Shown in pieces: positions 1-41,732 of a stretch of 41,732 bases of DNA. The position numbers were made by a program, and so were the translations under genes. Below the pieces are notes generated by a model. The model was not told the origin of the DNA, made no database searches, and was given only the letters and a program-made list of their open reading frames with translations. This DNA is from a virus, in the IMG/VR virus record IMGVR_UViG_3300050821_007750, positions 1 through 41,732 of that record; one strand, 5' to 3'. Positions within the stretch are counted from its first letter, which is position 1, and every line of letters begins with the position of its first letter.

Positions 1-98
1 GTCGTATCAGTGCAGACCTGAGCGAGCCCGTTCGTGACAGTTGTTCCAGGAGTGCCGCTAAGAATGGCATCAGTGCCGGAGATGCCTGTTATCGTGAA
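1..98. repeat. Terminal direct repeat, left copy (98 bp)
   Basis: These 98 bases are identical to the last 98 bases of the window (41635-41732). The minus-strand beta-helix gene stays in frame when the copies are merged. This is the signature of a circular or terminally redundant molecule written out with one overlap, giving a unit length of 41,634 bp. It is most simply an assembly overlap rather than a biological long terminal repeat, because it lies inside a coding sequence. Confidence 0.95.
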
Positions 99-344
99 GT
101 GCGCGCCCAGCCCGTTTCCAAAGCTTGAGCCGCCATTGTAGAGCGAGACTATCTTCCCGATATCAGCAGAACCAAATTGATGGGTTGGCGAATGCAGGAT
201 TGTGCCGGTATTCGAAACATCAGTGAGCACAATCGCATCAGCGATCGCCGCATAATCCGTCATGACGTTGATTGACGGCTGTGTTTGCGCTAAAACTGAT
301 GAATGTGAAAGAATTAAAAAAAGTGCTAATCTAACCCGGCTCAT
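1..344 (-). CDS. Beta-helix protein 1, N-terminal part with signal peptide (continues across the circular join)
   Basis: This is the 5' part of a 687-aa protein whose remainder is at 39915-41634. The start ATG at 344 overlaps the stop of the preceding gene as ATGA. Residues 1-20 (MSRVRLALFLILSHSSVLAQ) form a typical Sec signal peptide: two arginines, a hydrophobic core and a VLA-Q cleavage site. The next roughly 95 residues are Ser/Thr/Gly rich with short repeats of the kind found before beta-helix domains in phage spikes. No recognisable virion-attachment head domain is seen in this part. A signal peptide is unusual for a phage spike and suggests export to the periplasm or outside. The alternative is a misjudged hydrophobic N-terminus of an ordinary virion protein. 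Confidence 0.85.
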   Translation of the reverse strand, partial: MSRVRLALFLILSHSSVLAQTQPSINVMTDYAAIADAIVLTDVSNTGTILHSPTHQFGSADIGKIVSLYNGGSSFGNGLGAHFTITGISGTDAILSGTPGTTVTNGLAQVCTDT

Positions 345-733
345 GGCTGCCTGAAACCTCCGCCACCCGGCAAAGCAGCACCTCTGAATGTCCCGCCATA
401 TCTAGCCATCAGCGCAGCTATCGACGCGGCATCATTGGGTGCAGGATATCCGGTACTAAAGGAATGATCTCCCACTCCGGCACCTGAACTCATTGGAGCA
501 GCCGGAGGCATTATCCTAGCGCTTGGGGATGGCGAGGATGGGGCTTGAAGCTGGGGAAGCTGAGAAGTTGACAATCCTGCCTGCATTGTCGCTGCAGGCT
601 GCTGAGCCTGTGGGAACGGATTGGATTGAGATTGCGATGATGACAGCTGGCTCATAAGCGCGCCCGCAATCGGGTTCAATTGGCCGATCTGGTTAGGATT
701 GCCGGATAAGCCAAACAGTCCGCTGAAGGGCAT
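341..733 (-). CDS. Small Gln/Pro/Ser-rich late protein, 130 aa
   Basis: No family is recognised. The start ATG at 733 overlaps the TGA of the upstream gene (TGATG), and the stop overlaps the next start as ATGA, so it sits in a tightly coupled late operon. The N-terminus (MPFSGLFGLSGN) is followed by low-complexity Gln/Pro/Ser sequence and a C-terminal helix-like stretch (DAASIAALMARYGG) ending in Gly-rich sequence. This composition resembles the disordered ejection proteins found elsewhere in this genome. It could be a minor virion protein; the function is unknown. Confidence 0.7.
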   Translation of the reverse strand: MPFSGLFGLSGNPNQIGQLNPIAGALMSQLSSSQSQSNPFPQAQQPAATMQAGLSTSQLPQLQAPSSPSPSARIMPPAAPMSSGAGVGDHSFSTGYPAPNDAASIAALMARYGGTFRGAALPGGGGFRQP

Positions 734-882
734 CAGTTGCCATCCTTGATGCAATACGCCACAGCTACACGCTGCTGCGTGGGAGCATTGATGACCGCGG
801 CTGCTTTGGCGCATACCTGATCGTCGTTCATGGGAACGCGCTCAACTGATCCGGACATCACGATTATGATCAGGAAAATCAA
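733..882 (-). CDS. Small exported or membrane protein, 49 aa (TTG start)
   Basis: The proposed start is the TTG at 882, about eight bases after a GAGG motif. The product begins with a short hydrophobic segment (MIFLIIIVMSGS) followed by a soluble part with two cysteines (DDQVCAKAAAVI and VAYCIKDGN), which would suit a periplasmic location. It lies between the putative small terminase and the Q/P-rich protein. A shorter start at an internal ATG (831) would remove the hydrophobic segment. The preceding 36-bp tandem repeat duplicates the GAGG-TTG initiation region. Function unknown. Confidence 0.5.
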   Translation of the reverse strand: MIFLIIIVMSGSVERVPMNDDQVCAKAAAVINAPTQQRVAVAYCIKDGN

Positions 883-949
883 TGATCTAACCTCATTTCT
901 GCCAGCTGAGGAAATCAACGATCTGACCTCATTTCTGCCAGCTGATAAT
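878..949. repeat. 36-bp tandem duplication at a gene start
   Basis: Two head-to-tail copies (878-913 and 914-949) differ at only a few positions. On the minus strand each carries GAGG followed eight bases later by TTG, so the duplication copies a ribosome-binding and start region. It also overlaps the stop codon of the upstream gene. Confidence 0.85.
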
Positions 950-1201
950 ATGCCGAACTTCAACCGGTCCCTCACCATCAGCACCAGTTTGTGGCTGCGC
1001 CGCTCGGCCGATACCGCGATCAAGCAATTCCTTGTAAGCAGCCATGCGAATCATCGGGCTGGGATCTTGAGCTAATTTAGCCAGGCCCATTATCGCATCC
1101 GGGCAATGCTTGAACGCTAACGCCTTGATATCAGCTGTGCTGTGGTTGAGCGTGCCAGGAGCTCGACCGCCAGTCCTTGCACGCCCTTTTTGAAAGGGCA
1201 T
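929..1201 (-). CDS. Candidate small terminase subunit, 90 aa
   Basis: The protein opens with a basic Gly/Arg segment (RARTGGRAPGTLNHSTADIK) followed by a helical region with the pattern HCPDAIMGLAKLAQDPSPMI...AAYKELLDRGIGRAAQPQTG. That layout (GGRxxGxxN start, then ...AANxLLDRGxGK...) is familiar from small phage proteins next to terminase genes that are taken as small terminase or its cofactor. It is the first gene after a 249-base non-coding stretch and the first of the late, packaging-first operon, which is where small terminase genes usually lie. It would recognise the packaging site and bring in TerL. The assignment is by position and general appearance, not by a catalytic motif. Confidence 0.5.
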   Translation of the reverse strand: MPFQKGRARTGGRAPGTLNHSTADIKALAFKHCPDAIMGLAKLAQDPSPMIRMAAYKELLDRGIGRAAQPQTGADGEGPVEVRHIISWQK

Positions 1202-1450
1202 TCCAAGCTATTCCGTTTTTGAGAAGGAACATCACCCCTGAATCATCATAACCGCTAGCCAGCGTCGATTCAGGGGTGGTAAATTGTGCGGGATTATTTT
1301 GAGTGCTTCTCCCGCATCCGCACTGGTCCCGATCGCCATCCGGTCACGCCTAAAGCTACCCACGCATTTAGCCTCAGCGTGGTAGAGGGAGCATGCGAGG
1401 CTTTCGCTCCCGCAAAAGAACACATTTCTGTGCCCTACATTTCCCAAATT
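1202..1450 (-). other. Non-coding structured leader of the late operon (candidate RNA or packaging/regulatory region)
   Basis: No convincing gene lies here. The stretch contains successive inverted repeats: 1233-1244/1267-1278 (12 bp perfect), 1287-1293/1310-1316 (7 bp), 1356-1365/1377-1385 (9 pairs with one bulged base), 1387-1392/1406-1411 (6 bp) and 1421-1424/1429-1432. It lies between a possible late regulator and the first packaging gene, so on the minus strand it would be the 5' leader of the terminase operon. It could be a structured RNA, an antitermination site, the packaging site, or several of these. Confidence 0.55.
1233..1278 (-). promoter_or_regulatory. 12-bp perfect inverted repeat bracketing a -10-like hexamer
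   Basis: The arms (CACCCCTGAATC on the plus strand and its exact complement) flank a 22-base spacer. Read on the minus strand, the spacer contains TATGAT, five of six matches to a -10 box. A weak -35-like CTGAAT lies 17 bases upstream, inside one arm. It may be an operator around a late promoter or an RNA hairpin. No T-run follows on the minus strand, so it is not a standard terminator. Confidence 0.4.
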
Positions 1451-1645
1451 TCAGATATTTCGCAGTGCGTCAAGCCTATTCCGTTCTCTGTACAATTTTT
1501 GCTGTGCATATTCTTTTGCCCGATACTCCGGATCAAGACGTGCCTGGCGCATTCCTTCCTTCTTAACACGTAAAATGCGCTTACGATTTTTACGGCGATA
1601 TTCCGCATGCCACTCACGGGTCATAGTTGATTTCCAAGTACTCAT
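1451..1645 (-). CDS. Small basic Arg/Lys-rich protein, 64 aa
   Basis: The start ATG at 1645 overlaps the stop of the upstream gene as ATGA. The product is strongly basic and helical (REWHAEYRRKNRKRILRVKK, then DPEYRAKEYAQQKLYRERNR). The pattern of repeated aromatic-Arg-Lys segments resembles the N-terminal region of phage HNH-type proteins, but no HNH motif or zinc ligands are present. It may bind nucleic acid. It is the last gene before the non-coding stretch that precedes the terminase genes. Confidence 0.6.
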   Translation of the reverse strand: MSTWKSTMTREWHAEYRRKNRKRILRVKKEGMRQARLDPEYRAKEYAQQKLYRERNRLDALRNI

Positions 1646-2175
1646 CTGCTCCCCGCAAAAAACTGTGCAAGAGCCTGCAATCCTTTTTTGGCTGCCAGAA
1701 ATTCCTCATGCCTGATTATCCGCCTACCTTCACCTTTGCAAAGGAACTCCACAACAAAAGCCGCAAGCGGTCCTTGGCCCCGCAGCGCCTTATATGCCGC
1801 ACTGAACTCCTTGACCGATGCTATATGCTGCTTAGCCACCCGTATGCCAGCATAGCTATCAGGATCAAGCTCATTGCCGCCCCTACCAAGTTCCATAGCA
1901 GCAGATTTTGGATCAGAGCCACTTGCATCGATGGCAATCAGATATTGCCGCCGTAGACTATCCCAGCGTCGCCCAGCAGCATATTCGGCATAGGTGAACC
2001 TGCCCTCGAGATGCATTCGGCCAAATGGGGTTGCCCACATGGGATTACTAGCACCAGCAATCGAGGCATCAACTAGCCGCTTAACCGCAGTCGGGGAATA
2101 ATCACTTTCCTCTGCGATCTTGATATCACCGGATGGATACCGCGGCCCTGACTTACGGTTACGGCCCGACTTCAC
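1642..2175 (-). CDS. Possible late-gene regulator (position of a Q-like protein), 177 aa
   Basis: The start is taken as the GTG at 2175, which overlaps the upstream stop as GTGA and follows AAGGAG by five bases. The N-terminus is basic (VKSGRNRKSGPRYPSGD). The rest is mainly helical, with an AVKRLVDASIAGASNPMWAT segment, a charged central helix and a C-terminal GLQALAQFF. Proteins of this general look occur upstream of terminase genes in phages of Rhizobiales and relatives, but I cannot name a family. Its position, last in the early leftward unit and before a structured leader and the late operon, is where antiterminators such as Q sit. That role is an inference. Confidence 0.6.
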   Translation of the reverse strand: MKSGRNRKSGPRYPSGDIKIAEESDYSPTAVKRLVDASIAGASNPMWATPFGRMHLEGRFTYAEYAAGRRWDSLRRQYLIAIDASGSDPKSAAMELGRGGNELDPDSYAGIRVAKQHIASVKEFSAAYKALRGQGPLAAFVVEFLCKGEGRRIIRHEEFLAAKKGLQALAQFFAGSR

Positions 2176-2675
2176 GGCAACTCCTTGGTCCATTTCCCAT
2201 CAGCTCCTATTCGCCAATTAGCTTTCACACCAACAGCTTTGGCTTGTCCATTCGCGGGACAAATTTTCTCTGCTTCCCTTCGAAGGAAGCCCTTCAAGGT
2301 AGCGTTCCAATCGACCTTCAGAATCCGATTAGCTTTTGCCCACAACTTCATCGCCTCCAACTGGCCCTCAAATTGGCCATTCAAGAGACCGAGCTTTTTG
2401 CCATAAGCGAGATCACTCTCGTTTGGCTGCCAGCCCTCCGGCAGTTCGTGCTTGCGTGGTATAATATTATTTATATTTTTCTTTAGGGGGGTGTGGGGGG
2501 ACCTTTCTTTTTCTGCGGACTGTCCGCGGACATTTCTTTTCCTGTCTCTATCTCGTTCGCGTCTATTGTTGCTATGTGTTTGAATATCTGCGATTATCTC
2601 TAATACCACAGACATAGCTTCTGGCTGCAACTTGAGTACAGAAAGACGCCTGAAAATGTCCGCGGACAATGACAT
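2172..2675 (-). CDS. Replication initiator / DnaT- or O-like protein, 167 aa
   Basis: There are two regions joined by a polar linker. The N-terminal helical segment (SLSADIFRRLSVLKLQPEAM) is followed by a basic, disordered linker (roughly residues 38-75). The C-terminal domain has the pattern LPEGWQPNESDLAYGKKLGL...DWNATLKGFLRREAEK, which is characteristic of the C-terminal domain of phage replisome organisers and DnaT-like helicase-recruiting proteins. No helicase or helicase loader is encoded nearby, so host DnaB would be recruited. The ATG at 2675 is preferred to an upstream TTG at 2702 that has no ribosome-binding site. Iteron-like repeats and an AT-rich run inside the gene recall the lambda O/ori arrangement. 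Confidence 0.65.
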   Translation of the reverse strand: MSLSADIFRRLSVLKLQPEAMSVVLEIIADIQTHSNNRRERDRDRKRNVRGQSAEKERSPHTPLKKNINNIIPRKHELPEGWQPNESDLAYGKKLGLLNGQFEGQLEAMKLWAKANRILKVDWNATLKGFLRREAEKICPANGQAKAVGVKANWRIGADGKWTKELP

Positions 2676-2701
2676 GGAAAATCCCGGAATTTCCGCGGAC
2701 A
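2458..2701. other. Candidate replication origin: iterons plus AT-rich run within the initiator gene
   Basis: The palindrome TGTCCGCGGACA occurs at 2521-2532 and 2657-2668. A one-mismatch copy lies at 2690-2701 and a half copy (TGCGGAC) at 2514-2520. Next to the 2521 copy is an AT-only run at about 2460-2485 followed by a G-rich stretch. Iterons beside an AT-rich unwinding element inside an O-like gene are the known architecture of lambda-type origins. The copies around the gene start could instead be autoregulatory operators. Confidence 0.5.
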
Positions 2702-2708
2702 AACATAA

Positions 2709-3383
2709 TTAAGACGCCTGATTGCCGTCTACTCTTTTAGCTGTTCGCGACAACTGAGCTGCGGCTGCACGCCCAAGTCTCCCAGCATATTTCGCCCTTC
2801 CCATGGCCCCCCTAAAAGCAGCCTTGTTTTGGGTAACCGACGGATGAAAACCATTTTCAGGTAAGGAGGACGCGGGATGTCCTGTGTTTATATCGACCTT
2901 GAAAGCTGGAGCGCCGCCGCTGCCATCACCTCCTCCGCCGTTTTTAGGAGGTTGTTTGTTTTTGTTTTCATGACTGGGACTATCGCTCCTATTTCTAGGA
3001 ACTCGTAGATAGAATCTTTTGTCTTTATAAACGTCCTCCATTGTTCCGGCATCGTTCATATTGACGAAGTTGGCATAGTCGTGATCGTACACAACCGCAT
3101 GCACGGGGGTTCCATTTTTGGCAAGATCATCAACGATCAGAGCTGTTCGTTTATAAAAAGCGGCTAAGTACACGGGATGTGGGAACGCTTTTGCGTTCTC
3201 TTTATCAACCGCCGCATTCGACAACCGACAACCGACTGAGTGCCCCGGCATACCTTCAATCGCATGCAACAATGAGCCATTAATGACTACGCTTTTCGTA
3301 GCATTCGACCATTCGACATCCCACCAAAATAGAGTGGGGTCTTCGTCTGGACCATAGTAGATACGCTTAGTTTTTCTCGTCAC
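2709..3383 (-). CDS. Unknown replication-region protein, 224 aa
   Basis: Not recognised. The GTG start at 3383 follows AAAGGAG by about seven bases and lies inside the end of the upstream gene (17-base overlap). Residues 1-130 look like a compact, aromatic-rich alpha/beta domain (LFWWDVEWSNATKSVVINGS, then VHAVVYDHDYANFVNM). A Gly/Asn/Lys-rich linker (about 140-160) follows, and the tail is basic and Ala/Arg-rich (FRGAMGRAKYAGRLGRAAAA). The basic tail suggests nucleic-acid binding. It lies directly upstream of the initiator gene, which places it in DNA replication or its control. Confidence 0.75.
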   Translation of the reverse strand: MTRKTKRIYYGPDEDPTLFWWDVEWSNATKSVVINGSLLHAIEGMPGHSVGCRLSNAAVDKENAKAFPHPVYLAAFYKRTALIVDDLAKNGTPVHAVVYDHDYANFVNMNDAGTMEDVYKDKRFYLRVPRNRSDSPSHENKNKQPPKNGGGGDGSGGAPAFKVDINTGHPASSLPENGFHPSVTQNKAAFRGAMGRAKYAGRLGRAAAAQLSRTAKRVDGNQAS

Positions 3384-4008
3384 GCGTATGCTCCTTTAAA
3401 ATGGCCACCATTTGATTTATTTCCCTCTTCGCATCCACGGCCAATTTGATATGCGAAGAAGGTATTTTGTACGCTTTCCAATCATCACCGAACAGGCGAT
3501 CCCAATATGCACGCATGGTGAGAATATCGCCTAGCAAATTGGCTACACTTCTCTGCCATTGCTCTTCAGCCGTGTTGCAATCTGTGCAAGGCTCTTGGTA
3601 AGGAAAGATTGTCTCTTCTTCATTATTCTTCTCAGCCTTCCGTAATTTTCTTATCTGGCGAGCTTGCTTTGGAGTTAAATCAGGGCAATCTCGTGCGATT
3701 GCTTCACGATCAGGAAGCGCCATTAATTCTCTTGCAGTTTCAAATGAAATTTGTCGTGGACGACTAATTCCAGACCATGCTCTGACTGTGCTTCTGCAAG
3801 CCATCAGAGTGTTAAAATTTATGCCAATTTCTTGGGCGAATTTTGCTAAAGTGTTTTGCCCATGTTTCGGCTCAAGAGCGTCAGCAAGATCGCCTAATTG
3901 CCAACGCCGATCCTCAATTTCAGACATAATTTTTTTCCCCATTTTGACTGCTTCGTCATAAGGGATCATATTTGTCTTAACTGCTTGAGCTAGTTGCATT
4001 ACTGTCAT
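3367..4008 (-). CDS. Putative DNA-binding protein with helix-turn-helix (ParB-like look), 213 aa
   Basis: A strong GGAGGTGA ribosome-binding site lies eight bases before the ATG at 4008. The first 120 residues are helical: EIEDRRWQLGDLADALEPKH, then LAKFAQEIGINFNTLMACRS, which resembles a helix-turn-helix, then a DLTPKQARQIRKLRK stretch like the DNA-binding region of ParB/KorB-type proteins. A CTDC pair occurs near residue 142 and the C-terminus is helical. It may regulate the replication block or bind near the origin. The assignment is by pattern only. Confidence 0.6.
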   Translation of the reverse strand: MTVMQLAQAVKTNMIPYDEAVKMGKKIMSEIEDRRWQLGDLADALEPKHGQNTLAKFAQEIGINFNTLMACRSTVRAWSGISRPRQISFETARELMALPDREAIARDCPDLTPKQARQIRKLRKAEKNNEEETIFPYQEPCTDCNTAEEQWQRSVANLLGDILTMRAYWDRLFGDDWKAYKIPSSHIKLAVDAKREINQMVAILKEHTRDEKN

Positions 4009-4010
4009 AT

Positions 4011-4259
4011 TTACTTCACCTCCGCCGTCTGATGCTCGCCTTCAAACAGCCCATCGCCATTGCCATGCTCGGCCAAAAATGGCTCAAACAGATAGGCAAG
4101 CTTATGACTGATGGCCACAATCACAGAGCCAGATTCGTTGATGCAGATGATTTGAGGCCCGTAAGGCCCGTGTTCTTTTATGACGCGCATTTTGCCCATG
4201 CGGCAGAGCGCAAGATAATGCTCGGCTTCTATGAAATCTGACGTACGGCCGCCGCTCAT
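4011..4259 (-). CDS. Unknown small protein, 82 aa
   Basis: The ATG at 4259 overlaps the upstream stop as ATGA; an ATG at 4271 is an alternative. The N-terminal helix (TSDFIEAEHYLALCRMGKMR) leads into a beta-rich segment (RVIKEHGPYGPQIICINESG) and an acidic tail. No family is recognised. It is co-transcribed with the VRR-NUC nuclease. Confidence 0.6.
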   Translation of the reverse strand: MSGGRTSDFIEAEHYLALCRMGKMRVIKEHGPYGPQIICINESGSVIVAISHKLAYLFEPFLAEHGNGDGLFEGEHQTAEVK

Positions 4260-4474
4260 TTTTGGAGCCATCCCGCTGACGAAGAGCAGCCGGATGAACC
4301 TAACCAGCGTGCTGATATCAGTCTGGGCCTGTCATGCTCACATGGTTTCCCGATGCGCCGTTTGGCCCCGGCTTTTTCGAGCGCAGCCGCAAATTTCTCG
4401 CAAGCCTCTTTTTGTATTTCCCAAAAGTGAATATCCTCATTTCTTCTATCGGTGGATTGAACATTAAAAGCCAT
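4256..4474 (-). CDS. Unknown small protein, 72 aa
   Basis: The start at ATG 4474 follows an AGGAG motif by seven bases and overlaps the end of the nuclease gene. The product has a charged helix (HFWEIQKEACEKFAAALEKA) and a Ser/Cys-rich tail (SSGCSSSAGW). Length and context fit a small accessory gene of the replication operon. Not recognised. Confidence 0.55.
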   Translation of the reverse strand: MAFNVQSTDRRNEDIHFWEIQKEACEKFAAALEKAGAKRRIGKPCEHDRPRLISARWLGSSGCSSSAGWLQK

Positions 4475-4862
4475 GAGCTGCTCCTGTTTGAATGGCTTGA
4501 GTGAGACGCCAGCAATCCCACTCGTTAAATGCTCGAAATGCATCGCTCTGGCTATAGGCGACCACATATGGACTGCCTCGACATATAGCCCACATTCGGA
4601 AGTCTTCCTGCGCCTCTGACAACGTTTTGCCGGGTAGCTTGAACTCAAGAAAATACTCACAAGACCCAGCTGACCTAGGAGACATCAGGATAAGGTCCGG
4701 CACGCCCGGCAGCACGCCCATAGCATGTTGCTTAGCTCCCATTTTTGCAGACCATGGGACGCCGTTCGGGCAATGGAAGAACCGCCACTCCGGCTTGATC
4801 CATAAACGGAGCTCAGCAACTACCGGGATATGGATTGAATTGAGTTCGCTAACGCGGGCCAT
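4464..4862 (-). CDS. VRR-NUC domain nuclease, 132 aa
   Basis: The full length is a single VRR-NUC fold of the PD-(D/E)XK type. Visible motifs are PNGVPW near residue 32, GVPDLIL with the catalytic Asp at about 56, the E-x-K pair in FLEFKLPGK at about 73-75, and Q85 in SEAQEDF. Phage stand-alone VRR-NUC proteins are structure-specific DNA nucleases linked to replication or recombination intermediates. The start chosen is ATG 4862, preceded by AGGGAT. It lies in the leftward replication operon and overlaps the preceding gene by 14 bases. Confidence 0.85.
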   Translation of the reverse strand: MARVSELNSIHIPVVAELRLWIKPEWRFFHCPNGVPWSAKMGAKQHAMGVLPGVPDLILMSPRSAGSCEYFLEFKLPGKTLSEAQEDFRMWAICRGSPYVVAYSQSDAFRAFNEWDCWRLTQAIQTGAAHGF

Positions 4863-5031
4863 CAATGTTATCCCTATGCAATCTAGCTCTGATATCACGC
4901 CAGCGTGTCATCCACTTTCGCAGCGCTGCCTTCTCTCGATCGCTCACAATTTCTCCAACAAAGCAAAGCTTATTGGCGAGGACGAGAGCCTCATCAATCC
5001 TAGCCACCAAATTTCGTTCTGATTGCTGCAT
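4849..5031 (-). CDS. Small helical protein, 60 aa
   Basis: The ATG at 5031 follows GAAGG by six bases. The product is almost entirely helical and charged (SERNLVARIDEALVLANKLC, then DREKAALRKWMTRWRDIRAR). No family is recognised. It is the first gene after a terminator-like hairpin, so its expression probably depends on read-through. Confidence 0.6.
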   Translation of the reverse strand: MQQSERNLVARIDEALVLANKLCFVGEIVSDREKAALRKWMTRWRDIRARLHRDNIDGPR

Positions 5032-5042
5032 GATTGCCTTCG

Positions 5043-5080
5043 ATAAAAATGGCGGCGCCGGCCTAAGCAGCAGCGCCGCC
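5043..5080 (-). terminator. Rho-independent terminator (leftward), between early regulators and replication genes
   Basis: On the minus strand the stem GGCGGCGC/GCGCCGCC (8 bp, 5073-5080 with 5051-5058) is followed directly by ATTTTTAT. It would stop or attenuate leftward transcription after the RHH and membrane genes. Confidence 0.7.
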
Positions 5081-5085
5081 AAGTG

Positions 5086-5117
5086 CCAGAGGCCCAAGGA
5101 GGAGGACTAGCCTCTGG
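5086..5117 (-). other. Second hairpin upstream of the terminator
   Basis: There is a perfect 8-bp inverted repeat, CCAGAGGC at 5086-5093 and GCCTCTGG at 5110-5117, with a 16-base loop. It lies at the end of the membrane-protein gene and just before the terminator hairpin in the leftward direction. The pair looks like an attenuation or antitermination region. Confidence 0.55.
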
Positions 5118-5316
5118 AAACCATCAAGAGAACCGCGCCAATGCCAATAAGCACAATCAGAAGATTGCTGAATTGCATGAATGCAAGGACATCATCCATG
5201 AGCCTTCTCCATATGCGGAAGGGAACTACGAACAGGATCATGACAATGATCCACAAGGCCAGCATCAAGAAAGCAGATGCCCAGACGCACAGGGTGTCAA
5301 AAATCTCAGCTATCAT
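5107..5316 (-). CDS. Small membrane protein with two transmembrane segments, 69 aa
   Basis: Start and upstream stop overlap as ATGA. Two hydrophobic segments are visible: residues about 10-32 (WASAFLMLALWIIVMILFVV) and about 48-66 (FSNLLIVLIGIGAVLLMV), separated by a basic loop (FRIWRRLMDD). As an immediate early membrane protein it could act in superinfection exclusion or host takeover; that is speculation. Confidence 0.75.
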   Translation of the reverse strand: MIAEIFDTLCVWASAFLMLALWIIVMILFVVPFRIWRRLMDDVLAFMQFSNLLIVLIGIGAVLLMVSRG

Positions 5317-5507
5317 TCGTTTTCACGCCGGTTGAGAGCTTCCAGTAAGAGCTCTCGGATAATGACTGAACGTGACGGAATCTCCGGGCACGCCCGCCTA
5401 ATTTCATCGATCTTGCTGATTATTTCCGAAGACAAACGAACCCCGACGTACACGTCCCACGTCAGCTTGCGGCTTGCGTCGATTTTGACAGTTTGCTCCA
5501 TCGCCAT
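5313..5507 (-). CDS. Ribbon-helix-helix regulator, 64 aa
   Basis: The size and pattern are those of Arc/MetJ-type ribbon-helix-helix proteins: a short N-terminal beta-strand (WDVYVGVRLSSEIISKIDEI), then a helix and a second helix after a turn (SRSVIIRELLLEALNRR). It is the first gene of the leftward unit, divergent from the XRE repressor, so it is probably a Cro-like or autoregulatory early repressor. Two starts are possible, ATG 5507 and ATG 5501. The promoter -10 at 5510-5515 is so close that the message may be leaderless or nearly so. Confidence 0.75.
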   Translation of the reverse strand: MAMEQTVKIDASRKLTWDVYVGVRLSSEIISKIDEIRRACPEIPSRSVIIRELLLEALNRRENE

Positions 5508-5509
5508 CC

Positions 5510-5538
5510 AAGCTACAAAAATTCTGTTTGCCTGTCAA
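5510..5538 (-). promoter_or_regulatory. Leftward early promoter
   Basis: On the minus strand TTGACA (5538-5533), a 17-base spacer and TAGCTT (5515-5510) precede the RHH gene by a few bases. The layout matches the promoter at 6226-6254. Confidence 0.65.
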
Positions 5539-5543
5539 TAAGG

Positions 5544-5589
5544 TTTCCTGTAGGAAGATTTGACCTGGAGCAGGAAAAAGTCTTGACCT
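5544..5589. promoter_or_regulatory. Putative operator cluster in the divergent intergenic region
   Basis: TTCCT-GT-AGGAA (5545-5556) and CCTG-GAG-CAGG (5564-5574) are inverted repeats. TTGACCT occurs twice in direct orientation, at 5560-5566 and 5583-5589. They lie between the divergent RHH and XRE genes, where repressor operators are expected. Confidence 0.45.
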
Positions 5590-5604
5590 ACAAGAGTGGG
5601 AGCA

Positions 5605-6039
5605 ATGCACTATCGCCTGATCCAAGCCCGTAAAGCTGCAGGTTTTAAATCAGCCCGCGCAGCCGCAATAAAGTTTGGCTGGAACTGCTCAACCTACGCC
5701 AGCCACGAGAATGGCCAATCCAATTATGGCTTAGAAAAAGCTGAAAAATATGGGCTCGCATTCGGAACCCGGGCAGTTTGGCTGCTGCACGGCGAAGGGG
5801 CCTCGAATGACGATGAACCGATGGCGATGCTCGGGCCAATTATTGAAGCCGTTGTCTCCGCCTTACTGGACCTTTATCAAATTCCTGTGCGCTCGAAGGG
5901 AGCTCGCCGTCTATTGGCGGAAGCGATCCTAGAATTTCTCTTAGCTCATAAAACTCTTCTATCGAGCGGCCGGACCGCAGAACTTGAGCTTGAGCTTTTG
6001 AGATCTTTGCTTCGAGTAGCTGGCGGAATTCGCGACTGA
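5605..6039 (+). CDS. XRE-family phage repressor, 144 aa
   Basis: The N-terminal helix-turn-helix spans roughly residues 3-60 (RLIQARKAAGFKSARAAAIK, then CSTYASHENGQSNYGLEKAE, then the TRAVWLLHGEG ending typical of phage repressor HTH domains). The C-terminal half is helical (GARRLLAEAILEFLL, then LELLRSLLRVAG) and probably a dimerisation region. There is no S24/LexA-type Ser-Lys peptidase, so RecA-driven self-cleavage is not expected. ATG 5605 is preferred over a GTG nine bases upstream. It is placed to control the leftward promoter at 5538 and the rightward promoter at 6226, and is the best candidate for the lysogeny repressor. Confidence 0.8.
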   Translation: MHYRLIQARKAAGFKSARAAAIKFGWNCSTYASHENGQSNYGLEKAEKYGLAFGTRAVWLLHGEGASNDDEPMAMLGPIIEAVVSALLDLYQIPVRSKGARRLLAEAILEFLLAHKTLLSSGRTAELELELLRSLLRVAGGIRD

Positions 6040-6086
6040 AACAAGCACCTGTCCACTCACCTGGGCAGCACATCAAAAAACCTATC

Positions 6087-6111
6087 ATTTTGGGTGGGTT
6101 GCAACCAAAAT
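6087..6111 (+). other. Hairpin after the repressor gene
   Basis: A perfect 7-bp inverted repeat, ATTTTGG (6087-6093) with CCAAAAT (6105-6111), also contains the nested palindrome GGTTGCAACC. It may end the repressor message. It has no strong T-run, so its role is uncertain. Confidence 0.35.
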
Positions 6112-6134
6112 ATGGTGCGGCGCGCCGGACCTTT

Positions 6135-6152
6135 ATGACACACGTGTGTCAT
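6135..6152. promoter_or_regulatory. 18-bp perfect palindromic operator candidate
   Basis: ATGACACACGTGTGTCAT is a perfect palindrome in the gap between the XRE gene and the rightward promoter. A half site ATGACA recurs at 6168-6173. Its symmetry and position suit the operator of a dimeric repressor acting on the promoter at 6226. Confidence 0.65.
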
Positions 6153-6225
6153 TTACAAATTAACAATATGACAGTTTCTAACAAAAAGTTTAGGTAATTT
6201 TTTTATATGAATTACATTTTGCCTG

Positions 6226-6254
6226 TTGACAATTAAACAATACGCTGTTAGGTT
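6226..6254 (+). promoter_or_regulatory. Rightward early promoter
   Basis: TTGACA (6226-6231), a 17-base spacer and TAGGTT (6249-6254) lie about 20 bases before a GGAGGAGA ribosome-binding site. It drives the chain of small genes that follows. Confidence 0.65.
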
Positions 6255-6276
6255 CTCCTCAACGATGGAGGAGAGA

Positions 6277-6456
6277 ATGTTTGAACTGACAACGATAATC
6301 GGCGACGCGGACATTCGCGTTTGGTGCGACGAAGCAACCGCTCGCGTGCTGCTGCCTATGTGGCAGGATCAGGACGGTTTTGGAGGCATGCACACAGCTT
6401 GCCGCCGCCAGTCTGACGGCGCCCTCATTGTAGCATTCTTGAATGAGGCCGCGTGA
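6277..6456 (+). CDS. Small unknown early protein, 59 aa
   Basis: The start at ATG 6277 follows a GGAGGAGA site by a few bases. In-frame ATG 6265 lies on the ribosome-binding site itself and is less likely. The product is a compact alpha/beta-looking protein (ELTTIIGDADIRVWCDEATA, ending GALIVAFLNEAA). No family is recognised. It is the first gene of the rightward early unit, a usual place for host-takeover or anti-defence genes. Confidence 0.65.
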   Translation: MFELTTIIGDADIRVWCDEATARVLLPMWQDQDGFGGMHTACRRQSDGALIVAFLNEAA

Positions 6457-6465
6457 CGCTAGCCT

Positions 6466-6503
6466 CTGCCTCTACTCTTTACCGCTGACGGCGATAGAGG
6501 CAG
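6466..6503 (+). other. 9-bp intercistronic hairpin
   Basis: CTGCCTCTA (6466-6474) pairs perfectly with TAGAGGCAG (6495-6503), with a smaller CCG/CGG stem inside the 20-base loop. It separates the first early gene from the coupled gene chain. It could protect or process the message. Confidence 0.5.
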
Positions 6504-6534
6504 ACACGAGCGCCAAGCTCGAATGGAGGTGACT

Positions 6535-6717
6535 GTGTATGATTATACCGTGTGGACTGTGGACAGCCGGAACTATTTTGTTCTGCTTTATTGCTGCGAT
6601 CACATTGAGCGATCATTTGGGCCGCTCACTCATGACCGCGCAGACCGTTTTGGCTGGACGTGGCTCAAAGCGATAGAGCGTGGAAGCAAACAAGCCCAAA
6701 GGCTTCTCGAGACATGA
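6535..6717 (+). CDS. Small unknown early protein, 60 aa (GTG start)
   Basis: GTG 6535 is chosen because GGAGGT lies five bases upstream; in-frame ATG 6523 has no ribosome-binding site. The product is aromatic-rich (DYTVWTVDSRNYFVLLYCCD, then RADRFGWTWLKAIERGSKQA). The stop overlaps the next start as ATGA, beginning a chain of coupled genes. Function unknown. Confidence 0.65.
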   Translation: MYDYTVWTVDSRNYFVLLYCCDHIERSFGPLTHDRADRFGWTWLKAIERGSKQAQRLLET

Positions 6718-6833
6718 CCGATCGAGAATATTGGACAACGTTTGTGCATGGAGCCATAGGGCTGCTCGTGAGCCTGCTAGGAATAGCCCTAGGGTTACTG
6801 TTTGGATGGTTAAGCAATGGGAGTGCACCATGA
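6714..6833 (+). CDS. Membrane microprotein, 39 aa
   Basis: This is linked by ATGA overlaps at both ends. The product begins TDREYWTTFVHG and has one transmembrane helix (about residues 14-33, AIGLLVSLLGIALGLLFGWL) with a short tail. Such single-span early peptides often act on host membrane proteins, but nothing specific can be said here. Confidence 0.65.
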   Translation: MTDREYWTTFVHGAIGLLVSLLGIALGLLFGWLSNGSAP

Positions 6834-7051
6834 GAATGAGCAAAGAAGCCAATGAACTTCTCGAGAGGTATGATCAAACCATGAGACTGAGCAAAGAAGA
6901 TATGATCCAACAACTGCCATCGCACGGTCGATGGCGAAACTATCTCAGGACATGGACGAACACATCCGGCAATGACAATGGCTGGAATGGTCACGTCCTG
7001 CATATCTGGCCTGACTTTTGGCGCCGCTGCTATGGACGAAGAGGGAAATGA
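6830..7051 (+). CDS. Small unknown protein with internal repeat, 73 aa
   Basis: The start ATG 6830 is fixed by ATGA overlap with the previous gene. The N-terminus contains a near-duplicate helical motif (MRMSKEANELLERYDQ, then MRLSKEDMIQQ). The C-terminal half is Trp-rich and basic (GWNGHVLHIWPDFWRRCYGR). Unrecognised. Confidence 0.6.
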   Translation: MRMSKEANELLERYDQTMRLSKEDMIQQLPSHGRWRNYLRTWTNTSGNDNGWNGHVLHIWPDFWRRCYGRRGK

Positions 7052-7143
7052 TGGTCTACGAAAGCGAATGCGAACTTATCCATTGGGGCTGGTATTGGTG
7101 GGAGGTTGCCCCGGCTCGCATGTATGACTTATGGATGCCATGA
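7048..7143 (+). CDS. Trp-rich microprotein, 31 aa
   Basis: It is joined to both neighbours by ATGA overlaps, with two possible ATGs at 7048 and 7051. The sequence is acidic and very aromatic (IHWGWYWWEVAPARMYDLW). There is no family match; the main evidence is its place in the coupled chain. Confidence 0.5.
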   Translation: MMVYESECELIHWGWYWWEVAPARMYDLWMP

Positions 7144-7325
7144 CTCTTCGGCCTGCCGCCGAGGCATTGCTTGGATGTGAAGGGGAAGCCCGAGGCACAA
7201 ACCAAGGAAGAAGGCGGCAGTGCGAAGCGCCACCAGAAATGGAGCCGGAAATTCTCGCTGGACACTACCAAACGAGGCTGCGAGGGCGCTTCACTAACTG
7301 GGTATGGACGAGGGAAGGCATATGA
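7140..7325 (+). CDS. Small unknown protein, 61 aa
   Basis: ATGA overlaps at both ends support translation. The product is Arg/Glu-rich (AAEALLGCEGEARGTNQGRR, ending TNWVWTREGI) and low in hydrophobic core. The DNA contains the dispersed repeat unit 7224-7292, so the sequence may be constrained as DNA or RNA rather than as protein. Confidence 0.4.
   Translation: MTLRPAAEALLGCEGEARGTNQGRRRQCEAPPEMEPEILAGHYQTRLRGRFTNWVWTREGI
7224..7292. repeat. Dispersed repeat unit, copy 1
   Basis: The unit starts GAAGCGCC followed by ACC-AGAAATGGAGCC and ends GGCGCTTC, so the ends are 8-bp inverted repeats. Two related units lie in tandem at 12554-12628 and 12632-12710, sharing the AGAAATGG core and the CGCTTC end. 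Confidence 0.55.
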
Positions 7326-7360
7326 TGTCAGGACCCGGCCCGGTAGAGGAAACGATATGA
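7322..7360 (+). CDS. Twelve-codon linking ORF
   Basis: The peptide MMSGPGPVEETI is joined by ATGA overlap to the preceding gene and by the same overlap to the next. It may be a real micropeptide or simply a device that passes ribosomes along. Its support is the unbroken overlap chain only. Confidence 0.35.
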   Translation: MMSGPGPVEETI

Positions 7361-7512
7361 TTGAGCGTGAAATCGACTTGTCGCACAAACTTCTTGTCTT
7401 AATGCGAGCTATTCGATGCGTACTGAAATCGCTCGAAAAAGAGACCGATACCAAGACTGCTCTTGTTAGATCAGTGCTGATAGAAGCAGTCAAACAAACG
7501 GAACGCAGATGA
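7357..7512 (+). CDS. Small helical protein, 51 aa
   Basis: ATG 7357 follows AGAGGAAA and overlaps the stop of the 12-codon ORF. The product is a charged helical hairpin (REIDLSHKLLVLMRAIRCVL, then KTALVRSVLIEAVKQTERR). Upstream in-frame starts exist (7171) but would run through the repeat unit. Function unknown. Confidence 0.6.
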   Translation: MIEREIDLSHKLLVLMRAIRCVLKSLEKETDTKTALVRSVLIEAVKQTERR

Positions 7513-7739
7513 ACGACATTCGCCCTCCTTGGTATCGGTCGCCGTACAAGTGCATCAGGCGCCGGATAGTCATAGGCATCTGGTACTATAGCGGAGCACC
7601 ATTTAGCTGGCTGTTGGCTATTGCGATGATTGGTGACCCAACACTGCGTAGCCAGTTAATCACTAATATACGCAGATTGCTACACTATCGAGCTCGTGGA
7701 TTCATAGAACCCCTCCTCCCTAGGCGTGGCAACCGGTAG
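7509..7739 (+). CDS. Small basic protein with a hydrophobic segment, 76 aa
   Basis: This is the last member of the ATGA chain. A basic N-terminus (YKCIRRRIVIG) leads to one hydrophobic stretch (IWYYSGAPFSWLLAIAMIGD, about residues 24-43) and a basic C-terminus (ITNIRRLLHYRARG). It is probably membrane-associated. Its 3' end lies inside the first of two adjacent hairpins. Confidence 0.6.
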   Translation: MNDIRPPWYRSPYKCIRRRIVIGIWYYSGAPFSWLLAIAMIGDPTLRSQLITNIRRLLHYRARGFIEPLLPRRGNR

Positions 7740-7797
7740 AGGAGGGCAGGGCGGGCCAGGCTAGAGGGTTATCTCCTTACCTCCGTTCTGGCCCGCC
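7711..7797 (+). other. Pair of adjacent strong hairpins
   Basis: Stem 1 is CCCTCCTC (7711-7718) with GAGGAGGG (7739-7746). Stem 2 is GGCGGGCCAG (7750-7759) with CTGGCCCGCC (7788-7797), a 10-bp perfect repeat. The stop codon of the preceding gene lies at the base of stem 1. No T-run follows, so RNA stabilisation, processing or a regulatory RNA is as likely as termination. Confidence 0.55.
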
Positions 7798-7812
7798 GCA
7801 ATAGGTAACAAA

Positions 7813-7911
7813 ATGGATAACATAATTATTCGCCTTTGTCTGATTTTTGTTCTGGTCCTTATCTTCTTTGAAGGACTAGCTATTTGGGCATTATCAGGAC
7901 CATGCAAATGA
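7813..7911 (+). CDS. Membrane microprotein, 32 aa
   Basis: A single hydrophobic helix fills most of the peptide (RLCLIFVLVLIFFEGLAIWA), with an acidic start (MDN). The stop overlaps the start of the Gp157 gene as ATGA. Not recognised. Confidence 0.55.
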   Translation: MDNIIIRLCLIFVLVLIFFEGLAIWALSGPCK

Positions 7912-8432
7912 ACCCAACATCGCTTTCAACCGAAGTTCAGATCTATGAGCGCCTTAAAAAGGCGTTGCTGGAACAATACAAGCTTGAGACCGATGATCAG
8001 GTCTTACTTGATACTCTAGATGGCGCGACTACTCTAGTTGACCAGCTGGTCTCCCTAGTACGACAAGTGCAAGAGGATGAATGCACTATCGACGGACTAC
8101 AGAAACGCATCAACCAGATGCAGGAGCGCAAAAGCAGACTGATTGCGCGGGCCGAGAAATTTCGAGGCATGGTTTCGAAAACGATGGTCGAAGTAGACAT
8201 TAAAAAACTGGTTCAGCCTGATATGACAATAAGTGTGAAAATGGGGCAGCAGCCTTTGGTTATCCTTAGGCCTCCAGATATTCAAACTCCAGTTTCATTC
8301 ACGAAAAAGTTAGAAACATATTCGTGGGATAGAGCAGCAGTACGAGCCGCTCTAGAGCGAAACGATCCACGAGCGTGTGAAGTTGCCAAATTTGGTGAAG
8401 CTGAACCAATCCTAACTGTCCACACCAAATAG
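7908..8432 (+). CDS. Gp157-family phage protein, 174 aa
   Basis: The pattern is that of the siphovirus Gp157 family (Pfam name Siphovirus Gp157). A long coiled-coil N-terminal half (EVQIYERLKKALLEQ, then DGLQKRINQMQERKSRLIAR, about residues 10-95) is followed by a short beta-rich part (MTISVKMGQQPLVILRPPDI) and a C-terminal segment ending AEPILTVHTK. The family is found beside single-strand DNA-binding or recombination genes and has been linked to phage resistance. Here it precedes a protein with an SSB-type tail, consistent with recombination. ATG 7908 is fixed by ATGA coupling. Confidence 0.75.
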   Translation: MNPTSLSTEVQIYERLKKALLEQYKLETDDQVLLDTLDGATTLVDQLVSLVRQVQEDECTIDGLQKRINQMQERKSRLIARAEKFRGMVSKTMVEVDIKKLVQPDMTISVKMGQQPLVILRPPDIQTPVSFTKKLETYSWDRAAVRAALERNDPRACEVAKFGEAEPILTVHTK

Positions 8433-8441
8433 GAGGTGGCT

Positions 8442-8723
8442 ATGACACTGACTATCAGAATTGTGCTATTTATCCTAGCAGTCGCAGCAATGGCCCTTTT
8501 CGGATTGACCACCAAAGGACACGCTGCTCAGGACTCAACGCAAACATTTTGGAACAGCTACTATGCCGCTCGCGGCGGCTATGGAGGCGGTACCGATTGG
8601 GGACAGATTATCGCCAATCAGCGCAACACAGAAGCGCTCATAAATGAAATGCGGCGCCAGCATGGACTGGGGCCGTGCTCGATAGGGTTGCTAGGACAAT
8701 GGATGGGAAGACCGCCATGCTAA
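8442..8723 (+). CDS. Small exported protein, 93 aa
   Basis: A strong AGGAGGT site precedes ATG 8442. Residues 1-30 (RIVLFILAVAAMALFGLTTK, then GHAA) form a Sec signal peptide with a likely cut after GHAA. The mature part of about 63 residues is Gly/Tyr-rich (YYAARGGYGGGTDW) with two cysteines (GPC, PPC) that could form a disulfide. An exported early phage protein might act in superinfection exclusion. No family is recognised. Confidence 0.7.
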   Translation: MTLTIRIVLFILAVAAMALFGLTTKGHAAQDSTQTFWNSYYAARGGYGGGTDWGQIIANQRNTEALINEMRRQHGLGPCSIGLLGQWMGRPPC

Positions 8724-9040
8724 AGAGAATGACGCACACAATAATGATTCCCGACGATATATGGGAATGGGGCGTAGAACATTTTGGCGTTGATAATCCG
8801 GCGGATAATTTCCGGCTGATCTTGGCCAGAGAGCAAGGAAAGAATTCTTTGGTGAAAGAGCCCGAACCAAAACAATACCCCTCCACAAAACAATTCAAGC
8901 CAGATACATATTCAGATCCATTCCCGGCAACATTCTCGGGTTTCTGCTGGGGATGCGGTGCACCTATTCACCCGGGCGATCTGATATGTATGAAAAACAA
9001 GCGGCCGTACCTATTCAAATGGGTACGGGAGAACACGTGA
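8717..9040 (+). CDS. Putative zinc-binding early protein, 107 aa
   Basis: Start ATG 8717 overlaps the upstream gene by seven bases; ATG 8729 is an alternative. The N-terminal region (MIPDDIWEWGVEHFGVDNPA) is followed by a polar linker. The C-terminal motif CWGCGAPIHPGDLIC (three cysteines and a histidine) resembles a small zinc ribbon. It sits between Gp157 and the SSB-tail protein, suggesting a role in DNA recombination, which is unproven. Confidence 0.6.
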   Translation: MLKRMTHTIMIPDDIWEWGVEHFGVDNPADNFRLILAREQGKNSLVKEPEPKQYPSTKQFKPDTYSDPFPATFSGFCWGCGAPIHPGDLICMKNKRPYLFKWVRENT

Positions 9041-9051
9041 AAGGATAGCCA

Positions 9052-9435
9052 ATGCCAAGCATTTCTTCCCTCTTCCCATCCAAATGGCTCAGGGCCGCTG
9101 ACCTTAGTGGTCGTACCGTAACTGTGGTCATATCTCACGTACTTTGCGAGGACGTCGCCGGCAGTGGAGAGCCACAGCCGGTGCTCTACTTCGAAGGCAA
9201 AGAGAAAGGGATGGTGCTCAACAAAACCAATGCCAATAAAATCGCGGAAATATTCGGTGACGACTATTCCAATTGGCCAGGCAGTCAAATCGTGCTTTAT
9301 GAGGCTATGGTTCAATTCCGCGACAAAATGGTTCCGGCAATCCGCGTGAAAGTAGCACCAAACAAGCCTCAGCCGCACCAGCAGTCTAATCACAAAACAT
9401 CGGCCGAAATCATCGATGATGATATTCCGTTCTAA
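9052..9435 (+). CDS. Putative OB-fold/SSB-like DNA-binding protein with acidic tail, 127 aa
   Basis: The body is beta-rich (DLSGRTVTVVISHVLCEDVA, then QPVLYFEGKEKGMVLNKTNA) and carries conserved-looking LYFEGKEKG and VLNKTNA segments found in phage proteins next to recombination genes. The last residues (EIIDDDIPF) match the C-terminal tip of bacterial SSB (DDDIPF), which binds many repair proteins. It probably acts on ssDNA or docks host SSB partners. An AAAGGA site precedes the ATG. The OB-fold call is inferred from the pattern; the tail is directly visible. Confidence 0.7.
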   Translation: MPSISSLFPSKWLRAADLSGRTVTVVISHVLCEDVAGSGEPQPVLYFEGKEKGMVLNKTNANKIAEIFGDDYSNWPGSQIVLYEAMVQFRDKMVPAIRVKVAPNKPQPHQQSNHKTSAEIIDDDIPF

Positions 9436-9526
9436 CGATATTCGCAGCGTACTAGTTATAGTGGTAGCGCTGGCTATCTATGACCTTGCCAAATTCTTTC
9501 TTATGGCACTCACAAATGCGAACTAG
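9416..9526 (+). CDS. Membrane microprotein, 36 aa
   Basis: It starts at ATG 9416 (or 9419) inside the acidic-tail codons of the preceding gene. The peptide has one hydrophobic helix (SVLVIVVALAIYDLAKFFLM). There is no recognisable ribosome-binding site of its own. Translation is plausible but unproven. Confidence 0.4.
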   Translation: MMIFRSNDIRSVLVIVVALAIYDLAKFFLMALTNAN

Positions 9527-9743
9527 GCCAAGCCGCGATTATGACCCGGAAATGCCGCCGATTGAAAGCGTGACGCGCTATGTAGCCATTCTAGAAGGGA
9601 GTGGCGACGTCATAGGTCTTGTTCCGGTATCGGTAGCGCGGCTTAAATTCCTTGAAAAGGAAGAAAATGAAAGTACTGCGTCCGGAAGAAGTTGCGGAAC
9701 GCTGGGATTGCAGTCCGCGCTTCGTTTACCGCCTTCTTCATGA
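9516..9743 (+). CDS. Small unknown protein, 75 aa
   Basis: The N-terminal half (RDYDPEMPPIESVTRYVAIL, then GSGDVIGLVPVSVARLKFLE) looks like a genuine folded peptide. The C-terminal 25 residues overlap the excisionase gene and are low-complexity. Starts at 9480 or 9516 are possible, neither with a clear ribosome-binding site. Confidence 0.35.
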   Translation: MRTRPSRDYDPEMPPIESVTRYVAILEGSGDVIGLVPVSVARLKFLEKEENESTASGRSCGTLGLQSALRLPPSS

Positions 9744-9996
9744 GGGTAAGTTGCCAGCCTTCCGGCTTAGTGGCAGATTGTTTCGAGTGCCGCTTGAAGC
9801 TCTGGAGGCGTTTGAAGCATGCCATCTAATCCATCCTTTCGGGTCGTCCTCTTCCGAGGCTGGTATTACGCAGCTTGGCGAGAACGCGGAAAAACTTGTC
9901 GAACCTCTCTTCGCACCCAAGATCGTGAGACTGCCGAGCAAGGATTACGCGACTTTGCCAAACAATACGAAATTGCCAACCGGCCGCAAACCATAA
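9667..9996 (+). CDS. Excisionase-type helix-turn-helix protein, 109 aa
   Basis: Residues 1-50 (KVLRPEEVAERWDCSPRFVY, then LLHEGKLPAFRLSGRLFRVP) are a winged helix-turn-helix of the excisionase/MerR-like family. ATG 9667 follows AAGGAAG. It lies directly upstream of, and overlaps by 178 bases, the integrase gene, so it is the likely Xis or recombination directionality factor. The C-terminal 55 residues, in the overlap, are of low complexity and may be an incidental extension. Confidence 0.7.
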   Translation: MKVLRPEEVAERWDCSPRFVYRLLHEGKLPAFRLSGRLFRVPLEALEAFEACHLIHPFGSSSSEAGITQLGENAEKLVEPLFAPKIVRLPSKDYATLPNNTKLPTGRKP

Positions 9997-10853
9997 CGGT
10001 GGAGTTTGTCTGGGATGGGTATCGCAAGACGCTTAAAGGAAGACCTACTTTTCAGACTATGGGCTTTGAGAGCCGGGCTATCCTTCCTTTCTTTGGCAAT
10101 CTTCCCGCCGAAAGGATCAGCGAACAAGATTGCAAAAATTATCTCATTCGACGGGAAATGGTCCATCGCAAATCTGGCACGATCGCAACCGAACTCGGAC
10201 GACTCAGGAGCGCGCTAAAATGGGCAGAGAGAAAAAACCTGATAGCCAAGGCACCTTACATATCCCGCCCGGCTATGTCACCACCGAAGGAGGCGCGGTT
10301 AACGCGAGAACAGGCGTCTATCTTTCTGTCCTCATCGCGCACCCCGCACATACGACTGTTCACTTTGCTGGCGATGACGACAGGGGGCCGAGCTGGTGCA
10401 TTACTTGGCCTGACTTGGAACCAAGTGGACCTCGAGCGGCGGATAATCGATCTCAGATTGGCGAATGGTCTTTCAGGAAAGCGCCGGGCTGTAGTTCCGA
10501 TTAACCGCACCCTTATGGCGGCCCTTACGGAGGCCAAAAGAGGCGCGCTGACAGACTTTGTAGTGGAGTGGAATGGAAGACAGGTTAAAAGCGTTAAGAA
10601 GGGCCTGGGGGCTGCCGGAAAGCGCTGCAATCTGCCTTGGGTCACCGCGCACGTGTTCCGCCACAGTGCAGCCAGCTGGATGGCTGAGGCTGGGGTCAGT
10701 ATGGATCGAATTGCCGCCTTCCTCGGTCACTCGGACAGCAGGATCACTTCAAGGGTTTATGCTAAGTTCTCGCCGGATTATCTGAGAGACGCGGCCGAGG
10801 CGCTGGAGATTGATAATTGGAACATGAACTGGAAGAGCGTATCGCAGATCTGA
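9819..10853 (+). CDS. int: Tyrosine integrase
   Basis: This is a 344-aa tyrosine recombinase of normal length. An N-terminal arm-binding part (residues 1-55) and a SAM-like core-binding part (about 60-145, ending LGRLRSALKWAERKNL) precede the catalytic domain. Visible catalytic residues are R191 in TTGGRAGALLGL, H278 and R281 in TAHVFRHSAASW, H304 in FLGHSD and nucleophile Y314 in SRVYAKF. It catalyses attP x attB integration, with attP about 200 bases downstream. A stop codon two codons upstream in the same frame fixes the start at or after 9819, so the overlap with the excisionase gene is real. Confidence 0.95.
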   Translation: MPSNPSFRVVLFRGWYYAAWRERGKTCRTSLRTQDRETAEQGLRDFAKQYEIANRPQTITVEFVWDGYRKTLKGRPTFQTMGFESRAILPFFGNLPAERISEQDCKNYLIRREMVHRKSGTIATELGRLRSALKWAERKNLIAKAPYISRPAMSPPKEARLTREQASIFLSSSRTPHIRLFTLLAMTTGGRAGALLGLTWNQVDLERRIIDLRLANGLSGKRRAVVPINRTLMAALTEAKRGALTDFVVEWNGRQVKSVKKGLGAAGKRCNLPWVTAHVFRHSAASWMAEAGVSMDRIAAFLGHSDSRITSRVYAKFSPDYLRDAAEALEIDNWNMNWKSVSQI

Positions 10854-11041
10854 TTGGCAGCAGCTATTGGGCGGCCGGAATAGGAAAGTCTGACGAATGG
10901 TGCATAGCGCTGGCCAGAGATATTATTGACCTGATTGCGGAGTGCTCCGGTGTTCAAGTGAACAGTACACAGGGACATACAAAGGACAAAACGGCACCAG
11001 ATGCACAACAAAACGAACAGGAAGACACCAAAAGTCCTTAG
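10817..11041 (+). CDS. Small unknown protein after integrase, 74 aa (TTG start)
   Basis: TTG 10817 follows GGAG by eight bases and lies within the end of int. The product has a helical N-terminal region (HELEERIADLIGSSYWAAGI, then CIALARDIIDLIAECSGV) and a polar, disordered tail (TQGHTKDKTAPDAQQNEQED). Not recognised. Its gene ends about 14 bases before the attP core. Confidence 0.5.
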   Translation: MEHELEERIADLIGSSYWAAGIGKSDEWCIALARDIIDLIAECSGVQVNSTQGHTKDKTAPDAQQNEQEDTKSP

Positions 11042-11054
11042 ATTCCAATAGAAC

Positions 11055-11106
11055 CACTCCCTTCACATGGGAGGGGTCGTTGGTTCGAAACCAACCGTGC
11101 CCACCA
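11055..11106 (+). other. attP core: 3' half of a tRNA-Val(CAC) gene
   Basis: The sequence folds as the 3' half of a tRNA: anticodon stem CTCCC/GGGAG (11057-11061, 11069-11073), loop TTCACAT with anticodon CAC at 11064-11066, variable loop, T stem GTTGG/CCAAC with loop TTCGAAA (11079-11095), acceptor strand CGTGCCC (11096-11102), discriminator A and CCA (11104-11106). No 5' half is present. Many tyrosine-integrase phages integrate into tRNA genes and carry the 3' end in attP to restore the gene. This places attB in the host tRNA-Val(CAC) gene. Confidence 0.85.
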
Positions 11107-11155
11107 ATAATTTCAATAGGTTAATAGTGAAAAGAACAAAAGAGGGGGTGTTCAA

Positions 11156-11332
11156 ATGAACACGGAACCAAAAATTGTTCAGATTAGCGAAGAAGTGATT
11201 TTAGGGCTTATGGAGCGCATCGCCGCGCTTGAGACAGAAAGGTATGTGTTACATGAGCAAGAAGATCATTTGATAGATTTATGCGCAGAGCATGAAAAGC
11301 GCATCGCCGCAATTGAAGAGAAAATCAAATGA
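11156..11332 (+). CDS. Small coiled-coil protein, RIAALE family copy 1, 58 aa
   Basis: A strong AGAGGGGG site precedes ATG 11156. The peptide is mostly helical with RIAALE motifs (LMERIAALETE, HEKRIAAIEEKIK). It shares its first bases (CAAATGAACACGGA) and last codons with the next gene, so the two look like a tandem duplication. The stop overlaps the next start as ATGA. In the prophage it would lie immediately downstream of the rebuilt tRNA-Val gene. Confidence 0.65.
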   Translation: MNTEPKIVQISEEVILGLMERIAALETERYVLHEQEDHLIDLCAEHEKRIAAIEEKIK

Positions 11333-11580
11333 ACACGGATAAGGTGAAAATTACAGAAACATGGGGGCCTGACCCGGCCGAACTGGAGCAGCGCGTTGCC
11401 AGGCTTGAGAAAAACTTAACCGTTCATGACCTTGCCAGAGATTCTATTGATATTTGGCGGTTCATGAGAGAGTTGGAGCAGCGCATCGCCGCACTTGAGA
11501 CCGACACGCCACTCGAAAAGCATTTCAAATATGCTGATTTGGTTAAGCGCATCGCCGCTCTTGAAACTAAAATCAAATGA
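11329..11580 (+). CDS. Coiled-coil protein, RIAALE family copy 2, 83 aa
   Basis: This is a paralogue of the preceding gene with three helical motifs (ELEQRVARLEKNL, ELEQRIAALETDT, LVKRIAALETKIK). ATGA overlaps occur at both ends. It is probably an oligomeric coiled coil. There is no enzymatic motif; a regulatory or scaffolding peptide is possible. Confidence 0.65.
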   Translation: MNTDKVKITETWGPDPAELEQRVARLEKNLTVHDLARDSIDIWRFMRELEQRIAALETDTPLEKHFKYADLVKRIAALETKIK

Positions 11581-11924
11581 CCACAGCGCTAGCTCAGATC
11601 CAAGAGGAAATTGCCAAGCTCGAAGAGCGGCTGAAGTTGCTGCGAACGGCAGAGGCTGCCCTGCAGGCGCTGGAAGCGAAAGTGGAAAAGAGCGTGTACG
11701 AAAATAATCCATATTTATTTAATAATAAGCCCACCAAGGGCCTTGCGGCAGCCATACGGACCCTCCTTACCGATAAAGGATCCATGACCAAGGCTGACAT
11801 CGATAAGGCCCTCAGTGAGGCTGAATGGTTCCTTGGGAAAGGCTCTGTCTCCGGCGCCCTGCAGGCCATGAAAGTCCGGGGAGTGGTTGCGCGCACCAAA
11901 GCAGGGAAGTGGACAGTGAAATGA
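11577..11924 (+). CDS. Coiled coil plus winged-helix-like protein, 115 aa
   Basis: The N-terminal coiled coil (IQEEIAKLEERLKLLRTAEA, residues 7-40) is followed by a linker (YENNPYLFNNKPTKG) and a C-terminal domain with winged-helix character (AAIRTLLTDKGSMTKADIDK, then GSVSGALQAMKVRGVVARTK, ending GKWTV). It may be a DNA-binding regulator expressed near attP. Domain type is inferred from pattern only. Confidence 0.65.
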   Translation: MTTALAQIQEEIAKLEERLKLLRTAEAALQALEAKVEKSVYENNPYLFNNKPTKGLAAAIRTLLTDKGSMTKADIDKALSEAEWFLGKGSVSGALQAMKVRGVVARTKAGKWTVK

Positions 11925-12082
11925 GCACACGCATCACACGATATTATTGGTGCCATTGGCCAATAGATATTCATATTTACTACTGCGGAGCAGATGACCG
12001 GAATTATATAGAATTCGGTGAACCTTATAGTAAGTGGACTTTCGAGCTGCCTTGCTTTTGGCGCCGCAGATGGAAGTCTTGA
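11921..12082 (+). CDS. Small aromatic-rich protein, 53 aa
   Basis: ATG 11921 overlaps the upstream stop as ATGA. The product is rich in Tyr/Trp/His (ITRYYWCHWPIDIHIYYCGA) and ends basic (PCFWRRRWKS). Not recognised; it resembles the Trp-rich microproteins of the 7-kb cassette in composition. Confidence 0.55.
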   Translation: MSTRITRYYWCHWPIDIHIYYCGADDRNYIEFGEPYSKWTFELPCFWRRRWKS

Positions 12083-12106
12083 CATTACTGAAAACTACTC
12101 TAGATT
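12079..12106 (+). promoter_or_regulatory. Rightward promoter
   Basis: TTGACA (12079-12084), a 16-base spacer and TAGATT (12101-12106) match the other promoters here in both boxes (TAGNTT). It precedes the last two rightward genes. Confidence 0.55.
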
Positions 12107-12113
12107 AAATAGT

Positions 12114-12149
12114 ATCGGCCGCCATTACTTTGGACAGTTGGCAGCCGAT
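12114..12149 (+). other. 5'-leader hairpin
   Basis: ATCGGCCGCC (12114-12123) pairs with GGCAGCCGAT (12140-12149) with one internal mismatch. It lies between the promoter at 12079 and the ribosome-binding site of the 25-aa ORF, so it would sit at the very 5' end of the message. Confidence 0.45.
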
Positions 12150-12168
12150 CACTCTAGAGGAGAATACG

Positions 12169-12246
12169 ATGATCGTGGAACTCTATGAATTCCAATACGA
12201 TACCGAGATCTTCATGTGGCATTTTCTCTATTACTATGGAGCATGA
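12169..12246 (+). CDS. Microprotein, 25 aa
   Basis: An AGAGGAGA site precedes the ATG by a few bases. The peptide is acidic and aromatic (YEFQYDTEIFMWHFLYYYGA). The stop overlaps the next start as ATGA. It has its own promoter and leader hairpin. Unrecognised. Confidence 0.45.
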   Translation: MIVELYEFQYDTEIFMWHFLYYYGA

Positions 12247-12479
12247 CCATGAAGAAAGATACCAAAGCTTTGGCTATCACAGAAGCGGCCAAACAGGCAG
12301 CTAACCAGCTTGCGCTCTGGGATAAGGTAGAGGCTAGCGCAAAGAAGGCCCTCGAGCAAGCCCAAGAGCGGCCTGCAAACGGGAATTTGGCTGAGTTCCA
12401 TTTCCGCACCGGGCCGGATGGAACTGAGGCCAAGGGCGTCGTTGTGATCGGAAGCAACTACTTCAAGTTCGAGGGCTGA
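12243..12479 (+). CDS. Small unknown protein, 78 aa
   Basis: ATG 12243 overlaps the upstream stop; ATG 12249 is an alternative. A charged helical half (LAITEAAKQAANQLALWDKV, then ASAKKALEQAQERP) precedes a beta-like half (LAEFHFRTGPDGTEAKGVVV, ending GSNYFKFEG). It is the last gene of the rightward unit. No family is recognised. Confidence 0.6.
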   Translation: MTMKKDTKALAITEAAKQAANQLALWDKVEASAKKALEQAQERPANGNLAEFHFRTGPDGTEAKGVVVIGSNYFKFEG

Positions 12480-12708
12480 ATAGAACCGTGCAAAATACTC
12501 GTTGATTTTGCAAAGTTGACTCTTCGGCATGGCGGGCCCAGGTCCGCCATAGCGAAGCGCCAGAAATGGAGCGAAAGACGTAGGGATCGTATGCTCTATG
12601 CAAATATGCGGATATGCCCGCACGCTTCAGTGAAGTGCCAGAAATGGGGCTAAGTCGAGTAGCCGAAGAGGCGAAAGGACAATGCGCGGATTCAATGCCC
12701 GCGACGCT
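12480..12708. other. Non-coding convergence region with hairpin and tandem repeat
   Basis: No gene is seen. The hairpin ATGGCGG/CCGCCAT (12529-12535, 12544-12550) may serve both converging transcription units as a terminator, although no T-run follows. Two tandem repeat units follow (12554-12628 and 12632-12710). Short GCGGAT-N-CCCGC stems occur within each unit. Confidence 0.55.
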
Positions 12709-12710
12709 TC
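12554..12710. repeat. Two tandem copies of the dispersed repeat unit
   Basis: Each copy begins GAAG(C/T)GCCAGAAATGG and ends with CCCGC...ACGCTTCA, about 75-79 bp apart. They are related to the unit at 7224-7292. The last copy runs into the stop codon of the leftward gene at 12709. Confidence 0.5.
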
Positions 12711-12978
12711 ACTCATCCTTCATAGCGAGCAACTTTTCCAGCCGCTCGATTTTCTCCATCATCTTTGTGCGCTGATCATTGACAACGGTCATCGTGTGCT
12801 GTGTCATTTCGGAATTGTGCTGAAGTTCCTCAGCTATAGCATCTGCTCTGACAGCAGTGATTGCCTGGGTCTCGACAAGCGTACGGGCAACTTTGTTTGT
12901 CTGCCTGTGCTCGAGCCATGAAGCGACTACTACCGCTCCAATATTGGACGCAGCAAGGATCAAAACTGCTGGGTCCAT
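12709..12978 (-). CDS. Membrane-anchored coiled-coil protein, 89 aa (possible spanin or holin-type lysis gene)
   Basis: GGAGGTGA lies just before two adjacent ATGs (12981, 12978). An N-terminal hydrophobic helix (AVLILAASNIGAVVVASWLE, residues 3-22) leads to a long charged coiled coil (ADAIAEELQHNSEMTQ, then KMMEKIERLEKLLAMK). An N-terminal membrane anchor with a long coiled coil is the layout of an i-spanin. It is last in the lysis cassette. The assignment is tentative. Confidence 0.6.
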   Translation of the reverse strand: MDPAVLILAASNIGAVVVASWLEHRQTNKVARTLVETQAITAVRADAIAEELQHNSEMTQHTMTVVNDQRTKMMEKIERLEKLLAMKDE

Positions 12979-12981
12979 CAT

Positions 12982-13245
12982 TCACCTCCGGTCTTCCCGA
13001 TTGTGCTTGAAATCAACCCATCCTGGGTCTGTTCGTTTGTGAAAGGCACGGTCAACCCAATGCTCTGGCGGCATTGCAAGAAAAGGAAGAAACTGAACTG
13101 CGATGGACCCGTTAAAGCTCTCGCGAGCTTCAACTACAACATGCCCATCTGACCAGTGCGAAAACGATGTTTCGTCCATGCTGAAAACAAGATCGCGAAG
13201 TTTAAGATAGAGCTCGGTTTGCTCATTCTCAGTCAAAAATTTCAT
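12982..13245 (-). CDS. Unknown protein of the lysis cassette, 87 aa
   Basis: Start and upstream stop overlap as ATGA, and its stop is within two bases of the next start. The product is soluble, mixed alpha/beta (TENEQTELYLKLRDLVFSMD, then FNGSIAVQFLPFLAMPPEHW) and ends charged (KHNREDRR). No family is recognised. Confidence 0.65.
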   Translation of the reverse strand: MKFLTENEQTELYLKLRDLVFSMDETSFSHWSDGHVVVEARESFNGSIAVQFLPFLAMPPEHWVDRAFHKRTDPGWVDFKHNREDRR

Positions 13246-13328
13246 CTACCCAACCAACAAAGAAGGAGTGGGACCCCAATGAAAACCACTGCAAGCAATA
13301 TCCAACCCATGATCGCCATCAACCTCAT
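13242..13328 (-). CDS. Membrane microprotein, 28 aa
   Basis: The ATG at 13328 and the stop at 13242 are both joined to neighbours by ATGA overlaps. The peptide is a single hydrophobic helix with a basic end (MGWILLAVVFIGVPLLLCWL, then GR). In a lysis cassette it is a candidate antiholin or holin partner. Confidence 0.55.
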   Translation of the reverse strand: MRLMAIMGWILLAVVFIGVPLLLCWLGR

Positions 13329-13486
13329 ATGGAATTCCTCTCTGAAGCTGATTGCTCGTGGATGGTGAATTGGATAACCTCGCTAGGAGGTGGAGTTCGC
13401 ACGTAAAACCACATCCCAACAATCACAAGAATGCACCATACGCCAAATATGATGAAGTCCCACTTATCGAGGGGCCAGCGTTTCAT
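13325..13486 (-). CDS. Small single-span membrane protein, 53 aa (possible holin)
   Basis: ATG 13486 overlaps the upstream stop as ATGA, and its stop overlaps the next start the same way. The N-terminus is basic (MKRWPLDKWD), followed by one transmembrane helix (FIIFGVWCILVIVGMWFYVR, residues 11-30) and a polar C-terminal tail. Topology and position beside the endolysin fit a holin-type or Rz-type protein. Confidence 0.6.
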   Translation of the reverse strand: MKRWPLDKWDFIIFGVWCILVIVGMWFYVRTPPPSEVIQFTIHEQSASERNSI

Positions 13487-13680
13487 CTGAGCGGAAGGTT
13501 CTTAGCGTTGCCGAAATTGAGCGCAAGGGCATCGATAACGCTACGCAAACCAGCCCATGCCGTATTCGGTTTGGCCTGGGGAAGAGCAGCGGCCGCGGCT
13601 GCAGCGCCGGTGATGGCATAGGGGATATAGGGCAGGATCGCACTCGCAATGCCCAAAATCGTTGTTACTGTAGCACCCAT
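13483..13680 (-). CDS. Small hydrophobic protein of the lysis cassette, 65 aa
   Basis: AGGAGA precedes ATG 13680. Residues 4-32 are hydrophobic and Ala/Ile-rich (TTILGIASAILPYIPYAITG, then AAAAAAALP) and could form one or two membrane helices. The C-terminal part (WAGLRSVIDALALNFGNAKN) is amphipathic. It lies directly after the endolysin and is another holin candidate. Confidence 0.6.
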   Translation of the reverse strand: MGATVTTILGIASAILPYIPYAITGAAAAAAALPQAKPNTAWAGLRSVIDALALNFGNAKNLPLR

Positions 13681-13693
13681 TTTAGTTCTCCTT

Positions 13694-14413
13694 TCAAGAG
13701 ACCATTCGAGAGTAGAGGTAGGTTAGCACACGCTTTTGCGCCGCTGGTGCAAATTCTGTTAGAGCCTCCATAATCGACTCCATTAGAGCTATCTCCGGAT
13801 CTGGACCAGACGGCGGTCGTAGTGCTGGAGCCGGCGGCAAAGATGCTGAAGGAATTGACGCAGGAATTGGCACAACGGGGGTCGTCCCCGCAACCGGAAC
13901 CACCCGAGTGGCTGGAATCGTAACTATCACTGGGCGATCGACAATAAGCGGCCATAGCTCTCGAGCATAAGCAGTTGCATCAGCGATTTCCGGGTCAGGC
14001 TCCTTCGGGTTTTCATATTCCCTGACAATAGTAGGAATAATCTGACCGTAGTTAAGCCCAGTGTCGCGAATTGCCGCCCAGGTCTTCGGATAGCTGTTCG
14101 CTATTTCATGCAGCGCAAAAGCCAATTGCGAAGTCAAGCTGTCATACGCAAGCTGATGTTTGTCGCAGAAGTCTTTGAGAGCTTGTTGGCGAGGCCCGTT
14201 CCAAGATGCAATCCCATAAGCGCCAGATGGATTGAGCACTCCAGGATGCTCACTTGCCTGGCTTCCCTGCCCGCCGGGCCTCAAGGCACTTTCTCGATGG
14301 AAGACAGATACCAGCGCAACGGCACCGGCCTTTGGCAAAGGATCAGGCAAGCCAAGATAGTACTGGACCGCCTTCACACCTACGGAAGTGTCAACCACCG
14401 CCGCTACCTCCAT
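13694..14413 (-). CDS. Endolysin: phage tail-lysozyme-type muramidase, 239 aa
   Basis: The N-terminal domain (residues about 12-140) has the pattern of the phage tail lysozyme / lysozyme-like family: putative catalytic Glu at 41 in VFHRESALRPGG, then PSGAYGIASWNGPRQQALKD, then FALHEIANSYPKTWAAI and IVREYENPKEPDPE. It cleaves glycan strands. A Pro/Ala/Val-rich linker (about 155-205) leads to a short helical C-terminus. There is no signal peptide, so a holin is needed for release, and four small membrane or lysis genes follow. ATG 14413 is used; a GTG 15 bases downstream has a better GGAGGT site. Confidence 0.8.
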   Translation of the reverse strand: MEVAAVVDTSVGVKAVQYYLGLPDPLPKAGAVALVSVFHRESALRPGGQGSQASEHPGVLNPSGAYGIASWNGPRQQALKDFCDKHQLAYDSLTSQLAFALHEIANSYPKTWAAIRDTGLNYGQIIPTIVREYENPKEPDPEIADATAYARELWPLIVDRPVIVTIPATRVVPVAGTTPVVPIPASIPSASLPPAPALRPPSGPDPEIALMESIMEALTEFAPAAQKRVLTYLYSRMVS

Positions 14414-14696
14414 AATGGACCTTGCCTTTGCCCATCACCTTGCGCATTGGCGCGCCCAGAAATTTTTCTCCTTTGTCCTCGCGCCTGCTTTCCTTTTCCT
14501 TTTTCCCACCGTCGCCTGAACGCAGCTCTTTTCGAGCCTCTTCCTTGATATGAGCTCGCTCACTTGGCGGAGCCTTACCGCTGAGCATTATTGCCGCTCG
14601 AGCATGTTTCTTGTCCTCGATAGGGAACGTTCGCCCCTTCCCGGCAAATTTGGAAGTAGGGATCTTGTCGCGTTCTGCAGTTGTCAACTTGGCCAT
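14391..14696 (-). CDS. Small basic phage protein, 101 aa
   Basis: The conserved-looking core is TFPIEDKKHARAAIMLSGKA, which resembles a widely occurring short phage protein of unknown role. The second half is Lys/Glu/Gly-rich and disordered. It is strongly basic overall and may bind DNA in the virion. It overlaps the endolysin start. Confidence 0.65.
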   Translation of the reverse strand: MAKLTTAERDKIPTSKFAGKGRTFPIEDKKHARAAIMLSGKAPPSERAHIKEEARKELRSGDGGKKEKESRREDKGEKFLGAPMRKVMGKGKVHYGGSGGG

Positions 14697-14699
14697 TTA

Positions 14700-14846
14700 T
14701 CAGCCCTTTCCTTTTGGTCTTTTCTTCCCACCACGCTTCACGCTATACGCAATCGCCACAGCCTGCTTTTGCGGCTTACCGGCTGCGATCTCAGTCCTGA
14801 CGTTCTCAGAGAACGCCGCTTTGGATTTTCCTTTATTCAGAGGCAT
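14700..14846 (-). CDS. Small basic phage protein, 48 aa
   Basis: ATG 14846 follows AAAGGGAAA. The peptide pattern NKGKSKAAFSENVRTEIAAG, then KPQKQAVAIAYSVKR, is familiar from many phages as a short conserved protein of unknown function. The C-terminus is Lys/Arg/Gly-rich. It overlaps the preceding zinc-finger gene by 14 bases. Confidence 0.7.
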   Translation of the reverse strand: MPLNKGKSKAAFSENVRTEIAAGKPQKQAVAIAYSVKRGGKKRPKGKG

Positions 14847-15012
14847 ATGACTTTCCCTTTCTCTCAAACAGCTTGCACCATGATCCTGGCAATATCCTGC
14901 TTTCCACCAAGCTGCAGCTTCTCGTAGAATCCTTGAAGTGGGTGCACTCACCACAATGGGCCTCCTTGGAAGCGATCCACTCAAATTGCACACTCTCCTT
15001 AGAGCGCTTCAT
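14833..15012 (-). CDS. Small cysteine-rich (zinc-finger-like) protein, 59 aa
   Basis: ATG 15012 overlaps the stop of the fibre gene as ATGA. Cysteines are arranged as AHCGECTHF, then RSCSLVESRI, then GSWCKLFERK. The C-x2-C ... C ... W-C pattern matches short phage proteins thought to bind zinc or a metal cluster. Role unknown. Confidence 0.65.
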   Translation of the reverse strand: MKRSKESVQFEWIASKEAHCGECTHFKDSTRSCSLVESRILPGSWCKLFERKGKSYASE

Positions 15013-16049
15013 GAGAATATGAACTCCGTAACACGCCAGAAGCCATTTGAACCCTGAGCGCCAGGCTGATCGCCATTATTATTTGTTGATAATCCGGCCC
15101 CACCACCGGCCCCACAATTCGCATCGGTTGGAGATGCCCCTGGCAAGCCACCGCGCCCTAGAGATGTATCCCCACCTCTACCGATAGGAATCACAACGGG
15201 ACTTTCCGAGCTAAATGCGCCTGTGTCTCCAGGACTGCCAGGATGGGCTTCATCGCCTGTGCCAGGAATGCCACCAAGGCCCCCGGGGGCATTGCTGTTC
15301 GCGGCCGCGCCAAGTCCGGGACTGCCACCTTTTGCCACACACAGGACAGTTCCTACGGTCGTGTCGCCACCCGGATTGCCAGGATTATTCCCCGCGAGGC
15401 CGCCCAGCCCTCCAGGCCCGATTATAATCATCTGGCCAGTTCCAATTTGGAGTGCAGTCAGTATCCTTCTTGAATATCCTCCAGAGCCGCCAAACCCTCC
15501 AGTGCTTTGCCCAACGGCACTATTGGCAGCCCCTCCCCCGCCACCTCCTCCGGCCCAGGTTTCGTGAATGGATACTTTCATACCTGGAGTAGGAGTATAG
15601 GTTGTGGTTGTCGTAGATGACTGCTGAACAGCAGTGAGAGATTGAGTAGCGGTCAGTGTTGCCCATATTGGACTTTGATTTAGGCCAGGTGTTTGTAGAA
15701 TTTGTCCCGCTATTCCAGGCGGTAATGCGGCCCATCCTGTAGGTTGATTGTTTAACTTGTAGATTATAGAGCCCTGTGCCGCAACGATGGAACTTAGTGT
15801 ATCAGTAACGGTAACGGCGGTTGATGCGGCACCAAGAGCTATAATCTGCCACGTAGCTGGTGAGACATCCGGTTGGTTACCTACATTGATGGCAATGGCT
15901 ATATAACTCGAGCCATTAAAATACACACCGTCGTCCACAGCATATGCGGTCTGTGGGTTCCATGTTCCACGAAATCTTAGTCCTCTTAATCCCTGAAGTG
16001 GTCCCGGCCCTCCAGGAGGAAATGGGGGAAACGTGATAACACTTGCCAT
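15009..16049 (-). CDS. Glycine-rich tail fibre / adhesin, 346 aa
   Basis: The N-terminal segment (RGTWNPQTAYAVDDGVYFNG) looks like a small carbohydrate-binding module (ChiA/C5-12-like). A Thr-rich spacer follows (TTTTYTPTPG). Residues about 165-330 are glycine-rich with GGxGG patterns (GAAANSNAPGGLGG, GRGGDTSLGRGGLPG), as in phage receptor-binding tips of the T2 gp38 kind. The short C-terminus (NGFWRVTEF) would cap the structure. It probably binds the host surface. It overlaps the zinc-finger gene by ATGA. Confidence 0.75.
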   Translation of the reverse strand: MASVITFPPFPPGGPGPLQGLRGLRFRGTWNPQTAYAVDDGVYFNGSSYIAIAINVGNQPDVSPATWQIIALGAASTAVTVTDTLSSIVAAQGSIIYKLNNQPTGWAALPPGIAGQILQTPGLNQSPIWATLTATQSLTAVQQSSTTTTTYTPTPGMKVSIHETWAGGGGGGGAANSAVGQSTGGFGGSGGYSRRILTALQIGTGQMIIIGPGGLGGLAGNNPGNPGGDTTVGTVLCVAKGGSPGLGAAANSNAPGGLGGIPGTGDEAHPGSPGDTGAFSSESPVVIPIGRGGDTSLGRGGLPGASPTDANCGAGGGAGLSTNNNGDQPGAQGSNGFWRVTEFIFS

Positions 16050-17038
16050 TAGAGTTTTATGATACCATAGAGGGCAATGTTCACCGGTCGTGTTTCTGTA
16101 CCAGCTGTGCCAGAGGATGAAAGACCGGTATTTTGGGTAAAGCCCTGCGACGGAACCAAAAAAGCTCCTGGACCAGAAACGCCAGTAGTGGTTCCGGGGA
16201 GAAACGCGGAGTGTGTATGATCCTGAAACTGCTGGCCCTGCAATGAACCCATTGTCCGGCCCGGATCTAATCCGATACCGCCGTCCAGAAATCGTGGGAA
16301 CCTGCCGCCAAGAGTGGGAAGGTTAAAATGAGAACCATCCACAGAGCCATAAAGAGTTGATATAGCCGCAAACAAATTTGAATAGGTGGAGCGCGCAAGA
16401 GATGCACCGTTACAAAGAAGATAACCCGGAGGCGCAATGGCATTAGCCATCATTTTAATTGTACCGGTTGGCGTCCTGTCCCAGGGCTCCATTGAAAAGC
16501 CACCGGCCCCGGAATTAAGGCCTGCATCATAAGTCAGGCAGGCCCAAAAGCCTGCATCGGGAATATCTCCAGGGGAAAGCAATGTGCCGAAATGATAACC
16601 GGATCTGTAGACGGTCTTTGCCGCCAAGGCATCCGGGGCGAACGTAACAAGGCTTGTCGTATTTGCCCCGACGGCCCTGAAATACACCCGCATCCCATGA
16701 CCATAGGACGTCAATGGCGGGGTGAAGGTAGCAACTATGGTGTCTGTGCCGGTAACCGTCTGAGCGTTGGTTGGAAAATTATAAATAACCTGATTGAGCA
16801 CATATTGCCTGGGAGCTGCATCTTGCGCGGCAGTCGGGTTTGCAATATTTTTGACCCGGAATGAGCCCGCATCTAGATCAGCCAGCATCGCCCCACGGCC
16901 ATTACGATCTAGCGAATTCGTGATTTCCGTATCATAATCACCCGTGAGTATGTTGAACTCGACCGGGTCGATTATGTTACCGAATACCGCGGCCGTATTG
17001 GCTAGCTGCGTAAAAGTTCCATCACTTTGGCGAGGCAT
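16049..17038 (-). CDS. Tail fibre with phage tail collar domain, 329 aa
   Basis: The N-terminal region (FTQLANTAAVFGNIIDPVEF) and the FRVKNIANPTAAQDAAPRQY segment are typical of tail fibres that join to the virion. A phage tail collar domain is clear near residues 195-260 (IAPPGYLLCNGASLARSTYS, then FNLPTLGGRFPRFLDGG), and the tail has DHTHSAF and RPVNIALYGIIKL. It is probably a host-recognition fibre acting with the Gly-rich adhesin downstream. AGGA lies seven bases before the ATG. Confidence 0.9.
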   Translation of the reverse strand: MPRQSDGTFTQLANTAAVFGNIIDPVEFNILTGDYDTEITNSLDRNGRGAMLADLDAGSFRVKNIANPTAAQDAAPRQYVLNQVIYNFPTNAQTVTGTDTIVATFTPPLTSYGHGMRVYFRAVGANTTSLVTFAPDALAAKTVYRSGYHFGTLLSPGDIPDAGFWACLTYDAGLNSGAGGFSMEPWDRTPTGTIKMMANAIAPPGYLLCNGASLARSTYSNLFAAISTLYGSVDGSHFNLPTLGGRFPRFLDGGIGLDPGRTMGSLQGQQFQDHTHSAFLPGTTTGVSGPGAFLVPSQGFTQNTGLSSSGTAGTETRPVNIALYGIIKL

Positions 17039-17040
17039 TT

Positions 17041-17307
17041 ATGATCCTGTGGAAGATATTTCAGATAGGCATTTTCTTTAGCGTGCTCATGCTGTTCAGT
17101 TACAACGGAGCATTCAACGGCAATGGCTATGCGCAAGCCGTAATGGCTTTCCTGGCAGCTGGCTTTGCCACTGCCTTCGTTGTCGAGATAGAATTCAGGG
17201 TGAAGCGGTTAATAAGCCGGTTGGCTCTGCGGAAGTTGTTGCGGGAAACGACTAGAGATACCCGCAAGAGCAGCTCCGAGCTGCCGCGGCTGCGGATTGA
17301 CTTGTAA
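17041..17307 (+). CDS. Plus-strand membrane protein embedded in the late minus-strand operon, 88 aa
   Basis: GAGG lies about six bases before ATG 17041, three bases from the divergent fibre start. Two hydrophobic segments (IFQIGIFFSVLMLFSYNGAF, then AQAVMAFLAAGFATAFVVEI) are followed by a basic C-terminal helix (RVKRLISRLALRKLLR). The last 99 bases overlap the end of the ejection-protein gene in antisense. No clear promoter is seen. The product resembles small phage membrane proteins of unknown role and may be an independently expressed moron. Confidence 0.55.
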   Translation: MILWKIFQIGIFFSVLMLFSYNGAFNGNGYAQAVMAFLAAGFATAFVVEIEFRVKRLISRLALRKLLRETTRDTRKSSSELPRLRIDL

Positions 17308-19095
17308 CGGCGGGGCTCGGCCGCCGGCTAAAATCGTTTGCAAAAGATTTTCGACGTTGCGATTGGTTATGGCCTCAGAAGCTTTCTTGGCCGCATACCC
17401 GCCTGCAGCAAGAGCGGTGGCTCCAACCGGATGATTGCCGAATAAGCCAGCTCCAACCTCCAGTCCGGCCGGAAGAGCACTGGTGGGCGAAAACTTGCTT
17501 GCACCGCGGAGCGCTTGCTGAAGCATGCTGCCCCCCATTGTGTTTTCCAGCTGGCTTGCTTCTTCAGGTGTCCAATTCCCGTTTTTGAGCAATCGATAAA
17601 GGTTTTGTCTTGTTGTAGCGTCGATATTTGGAACCTGATTTCTCTTCTTTTGCCAATCAGCAAGCTGGAGCGCCTCGGCAAGATCCTTGGACTTGGCAAA
17701 CCGCGTATTTAAATCACGCGCATTTTGAATGGCTTCAGCTGCTTCAGGAGCGGCACCAGCCGCCATTGCACTGGGCGCGGTTTGCGGTCTTGGTGCGGGA
17801 GCTTCCGGATTAAGAGCGCTGCCTTGAATATATCCTGAAGGCGGCAAAGGCCTTTCTGGCGGGGACGATATCCCTGTGAACGCAGGATCATTCTTGAACT
17901 TGTCGACTAGATCCGAAATCCCTTTGGCTTGCGTTTGAGTGGGATTAGCGAATTCGTCACGATTCTTTACAATCTCGTGCTCAACAGCAAGGTCATAAAG
18001 GTCTCTTGTCTTGTCCGAATAATCCGCAAGACGCTGCAAATATCTGTTCCATGTTGGGCTACCTGGGCCCGGCTGTGCCGGTGTTGGAACAGCTGGAGAT
18101 TTTACAAACGGCTCGGGATTGGCAATGAACTGATCAATGTTGTTTCTGATCATATTGCCAAAGAAACGCTCGCCATTGTCATTTGATGACGTCACGTCAC
18201 GATTGACGAACTGGCGTTTCTGATCGAGAGCCTTGAGGCTTATCGGCTCGCCTTCTGCGGCATGAGCCTCAAGGTTATTGATTACCGACAGCGCTTTCGG
18301 GTGCAGATCGGGGCTGATACCAGCGGCCTGGGCATCCTGTTTGATCTTGGCGACCAGCCCACCATAGGCCTCTGGCGTATATGCCGCCCCTAGATCCTCA
18401 GCTTTTTTGTAGGCTGCATTCTTCAGCGCCTCAATATTCTCGGCAGTTGGGATTGCCTCGGTCGCTGCCTGTTTGGCGCCGGTCAGAACAGAACCAGCCC
18501 CAACCCCGCCAGCAAGCGCCGCGGCCATCCTAGCCGGTCCCTCCATGGGAGTGCCGGCTGTTACCTGCCCTGCAGCCTCAGAGGCTATCCCGGGCCCCAC
18601 ACCATATCGAAGTGCATTTGCTAGTGGATTGCCGGGCGTTAAAATGGCCCCTGGAACGAATTCTGCGGCTGTGCGGGAATATTGACCAGCCGTGGTTTGA
18701 GGTGGCTCAGCGAGCCCCGGAATGGCCCTGGCGGCCATTTGGTTCAAACCGGCTGAGCCTAGAGTATTTGATAGGTCAGGCTGATTGGGCGGTGCCGGTC
18801 CGAGGAGATAATCAAAGCCCTTGTTGGCAACCGACCGGAGCCCACTTGCCACATCCGGAATGAATCCAGCTGTTCCAAGAGCACCACGAGAGAGGCCAAT
18901 GGTTGCCTGATTGGCAGCGTCAAGAGCCAGACTTGGCGGTGGAGAGGGCTCGCCTGCTGCAGCCTGCGGAGGTCCGGAACCTACTTTGCCCTCTCCGCCA
19001 TAGTGTTTAGCCATAACGCCTTTGATGACATCAGGCGTTGTCGCATCCGGAAATTCATGAACTGCTCCATCCGGACCGGTAACTTCGATTGTCAT
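17209..19095 (-). CDS. DNA ejection / internal virion protein, 628 aa
   Basis: The N-terminal motif VTGPDGAVHEFPDATTPDVI, then KGVMAKHYGG, is the start seen in ejection or internal proteins of podoviruses. A hydrophobic Ala/Gly-rich stretch (AAALAGGVGAGSVLTGAKQA, about residues 188-207) could insert into membranes. Long helical regions with Ala/Gln follow, and the C-terminal region is Gly/Ala-rich. It lies directly after the transglycosylase-bearing protein (ATGA overlap), as in podovirus ejection gene sets. It probably leaves the virion with the DNA to build a channel. Confidence 0.7.
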   Translation of the reverse strand: MTIEVTGPDGAVHEFPDATTPDVIKGVMAKHYGGEGKVGSGPPQAAAGEPSPPPSLALDAANQATIGLSRGALGTAGFIPDVASGLRSVANKGFDYLLGPAPPNQPDLSNTLGSAGLNQMAARAIPGLAEPPQTTAGQYSRTAAEFVPGAILTPGNPLANALRYGVGPGIASEAAGQVTAGTPMEGPARMAAALAGGVGAGSVLTGAKQAATEAIPTAENIEALKNAAYKKAEDLGAAYTPEAYGGLVAKIKQDAQAAGISPDLHPKALSVINNLEAHAAEGEPISLKALDQKRQFVNRDVTSSNDNGERFFGNMIRNNIDQFIANPEPFVKSPAVPTPAQPGPGSPTWNRYLQRLADYSDKTRDLYDLAVEHEIVKNRDEFANPTQTQAKGISDLVDKFKNDPAFTGISSPPERPLPPSGYIQGSALNPEAPAPRPQTAPSAMAAGAAPEAAEAIQNARDLNTRFAKSKDLAEALQLADWQKKRNQVPNIDATTRQNLYRLLKNGNWTPEEASQLENTMGGSMLQQALRGASKFSPTSALPAGLEVGAGLFGNHPVGATALAAGGYAAKKASEAITNRNVENLLQTILAGGRAPPLQVNPQPRQLGAALAGISSRFPQQLPQSQPAY

Positions 19096-21938
19096 TCTGG
19101 TGTCAGATTTCCGTTAGCGTCATATTTGAAACGCTTAGGTTGGGCGGTTGGCGCCGTCTGGGCAGGAACTGCTGGGGCTGCAGGAGCGCCTCCGGGCTGC
19201 CCCAAGCGCCCAAGAACGCCAGCTCTAACAGATTCAACGAACGGCTTGTTTTCAGCATGAATGACATCAAAGTCACCCGAGAGCGGCCCCATCCCGGCAT
19301 GCCATTGCCCCTGCAGGGCTTCAACCTTGGAAGCCAGAGCCAACGCGGCTTGCTGAATTGCCGCGTTCTGCTGAGTAGGTGTCATGTTTGGACTAATATT
19401 TAGCTCGAGCTGTTTTCTTTCACCAGCTGTGCCGCCGCTCGAACCAGCATAAAACTTTTCCATCTCAGCAGAATAAAGCTGGTTCAGCTCATTGAACTTC
19501 GCAAGCGTCTGACCGCTGGCACCGGTTCCCTTGATCGCATTGACAACGGCATTTGCAGGCGTGCCACCAACCGCCCAGTCCACATTACCAAGCTGCGGGA
19601 CCAGTTCGGACAGCTCTGTCAAATGACCCAGGGCGGTATTGCCGGCCGTGATCACCTTGGATGTCGGGCCCGAGGTGAAATCCTTGCGGGTGCCAGCTCT
19701 TGTTTTGCTCTCCGTCTGATCGAGCATTGGATCAGCTTGCTGAGCTGCCAGCCTTGCCTGCACTACCATCGGAGGCGTTCTCGAGGTGATGTTTGGTAGC
19801 ACCTCTCTGCCATCGATGTACCTCTGTGCCATAATCCCAACCGGCTGAGGCACAGCGGCCAAAACATCCTGACCCTTCAAATCTTCGGCCAGCGGCTGCC
19901 CATCTCTGCCCATGACCGGCTGATCGGCGGGTGCCTTTCCTGCATTCTGCTTGGCAATGTTCCATTGCTCAAACGTCATCGGATTTGGCTGATTTTGGGT
20001 AGGTGCAAAATTGTTCTTGTAGAAATTGTAATTCTTGATTTCGGTTGTATCGGTTTCCTTGTTGGGATTCGATGGGAAGGCGGAAAGCTGATTTGTTGCC
20101 GTATTCCTCTGAACCGGCGTCCCATTAACATTCAACTGCTGAAACTGCCCGGCCGCATCTTGTGTCATTTGATGCTGCAGCATTTGCAACACTAATTGCC
20201 TCTGCGCAGCATATTGCTGCCCGGCATAAAGCGGGTTTGAAAGGTAGGCCAAGGCGGCTTGAGTGTTGATCCTGGGCCGCGGTGGAAGTGGGGGAAGCTC
20301 TGCTCCTTGTGTAGCTTCTTCTGCCGTTCCCTTAGGGGCGGGCACTGGCGAGGCTGGCTGCTGCTCTTTACCGGTAAACAGCGGCAAATCCGAGTAGCTC
20401 TGGCCATAGATGTTTTGCGCCAGCTGGTTTAGCGGCGCAAGCCCGCTCCGCGGTCCGGTATCGGGAGGCGGAGGGGGAATAGGCGGCGACGGAGGACGTG
20501 GCTCTAAATTTTGCTGCTGCCCCGCGGGGGGCTGTTGCGGTTGCATGAATGGAGCATTGCTCAGCCCTTGGCGGGCCGGGAGCGGCATGGCTCCAATAGC
20601 AGGATTACCCTGCGTTGCAGTCTGAGGATAAATACCGGGACCGTTAACAGTCTGAGCAATTTGCCGCTGGCCAGGAGTGATCAGGCCGGGAGAGCCGCCA
20701 GCAAGCTGCTCCGTCGGGGCGCCATACCTACTTGCCCATTTGTTTATAAAATCGCTAGCCGGTGCATTTGGATCGCCACCATTGGCAGAAATGTGCCTTG
20801 CGGGCACAAGCTGGCCTGCAGGGGTATCAGGGTTGTTAATTAGGCTGAGAGCACCACCGGCGCCTTGCTGATGCGCAAGATAAAGTTCACCTTGAGTTGG
20901 ATCACGCCCAAGGTTATTCCTAAGCGTGTTGAAATTATCCTGCGTGCCGCGTGCAAAACGCTCTTCTTCTGTTCCGGTTCCTCCCCAACCGGGCCCCAGT
21001 TGATAGGTGCCATGATATTGGCTCCCCGGACGATCGGGAACAGTACCCCCGCCGCTTTCAATTTGAGCAGTAATATTGCGATACTGATCAAACCCGCCTC
21101 CCGGGCCAAAGAATCCGCCGGAACTGGCCGGCTGAGATAGAGGAGTAGCAACCTGAAGCGGCCGCATTGGAGGAACAGGAGCCTCGGTTGGGCCGTTCGT
21201 TGTCAGCAATGGCCGCGAAATCGGCAAAGGAACCTGATTTTCCGGCCTCGGTAAGGGAACAGGAACTTGCCCAGCATCGGCAACCCGAACGGGTGGCAAA
21301 GGCACACTAGCTTGCGGAGCAACCATAGGCGCCGGAGCACGGTTCCCAGCTGCCAGCGCATCTTGCAGAGCTTGGTTGCCTTGGATTTCCTGAGGCGTGA
21401 CCTGACTAACCGGAGCAGGTGCTGGTACCGGGGCAACCGGCAACGCCGGCTGCATTGGAGTCGGCCCTACCGATAAGGCCGGAGGCACTCCCGCGCTTTC
21501 CCGCGGGGATAATGCCTGCAACGGGACACTTGTCGATGGGCCGATAGGAGAAGTGCCACCAAGGGCGCTGATCAGGCCGCCAATGCCGCCTCCCCCGGCT
21601 CCACTCGCGGCTGGAGCCGCTTGTTGCGGCGGAGGAGGCAACGGAGTGATTTGTTGCTGAGCAGGCGGCTGCTGTAATGCCGGCGCCAGAACATTGGCAA
21701 GATCAGTTGCTCCTTGCTTGGCCGCGGCTCCCTGGGCATAATTTGCAAGACCGGTCTTGAGCCCCTCTGCTAGACGGGCCGCACCCTGCCATTTCGATTG
21801 AATCGGTGAATAATCGCCCGCGCCAGTTCCCCCTCCCCTTGCAAGAGCTGCAATCATCGCATCACGCGCATGCTGATCAGCAGTTGGGTTGCCGGGAGCA
21901 TTAAACAGCGTGGGGAGATAATCAGCTATCCCCGCCAT
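19092..21938 (-). CDS. Large internal virion protein with peptidoglycan-hydrolase domain, 948 aa
   Basis: The first 280 residues are disordered and Pro/Ala/Gln-rich. A lysozyme/transglycosylase-like domain lies at about 283-410: catalytic Glu about 294 in ITAQIESGGG, then GSQYHGTYQLGPG, DNFNTLRNNLGRDPTQGELY and LAHQQGAGGALSLINNP, typical of virion-associated muramidases. A further disordered region (about 410-570) and a long helical C-terminal part (about 570-930) follow. It would open the cell wall during DNA entry. The stop overlaps the next start as ATGA. Confidence 0.85.
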   Translation of the reverse strand: MAGIADYLPTLFNAPGNPTADQHARDAMIAALARGGGTGAGDYSPIQSKWQGAARLAEGLKTGLANYAQGAAAKQGATDLANVLAPALQQPPAQQQITPLPPPPQQAAPAASGAGGGGIGGLISALGGTSPIGPSTSVPLQALSPRESAGVPPALSVGPTPMQPALPVAPVPAPAPVSQVTPQEIQGNQALQDALAAGNRAPAPMVAPQASVPLPPVRVADAGQVPVPLPRPENQVPLPISRPLLTTNGPTEAPVPPMRPLQVATPLSQPASSGGFFGPGGGFDQYRNITAQIESGGGTVPDRPGSQYHGTYQLGPGWGGTGTEEERFARGTQDNFNTLRNNLGRDPTQGELYLAHQQGAGGALSLINNPDTPAGQLVPARHISANGGDPNAPASDFINKWASRYGAPTEQLAGGSPGLITPGQRQIAQTVNGPGIYPQTATQGNPAIGAMPLPARQGLSNAPFMQPQQPPAGQQQNLEPRPPSPPIPPPPPDTGPRSGLAPLNQLAQNIYGQSYSDLPLFTGKEQQPASPVPAPKGTAEEATQGAELPPLPPRPRINTQAALAYLSNPLYAGQQYAAQRQLVLQMLQHQMTQDAAGQFQQLNVNGTPVQRNTATNQLSAFPSNPNKETDTTEIKNYNFYKNNFAPTQNQPNPMTFEQWNIAKQNAGKAPADQPVMGRDGQPLAEDLKGQDVLAAVPQPVGIMAQRYIDGREVLPNITSRTPPMVVQARLAAQQADPMLDQTESKTRAGTRKDFTSGPTSKVITAGNTALGHLTELSELVPQLGNVDWAVGGTPANAVVNAIKGTGASGQTLAKFNELNQLYSAEMEKFYAGSSGGTAGERKQLELNISPNMTPTQQNAAIQQAALALASKVEALQGQWHAGMGPLSGDFDVIHAENKPFVESVRAGVLGRLGQPGGAPAAPAVPAQTAPTAQPKRFKYDANGNLTPE

Positions 21939-22951
21939 CAGGCCTGGCCCCTTAGCGTTCTAGCTGTCCTGATAACCTTGTGATCGCCTACTGTTGTAAC
22001 AGCGTCAGGAGCGGCCTTTTCAACATCCTGCGCCATTGGCCCAATCGTCTTTGGATAGCTCTTCGGGTCTCCCTTGTACCGGAAGGCATGAATCGGAATG
22101 CCGGTCTGTGGGTCCTGGCCAAGAGGTTGGATATCAGTCTTGTCAGTTCTGTCTGACAGCAGCGAGCCTCCGAGCCCGAGCAGCTGCCCGCCAAGCCCAA
22201 AGAGGCCTCCCATTTGAGCATTGGAGTTAGCCGACTGCTGCTGATAATTCTGCTCTACAAGGCCAGCATAATTTGGCGCAGCAACCGACGCCTGTGGGGT
22301 CTGTACGAGGCCCAGATTTGGTTGATAAGAAGATATCTGGCCACCTTGACGCCATGCCTGCGCGGCGTTAATCGGGATTTCGTATTGCTGAATAAGATCA
22401 TTAACTGCTTGCGAGTGGCCCTGGAGGAACATCTGATTGTAAGCATCATTCTTTGCCTGATTGAACTGCTGCATCTGCGTCGCATATCCGGGGCTATCGG
22501 GCGACAATCCCTGATTGTACAACGACTGTTTCTCAGCCTCTGTGTTCTGCTGCCACAATGGATCAAGCCGTTGTTTGTTCAACGCGTCAAGGTTTGCTTC
22601 GGTCGCGCTCCATCCAAGATCCAAAGGCTGGCTAGCCGATTGCTGGACATTCTTTTCAAGCTGGCCTCCAATGTCTGCGGACGTTAGAGCATTGCTCTGA
22701 TTTTGATTGAAGAGCGCCTGCATCTCGGGACTGAGAACCGTCGTTGCCGTATAAGCCCCAGGCGCATCCATCTGCCCAAAAAGCCCAAATGCTCCCTGAT
22801 GATTTGGAGTTTTGGTATAAGTCAACGTCCCATAGGGAGTGACTTGGTTCGTCATGTTTAGGGCTTGCTGCTCTTGCGCAGCCTCAATATTCATTGTTCC
22901 CTGCAGAAACGCTGTTTGCATGGGGTCAGGAGGGCTTGGAGAACTACCCAT
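21938..22951 (-). CDS. Virion protein with S74 intramolecular chaperone domain, 337 aa
   Basis: Residues 1-250 are Gln/Asn/Ala-rich and helical (NIEAAQEQQALNMTNQV, then DLIQQYEIPINAAQAWRQGG). The C-terminal 75 residues carry the S74-type motif SDRTDKTDIQPLG with the Ser-Lys pair, then AFRYKGDPKSYPKTIGPMAQ and DVEKAAPDAV. In tail spikes this domain trimerises the protein and then cuts itself off. Here it sits on a Gln-rich protein beside the ejection proteins. Confidence 0.75.
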   Translation of the reverse strand: MGSSPSPPDPMQTAFLQGTMNIEAAQEQQALNMTNQVTPYGTLTYTKTPNHQGAFGLFGQMDAPGAYTATTVLSPEMQALFNQNQSNALTSADIGGQLEKNVQQSASQPLDLGWSATEANLDALNKQRLDPLWQQNTEAEKQSLYNQGLSPDSPGYATQMQQFNQAKNDAYNQMFLQGHSQAVNDLIQQYEIPINAAQAWRQGGQISSYQPNLGLVQTPQASVAAPNYAGLVEQNYQQQSANSNAQMGGLFGLGGQLLGLGGSLLSDRTDKTDIQPLGQDPQTGIPIHAFRYKGDPKSYPKTIGPMAQDVEKAAPDAVTTVGDHKVIRTARTLRGQA

Positions 22952-23375
22952 CTTTCAACCTTATTGCCCTTTGCTCTTCGCGAGTAATTCCGAATAAAAG
23001 CCCATCACAATCTTTGTATCGACGGCGCAAAACACCTTCGCTCTTGAACCCAAGCGAAACAAGCGTGCGAAGCGCTCTATAATTGTCCGGCCGTATGACT
23101 GCCGTAATCCTCTGGACACCAAGTTGCTCAAAAATATAGCGGGCTACCATACGCACTTCTCTGATACCAAAGGCGCCTCGTCCGGCTACCGTGAGATCAA
23201 CTGTTAGTCTTGGCTCAAAATTATTTAATATAACAGCGCCCAGAATTTGACCGTCTTGGTCAGCAACAACAATGCCGGCAAAGGGTGAAGATATATGACA
23301 GCTGAGCGCCTTTTCGATGAAAATCTTGGCTCGCGGACTATCATTAATGATAATCCTAGCCAAGCAAGTTTCCAC
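22944..23375 (-). CDS. GNAT-family acetyltransferase-like protein, 143 aa
   Basis: The GNAT pattern is visible: a beta-strand pair (FAGIVVADQDGQILGAVILN), a central strand (RLTVDLTVAGRGAFGIREVR), a helix (MVARYIFEQLGVQRITAVIR) and the final PDNYRALRTLVSLGFKSEGV with the RYKDCDG end. The acetyl-CoA loop (normally R/Q-x2-G-x-G/A) is degenerate (AGRGAFG). It lies in the structural operon between hub and S74 protein; such genes recur in this position in podoviruses with unknown target. Confidence 0.75.
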   Translation of the reverse strand: METCLARIIINDSPRAKIFIEKALSCHISSPFAGIVVADQDGQILGAVILNNFEPRLTVDLTVAGRGAFGIREVRMVARYIFEQLGVQRITAVIRPDNYRALRTLVSLGFKSEGVLRRRYKDCDGLLFGITREEQRAIRLKDG

Positions 23376-25005
23376 CTTCCCACATCAGATCAAACGCGGT
23401 GAATCGTATGTCCGGTACAGAGGTAGAAGATATGGTCCATTGCATGACCGGAGAATGCACCGCGCCAATCCCCGGACAAGCGGCCCAGGTCAATTGCTTG
23501 AAGGCTTTTGTAGGCCAGCGATCTATTCCCCAGCGGGCAATTCCCCATTGGGCGCCTCCGATAATGGGAGCATAAGTTGTTCCGGGATTAGGTGGGATAG
23601 TTGTGTCATAGTCAGTTCGAGCGGTAAGCTGCGGGGTAAAAGGTGTGTCTGTGAAAAGATTAATTCGTACCATTCGAAGTTGCTTATTGATGACAGAACT
23701 GTAAGTTGTAGCTTGTGCAATTGATGTCTCCAGCTGTCCAAGGTGCTCAAACCTCGGGAAGATCGTAACCGTATAAGGCTTCCCATCATCCTGCCCGCCG
23801 CTCTCAGCAAGCATTGTGCGGCCGTCAGACGTCCCATAAAACAATTGGGAATTAGTCAGTCCCAAACCAGACACAACAAAACAATTTGCATCCCAGCCCA
23901 AATAGCGAGACCAAGCACCAGTGCGAGCATTAGCGATAAACTGCGTCCTATCAAGTGCGTTCACCTTTGGTAGATTGACGATAGCCATAGATTCCATTGG
24001 CCACATCACTATTTGCCAACCCACAATCCCAGACCGGTCAAGCACCGCCTGCCGCCATGATGGCGCAATCGGCATTGTTATCGCCACATTCTGCAGCGCC
24101 ACTTGGTCCAATGTCTCGACCTGGGACATAGGCACAATGCCATCCTCGGTCATTATCGCAAGATCGCCGCCTGCCTTCATCAGACAGCGAACGCCAAGAG
24201 GCCTTGAAACCTTATAGGTGCCTCTCAAGGTCAGAACTGTCGGGTCTGACCCATCATAAACGAGCACCTCGCCCTCGGTTGTTATGAAACAGAGAAACTC
24301 AAAATTACCCGAGACTGACTCGACGGCCCAAGTGCCCCCGGTTAAAAGAGCGCCACCCCATCTCATGAATTCGGCTAAGGAGAATAGGCTTGCTGCTCCC
24401 CCGACGTTGCCGACTGGCAAATACCAAGCGTATTGGGAGCCGGTCGCAACACCAAAAAGGCGGCCCTTGAATGTCCATATGGAAGACAGTGTGGTAAATC
24501 CGGTTCCCGTCCATGCCGGTGCTGTTGTCCATGTTGTCCCATTATAAAACTGGACAGGATCGACCCCGTTAACCGCGACTAGCCAGGTTCCTCCGCCAGC
24601 ATCTTTATGCTGCAGCCATTCAAAATAGCCACCACCACCAAACCGGCTATGGACGTTGGAAAGTCCGGTAACTACCGGGGCCCCAACCGGACCTATGTTG
24701 CTTACGTCGTAAATGTTACCATCACTGGTCGCGGCAAAGATTTTTACAACGGACCCATTGGTCCAGTTCATCAATGTATTGATGGAAACATTGGCACCCA
24801 TGCCGCTGGCCCAAGTTGAAGACCCACGGCGAGAACGGATGAAATCCAACTGGACAAACGCATTATCTAGAACAAAGGCGCTTGCTGGAGGGGCATCGGC
24901 TAAACTCGCTCCTGTGTACCATCCCTTGATTGGTGCCTGCAGCGTGCCAGCCGCCACAATGGCATTCTGTTGCTGGCGCTTGTTTTTAAGCGCTTGGAGC
25001 ATCAT
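23356..25005 (-). CDS. Tail hub / nozzle-like structural protein, 549 aa
   Basis: Repeated Trp/Gly-rich beta-blades are seen (GNIYDVSNIGPVGAPVVTGL, then LQHKDAGGGTWLVAVNGVDP, then FKGRLFGVATGSQYAWYLPV, then GEVLVYDGSDPTVLTLRGTY), suggesting a beta-propeller-like fold. Position after the adaptor and size match the tail hub or DNA-stabilising proteins of short-tailed phages (P22 gp10 or T7 gp12 role). It would close the portal channel and bear the fibres. Assignment is by architecture and synteny. Confidence 0.65.
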   Translation of the reverse strand: MMLQALKNKRQQQNAIVAAGTLQAPIKGWYTGASLADAPPASAFVLDNAFVQLDFIRSRRGSSTWASGMGANVSINTLMNWTNGSVVKIFAATSDGNIYDVSNIGPVGAPVVTGLSNVHSRFGGGGYFEWLQHKDAGGGTWLVAVNGVDPVQFYNGTTWTTAPAWTGTGFTTLSSIWTFKGRLFGVATGSQYAWYLPVGNVGGAASLFSLAEFMRWGGALLTGGTWAVESVSGNFEFLCFITTEGEVLVYDGSDPTVLTLRGTYKVSRPLGVRCLMKAGGDLAIMTEDGIVPMSQVETLDQVALQNVAITMPIAPSWRQAVLDRSGIVGWQIVMWPMESMAIVNLPKVNALDRTQFIANARTGAWSRYLGWDANCFVVSGLGLTNSQLFYGTSDGRTMLAESGGQDDGKPYTVTIFPRFEHLGQLETSIAQATTYSSVINKQLRMVRINLFTDTPFTPQLTARTDYDTTIPPNPGTTYAPIIGGAQWGIARWGIDRWPTKAFKQLTWAACPGIGAVHSPVMQWTISSTSVPDIRFTAFDLMWEGGNLLG

Positions 25006-25162
25006 TGGGACATACCCAGTCGGGCCGCACCCATACCGCTTTCACGAAAGGTTCCCTCCGGGCCAGCCAAAATCCGCCCAACCATGCCCATTGATCTTTC
25101 CATTCCCAATCATCGCAAACCAAAATATAATCCGTAGGAACCTCACTTGGTCTTTGTGTCAT
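24986..25162 (-). CDS. Trp-rich small protein, 58 aa
   Basis: ATG 25162 overlaps the adaptor stop as ATGA. Six Trp occur in a short acidic-to-basic peptide (LVCDDWEWKDQWAWLGGFWL, then FVKAVWVRPDWVCPND). The end overlaps the hub gene by 20 bases. No family is recognised, but tight coupling to structural genes suggests a virion or assembly role. Confidence 0.55.
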   Translation of the reverse strand: MTQRPSEVPTDYILVCDDWEWKDQWAWLGGFWLARREPFVKAVWVRPDWVCPNDAPSA

Positions 25163-25890
25163 GGTTGCTGCGTCGTTTGGTCATTGATTGCCCCAGGCCA
25201 CCAATCCATGCCCGGGTAATAGGACGGGAAGGCTGTTGCTACCGAACGTTCCTGGCTCTCCTGGCCAGCCTGGCGAATAAGGCTCAATTCGTATTGCCGC
25301 ATCTCCTCAGCATAATCGAGACCTTTGGCGTTCTTCCAACGCCAGACAACCCCCTTCATAATCGTGTCTTCAGGAACAAGCCCGACATCATCATCGGCAG
25401 TCCATTGCGGTTGCCTCGAGGACCCATCGCTCTTGATGACAAAATTCTTGGAGAAATAGTTGAAAGTCACCGTCTCGTTCAGAGCCAGAGCCGGCCATAT
25501 CTCCAACGCTCCGCCGATCAGGCGCCACATGGGCCGCACCGGCATCGCTGGAAAATTCTTGTAGGCGTTCAGATCTTCATCATTGACTGGACCAGACAGA
25601 GGAATAAGAGGAAATAGGTTAGAAACAAAAGCGCCAACAGGCGATTTGTCAGAAGGATCAACACGCAGCCAGTCAGCAGGAAGGCTAAACAAAGTAGTAG
25701 TTCCGTCACCAATGACTTGCGCTCCTATTTTGAGGTTCCGCCAGTCCCAACGCTCAATCATGTCTTGCGCGGCATCATTTGCAAACGCAACCATTTGAAT
25801 GATCAAAGGATCAGTAGCCGAAAAAGCTGCGCTGGGCGTTGGTATATTGCATCTGATTGCGGCCCGTTTGATAATATCTATGAGGGCCAT
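25159..25890 (-). CDS. Head-to-tail adaptor protein, 243 aa
   Basis: The N-terminus is helical (IDIIKRAAIRCNIP, then VAFANDAAQDMIERWDWRNL), followed by a beta-rich middle (GDGTTTLFSLPADWLRVDPS, then GALEIWPAL) and a C-terminal helical region (IMKGVVWRWKNAKGLDYAEE). This is the pattern of short-tailed phage adaptors (P22 gp4 / T7 gp11 role) that attach below the portal. Position between capsid and hub genes agrees. Confidence 0.7.
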   Translation of the reverse strand: MALIDIIKRAAIRCNIPTPSAAFSATDPLIIQMVAFANDAAQDMIERWDWRNLKIGAQVIGDGTTTLFSLPADWLRVDPSDKSPVGAFVSNLFPLIPLSGPVNDEDLNAYKNFPAMPVRPMWRLIGGALEIWPALALNETVTFNYFSKNFVIKSDGSSRQPQWTADDDVGLVPEDTIMKGVVWRWKNAKGLDYAEEMRQYELSLIRQAGQESQERSVATAFPSYYPGMDWWPGAINDQTTQQP

Positions 25891-26585
25891 TAATCTTCCT
25901 CAGCTTCCCGCTGAGTTCTTGGCGGTCTTCCGCGCCTCTTGGGCTGATTTTCCGCGCCCTCTTCTTCGATCTTTTCCTCAACATACTTTCTGAACGCAAT
26001 ATGCTCTCGCTGCATCTCTTCCATTTTCTCTCTAAGGCGCTCATTTTCAGCAGCAAATTTCTGAGCCGCGGCACTGTCCTTTGCCTGGGCAAGGAATGCT
26101 CTCGCCATCTCTCGCCATTTGCGCCCCTCCACATGCCGATTGATGTTGCCATCAGACACTTCTGCCAGGCCCTCAATCGTAAAAATGTTCAGAGCTTCAA
26201 ATTCCTTGATGTGGATTGTGGTCATGGCCGGCCATTGAGCTAACGGCGTTCCTTCGATGTGACGCTCCGCACCTCCTGGGCCAGCCTTGAATTTCGCATA
26301 GGCATCGGCAAAGCGGCGCTTGTATTCCTCGGTAACCGGGAACACTCCTTGGTTTAAAGTATCCCCGGCAACCAAAATGCGCACTTGCTCTTGGCTAACA
26401 AATCTTGGATATCCACTCTCTTCGCTTAGAGCCTCGTGAGGAACAGTTGCAATAAAAAATATGGGCGTGACACCACGATTCATATCGGCATAATTCATAG
26501 TGAAATTATCAATCGCGGCAAACGGTTCGATAGCCGGCAAAGCAAACGGATCGATAACCGGTAGATAGTCGTCCATTGAAATCAC
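25890..26585 (-). CDS. Structural-region protein with coiled coil and AT-hook-like motif, 231 aa
   Basis: The N-terminal two-thirds is a mixed domain (PIFFIATVPHEALSEESGYP, then TPLAQWPAMTTIHIKEFEAL). A coiled coil follows (ENERLREKMEEMQREHIAFR), and the end is PKRRGRPPRTQ, an AT-hook-like minor-groove motif. Its stop shares a base with the adaptor start (TAATG). It might help link DNA to the connector; the function is not known. Confidence 0.6.
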   Translation of the reverse strand: MISMDDYLPVIDPFALPAIEPFAAIDNFTMNYADMNRGVTPIFFIATVPHEALSEESGYPRFVSQEQVRILVAGDTLNQGVFPVTEEYKRRFADAYAKFKAGPGGAERHIEGTPLAQWPAMTTIHIKEFEALNIFTIEGLAEVSDGNINRHVEGRKWREMARAFLAQAKDSAAAQKFAAENERLREKMEEMQREHIAFRKYVEEKIEEEGAENQPKRRGRPPRTQREAEED

Positions 26586-26881
26586 CTTCCAGGATTGACG
26601 CCTGAATAGAACGGATTAACCGCAAGCGGATAGACCGCCACAGGGTCAGACGCTGTTGGGCAGACCATGTAGTCATAGACCGCTTTTGGGCTGCATCCGG
26701 CCGCCGTAGCAGCGGTCTGAATGAGAGCAATCACGTCTGCCTTGGTCACCACGGTTCCAGCCAGAATCGTGGAAATAGTGGTCACGCGCTGAGCTGTTGT
26801 AATGACGGCCGTAGTCGTATTATCCCAACCCGGAATTCCACCGGTGAGAAGCGCAAGACATGCGGGAACTGTTGTAGCCAT
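26582..26881 (-). CDS. Small structural-region protein, 99 aa
   Basis: The product is Thr/Ala/Val-rich with a central helix (TKADVIALIQTAATAAGCSP) and ends with VYPLAVNPFYSGVNPGR. It overlaps the next gene start by four bases. No family is recognised. Its location among capsid-tail genes suggests a virion component. Confidence 0.6.
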   Translation of the reverse strand: MATTVPACLALLTGGIPGWDNTTTAVITTAQRVTTISTILAGTVVTKADVIALIQTAATAAGCSPKAVYDYMVCPTASDPVAVYPLAVNPFYSGVNPGR

Positions 26882-26886
26882 TTAAG

Positions 26887-27168
26887 TCACCTCGGAACTA
26901 CAGGTATTGCATCAGGTATTGGAGATGCAGGCGGCAACCATTCTTTTTCGGCAACCGGAGGCGCTGGCAACGCGGCCTCTATTGTAACCAAAAATGCTTG
27001 TACAGCATCCTTCAATTCGAGCATTGCCTCCGGTGAGGCAACAGCCGCACGGAAGGTTTGCTGACTGACATTGTTGAATCGATCTGTGATTGATCCCATT
27101 GTATTTACCTCAAGTGGCGCCTTTGTTATGAAGCGATCCGTACTCTTGCCGTAGAAAGGTCCGAACAT
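26887..27168 (-). CDS. Small structural-region protein, 93 aa
   Basis: AGGAG lies eight bases before ATG 27168. The product has FGPFYGKSTDRFITKAP, a helix (SPEAMLELKDAVQAFLVTIE) and a Pro-rich end (PPASPIPDAIPVVPR). It is the first gene after the terminator. Unrecognised. Confidence 0.65.
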   Translation of the reverse strand: MFGPFYGKSTDRFITKAPLEVNTMGSITDRFNNVSQQTFRAAVASPEAMLELKDAVQAFLVTIEAALPAPPVAEKEWLPPASPIPDAIPVVPR

Positions 27169-27179
27169 TCTACTCTCCT

Positions 27180-27207
27180 AAAGAAAAGGCGGGCCGTAGC
27201 CCGCCTT
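27180..27207 (-). terminator. Rho-independent terminator after the capsid genes
   Basis: On the minus strand GGCGGGC-TACG-GCCCGCC is followed by TTTTCTTT. It lies between the decoration-like gene and the gene at 27168, and would lower expression of tail genes relative to capsid genes. Confidence 0.85.
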
Positions 27208-27214
27208 ATTGATA

Positions 27215-28252
27215 TTACGTCATATACGGCCAGCGTAGCAGGCCCTCCACCACAGTCGTATTACTCACAACCGGAGTGAAGTTGAACGTAGTAGATGTGG
27301 TTGTCGAAGTGGCATTGGCGGACATGGTGATGACATATCCTGATGCAGAGTTACCACCGATCGAAAGAACGGTAGAGCCTACCCCAATGCCTGCACCAGC
27401 AACACCCAACCCTGACCCCGGATAAATGCCGGAGATATTTGAAACATTGGTCAGGATCGGCGACGCATTCACAGTGTTTGCCGTGAACGAATACCTAGCC
27501 GCCGTAAACGTGGTGCCGGTAGCAGTCAAGGTGGCAAGCGCGGATCCTGCAGCAGTTATGTTGCCGAGGGTGATCGTGTTCCCGTTGATCGCCGCAACAA
27601 AGCAACCAGCTGGCACATTGGATCCGGTGAGACCCATTCCGACTTCGACACCCTTGGCGGTAGACACGGCCGTGATAACAGCTGAGCCGTTTGTCGTATT
27701 ACCGGTGAAGGTAGCCGAAAACGGCGCCAAGAACAGCCCTTGTATCGCCTTGCCAACGGCAGCTGTTGGCGCATCAACAGCACCCGCAGTTGTCGTAGTT
27801 GTCACCACATTCCCGAAAGCGGGCGCAGTGACAGCTGCAGACACGAGGTTAAGCAAAGCCGAGCCAGCACGCTGTACCCATATTCCGTATATTCCAGGAG
27901 ACGGGAACGTATATAAGAACGGCCAGTTGACCGAGCTTGGCAAACCTCCCGGGTCACCTACGCGGCCGCCCAGGAAGAAGGAGCCCATTGAGCTACCGCT
28001 ATGCTGGGTCTCCGTTGCTGTGGTGGGAAGATAAGCCTGATAGCTATTGTCCCAGCCAATCAGCGATCCTTGCTGCAGCGTCAGAGCGCCGGTAACGGTT
28101 AGCTGCAGATACGTATATTCCGACTCTGCATCACCATCAATAACAGTCCCAAGCTTGAAAGCAAACATGCCTGGAGTCTGATTGCTGAACGGCCCGTCGG
28201 GCATGAAGATTTTTGCGCCGACAGTAGAGAATTGTTCAATTGCGATTGTCAT
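27215..28252 (-). CDS. Capsid-associated decoration-like protein with beta repeats, 345 aa
   Basis: The N-terminal domain (FSTVGAKIFMPDGPFSNQTP) is followed by two related beta repeats of about 65 residues (FTGNTTNGSAVITAVSTAKG...GMGLTGSNVPAG, then FTANTVNASPILTNVSNISG...GAGIGVGSTVLSI). Such repeats are common in surface-exposed phage proteins. It lies directly after the major capsid gene and before a strong terminator, so it is probably abundant. A head decoration role is inferred. Confidence 0.6.
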   Translation of the reverse strand: MTIAIEQFSTVGAKIFMPDGPFSNQTPGMFAFKLGTVIDGDAESEYTYLQLTVTGALTLQQGSLIGWDNSYQAYLPTTATETQHSGSSMGSFFLGGRVGDPGGLPSSVNWPFLYTFPSPGIYGIWVQRAGSALLNLVSAAVTAPAFGNVVTTTTTAGAVDAPTAAVGKAIQGLFLAPFSATFTGNTTNGSAVITAVSTAKGVEVGMGLTGSNVPAGCFVAAINGNTITLGNITAAGSALATLTATGTTFTAARYSFTANTVNASPILTNVSNISGIYPGSGLGVAGAGIGVGSTVLSIGGNSASGYVITMSANATSTTTSTTFNFTPVVSNTTVVEGLLRWPYMT

Positions 28253-28264
28253 GGTTTTGATTCC

Positions 28265-29266
28265 TTACTGCCAGAGAACGCCTTGGAGGAAGGAATTGGA
28301 AATCGTCATATTTCCAGCCCATGCCATGATTCTCACAATCGCGTCCTGATTGACATTGGCGCGATCGCCACCGACTACCTTGAAGTTCCGGCGCGCATGC
28401 GGCCGATACATGAAGTACTCGGTGTTGAGGAAATACATGGTGTTGGCACTGATCTGACCGTTCTTTCCACCATCGAGAACGACATCAATTTCCTTGCCGG
28501 CCCCGTAATACTTAAGACCGGTGAAGCCAATGCCGTGTTCGCCCTTCTCAGACGTGATGCGTTGAATGGTCTGCAGCGAAGCGAGATAGGACAGATAGAA
28601 ATTATTGTCTGCGACAATAAGATCTACGCCTTCGGTGTTGCGCTTCAGATTGACCGTTGTGCTGTTCATATAGGACTGCACATTGGAGCTGGTCACAACG
28701 CCACGCGCATCCGTATTGGCATTGACAGCAAAGTTGCGCCACCAGACTTGGCTACCGCGGTCGATGCCACCAACAACGCCTGATGTAGGCACTTTGGCAA
28801 CAAGAAGCGCTAGGCCGTTCATCTGCTTTCCGCCGAAGGCGGTGCCATCTGAATAGACGCCAGCTGAGAGCTGATTCCAGAAGGTCGCTTCAGCGACATT
28901 GATGCGCGCACGGATCAAATCGATCATGCGCTCTTCGCTGTCATTCTGGAGCTCTTCCAGACCGGAAATCGTGATAGAGATAGACGCCTGCTTGATTGGG
29001 AAGCGGGCGGCTGTCATCGTGTCATTCAATGATACGTTCAGGTTCTCATAGCCTGAATACCATTGGAATGTTTGGTTCATCGCGTATTCGAGTTCCTGCA
29101 TGATCTCGCGACCACCATTAAAGGTGTCAGTTTTGCCGCGAGTTTTCAGGTATGTCAGCAACGCGTTGTTGTTGGTTATATTGTCAGCCAGTTTCCTGGA
29201 GCGATTTTCAAGAGTGGTGGTCACCACGTCGCCCCAGTCAATAGTTGTGACAAGGGGGGAAGCCAT
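28265..29266 (-). CDS. Major capsid protein, 333 aa
   Basis: The pattern is that of HK97-fold major capsid proteins of short-tailed phages: N-arm region (TTLENRSRKLADNITNNNAL), E-loop/spine region (FNGGREIMQELEYAMNQTFQ, then ARFPIKQASISITISGLEEL), P-domain (DGTAFGGKQMNGLALLVAKV) and late part (YFLNTEYFMYRPHARRNFKV). It follows the scaffold gene by 12 bases. It assembles around the scaffold and portal. Confidence 0.9.
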   Translation of the reverse strand: MASPLVTTIDWGDVVTTTLENRSRKLADNITNNNALLTYLKTRGKTDTFNGGREIMQELEYAMNQTFQWYSGYENLNVSLNDTMTAARFPIKQASISITISGLEELQNDSEERMIDLIRARINVAEATFWNQLSAGVYSDGTAFGGKQMNGLALLVAKVPTSGVVGGIDRGSQVWWRNFAVNANTDARGVVTSSNVQSYMNSTTVNLKRNTEGVDLIVADNNFYLSYLASLQTIQRITSEKGEHGIGFTGLKYYGAGKEIDVVLDGGKNGQISANTMYFLNTEYFMYRPHARRNFKVVGGDRANVNQDAIVRIMAWAGNMTISNSFLQGVLWQ

Positions 29267-29278
29267 AATCTACCTTTC

Positions 29279-30367
29279 TTAGACGACCCCACGCTGAGCG
29301 TTGATGGCCGCTATGATGGTATCTGTTACTGATGCGTTTGGATCTATAGCTCCGCCCGACTTGAGTCCCGGGCGCGGGGAGCCTCCAACTGCCTTTGCTG
29401 CGGCTTTGGCTTGAGTCGCTGCAGCAACGGAGCTTCTTTGTGTTGGGGCCTTGGTTTTCTCTTCCTGAAGCATGATCGCTCGCGTCTCCGGATTCATCCA
29501 AAGAGCAGCCTCATATGCTTCCTTCAATGTGCTCGCCTGGCCGGACTGCAATGCAGCCACCATTTGCGGGCGCACATTCTCAAAATATATGTTTGCCGGA
29601 TCGGTCATGAAGGCGCTGATCTGAGAATGCGTGTCTCTCTCAGACTGCTGAGCATTGAACCTGTTCATCGCCTCGTTGATAAGGGCCTCCGGGTTGAACC
29701 CCGGCCCTTGATACCCATTCTGGCCCTGGGGTGGCTGCTGAGCCGGTTGAGGCCCAGTCAATCCGCCAAAATTGGCCTGCATGGCGGATGTCAGAATGCG
29801 CGGGTCAATGTTCAGGCGCTGGCATATCGCCGTAACACCAGCAACCGGGTCTCGCACAAAAAGATTTTCGAGCTGATTGTACTGGGTAACGGCCGCCGTC
29901 AGATTTGTGCCATTGCGCTCGCAAAGATCGGCAAATTTTCCAAGGCCGTCGTAACGGCTGAATTGCTTAAAACCGTCAGCAACTTCAACCTCTCGCTTGG
30001 CAATATCGGCCCTAACAGCCTCCGGGAGCTTATCCCATTGGGCCTTAGAAACCGCAGAGAAGCCCGCCGGCGGCTTTGGGGCGTCAGAAGCTGCAATCGG
30101 TGCTAATGGTTCTTCTTTGGCCTCTACGGGCTTTTCTGTGGCCTCTGTTTCACCCTTCGCGGCAAATCGTCCCTTGTCATCCCGTGGACGATCTTCGCTA
30201 ATTTGATCCTTGGCCGGTTCTGATGGCTCTTTTTGTGCTTTTTCCGCAGGTTCGGCCTTTAAATCAGGCGCACGCTGCTTTTCAACCGCCGCTGCTATCT
30301 CAGAAGACAAATCTAGATCGTCTGCCGGAGCCGGTGCGGCTTCGCCAGTTTCAACTTCATCAACCAT
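29279..30367 (-). CDS. Scaffolding protein, 362 aa
   Basis: It is Ala/Glu/Lys/Pro-rich and mostly helical with a disordered N-terminus (residues 1-105, KGRFAAKGETEATEKPVEA). The central helices (KLPEAVRADIAKREVEVADG, then YQNxLE-type QYNQLENLFVRDPVAG) and a C-terminal basic/Gly part match phage scaffolds encoded just before the capsid gene. It guides procapsid assembly and leaves before or during packaging. Confidence 0.8.
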   Translation of the reverse strand: MVDEVETGEAAPAPADDLDLSSEIAAAVEKQRAPDLKAEPAEKAQKEPSEPAKDQISEDRPRDDKGRFAAKGETEATEKPVEAKEEPLAPIAASDAPKPPAGFSAVSKAQWDKLPEAVRADIAKREVEVADGFKQFSRYDGLGKFADLCERNGTNLTAAVTQYNQLENLFVRDPVAGVTAICQRLNIDPRILTSAMQANFGGLTGPQPAQQPPQGQNGYQGPGFNPEALINEAMNRFNAQQSERDTHSQISAFMTDPANIYFENVRPQMVAALQSGQASTLKEAYEAALWMNPETRAIMLQEEKTKAPTQRSSVAAATQAKAAAKAVGGSPRPGLKSGGAIDPNASVTDTIIAAINAQRGVV

Positions 30368-30369
30368 GC

Positions 30370-30699
30370 TTAAGCTATCTCTTCCTTTTCAAGCGGCGCT
30401 GGCTTGTAGCCATCACGCACCTGCTGATAGGCTTCCCCGATTTCCTCTTTGGTAATCGGATCTCCCTGATAGTTTTGCGGCGGCCCCAATGTCTCTTCAA
30501 CAATGCGCAGGTCACGCTCCTTTAGCGTGCGATAGTAGGCTGACTTGGATGTGTACACCTTGCCATCAGCATGGGACAAAAATGGGTCAGCATTGTCCTT
30601 GATAATCATAGGTGCCGAAAGATGCGAGCGGGCAAGCGAAGGCGCATAAGCCTTTTTGATCAGCTTGCCATCGCGCAAAACATAGGTCACGCCCACCAA
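30370..30699 (-). CDS. Small conserved-looking virion-region protein, 109 aa
   Basis: The motif HADGKVYTSKSAYYRTLKER followed by DLRIVEE resembles short phage proteins encoded upstream of scaffold genes; the role is unknown. TTG 30699 or GTG 30696/30690 may be the start; the latter overlaps the preceding micro-ORF as GTGA. The C-terminus is acidic. Confidence 0.65.
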   Translation of the reverse strand: MVGVTYVLRDGKLIKKAYAPSLARSHLSAPMIIKDNADPFLSHADGKVYTSKSAYYRTLKERDLRIVEETLGPPQNYQGDPITKEEIGEAYQQVRDGYKPAPLEKEEIA

Positions 30700-30776
30700 T
30701 ACACTCCGAACATGAAGGTCAGGAACATCAGCACAACATCACCATTCGTTATTGTAGTCCCTGCAAAGTTCTCCAA
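30687..30776 (-). CDS. Membrane microprotein, 29 aa (TTG start)
   Basis: GGAGG lies nine bases before TTG 30776. The peptide has a hydrophobic C-terminal half (VVLMFLTFMFGVYWWA). It starts within the end of the large repeat protein and its stop overlaps the next start as GTGA. Its support is the ribosome-binding site and coupling. Confidence 0.4.
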   Translation of the reverse strand: MENFAGTTITNGDVVLMFLTFMFGVYWWA

Positions 30777-32242
30777 TCGAGTGATCCTCCAAAAGTTGCG
30801 ACCTGTCCATCTCTCAATTGATCAAGCGCTGCTCTCGCCACAGGATCACCGGCTAGAGCCGCCTGTATCAGCACCTCGAGGGCCATATCTTCAACGAACT
30901 CCTGCGGAAATTGCGCAGCTCTTGTGATATCGAAATTCTTTTGGATCGTTCTGCGATGATACGCAGCAATTGTTGCTGTCGCTATTGGCAGCGGTGGCGG
31001 AGGCGGCGGAGGAAGCGGCGCCGGAGTGTTAAGCCCCGTCGGGTCCCAGTTGTTGTATCTGAACGCGCTTAGAAAGGTTGCAGGCTTAAAGTCACTAACA
31101 AAATGCGGGTTCTCTCGGTCAATAACTGGAGGCTCTATATCCCAGCTATTGTACCTAAACCAGCGAAGAATTGCCGGACTGAAATAGCCAACAAAATGAG
31201 TATTGGTTTCCGGAACAATAACAACAAGAGGTATATCAGCAATATTAGTATATCTGAACGATCTAAGTACTGTCGGCTGATATCGGCCTATAAAGTGCGG
31301 ATTCTCTAAATCAAATGATGTAGGCTGATCCCAACTATTATATTTGAACCCGCTAAGGCCTGCAGGTTTAAAGTCAAAAACAAAATGTGGATTTTCTTGG
31401 TCAATAACGGGAGGTTGAGACTGGTCCCAACTGTTGTACCTGAACCAATTAAGTGGCGCGGGCTTGAAATCAGATTGCCAGTGGAAGTTTTCCTTTCCTA
31501 CTTGCGGTACTGGTTGATCAAGAGAATTGAAAGCAAATCGCCAGAAGGACTTCCGGCCAAACTTCCCGGTAAACGATGTTAAAGGCGCGGGACCTGGGAG
31601 AATTGTAAACCCAATGCCCGTTTGCGAAAAATTGTTTGCACCTCCAATAGTCTCAGCTGGCGGCGTGGCTGTAGGATCGAAATCCCCAATCACATACGAT
31701 TCGAATACGCCGGCCGCCGTGAAAAGGTCAGAAAGAGCAGTTGGGCTCGCCGTAGAATTTACGGTGTTCCCAGTATCTGTCATGCAGTAGACGACTTTTT
31801 CGCCTTTGACGAAAGTCGTCTCTGAAATAGCAGGAATAGTTAAAGCGGCGCCAAGACTTGTACTCGCTGCAGTGGCAGTTCCGTTTATTACGGTTGTGCC
31901 ATTGGTCCCGGCATAGGCACGGATGTTTCCATCCATACCGACAAAGGTGCCGCCGTTAGCCGCACCGGTAAACGTAAAACTCGCTGCCTCGCTTGGTACC
32001 ACCACTTTCCAGAAGGCAAACTGGCGAGATCTGGAAGTGTTTTGTGCGACGCTATATCCGGTATTAGCAATAGGCGTCCAACCGGCAAGCGTGTTGACTG
32101 TTGCTAACGCGCTTTGATCTTGTACCGTGACAAACGCTACTAAAAGATTGCCGGGAATTATCCCGGCGGGCGTTGTCAGCGCTACGCTGGCCGTGGCAGA
32201 GCTGTTGTATCCGCCATCCGCAATAAACGGGATGTTTGTCAC
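30749..32242 (-). CDS. Virion surface-type protein with aromatic 31-residue repeats, 497 aa
   Basis: Residues 1-215 form a beta-sandwich-like domain (GNLLVAFVTVQDQSA, then FAFWKVVVPSEAASFTFTGA). Residues about 226-400 hold about 5.5 copies of a 31-residue repeat with the core FKPAxLxxFRYNSWD-x(4-6)-IDxENPHFV. A poly-Pro linker (411-418) leads to a helical C-terminal domain (QEFVEDMALEVLIQAALAGD). I do not recognise the repeat. Position between capsid-decoration genes and scaffold suggests a head or surface protein. Confidence 0.7.
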   Translation of the reverse strand: MTNIPFIADGGYNSSATASVALTTPAGIIPGNLLVAFVTVQDQSALATVNTLAGWTPIANTGYSVAQNTSRSRQFAFWKVVVPSEAASFTFTGAANGGTFVGMDGNIRAYAGTNGTTVINGTATAASTSLGAALTIPAISETTFVKGEKVVYCMTDTGNTVNSTASPTALSDLFTAAGVFESYVIGDFDPTATPPAETIGGANNFSQTGIGFTILPGPAPLTSFTGKFGRKSFWRFAFNSLDQPVPQVGKENFHWQSDFKPAPLNWFRYNSWDQSQPPVIDQENPHFVFDFKPAGLSGFKYNSWDQPTSFDLENPHFIGRYQPTVLRSFRYTNIADIPLVVIVPETNTHFVGYFSPAILRWFRYNSWDIEPPVIDRENPHFVSDFKPATFLSAFRYNNWDPTGLNTPAPLPPPPPPPLPIATATIAAYHRRTIQKNFDITRAAQFPQEFVEDMALEVLIQAALAGDPVARAALDQLRDGQVATFGGSLDWRTLQGLQ

Positions 32243-32255
32243 GCCTTAAACCTCC

Positions 32256-32525
32256 CTAGCGGACCGCGGCTTCAGGTACCTCTACAGTTCCTTCAATCGC
32301 TCCATATTTCTCACAGCAGGGCTCACACAGGTAAAACACATGGGCAAACCATTCCGGCCTGATTACCCCGGCCCGCATCCCACAGGATGCGCAATAGACA
32401 TGCTGCCTTTGCCTACCGCCAACATAAACCAGCTCATGATCCATGCACCATCTCACGCGTGAATCAGGAAGATCATTCTCAAGCTGGCTATCCCAGTTGC
32501 GGCGCGTGTATGACGGAAGAGGCAA
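32256..32525 (-). CDS. Zinc-ribbon protein, 89 aa
   Basis: There are two cysteine clusters: YCASCGMRAG and YLCEPCCEKYG, with an upstream RWCMDHELVYVGG segment. The C-x2-C ... C-x2-C spacing is that of a zinc ribbon. It is an unusual small metal-binding protein in the structural region. Role unknown. Confidence 0.75.
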   Translation of the reverse strand: MPLPSYTRRNWDSQLENDLPDSRVRWCMDHELVYVGGRQRQHVYCASCGMRAGVIRPEWFAHVFYLCEPCCEKYGAIEGTVEVPEAAVR

Positions 32526-32527
32526 GG

Positions 32528-33013
32528 TTAGATACCTTCGCCAAACTCAACCGTGATATCGAATGTCACTGACGCACTTGAAGCAACCGAGGTGAATTCG
32601 ACATCCACCGGGCTGACCGAATTCGGCATCAGTTGAATTTTGTCAGTCGGCTCGAGAGCCTGATAACCACCTGTACCGCCAGTCTGGGCCCAGCCAATCG
32701 ATAGGCGCTGCTTGAGAGTGGTGCCGGCAGTAATCGCGGATGTGTCATCAAACCAAAGGCTCTGAGCAGCGACGGCGCCGCGTATGTTCTTCGCCCCCGG
32801 CACGTTTGACGTACCACCTGAAGCCGTGGTGCCGGTGTTGGTATTCAGACGCAGCTGCGCTCCGCCCGCTGTCCCAAATCGACCAGCAGCCAAAATTAAG
32901 CCTATCCCGACAGTTTCCTGATTCGCAGCCGTATGGCCCCAAAGATGGGTTGAAGCCGTCCCTGCAGAGCCGTTCGAGGTAGCACTGCGCGTTACATCAT
33001 AGTAGAAGGGCAT
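32528..33013 (-). CDS. Putative decoration/structural protein, 161 aa
   Basis: A beta-rich, Thr/Gly/Ala-rich product with alternating hydrophobic strands (ETVGIGLILAAGRFGTAGGA, then SVSPVDVEFTSVASSASVTF). It is reminiscent of trimeric phage head decoration proteins. It lies between portal-side genes and scaffold. Tentative. Confidence 0.6.
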   Translation of the reverse strand: MPFYYDVTRSATSNGSAGTASTHLWGHTAANQETVGIGLILAAGRFGTAGGAQLRLNTNTGTTASGGTSNVPGAKNIRGAVAAQSLWFDDTSAITAGTTLKQRLSIGWAQTGGTGGYQALEPTDKIQLMPNSVSPVDVEFTSVASSASVTFDITVEFGEGI

Positions 33014-33025
33014 TGATCTTTCCTT

Positions 33026-33430
33026 TCATACAACAAAGCCCGAGATATTGGCGATTGAGAATGTGTTTCCTGCTCCAAGACTAGGGACTGTCCATGTGAT
33101 TGCCGTGTTTGGAGCACTCGCGGCAATCGGAACAGCAAAATTCAGGAAGATTGTAGGCGGAGTGGTTTGCAGTGTCGCACCGGCTGGGACTGAGATTGAA
33201 TAAGAGCGCGTACCGCCAAGCAGACCGGTAAGCGTCGCTGTCACAACAGAGGCGCCTGTAGCTCCAAGCCCAGAAAATTCGATGTTTGTGACATAGTTGG
33301 TTTTGCCGGCAACGGCCGGCATAGCGGCAACGGCCGATGCAGCGGCTACCACACCAGATGTTGCAGCAGCAGCGGTTGCAAACGCCGGATATATCGGGAG
33401 CACATCAGGGGCACCAGATGGAAGCGACAT
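33026..33430 (-). CDS. Putative decoration/structural protein, 134 aa
   Basis: An Ala-rich N-terminal stretch (FATAAAATSGVVAAASAVAA) precedes a beta-sandwich-like part (TNYVTNIEFSGLGATGASVV, then TAITWTVPSLGAGNTFSIAN). The start shares a base with the portal stop. It is likely to be a small virion protein. Confidence 0.6.
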   Translation of the reverse strand: MSLPSGAPDVLPIYPAFATAAAATSGVVAAASAVAAMPAVAGKTNYVTNIEFSGLGATGASVVTATLTGLLGGTRSYSISVPAGATLQTTPPTIFLNFAVPIAASAPNTAITWTVPSLGAGNTFSIANISGFVV

Positions 33431-35790
33431 TATTGACTATTCCCTTTATTTTGTGGAGGCGCCGGCGGCTGCATCGCAGTCACTAAATCAGCTCCAGCTT
33501 TCACGGTATCGGCATGGGCTTTCACATGAGCAGCACCGGCTTTGACATGTTCGGCTTGGGCCTTTTCTTGAGCCGCAGCGTTCTTGCCATATTCGGAGTT
33601 GATCTTGGCAATATCTACTTGGTGTTTCATGGCTTCGTCTTGCGCTTTGAGTCCGGCAGCAAAAGACGCATTCTGAGCATCGATCTGAGACTTCTGAACC
33701 TCTGCAGCAGTCTTGATCTTTGTGCCCTGAAGCTTAATCATTTCGGATTGAGCTTTATCAGCACCCTTGCCATGCGGCTGCGGCGGCATTTGCTGAGCTT
33801 TGATAATCGTCTCTTCGATCAGCTCCTCAAGCTCACGACCAACACGATAAGCACGAACACCAAATTGCAATAGGCCACCAGCCAACTGAGCCATAGCAGG
33901 CTGAGCAGCCACAATAGGTCCCCAGACTTCCACGAATTTTGTAACGCTCGCAATAAACTCATTGCGATCCTGTCTTTCCTGACTTTCGTCGCCCACAATG
34001 GTCGAGTCAGCCTCGATATCAATCCTGAAGTGCCGGAGCACATTGTCCCGGAGCAGCGCCATCACGTCATCAATAGTCGGGCCGGGATTAGGCGGCTGTG
34101 GCGGTGGGCCTCCTGCAGGAGACCCCATTCCTGCAGGAGGCATCGGCGCGGCCATCCCCGCTGCTCCAGGTCCCGCGCCCGCAGCTCCAGGCATCCCAGG
34201 CGAGCCCTGCCCATTAGGCCCAGGCATCCCAGCAGCAGCCATTCCTGCCTGTCGCCCGGCTTGCGCCGCAGCCATCAGCTGCATCTTTTGCTGCAGCATC
34301 ATGACATCCTGCTTCGTTGGAAGCTTGATGTTGACCATTTTAAGCAGCGTTTCAGGCTGGAAATGGGTTGCTATGATCTCGCCGGTCATCCGCGAAATAT
34401 CGCGGCAGAAGCGAGCTAGCTCTTGCTGACGGGAGCGAATCCGAACAGAGCCATACTGGGCCTTGATGCTCTGCGCGGTCGCAGTCTCATTTGCATCACC
34501 GTCACCACGCATGATGTCCGAAATGCCGTAGATCTGATTGATATCGTCCAGAAGCTGCTTACGAAGCTCCACACAGCCCTTCAGGACTTCAGCAACCTCT
34601 CCCATAGGGAGCATGACAATTGGCGCTCCCTGGCCTCCCCCGCCCTGTTTAAAGGCATCCCAGGATTTGACCGCAATCATCCGGTTTTCGTAGCCGGGAG
34701 TAAGCGCCTTCTCTATTTCCGGCGCGCCATCCCCCTGCGGGCCTCCCGGATAGAAGCCAACAAGCTTGAGGGCATCAGTGAGTGCTCCAATGCGGGCTGT
34801 AAGACGGTCAATTTCTTCAGCTTGATCTTGGTAATAAACGTAGTCCGGGATGGGGTCCAAGGACTCGTTCGTAAGCGTACCATAAGCCGGTCGCGGACAG
34901 GGATAGAAGTCTTCGAGCTTGAGATATGGCGATCCACGGTCCAGAACCTCTTTGAAGCCCTTCGAGATCCACAGCACTTCCTCATGACAGCGGTCCCAAA
35001 TTTCCCATATCTCGGCCTTGTCGCTTATCGCGGAAAGGTCATAATCGTCCTTGCGATAGGTCTCTGATACGTTGACAGAAATCTGATTGCCGATCTTCTC
35101 ACCGAACCGCTCAACAAGGCCTTCTCGATTTAGAAAGCCGCGGAACGCAACCCAGTCAACTTCATCCCAGGTCCGGGCCTCTTGGTGCACAAAATCCTGA
35201 CGCTGGACAAACCATATTTTTACATTTTCAAATTTCAGGACTTGGTCAGGATTGCCTTCTTTTTCAGCGTTCCTTTCCTCATCAACTGCTTCTTTCTGTG
35301 GGCCCTCCATGCTGGTGATGTCCAGACCTGATTCGTCGTCATAGTCTGGGACAGTAGATAGGACCGGATCATAACGAACTCTGGCCACTCCTCGGCCATA
35401 AAGTAGAAAGTCGTCACGCACTTGTTTGAACTTGGAGTCAAAATCGTTTGTCTCCAACGTGAAGTTGATTGCTCGCTCTAGTACTTCTACCGCCATCCGT
35501 CCAACCGGATCACTGTCTCGATAGCGCCGCTGGACAACTGCTATCGGCGGCTTAGTATAGCTAGCCGGCTTCATAGTCTCCATGTTCGACCAGAGCGTGG
35601 CATAACGCCGTTTGCGGCGCCGTGCTGTCTGGTCATCGCGATACAGCCGATGAATGGAATTGCACCTCTCATGCCAGGACTTCATTCCCGGCGCACGCTG
35701 TGCCTTCGCAATCTCAGTCAGCCAATACTCTACTCCGCGGTCACCTTCTGAATCAGTGCTGTCCGCGGAGCTACTGGCTTCGTATGTCAA
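33430..35790 (-). CDS. Portal protein, 786 aa
   Basis: Long P22-type portal. The N-terminal part (WHERCNSIHRLYRDDQTARR, then LWSNMETMKPASYTKPPIAV) and the central clip/stem region (IYGISDIMRGDGDANETATA) are typical. A Met/Gln/Pro-rich insertion (about 535-590) and a long helical C-terminal barrel (HVKAGAAHVKAHADTVKAGA) follow. Twelve copies form the DNA gateway and bind the terminase during packaging. The length is close to P22-like rather than lambda-like portals. Confidence 0.9.
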   Translation of the reverse strand: MTYEASSSADSTDSEGDRGVEYWLTEIAKAQRAPGMKSWHERCNSIHRLYRDDQTARRRKRRYATLWSNMETMKPASYTKPPIAVVQRRYRDSDPVGRMAVEVLERAINFTLETNDFDSKFKQVRDDFLLYGRGVARVRYDPVLSTVPDYDDESGLDITSMEGPQKEAVDEERNAEKEGNPDQVLKFENVKIWFVQRQDFVHQEARTWDEVDWVAFRGFLNREGLVERFGEKIGNQISVNVSETYRKDDYDLSAISDKAEIWEIWDRCHEEVLWISKGFKEVLDRGSPYLKLEDFYPCPRPAYGTLTNESLDPIPDYVYYQDQAEEIDRLTARIGALTDALKLVGFYPGGPQGDGAPEIEKALTPGYENRMIAVKSWDAFKQGGGGQGAPIVMLPMGEVAEVLKGCVELRKQLLDDINQIYGISDIMRGDGDANETATAQSIKAQYGSVRIRSRQQELARFCRDISRMTGEIIATHFQPETLLKMVNIKLPTKQDVMMLQQKMQLMAAAQAGRQAGMAAAGMPGPNGQGSPGMPGAAGAGPGAAGMAAPMPPAGMGSPAGGPPPQPPNPGPTIDDVMALLRDNVLRHFRIDIEADSTIVGDESQERQDRNEFIASVTKFVEVWGPIVAAQPAMAQLAGGLLQFGVRAYRVGRELEELIEETIIKAQQMPPQPHGKGADKAQSEMIKLQGTKIKTAAEVQKSQIDAQNASFAAGLKAQDEAMKHQVDIAKINSEYGKNAAAQEKAQAEHVKAGAAHVKAHADTVKAGADLVTAMQPPAPPQNKGNSQ

Positions 35791-35794
35791 ATCG

Positions 35795-38407
35795 TTAGGG
35801 CACCGATAAGAATTGAACCGCCATCATCGGCATAAGGGTGCTGGTCTGTTCAGTCCATGTTGAACCGGTAAGAGATGCGGGGAACCCGCTAGCAAAAGTA
35901 CTTGTTCCACCAGTGCAAGCCGTACCGGCGCAGCTGATATGGCTTATCACCGTACCGGTCCCACTGAGCTGAAGAATATTTGCAGGCGTTGATGTTCCGA
36001 TCAAAGTAGGCGGCAATCCACCGGTTGAACTGACCGAGGCGAATGATGCTGTAGCGCTGTCTGTATTTGAGCAGACCCAGAACTTGTCTGTTACGGTACC
36101 CCCGCCGGGACCACCCTGGACATTCGCGTTCAGCGCCGCGGTGGGTTCGGTCCCGGCTGGCGTAGTAGCCATAGAAGCCGAGCTGGCCACAAGATTAGCC
36201 GGACGATTATCCGAGCCATTCCCATAAATTCCAAAGGCCACGTGGCCAGCCACATCTGCGTTGTAAATCCGGACCGCAACCATATTGAAAGTAGCTATGG
36301 CCCTCTGACCAACCGGAGCGCACCGAATGATATTGGCCTGATGGGCAATAGGAGCAACAGATGCGGGGATAGGCAGGTCAAGCACATACCAGCGCCCGGC
36401 CGTGTAACCGAAATTGCCAGGCAGCGGTGGAGGCGGAATAGTGCCCGAATTTAGAAACTCTACACCGTCCACCTTTGCATTCGCATCCGGGCTTCCAGCA
36501 TGTGGAGCAAAGGCAACAGTGATGAGGCCGTTAACATCCGCATTGACATTGAACGCCTTCACGATTGCCTTGTGCTGCGCCCCGGTCGCCGCAAAGATGT
36601 CAAAGGACGAAAGAACTGTTGTTCCATTGATAGTAACATCAAATAAGCGCTGGAGTGCAGCAGTATCGAAATCCTCGGTGAAATGAAGATTTACGACATA
36701 CCCGTGGCCTGCTTGAAGATTGGATACCGCATAGTTGAACGTACCATAGCGCTCCGATCGGTAAACCAATATAGGCGCCGGATTAGCAACTAGGCTTGTA
36801 TCAACCGGCAAAGTCGGATTACTCAAAGACTGAGTACCGCCGGTGGACCCGATATCCGCAACAAAGTTGCCAACCGCGGGACCGCCGGCATTGATGCTTA
36901 TCGGAATGCTTGAAGAAACCGGATTAAAGGCACCGATATTCGGCGTAGCCGGAGGGGCTAACCCATCAGGCGTCATAAAAGTGAAAATGCGGGAGGTAGG
37001 AGTTGCAGCGCCAGTGCCAATAACAGGTGAGCCGGCGAGAGGGTGAAGGTCCGGAATAGCAGCCGTGACGTTGGTAAGTTTCGGATCTACGCCAAGCTTA
37101 TTGGTAGTGGCAGAAATGGTGTTGCCATTGTCGCTTGAAACAGATGCTTGTCCTACGGTGCCGTTGAACGTGAGATTGTTAGCCCAGGTCGAATTCGATA
37201 CACCGGCATTGCAGCCTGAAGAAGGCGCGCTAAACCATCCCGCCGCAATATCACCATTCTTGACATAGCTTATATTATTTTGCCAAGTGTTATGAAATGA
37301 GCAGCCGTCATCTAGACCGGCTCCCCCGGCACCTAGATCCATGTCCGAATTCCAAATCGTGTTGTTGGTGATGGTGGCTGCATAGGTTGACAAATTGCTG
37401 CCGGCAAATACCTCAATCCCGCGACCGCCCACGTTGTAGATTTCATTGTATGCAATGAGCAACCCGTAAGGATATTGGGGGACATGGCCCCAGGTATCTA
37501 TGATGATACCTTCGCCATCTGTGTGGCCAGTGGTGATGGCTACAGTTTCGCCACCGTCATGGATAACGTTGCCAATCGCCTGAATATGGAAAGGATCGTT
37601 GTCCCAGAGGTTCCCGCCAACAGGCGTTAGCCCCACCATCTCGAAATAATTGTAGCCGGAGGTATGAGAGCCATTATTAGCAGAGAAATCATAGAGCTCC
37701 GTGGCGACGGTGTATTCATAATCGCCTGCTGTTCCTCCGCCCGTGATTGATCCTAGAACACCACCTCCAGCACTGTGATAAATGCCATTGAGGTGCATGT
37801 GATGGTGCCCGCCGGCCTGACACCACAGCTGACCGCCTGAATTGTATGTGTGATTGTTTGAAGGAGAGTATCCCGCAAAACCCTGGACGTTAACGCCATC
37901 GATTTCAAATCCATCAAGGGCAATGAAGTTGCCGGCAAGACAGAAACCTGCAAAGCCATTCGGTTGACTGCCAGTCAGCTTGCAGCCATGGTTTACACTG
38001 CAAACGTAGTTTATGTATCCGGTAGCACCATTTGGACCGCTCCCGGAAGTTGACCACGTTACGCCGGCGCCAGCATCATAATTCGTCCAGCCGGATGAAC
38101 CAAATTGGGTTTGAGTAGCGGCAGTACCTTGAACGTTGACGCAATCACCGCCGGTCAAACCAGTAATATTAGTAGAGGCGCCCCACGGAGTTTTACAATT
38201 GGCGGCAGCACCAAGCGGACCTGCTCCGCAGCCGGGTGTATCAGTGCCGGCAGGGGAAACAAAGAAATTGCGCGTGCAGGTAAGCGGAGACGTAACGTGT
38301 GCAGGTGCCGCGGTCGTTGCATGAGCGTGCCCTATTAAAGCAACAGACCCCGCGGTAACGAAAAAGTTCAGGAAATAGATCACCAAAAAACGTTTCAGGT
38401 TCATCAT
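35795..38407 (-). CDS. Exported beta-helix / malectin protein 2 (putative polysaccharide depolymerase), 870 aa
   Basis: Residues 1-30 are a Sec signal peptide (MMNLKRFLVIYFLNFFVTAG, then SVALIGHAHA, cut before TT). A pectate-lyase-like right-handed beta-helix follows (about 45-490: CTRNFFVSPAGTDTPGCG start, HTDGEGIIIDTWG, DLHPLAGSPVIGTG end). Then a malectin-like carbohydrate-binding domain (about 502-655: PILVYRSERYGTFNYAVSNL, YVVNLHFTED, DANAKVDGVEF) and a C-terminal domain (about 665-870). Many paired cysteines fit an oxidising compartment. It shares ATGA with terL. A virion spike is the alternative. Confidence 0.8.
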   Translation of the reverse strand: MMNLKRFLVIYFLNFFVTAGSVALIGHAHATTAAPAHVTSPLTCTRNFFVSPAGTDTPGCGAGPLGAAANCKTPWGASTNITGLTGGDCVNVQGTAATQTQFGSSGWTNYDAGAGVTWSTSGSGPNGATGYINYVCSVNHGCKLTGSQPNGFAGFCLAGNFIALDGFEIDGVNVQGFAGYSPSNNHTYNSGGQLWCQAGGHHHMHLNGIYHSAGGGVLGSITGGGTAGDYEYTVATELYDFSANNGSHTSGYNYFEMVGLTPVGGNLWDNDPFHIQAIGNVIHDGGETVAITTGHTDGEGIIIDTWGHVPQYPYGLLIAYNEIYNVGGRGIEVFAGSNLSTYAATITNNTIWNSDMDLGAGGAGLDDGCSFHNTWQNNISYVKNGDIAAGWFSAPSSGCNAGVSNSTWANNLTFNGTVGQASVSSDNGNTISATTNKLGVDPKLTNVTAAIPDLHPLAGSPVIGTGAATPTSRIFTFMTPDGLAPPATPNIGAFNPVSSSIPISINAGGPAVGNFVADIGSTGGTQSLSNPTLPVDTSLVANPAPILVYRSERYGTFNYAVSNLQAGHGYVVNLHFTEDFDTAALQRLFDVTINGTTVLSSFDIFAATGAQHKAIVKAFNVNADVNGLITVAFAPHAGSPDANAKVDGVEFLNSGTIPPPPLPGNFGYTAGRWYVLDLPIPASVAPIAHQANIIRCAPVGQRAIATFNMVAVRIYNADVAGHVAFGIYGNGSDNRPANLVASSASMATTPAGTEPTAALNANVQGGPGGGTVTDKFWVCSNTDSATASFASVSSTGGLPPTLIGTSTPANILQLSGTGTVISHISCAGTACTGGTSTFASGFPASLTGSTWTEQTSTLMPMMAVQFLSVP

Positions 38408-39744
38408 ATTCTCACTGTTGGAAGCGTCTCTTCAACTTCGAAAAATTCATCAAATGTCAGCTCGCCGAGAGATTTGAACAGCGGCGCGGGCGGTTCATCT
38501 TTTGGAGCGATTATCTCCCGCCAAGCCATCGCGAGATAGCGCATAGCATCTGCAGGATGACTCGCCCAGTCGTGCCTTGGCACAGTGCGAAAAACTCTGG
38601 CTTTATCATCCCAGTCAGCACGATACTGGCGAAGAGCTTCGATACCAATTTTGCAAGTGGTTCCATTGAAAATCATCCGAGGGAAAGCCAGCTTGGTCGC
38701 ATTAATGCCATCGTCAACATGATGAGAAGGTACAAGCACAGGACGGCGGCCGGCCGCAACCATCGTCTCAATGCGAGTTCTTCCCGTTTCAAAACTAGGA
38801 ACCCGAGCATCGTGAGGCACATAATCGGTACCAGAGTAGCCACGTCGGTTAACCTCAGCTAGGTAGTCGTCAAAGTACCAATTGGCGCATTGGATGAAAT
38901 CATGGATCAGGAGCTGTGATCGTCCGTTGGCGTGGTGACCCACCTGGAAAACCCATACGGCCATGTTGGAGCCATTCCCGAAGTCCCATGCAGTGTGAGT
39001 GGGAGATCCATCAATCGTTTGTATTCCATCTCTGATGCGGCCCGTTCTCTCGCATTCAGACATTTCACGTCCATAATACGCTCCCAAAATGGCAGCTTCG
39101 AAGGAACATTCAAACTCTTGTTCATATTGCTCCTGGGTCATGTCTCCGCGGGCTAGATCGAGCTCGCTTTCCGGCAGAATGCCAGTCTCGCTAGCGCGCC
39201 AAAGAAATGAAAACCACTTCGGATCTTCTTTAGCCCGCTGCCACATCTCGAAGAAGTTATTGCGGCCTTTAGGCGTGCCGATAAAGGTGACTGTTCCGGC
39301 TCTATCGGCAAGCATCGGACGGATGACTGAGCCCCAGACTGATGGGTCCATGTCTGCATACTCGTCAAGCACAACGTCATCGAGATAGCCGCCACGGAGT
39401 GCATCGGCGTTGTCTGCGCCATAAATTCGTATCCTGGCACCGTTGACAAGCTCGATCCACAGTTCTGACTCGTTGACTCTGGCAATGAGTGGCTCAGCGT
39501 AGTGCTTGAAATAGGTCCAAGAGACATCTTTGGCCTGTCTGAGGTAGGGCGCGATATATGCTGCTTTGTAGAACGTAAGCGAGCTCGTAGCCGCCCGGTA
39601 AATCATGTCATTCACGCAAGCAACCGTCTTACCGCAACGGCGATGTGCAACGCCAATAGCAAATCGTTGAGTTCTATCGTGAAATGAGACAAACCAACTG
39701 CGGGGTTTATACGGGATTTCAGAGCGAACTTCTTGAATAGGCAT
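38404..39744 (-). CDS. terL: Large terminase subunit
   Basis: This is a 446-aa packaging ATPase-nuclease. Walker A is HRRCGKT (residues 34-40), Walker B with catalytic Glu is VVLDE (124-128), and the coupling motif region is FIGTPKG (about 155-160). The nuclease domain has its first Asp at about 254 (AWDFGNGSN) and the HDWASHPADAMRY segment near 403-415 with the last acidic ligand. It translocates DNA into the procapsid and cuts it. The stop overlaps the next start as ATGA. Small membrane genes precede it. Confidence 0.95.
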   Translation of the reverse strand: MPIQEVRSEIPYKPRSWFVSFHDRTQRFAIGVAHRRCGKTVACVNDMIYRAATSSLTFYKAAYIAPYLRQAKDVSWTYFKHYAEPLIARVNESELWIELVNGARIRIYGADNADALRGGYLDDVVLDEYADMDPSVWGSVIRPMLADRAGTVTFIGTPKGRNNFFEMWQRAKEDPKWFSFLWRASETGILPESELDLARGDMTQEQYEQEFECSFEAAILGAYYGREMSECERTGRIRDGIQTIDGSPTHTAWDFGNGSNMAVWVFQVGHHANGRSQLLIHDFIQCANWYFDDYLAEVNRRGYSGTDYVPHDARVPSFETGRTRIETMVAAGRRPVLVPSHHVDDGINATKLAFPRMIFNGTTCKIGIEALRQYRADWDDKARVFRTVPRHDWASHPADAMRYLAMAWREIIAPKDEPPAPLFKSLGELTFDEFFEVEETLPTVRI

Positions 39745-39850
39745 CTATCAACGCATGCAGGGCTAGGCCTATCAGCGCAACGCCACAAACGATCAAAAAC
39801 ACGGCAACAAAAGCAATCTCGGGCATCGGCCCAATCCCCACGTCAATCAT
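39719..39850 (-). CDS. Membrane microprotein, 43 aa
   Basis: ATG 39850 overlaps the upstream micro-ORF stop as ATGA, and its end overlaps terL by 26 bases. One hydrophobic helix fills the middle (IAFVAVFLIVCGVALIGLAL), flanked by MIDVGIGPMPE and AYSRSSL. Unknown. Confidence 0.6.
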   Translation of the reverse strand: MIDVGIGPMPEIAFVAVFLIVCGVALIGLALHALIDAYSRSSL

Positions 39851-39924
39851 AGGCGTCGCGATGTTGCGGACAGAATGGCATAGATCAGTAAAAATACCGG
39901 AACGAGAAGCCAATTCAATGACAT
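39847..39924 (-). CDS. Membrane microprotein, 25 aa
   Basis: ATG 39924 lies within the last codons of beta-helix protein 1. The peptide is one hydrophobic helix with a basic end (NWLLVPVFLLIYAILSATSR). It is coupled by ATGA to the 43-aa membrane gene. Support is moderate. Confidence 0.5.
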   Translation of the reverse strand: MSLNWLLVPVFLLIYAILSATSRRL

Positions 39925-41732
39925 GCCACGACCCCTTCAGGCTGATCGACGCTGCCACCATTCGGCAAGACTGCCTGCCAGCGGTTGTTGGCCAAATCCC
40001 AAGTGAACGGCATGAAAGAGCATAGGTTCGGGAGCAATCCCGGCGCGACCGCCTGATTGGTATTCGAGGGCCAGCCGAAAATATTCGAACTCGTTGGCGT
40101 CTGACAAATGATGAAGCCAAGATGCTGACCGTTGACTGTTCCGGGCGCAATAGTCGGAGCCGTCGCATTCCCGGCGCTCAGGCTGAAATATTGGACGTTA
40201 CCATTGCGCACATCAAAAGCCGGGGTCGTAGAAGGCGCAACAACATTGATTATCTCTGTCGCGTCAACGAACTTGTTGCCCGAGCTCACAATGGGATTTG
40301 GCGGGAGATTGTTATAATAGACTTCACCAGCCAATGGCGCCGCTGCGCTGGGCGTTCCTGTGATCACGCATGCCGCAGCCGGGTCACAGAAGAATTTCGT
40401 GATCGTGAACTTCTTGCCCGCGGCGGCACCGGTCCCCGTGAGAACTTCACCTATCTCCAGCGCCTGCGTAATGCCAGACGAATAGGCCACAGCCAAACTT
40501 GTGGCGGTTGGTGCCGGAGTGGAGAGAACGCTGAATGTGATTTGATTGTAGTGATTTGTTATCCCGCCAATTCCCGAAGTCACCTTGAATGTGTTGCCTG
40601 TGAAAGTCTGATTTGGCGTATACCAGCTTCCCCCGGTGATCATGAGATAGTTGGCGCTCAAGGAAGGATCGGTCGCAAAGGTATCGTTGCCATAGATTTG
40701 CGTCTCAGCGAAGTTCTGAAACTGCCCCGTGAATGTTGCGCCTGTGAAATTGGCGGTTTTGATACCTGTGCCTTGGATCAGGTTCTGGAATGTTCCGCCG
40801 TTCACATTGAGCGTGGTGATGATCTTGTCCAGCTCCGAATAGCCATCACCGCGGGCGTCAAGCTGATAGGTCCCGCCCGCCACATTGGCGGTATCGGTCT
40901 GACCGACAAAAATCCCCGTCGCATTGACATTGGTCACCGTTATGTTGCGGCCGCCAGAAATCGAGATCGTGCCACTCACTTGGCGAGCAGATGCGTTCTG
41001 GCTTCCCATCCATGTGAGGAACGTCCCACCTGTAAAGGTGATGTTCTGGGCAATGTGCATATTGGGCCGGTTGAGATCCAATATGCGGGGCTTGCCAGTC
41101 GTCACCCCATAGACCGGCGCGGCATCAACCCACTGAGGGTTATAGGCGTATTTCAATGGATTTTTGAGCGTTACCGTGCCGGCACAGGTGTCTATTGCCG
41201 TGATGGTGTTGTATTCGAAATAGCGCGGCGCCGGCGGATAGCTCGGCAGGCCCATCGAATCAAAGCCGAAGATCAGAACATCATCGCCAACATGGAAGTT
41301 GCTTGAATCAGCGGGAGTTGTGAGCGTGACAGATGGATCATTTATGTTCGCGCCGTTGATGAAGTTCCCGCTTGTGTTCGTGGAAGGATCAAACGGGCCA
41401 TCCCCAGCATTTGAAAACAGATCACCACCAAAGGACATGGCAGTGCCGTCGATCTGGTAGCCGGCATTGCTGGTCATGTTGATGAAGCTGGCGCCGGTCG
41501 CGACAACATCAACGTTCGTGATGCCTTTGAGCCAATGAGTTGAATTGAGGCAGTAAACCCCGGCGGGAATGTTGAACGTGTACCGCGTCGGGTTCTTGCT
41601 GATCAAGAAATTGCGGGCGTTGATGAAAGGGGTAGTCGTATCAGTGCAGACCTGAGCGAGCCCGTTCGTGACAGTTGTTCCAGGAGTGCCGCTAAGAATG
41701 GCATCAGTGCCGGAGATGCCTGTTATCGTGAA
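39915..41732 (-). CDS. Beta-helix protein 1, main part (putative depolymerase/tail spike)
   Basis: This is the 3' part of the 687-aa gene; the 5' part with signal peptide is at 1-344. It has repeated short beta-strands of a right-handed beta-helix (IAQNITFTGGTFLTWMGSQN, GRNITVTNVNATGIFVGQTD, TLNVNGGTFQNLIQGTGIKT, NANFTGATFTGQF-type turns), then a C-terminal receptor- or sugar-binding-like region (APTATSLAVAYSSGITQALE, ending DLANNRWQAVLPNGG). Several cysteines (DTCAG, FFCDPAAAC, IICQ, LCSF) fit an exported protein. It is followed by small membrane genes and terL. Confidence 0.85.
   Translation of the reverse strand, partial: FTITGISGTDAILSGTPGTTVTNGLAQVCTDTTTPFINARNFLISKNPTRYTFNIPAGVYCLNSTHWLKGITNVDVVATGASFINMTSNAGYQIDGTAMSFGGDLFSNAGDGPFDPSTNTSGNFINGANINDPSVTLTTPADSSNFHVGDDVLIFGFDSMGLPSYPPAPRYFEYNTITAIDTCAGTVTLKNPLKYAYNPQWVDAAPVYGVTTGKPRILDLNRPNMHIAQNITFTGGTFLTWMGSQNASARQVSGTISISGGRNITVTNVNATGIFVGQTDTANVAGGTYQLDARGDGYSELDKIITTLNVNGGTFQNLIQGTGIKTANFTGATFTGQFQNFAETQIYGNDTFATDPSLSANYLMITGGSWYTPNQTFTGNTFKVTSGIGGITNHYNQITFSVLSTPAPTATSLAVAYSSGITQALEIGEVLTGTGAAAGKKFTITKFFCDPAAACVITGTPSAAAPLAGEVYYNNLPPNPIVSSGNKFVDATEIINVVAPSTTPAFDVRNGNVQYFSLSAGNATAPTIAPGTVNGQHLGFIICQTPTSSNIFGWPSNTNQAVAPGLLPNLCSFMPFTWDLANNRWQAVLPNGGSVDQPEGVVACH
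41635..41732. repeat. Terminal direct repeat, right copy (98 bp)
   Basis: This is identical to positions 1-98 and lies in the same reading frame of the beta-helix gene. Merging the two copies closes the circle. Confidence 0.95.

Follow-up and report, generated by a model that had tools for sequence, protein, structure and literature searches.

Putatively Sec-exported beta-helix proteins encoded around the terminase large subunit gene of a probably temperate phage

The locus and its genes

The stretch of DNA considered here (the window, 41,732 nucleotides in all) has an exact terminal direct repeat of 98 bp, at positions 1-98 and 41635-41732; closing the contig through this overlap leaves 41,634 bp. 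The gene of main concern, bh1, has the coordinates and the 870-aa length given in the original prediction, the strand being minus (Table 1). Its ATG overlaps the stop codon of terL as ATGA, while its own stop is followed after only 4 nt by the opening of the portal frame, and given this overlap and the position ahead of portal it is probably co-expressed late. The slot between terL and portal houses bh1 both in the window and in the related contig L002, and in both lies outside the tail genes. Searches of 50,697 phage records by tblastn returned zero matches for bh1, and likewise zero for the protein P0003.

A second gene, bh2, which the original prediction did not include, is cut by the ends of the contig and becomes complete (687 aa) only after closure. 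It lies upstream of terL, and its ATG overlaps the preceding gene, again by ATGA. No match to bh2 was obtained in a Pfam search or against plasmids, and phage records gave a weak Vibrio phage match only.

Table 1 Features of the window that are referred to in the text
Feature	Position	Strand	Basis or remarks
bh1, candidate exported beta-helix/malectin protein, 870 aa	35795..38407	minus (38407 to 35795)	homologues in L002, L037, L038
bh1 predicted signal peptide, residues 1-30, MMNLKRFLVIYFLNFFVTAGSVALIGHAHA, predicted cut before TTAAP	38318..38407	minus	n/h/c-region score
bh1 right-handed parallel beta-helix, residues 45-500	36908..38275	minus	homology and predicted model
bh1 malectin domain PF11721, residues 503-624	36536..36901	minus	E 1.6e-15; PDB malectins 9ikp, 2jwp
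bh1 C-terminal domain, residues 656-870	35795..36442	minus	weak match to phrog_25864 (unknown function)
terL, terminase large subunit, 446 aa	38404..39744	minus	phrog_2, E 2.3e-36; directly upstream of bh1
portal protein, 786 aa	33430..35790	minus	phrog_12082, E 2.6e-201; directly downstream of bh1
tyrosine integrase	9819..10853	plus	PF00589, E 1.7e-19; phrog_1, E 1.9e-50
bh2, main part, continuing over the contig junction	39915..41732	minus	beta-helix-like by repeats only
bh2, start, MSRVRLALFLILSHSSVLA followed by QTQPS	1..344	minus	frame 39915-41732 running into 344-3

This soil phage encodes an integrase and is hence likely to be temperate. Among cultured phages, those whose portals are closest have Bradyrhizobium and Rhizobium as hosts. 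Separate tail-fibre candidates are encoded in the window, all of them without signals; the product of 21938-22951, which ends in a Peptidase_S74 (intramolecular chaperone) domain and also lacks a signal, is a likely tail fibre or spike. Elsewhere, a GNAT acetyltransferase gene (22944-23375) lies within the late structural region, and the C-terminal part of the 17209-19095 product matches a PHROG annotated as “major head protein”, for which 28265-29266 gives the better match.

Signal peptides

The N-terminus of bh1 has the anatomy of a signal peptide, i.e. a basic n-region, a hydrophobic core and an AxA-type site near residue 20-35, with the cut predicted between AHA and TT. Under a simple rule set of our own for the n-, h- and c-regions (a heuristic with a cut-off of 12) it scores 14.3, as against 13.8-17.6 for the 14 known enterobacterial signals on which the rules were checked. 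The N-terminus of bh2 also scores above the cut-off. This value is reached by 2.4% of random open frames and by 3 of 70 non-gene ORFs taken from the window, while among the 20 window genes of at least 200 aa (as defined by greedy ORF calls) just two pass, namely bh1 and bh2; the chance of picking exactly both beta-helix-like genes is 1 in 190. A chance hydrophobic start for bh1 can be rejected on this ground, as can Tat export, since the homologues are without a twin arginine, and a lipoprotein, since there is no cysteine at +1.

Every phage homologue found has a signal, whether of bh1 (4/4: window, L002, L037 and L038) or of bh2 (2/2: window and L039), and if the L003 protein described below is included the cut sites are of AxA type in all seven proteins (six AxA, one VxA). 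Comparing the window with L002, the bh1 signals are 30% identical, the whole proteins 60%. In a crude neutral simulation with the frame held open, the signal survived in 5-32% of runs at comparable divergence, a result taken as support only, since it comes from a small number of branches that partly depend on each other. The Sec signal originally proposed for bh1 is borne out, as a predicted cleavable one, by its anatomy and score, as well as by its retention in all four phages.

Cysteine residues

Mature bh1 contains 14 cysteines (1.67%), compared with an average of 0.46% for the 20 other same-strand genes. The content for bh2 and bh1 lies at 1.2-1.7%, and the two taken jointly differ from those 20 genes with an odds ratio of 3.2 (p 9e-5). 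Counts for the other proteins are 16 in L002, 8 in bh2, 10 in the L039 homologue, 8 in L003, and 29 in each of L037 and L038. As regards their arrangement, C60/C71 and C136/C142 are common to bh1 of all four phages, whereas C44 and C89 occur together in three of the homologues and are both gone in L002. Among RTX-type bacterial homologues, 37 of 37 are without cysteine past residue 60, and the overall pattern is consistent with phage proteins that fold oxidatively in the periplasm and RTX homologues that leave the cell directly by type I secretion. The earlier suggestion that the many cysteines point to export holds up in part: the 14 residues of the mature protein and the gain or loss of pairs together speak for it, but content alone is no proof of export, because signal-less control spikes in L037 and L039 reach 1.1-1.9%.

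Domain organisation and predicted fold of bh1

Although the beta-helix of bh1 is not detected by Pfam, homology and a predicted model reveal it. A full-length model built from four sequences reached a pLDDT of 29.7; the usable model is that of residues 45-500, for which the alignment of bh1 was extended by 63 rows from bacteria and 3 from other phages (pLDDT 76.4, pTM 0.85). Its best PDB neighbour is Pel9A (1ru4; Z 28.1, rmsd 3.1 over 335 residues, 18% identity), and 5olr gives Z 25.6; the best neighbours include BT_1002, PL6 lyases, a rhamnogalacturonan lyase and C5-epimerases, with phage tail spikes lower (rows less than 1 apart in Z are ties). The predicted fold agrees with the pectate-lyase-like beta-helix of the original prediction, and the malectin domain proposed to follow it is likewise present, scoring 57.9 bits against a gathering score of 23. 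The bh1-family profile also matches GH120, PL9, GH136 and PL6 proteins, in each case through their N-terminal part. The C-terminal domain gave zero matches in a search of 50,697 phage records, and it is the most conserved part of bh1 (76% identical to L002, as against 68% for malectin and 52% for the helix). As to the head-binding domain that bh1 was said to lack, no head- or tail-binding domain appears among the Pfam and PHROGs matches, residues 1-45 being signal and linker.

No variation is seen across phages and bacteria at the residues H202, S250, N280, T296, D297, G298, I301, D304, L317, N321, G327, N349 and D357, and hardly any at H295 (these numbers being alignment numbers plus 44). They include a conserved polar motif of the bh1 family, HTDGxxIxxD, which corresponds to H295-T-D297-G and D304.

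Given the PL9/PL6/GH120/GH136-type fold, the malectin domain and the occurrence of homologues beside exopolysaccharide genes (see below), it is plausible that bh1 is a depolymerase, though beta-helix proteins can be binders or adhesins, and this must be counted against an enzymatic role. It could indeed be that bh1 and bh2 are exported but non-enzymatic, binding glycans or receptors of the host surface so as to mask receptors, exclude superinfection or prevent readsorption. Malectin is a glycan-binding fold, the part of bh1 under strongest conservation is the C-terminal domain rather than the helix, the L037 and L038 homologues contain long Ig-like and Gly-rich regions, and the phage encodes an integrase, all of which would suit such a role; set against this, the closest folds are catalytic, the polar HTDG...D motif has been kept in phages and bacteria alike, and bh1 is coupled to late genes and not to lysogeny functions, so that we regard simple binding as unlikely.

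Phage relatives and the terL–portal slot

The terL and portal proteins of L002 are 91% and 84% identical to those of the window, and its bh1 homologue (60% overall) occupies the matching slot. The structural genes (baseplate, tail) are of another kind in the phage contigs L037 and L038, whose bh1 homologues are much longer, at about 1,550 aa (the start was taken as the inner ATG, which in L037 is preceded by an AAGGAA site), and comprise signal, helix, malectin and further repeats. They are flanked by a fibre gene and a lysozyme gene, and this place next to tail-fibre genes, together with their Gly-rich end, counts against a non-virion reading. The idea that the L037 protein and the fibre of the window have homologous Gly-rich tail tips was considered and is not supported. 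The bh2 homologue of L039 is 77% identical, has a different signal sequence and is flanked by a terL and a portal that are not those of the window; it shares with the bh1 homologue of L038 a phage contig of 71 kb that is unrelated to the window phage. In L003, the terL–portal slot holds a 320-aa beta-helix protein (PF13229) with the signal MKVSVGICFAALSGAFIFASPAHA followed by VD, which has no detectable homology to bh1. The other relatives that have both genes, as well as two cultured phages (one of Bradyrhizobium, one of Rhizobium), for the most part show terL next to portal or small frames in between, and the gap can for this reason be seen as a variable cargo slot. No further relatives were gained with terL as query, and a first genome scan with a phage-only alignment gave no matches.

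Some further observations concern the same contigs. Upstream of terL, L002 has a second exported-cargo site of four consecutive signal-like frames (1835-3127, 3060-3350, 3459-4271 and 4278-4583), of which three share an AQSPTISNPT-like stretch; three were scanned, and are without a Pfam family. Downstream of portal the window encodes a 134-aa protein without signal (33026-33430), the L003 homologue of which (7493-8077, 194 aa, 51% identity over 92 aa) is extended at its N-terminus by a signal-like stretch. The 71-kb contig with both bh1 and bh2 homologues also encodes a 511-aa exported-looking protein (G003 19380-20915, minus strand; L135/L136) with a weak PQQ-repeat match and a possible lipobox. 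The window (11577-11924) and L039 (8340-8675) have in common a small gene whose product has an AlkZ-like/winged-helix C-terminus; in L039, part of the unrelated 71-kb contig, it adjoins the bh2 homologue.

It might be argued from these comparisons that bh1 and bh2 are ordinary virion spikes or decoration proteins, the hydrophobic N-terminus being then either a membrane anchor or a roleless remnant of a captured bacterial gene. Both genes do lie in the structural region, the L037 and L038 homologues stand beside tail genes, and the L003 194-aa protein illustrates how a signal-like N-terminus can occur in a homologue of a signal-less protein. We nevertheless consider this quite improbable: the signal character has been kept despite divergence of the sequence, AxA sites and cysteine pairs accompany it, a head-binding domain was not found by Pfam or PHROGs, and two different beta-helix families of the window phage both have a signal.

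Bacterial homologues

The bacterial homologues of bh1 (pRL90140-type, choice-of-anchor Q, NF041518) share its beta-helix at 30-37% identity; 51 of the 67 alignment members match the NF041518 profile, the window bh1 row not being one of them. One such protein, P0006 from plasmid pRL9, contains six TPT repeats followed by RTX motifs, and from its plasmid, architecture and size we infer that it is pRL90140. In R. leguminosarum 3841 this protein is found in the culture supernatant, where its presence is PrsDE-dependent and it has no signal peptide (Krehenbrink and Downie, PMC2275737). The neighbours of P0006 and of several other bacterial homologues are sugar transferases or glycosyltransferases and exopolysaccharide genes. 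In a tree (moderate support, with a long-branch warning) the phage rows group with L056 and L050, each of which has a Sec-type signal, and the phage signal may therefore have come with a captured bacterial gene whose product was Sec-exported. The cysteines within CLRNWYV and GDCVNV of L056 are shared as well, and correspond to C44 and C89 of bh1.

The exopolysaccharide loci raise the question of whether bh1 and bh2 are lysogenic-conversion cargo, expressed from the prophage and serving, for example, to remodel exopolysaccharide for the lysogen. An integrase and a variable presence at the terL–portal junction would be in keeping with this, as would the homologues in those loci; however, bh1 has the ATGA overlap with terL and only 4 nt to portal, and the counts of promoter-like and terminator-like sites around it are not clearly above shuffled expectation, which together make such a role distinctly improbable.

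Interpretation

Export of bh1 is well supported by the signal kept at 30% identity, the AxA-type sites, the cysteine pairs and the extracellular nature of bacterial homologues. Of the secreted depolymerase envisaged in the original prediction it is the export that gains good support, whereas depolymerase activity is plausible only. Signal anatomy, AxA sites, cysteine pattern, the fold of bh1, malectin, operon position and homology to a family of exopolysaccharide loci are the observations from which the interpretation starts, and the reading that we favour, with a probability of roughly 0.6, is that bh1 and bh2 are late, Sec-exported, glycan-directed proteins that work outside the virion, most likely on host exopolysaccharide or capsule.

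Under this reading, both proteins would be made late in infection, with the packaging genes, and would be exported by the host Sec pathway, signal peptidase I presumably removing the N-terminus. The mature proteins would acquire disulfide bonds as they fold in the periplasm, and would act in the envelope, or else outside it following lysis or further secretion; they would not be parts of the virion. Their target would most likely be the host's own exopolysaccharide or capsule, with the malectin domain of bh1 binding glycan and the beta-helix probably cutting or loosening it. Progeny might in this way be freed from matrix and debris, or neighbouring cells might be opened as a shared good. It must be remembered that Sec alone reaches only the periplasm in a Gram-negative host, which counts against this explanation; in plant-associated bacteria, pectinases often go on to type II secretion, a route that would permit release before lysis.

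More broadly, and with a little less than even confidence, one may suggest that a set of soil phages carries a Sec-exported, glycan-active beta-helix module around terL, exchanged between unrelated phages, that depolymerises instead of or beside a tail spike and acts as a public good. Were this true, a phage gene built for export would represent a public good whose secretion is designed in, not every beta-helix gene of a phage contig could be called a tail spike, and carbohydrate genes of soil viruses may act outside the cell.

Comparison with known systems

Phage tail spikes and depolymerases such as CBA120 TSP2, Sf6 and Kp32gp38 resemble bh1 in having a right-handed beta-helix of similar fold. 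Tail spikes belong to the virion, are put together in the cytoplasm and bear a virion-binding N-terminus. In bh1, by contrast, the N-terminus is a predicted signal peptide, and the window gene is not among the tail genes. Where phage depolymerases are diffusible, this has usually been explained by spikes off virions or on broken tails (PMC10521650). In a literature search, Sec-exported beta-helix proteins of tailed phages did not come up, a weak negative as few subscription papers were covered; what is already known comprises Sec-exported lysis proteins, detached-spike depolymerases and the bacterial WceF. Use of the host Sec system by phage proteins is exemplified by the fOg44 endolysin Lys44 and the T4 antiholin RI (PMC6116005, PMC8385771), but these act in lysis, whereas bh1 and bh2 would be glycan-directed beta-helix proteins.

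Among bacterial proteins, Pel9A (PL9) offers the closest solved fold, at 18% identity. The pRL90140-type proteins of Rhizobium have a homologous beta-helix, are extracellular and are encoded beside polysaccharide genes; unlike bh1 they are without signal peptide or cysteines and rely on RTX repeats for type I secretion, while bh1 combines a Sec signal and cysteines with malectin and its own type of C-terminal domain. WceF of Pantoea stewartii is, like the protein proposed here, an exported beta-helix glycanase with a tailspike-like fold and a tie to exopolysaccharide (PMC7949094), but it is the trimeric product of a bacterial gene, has a Tat signal and has no phage context.
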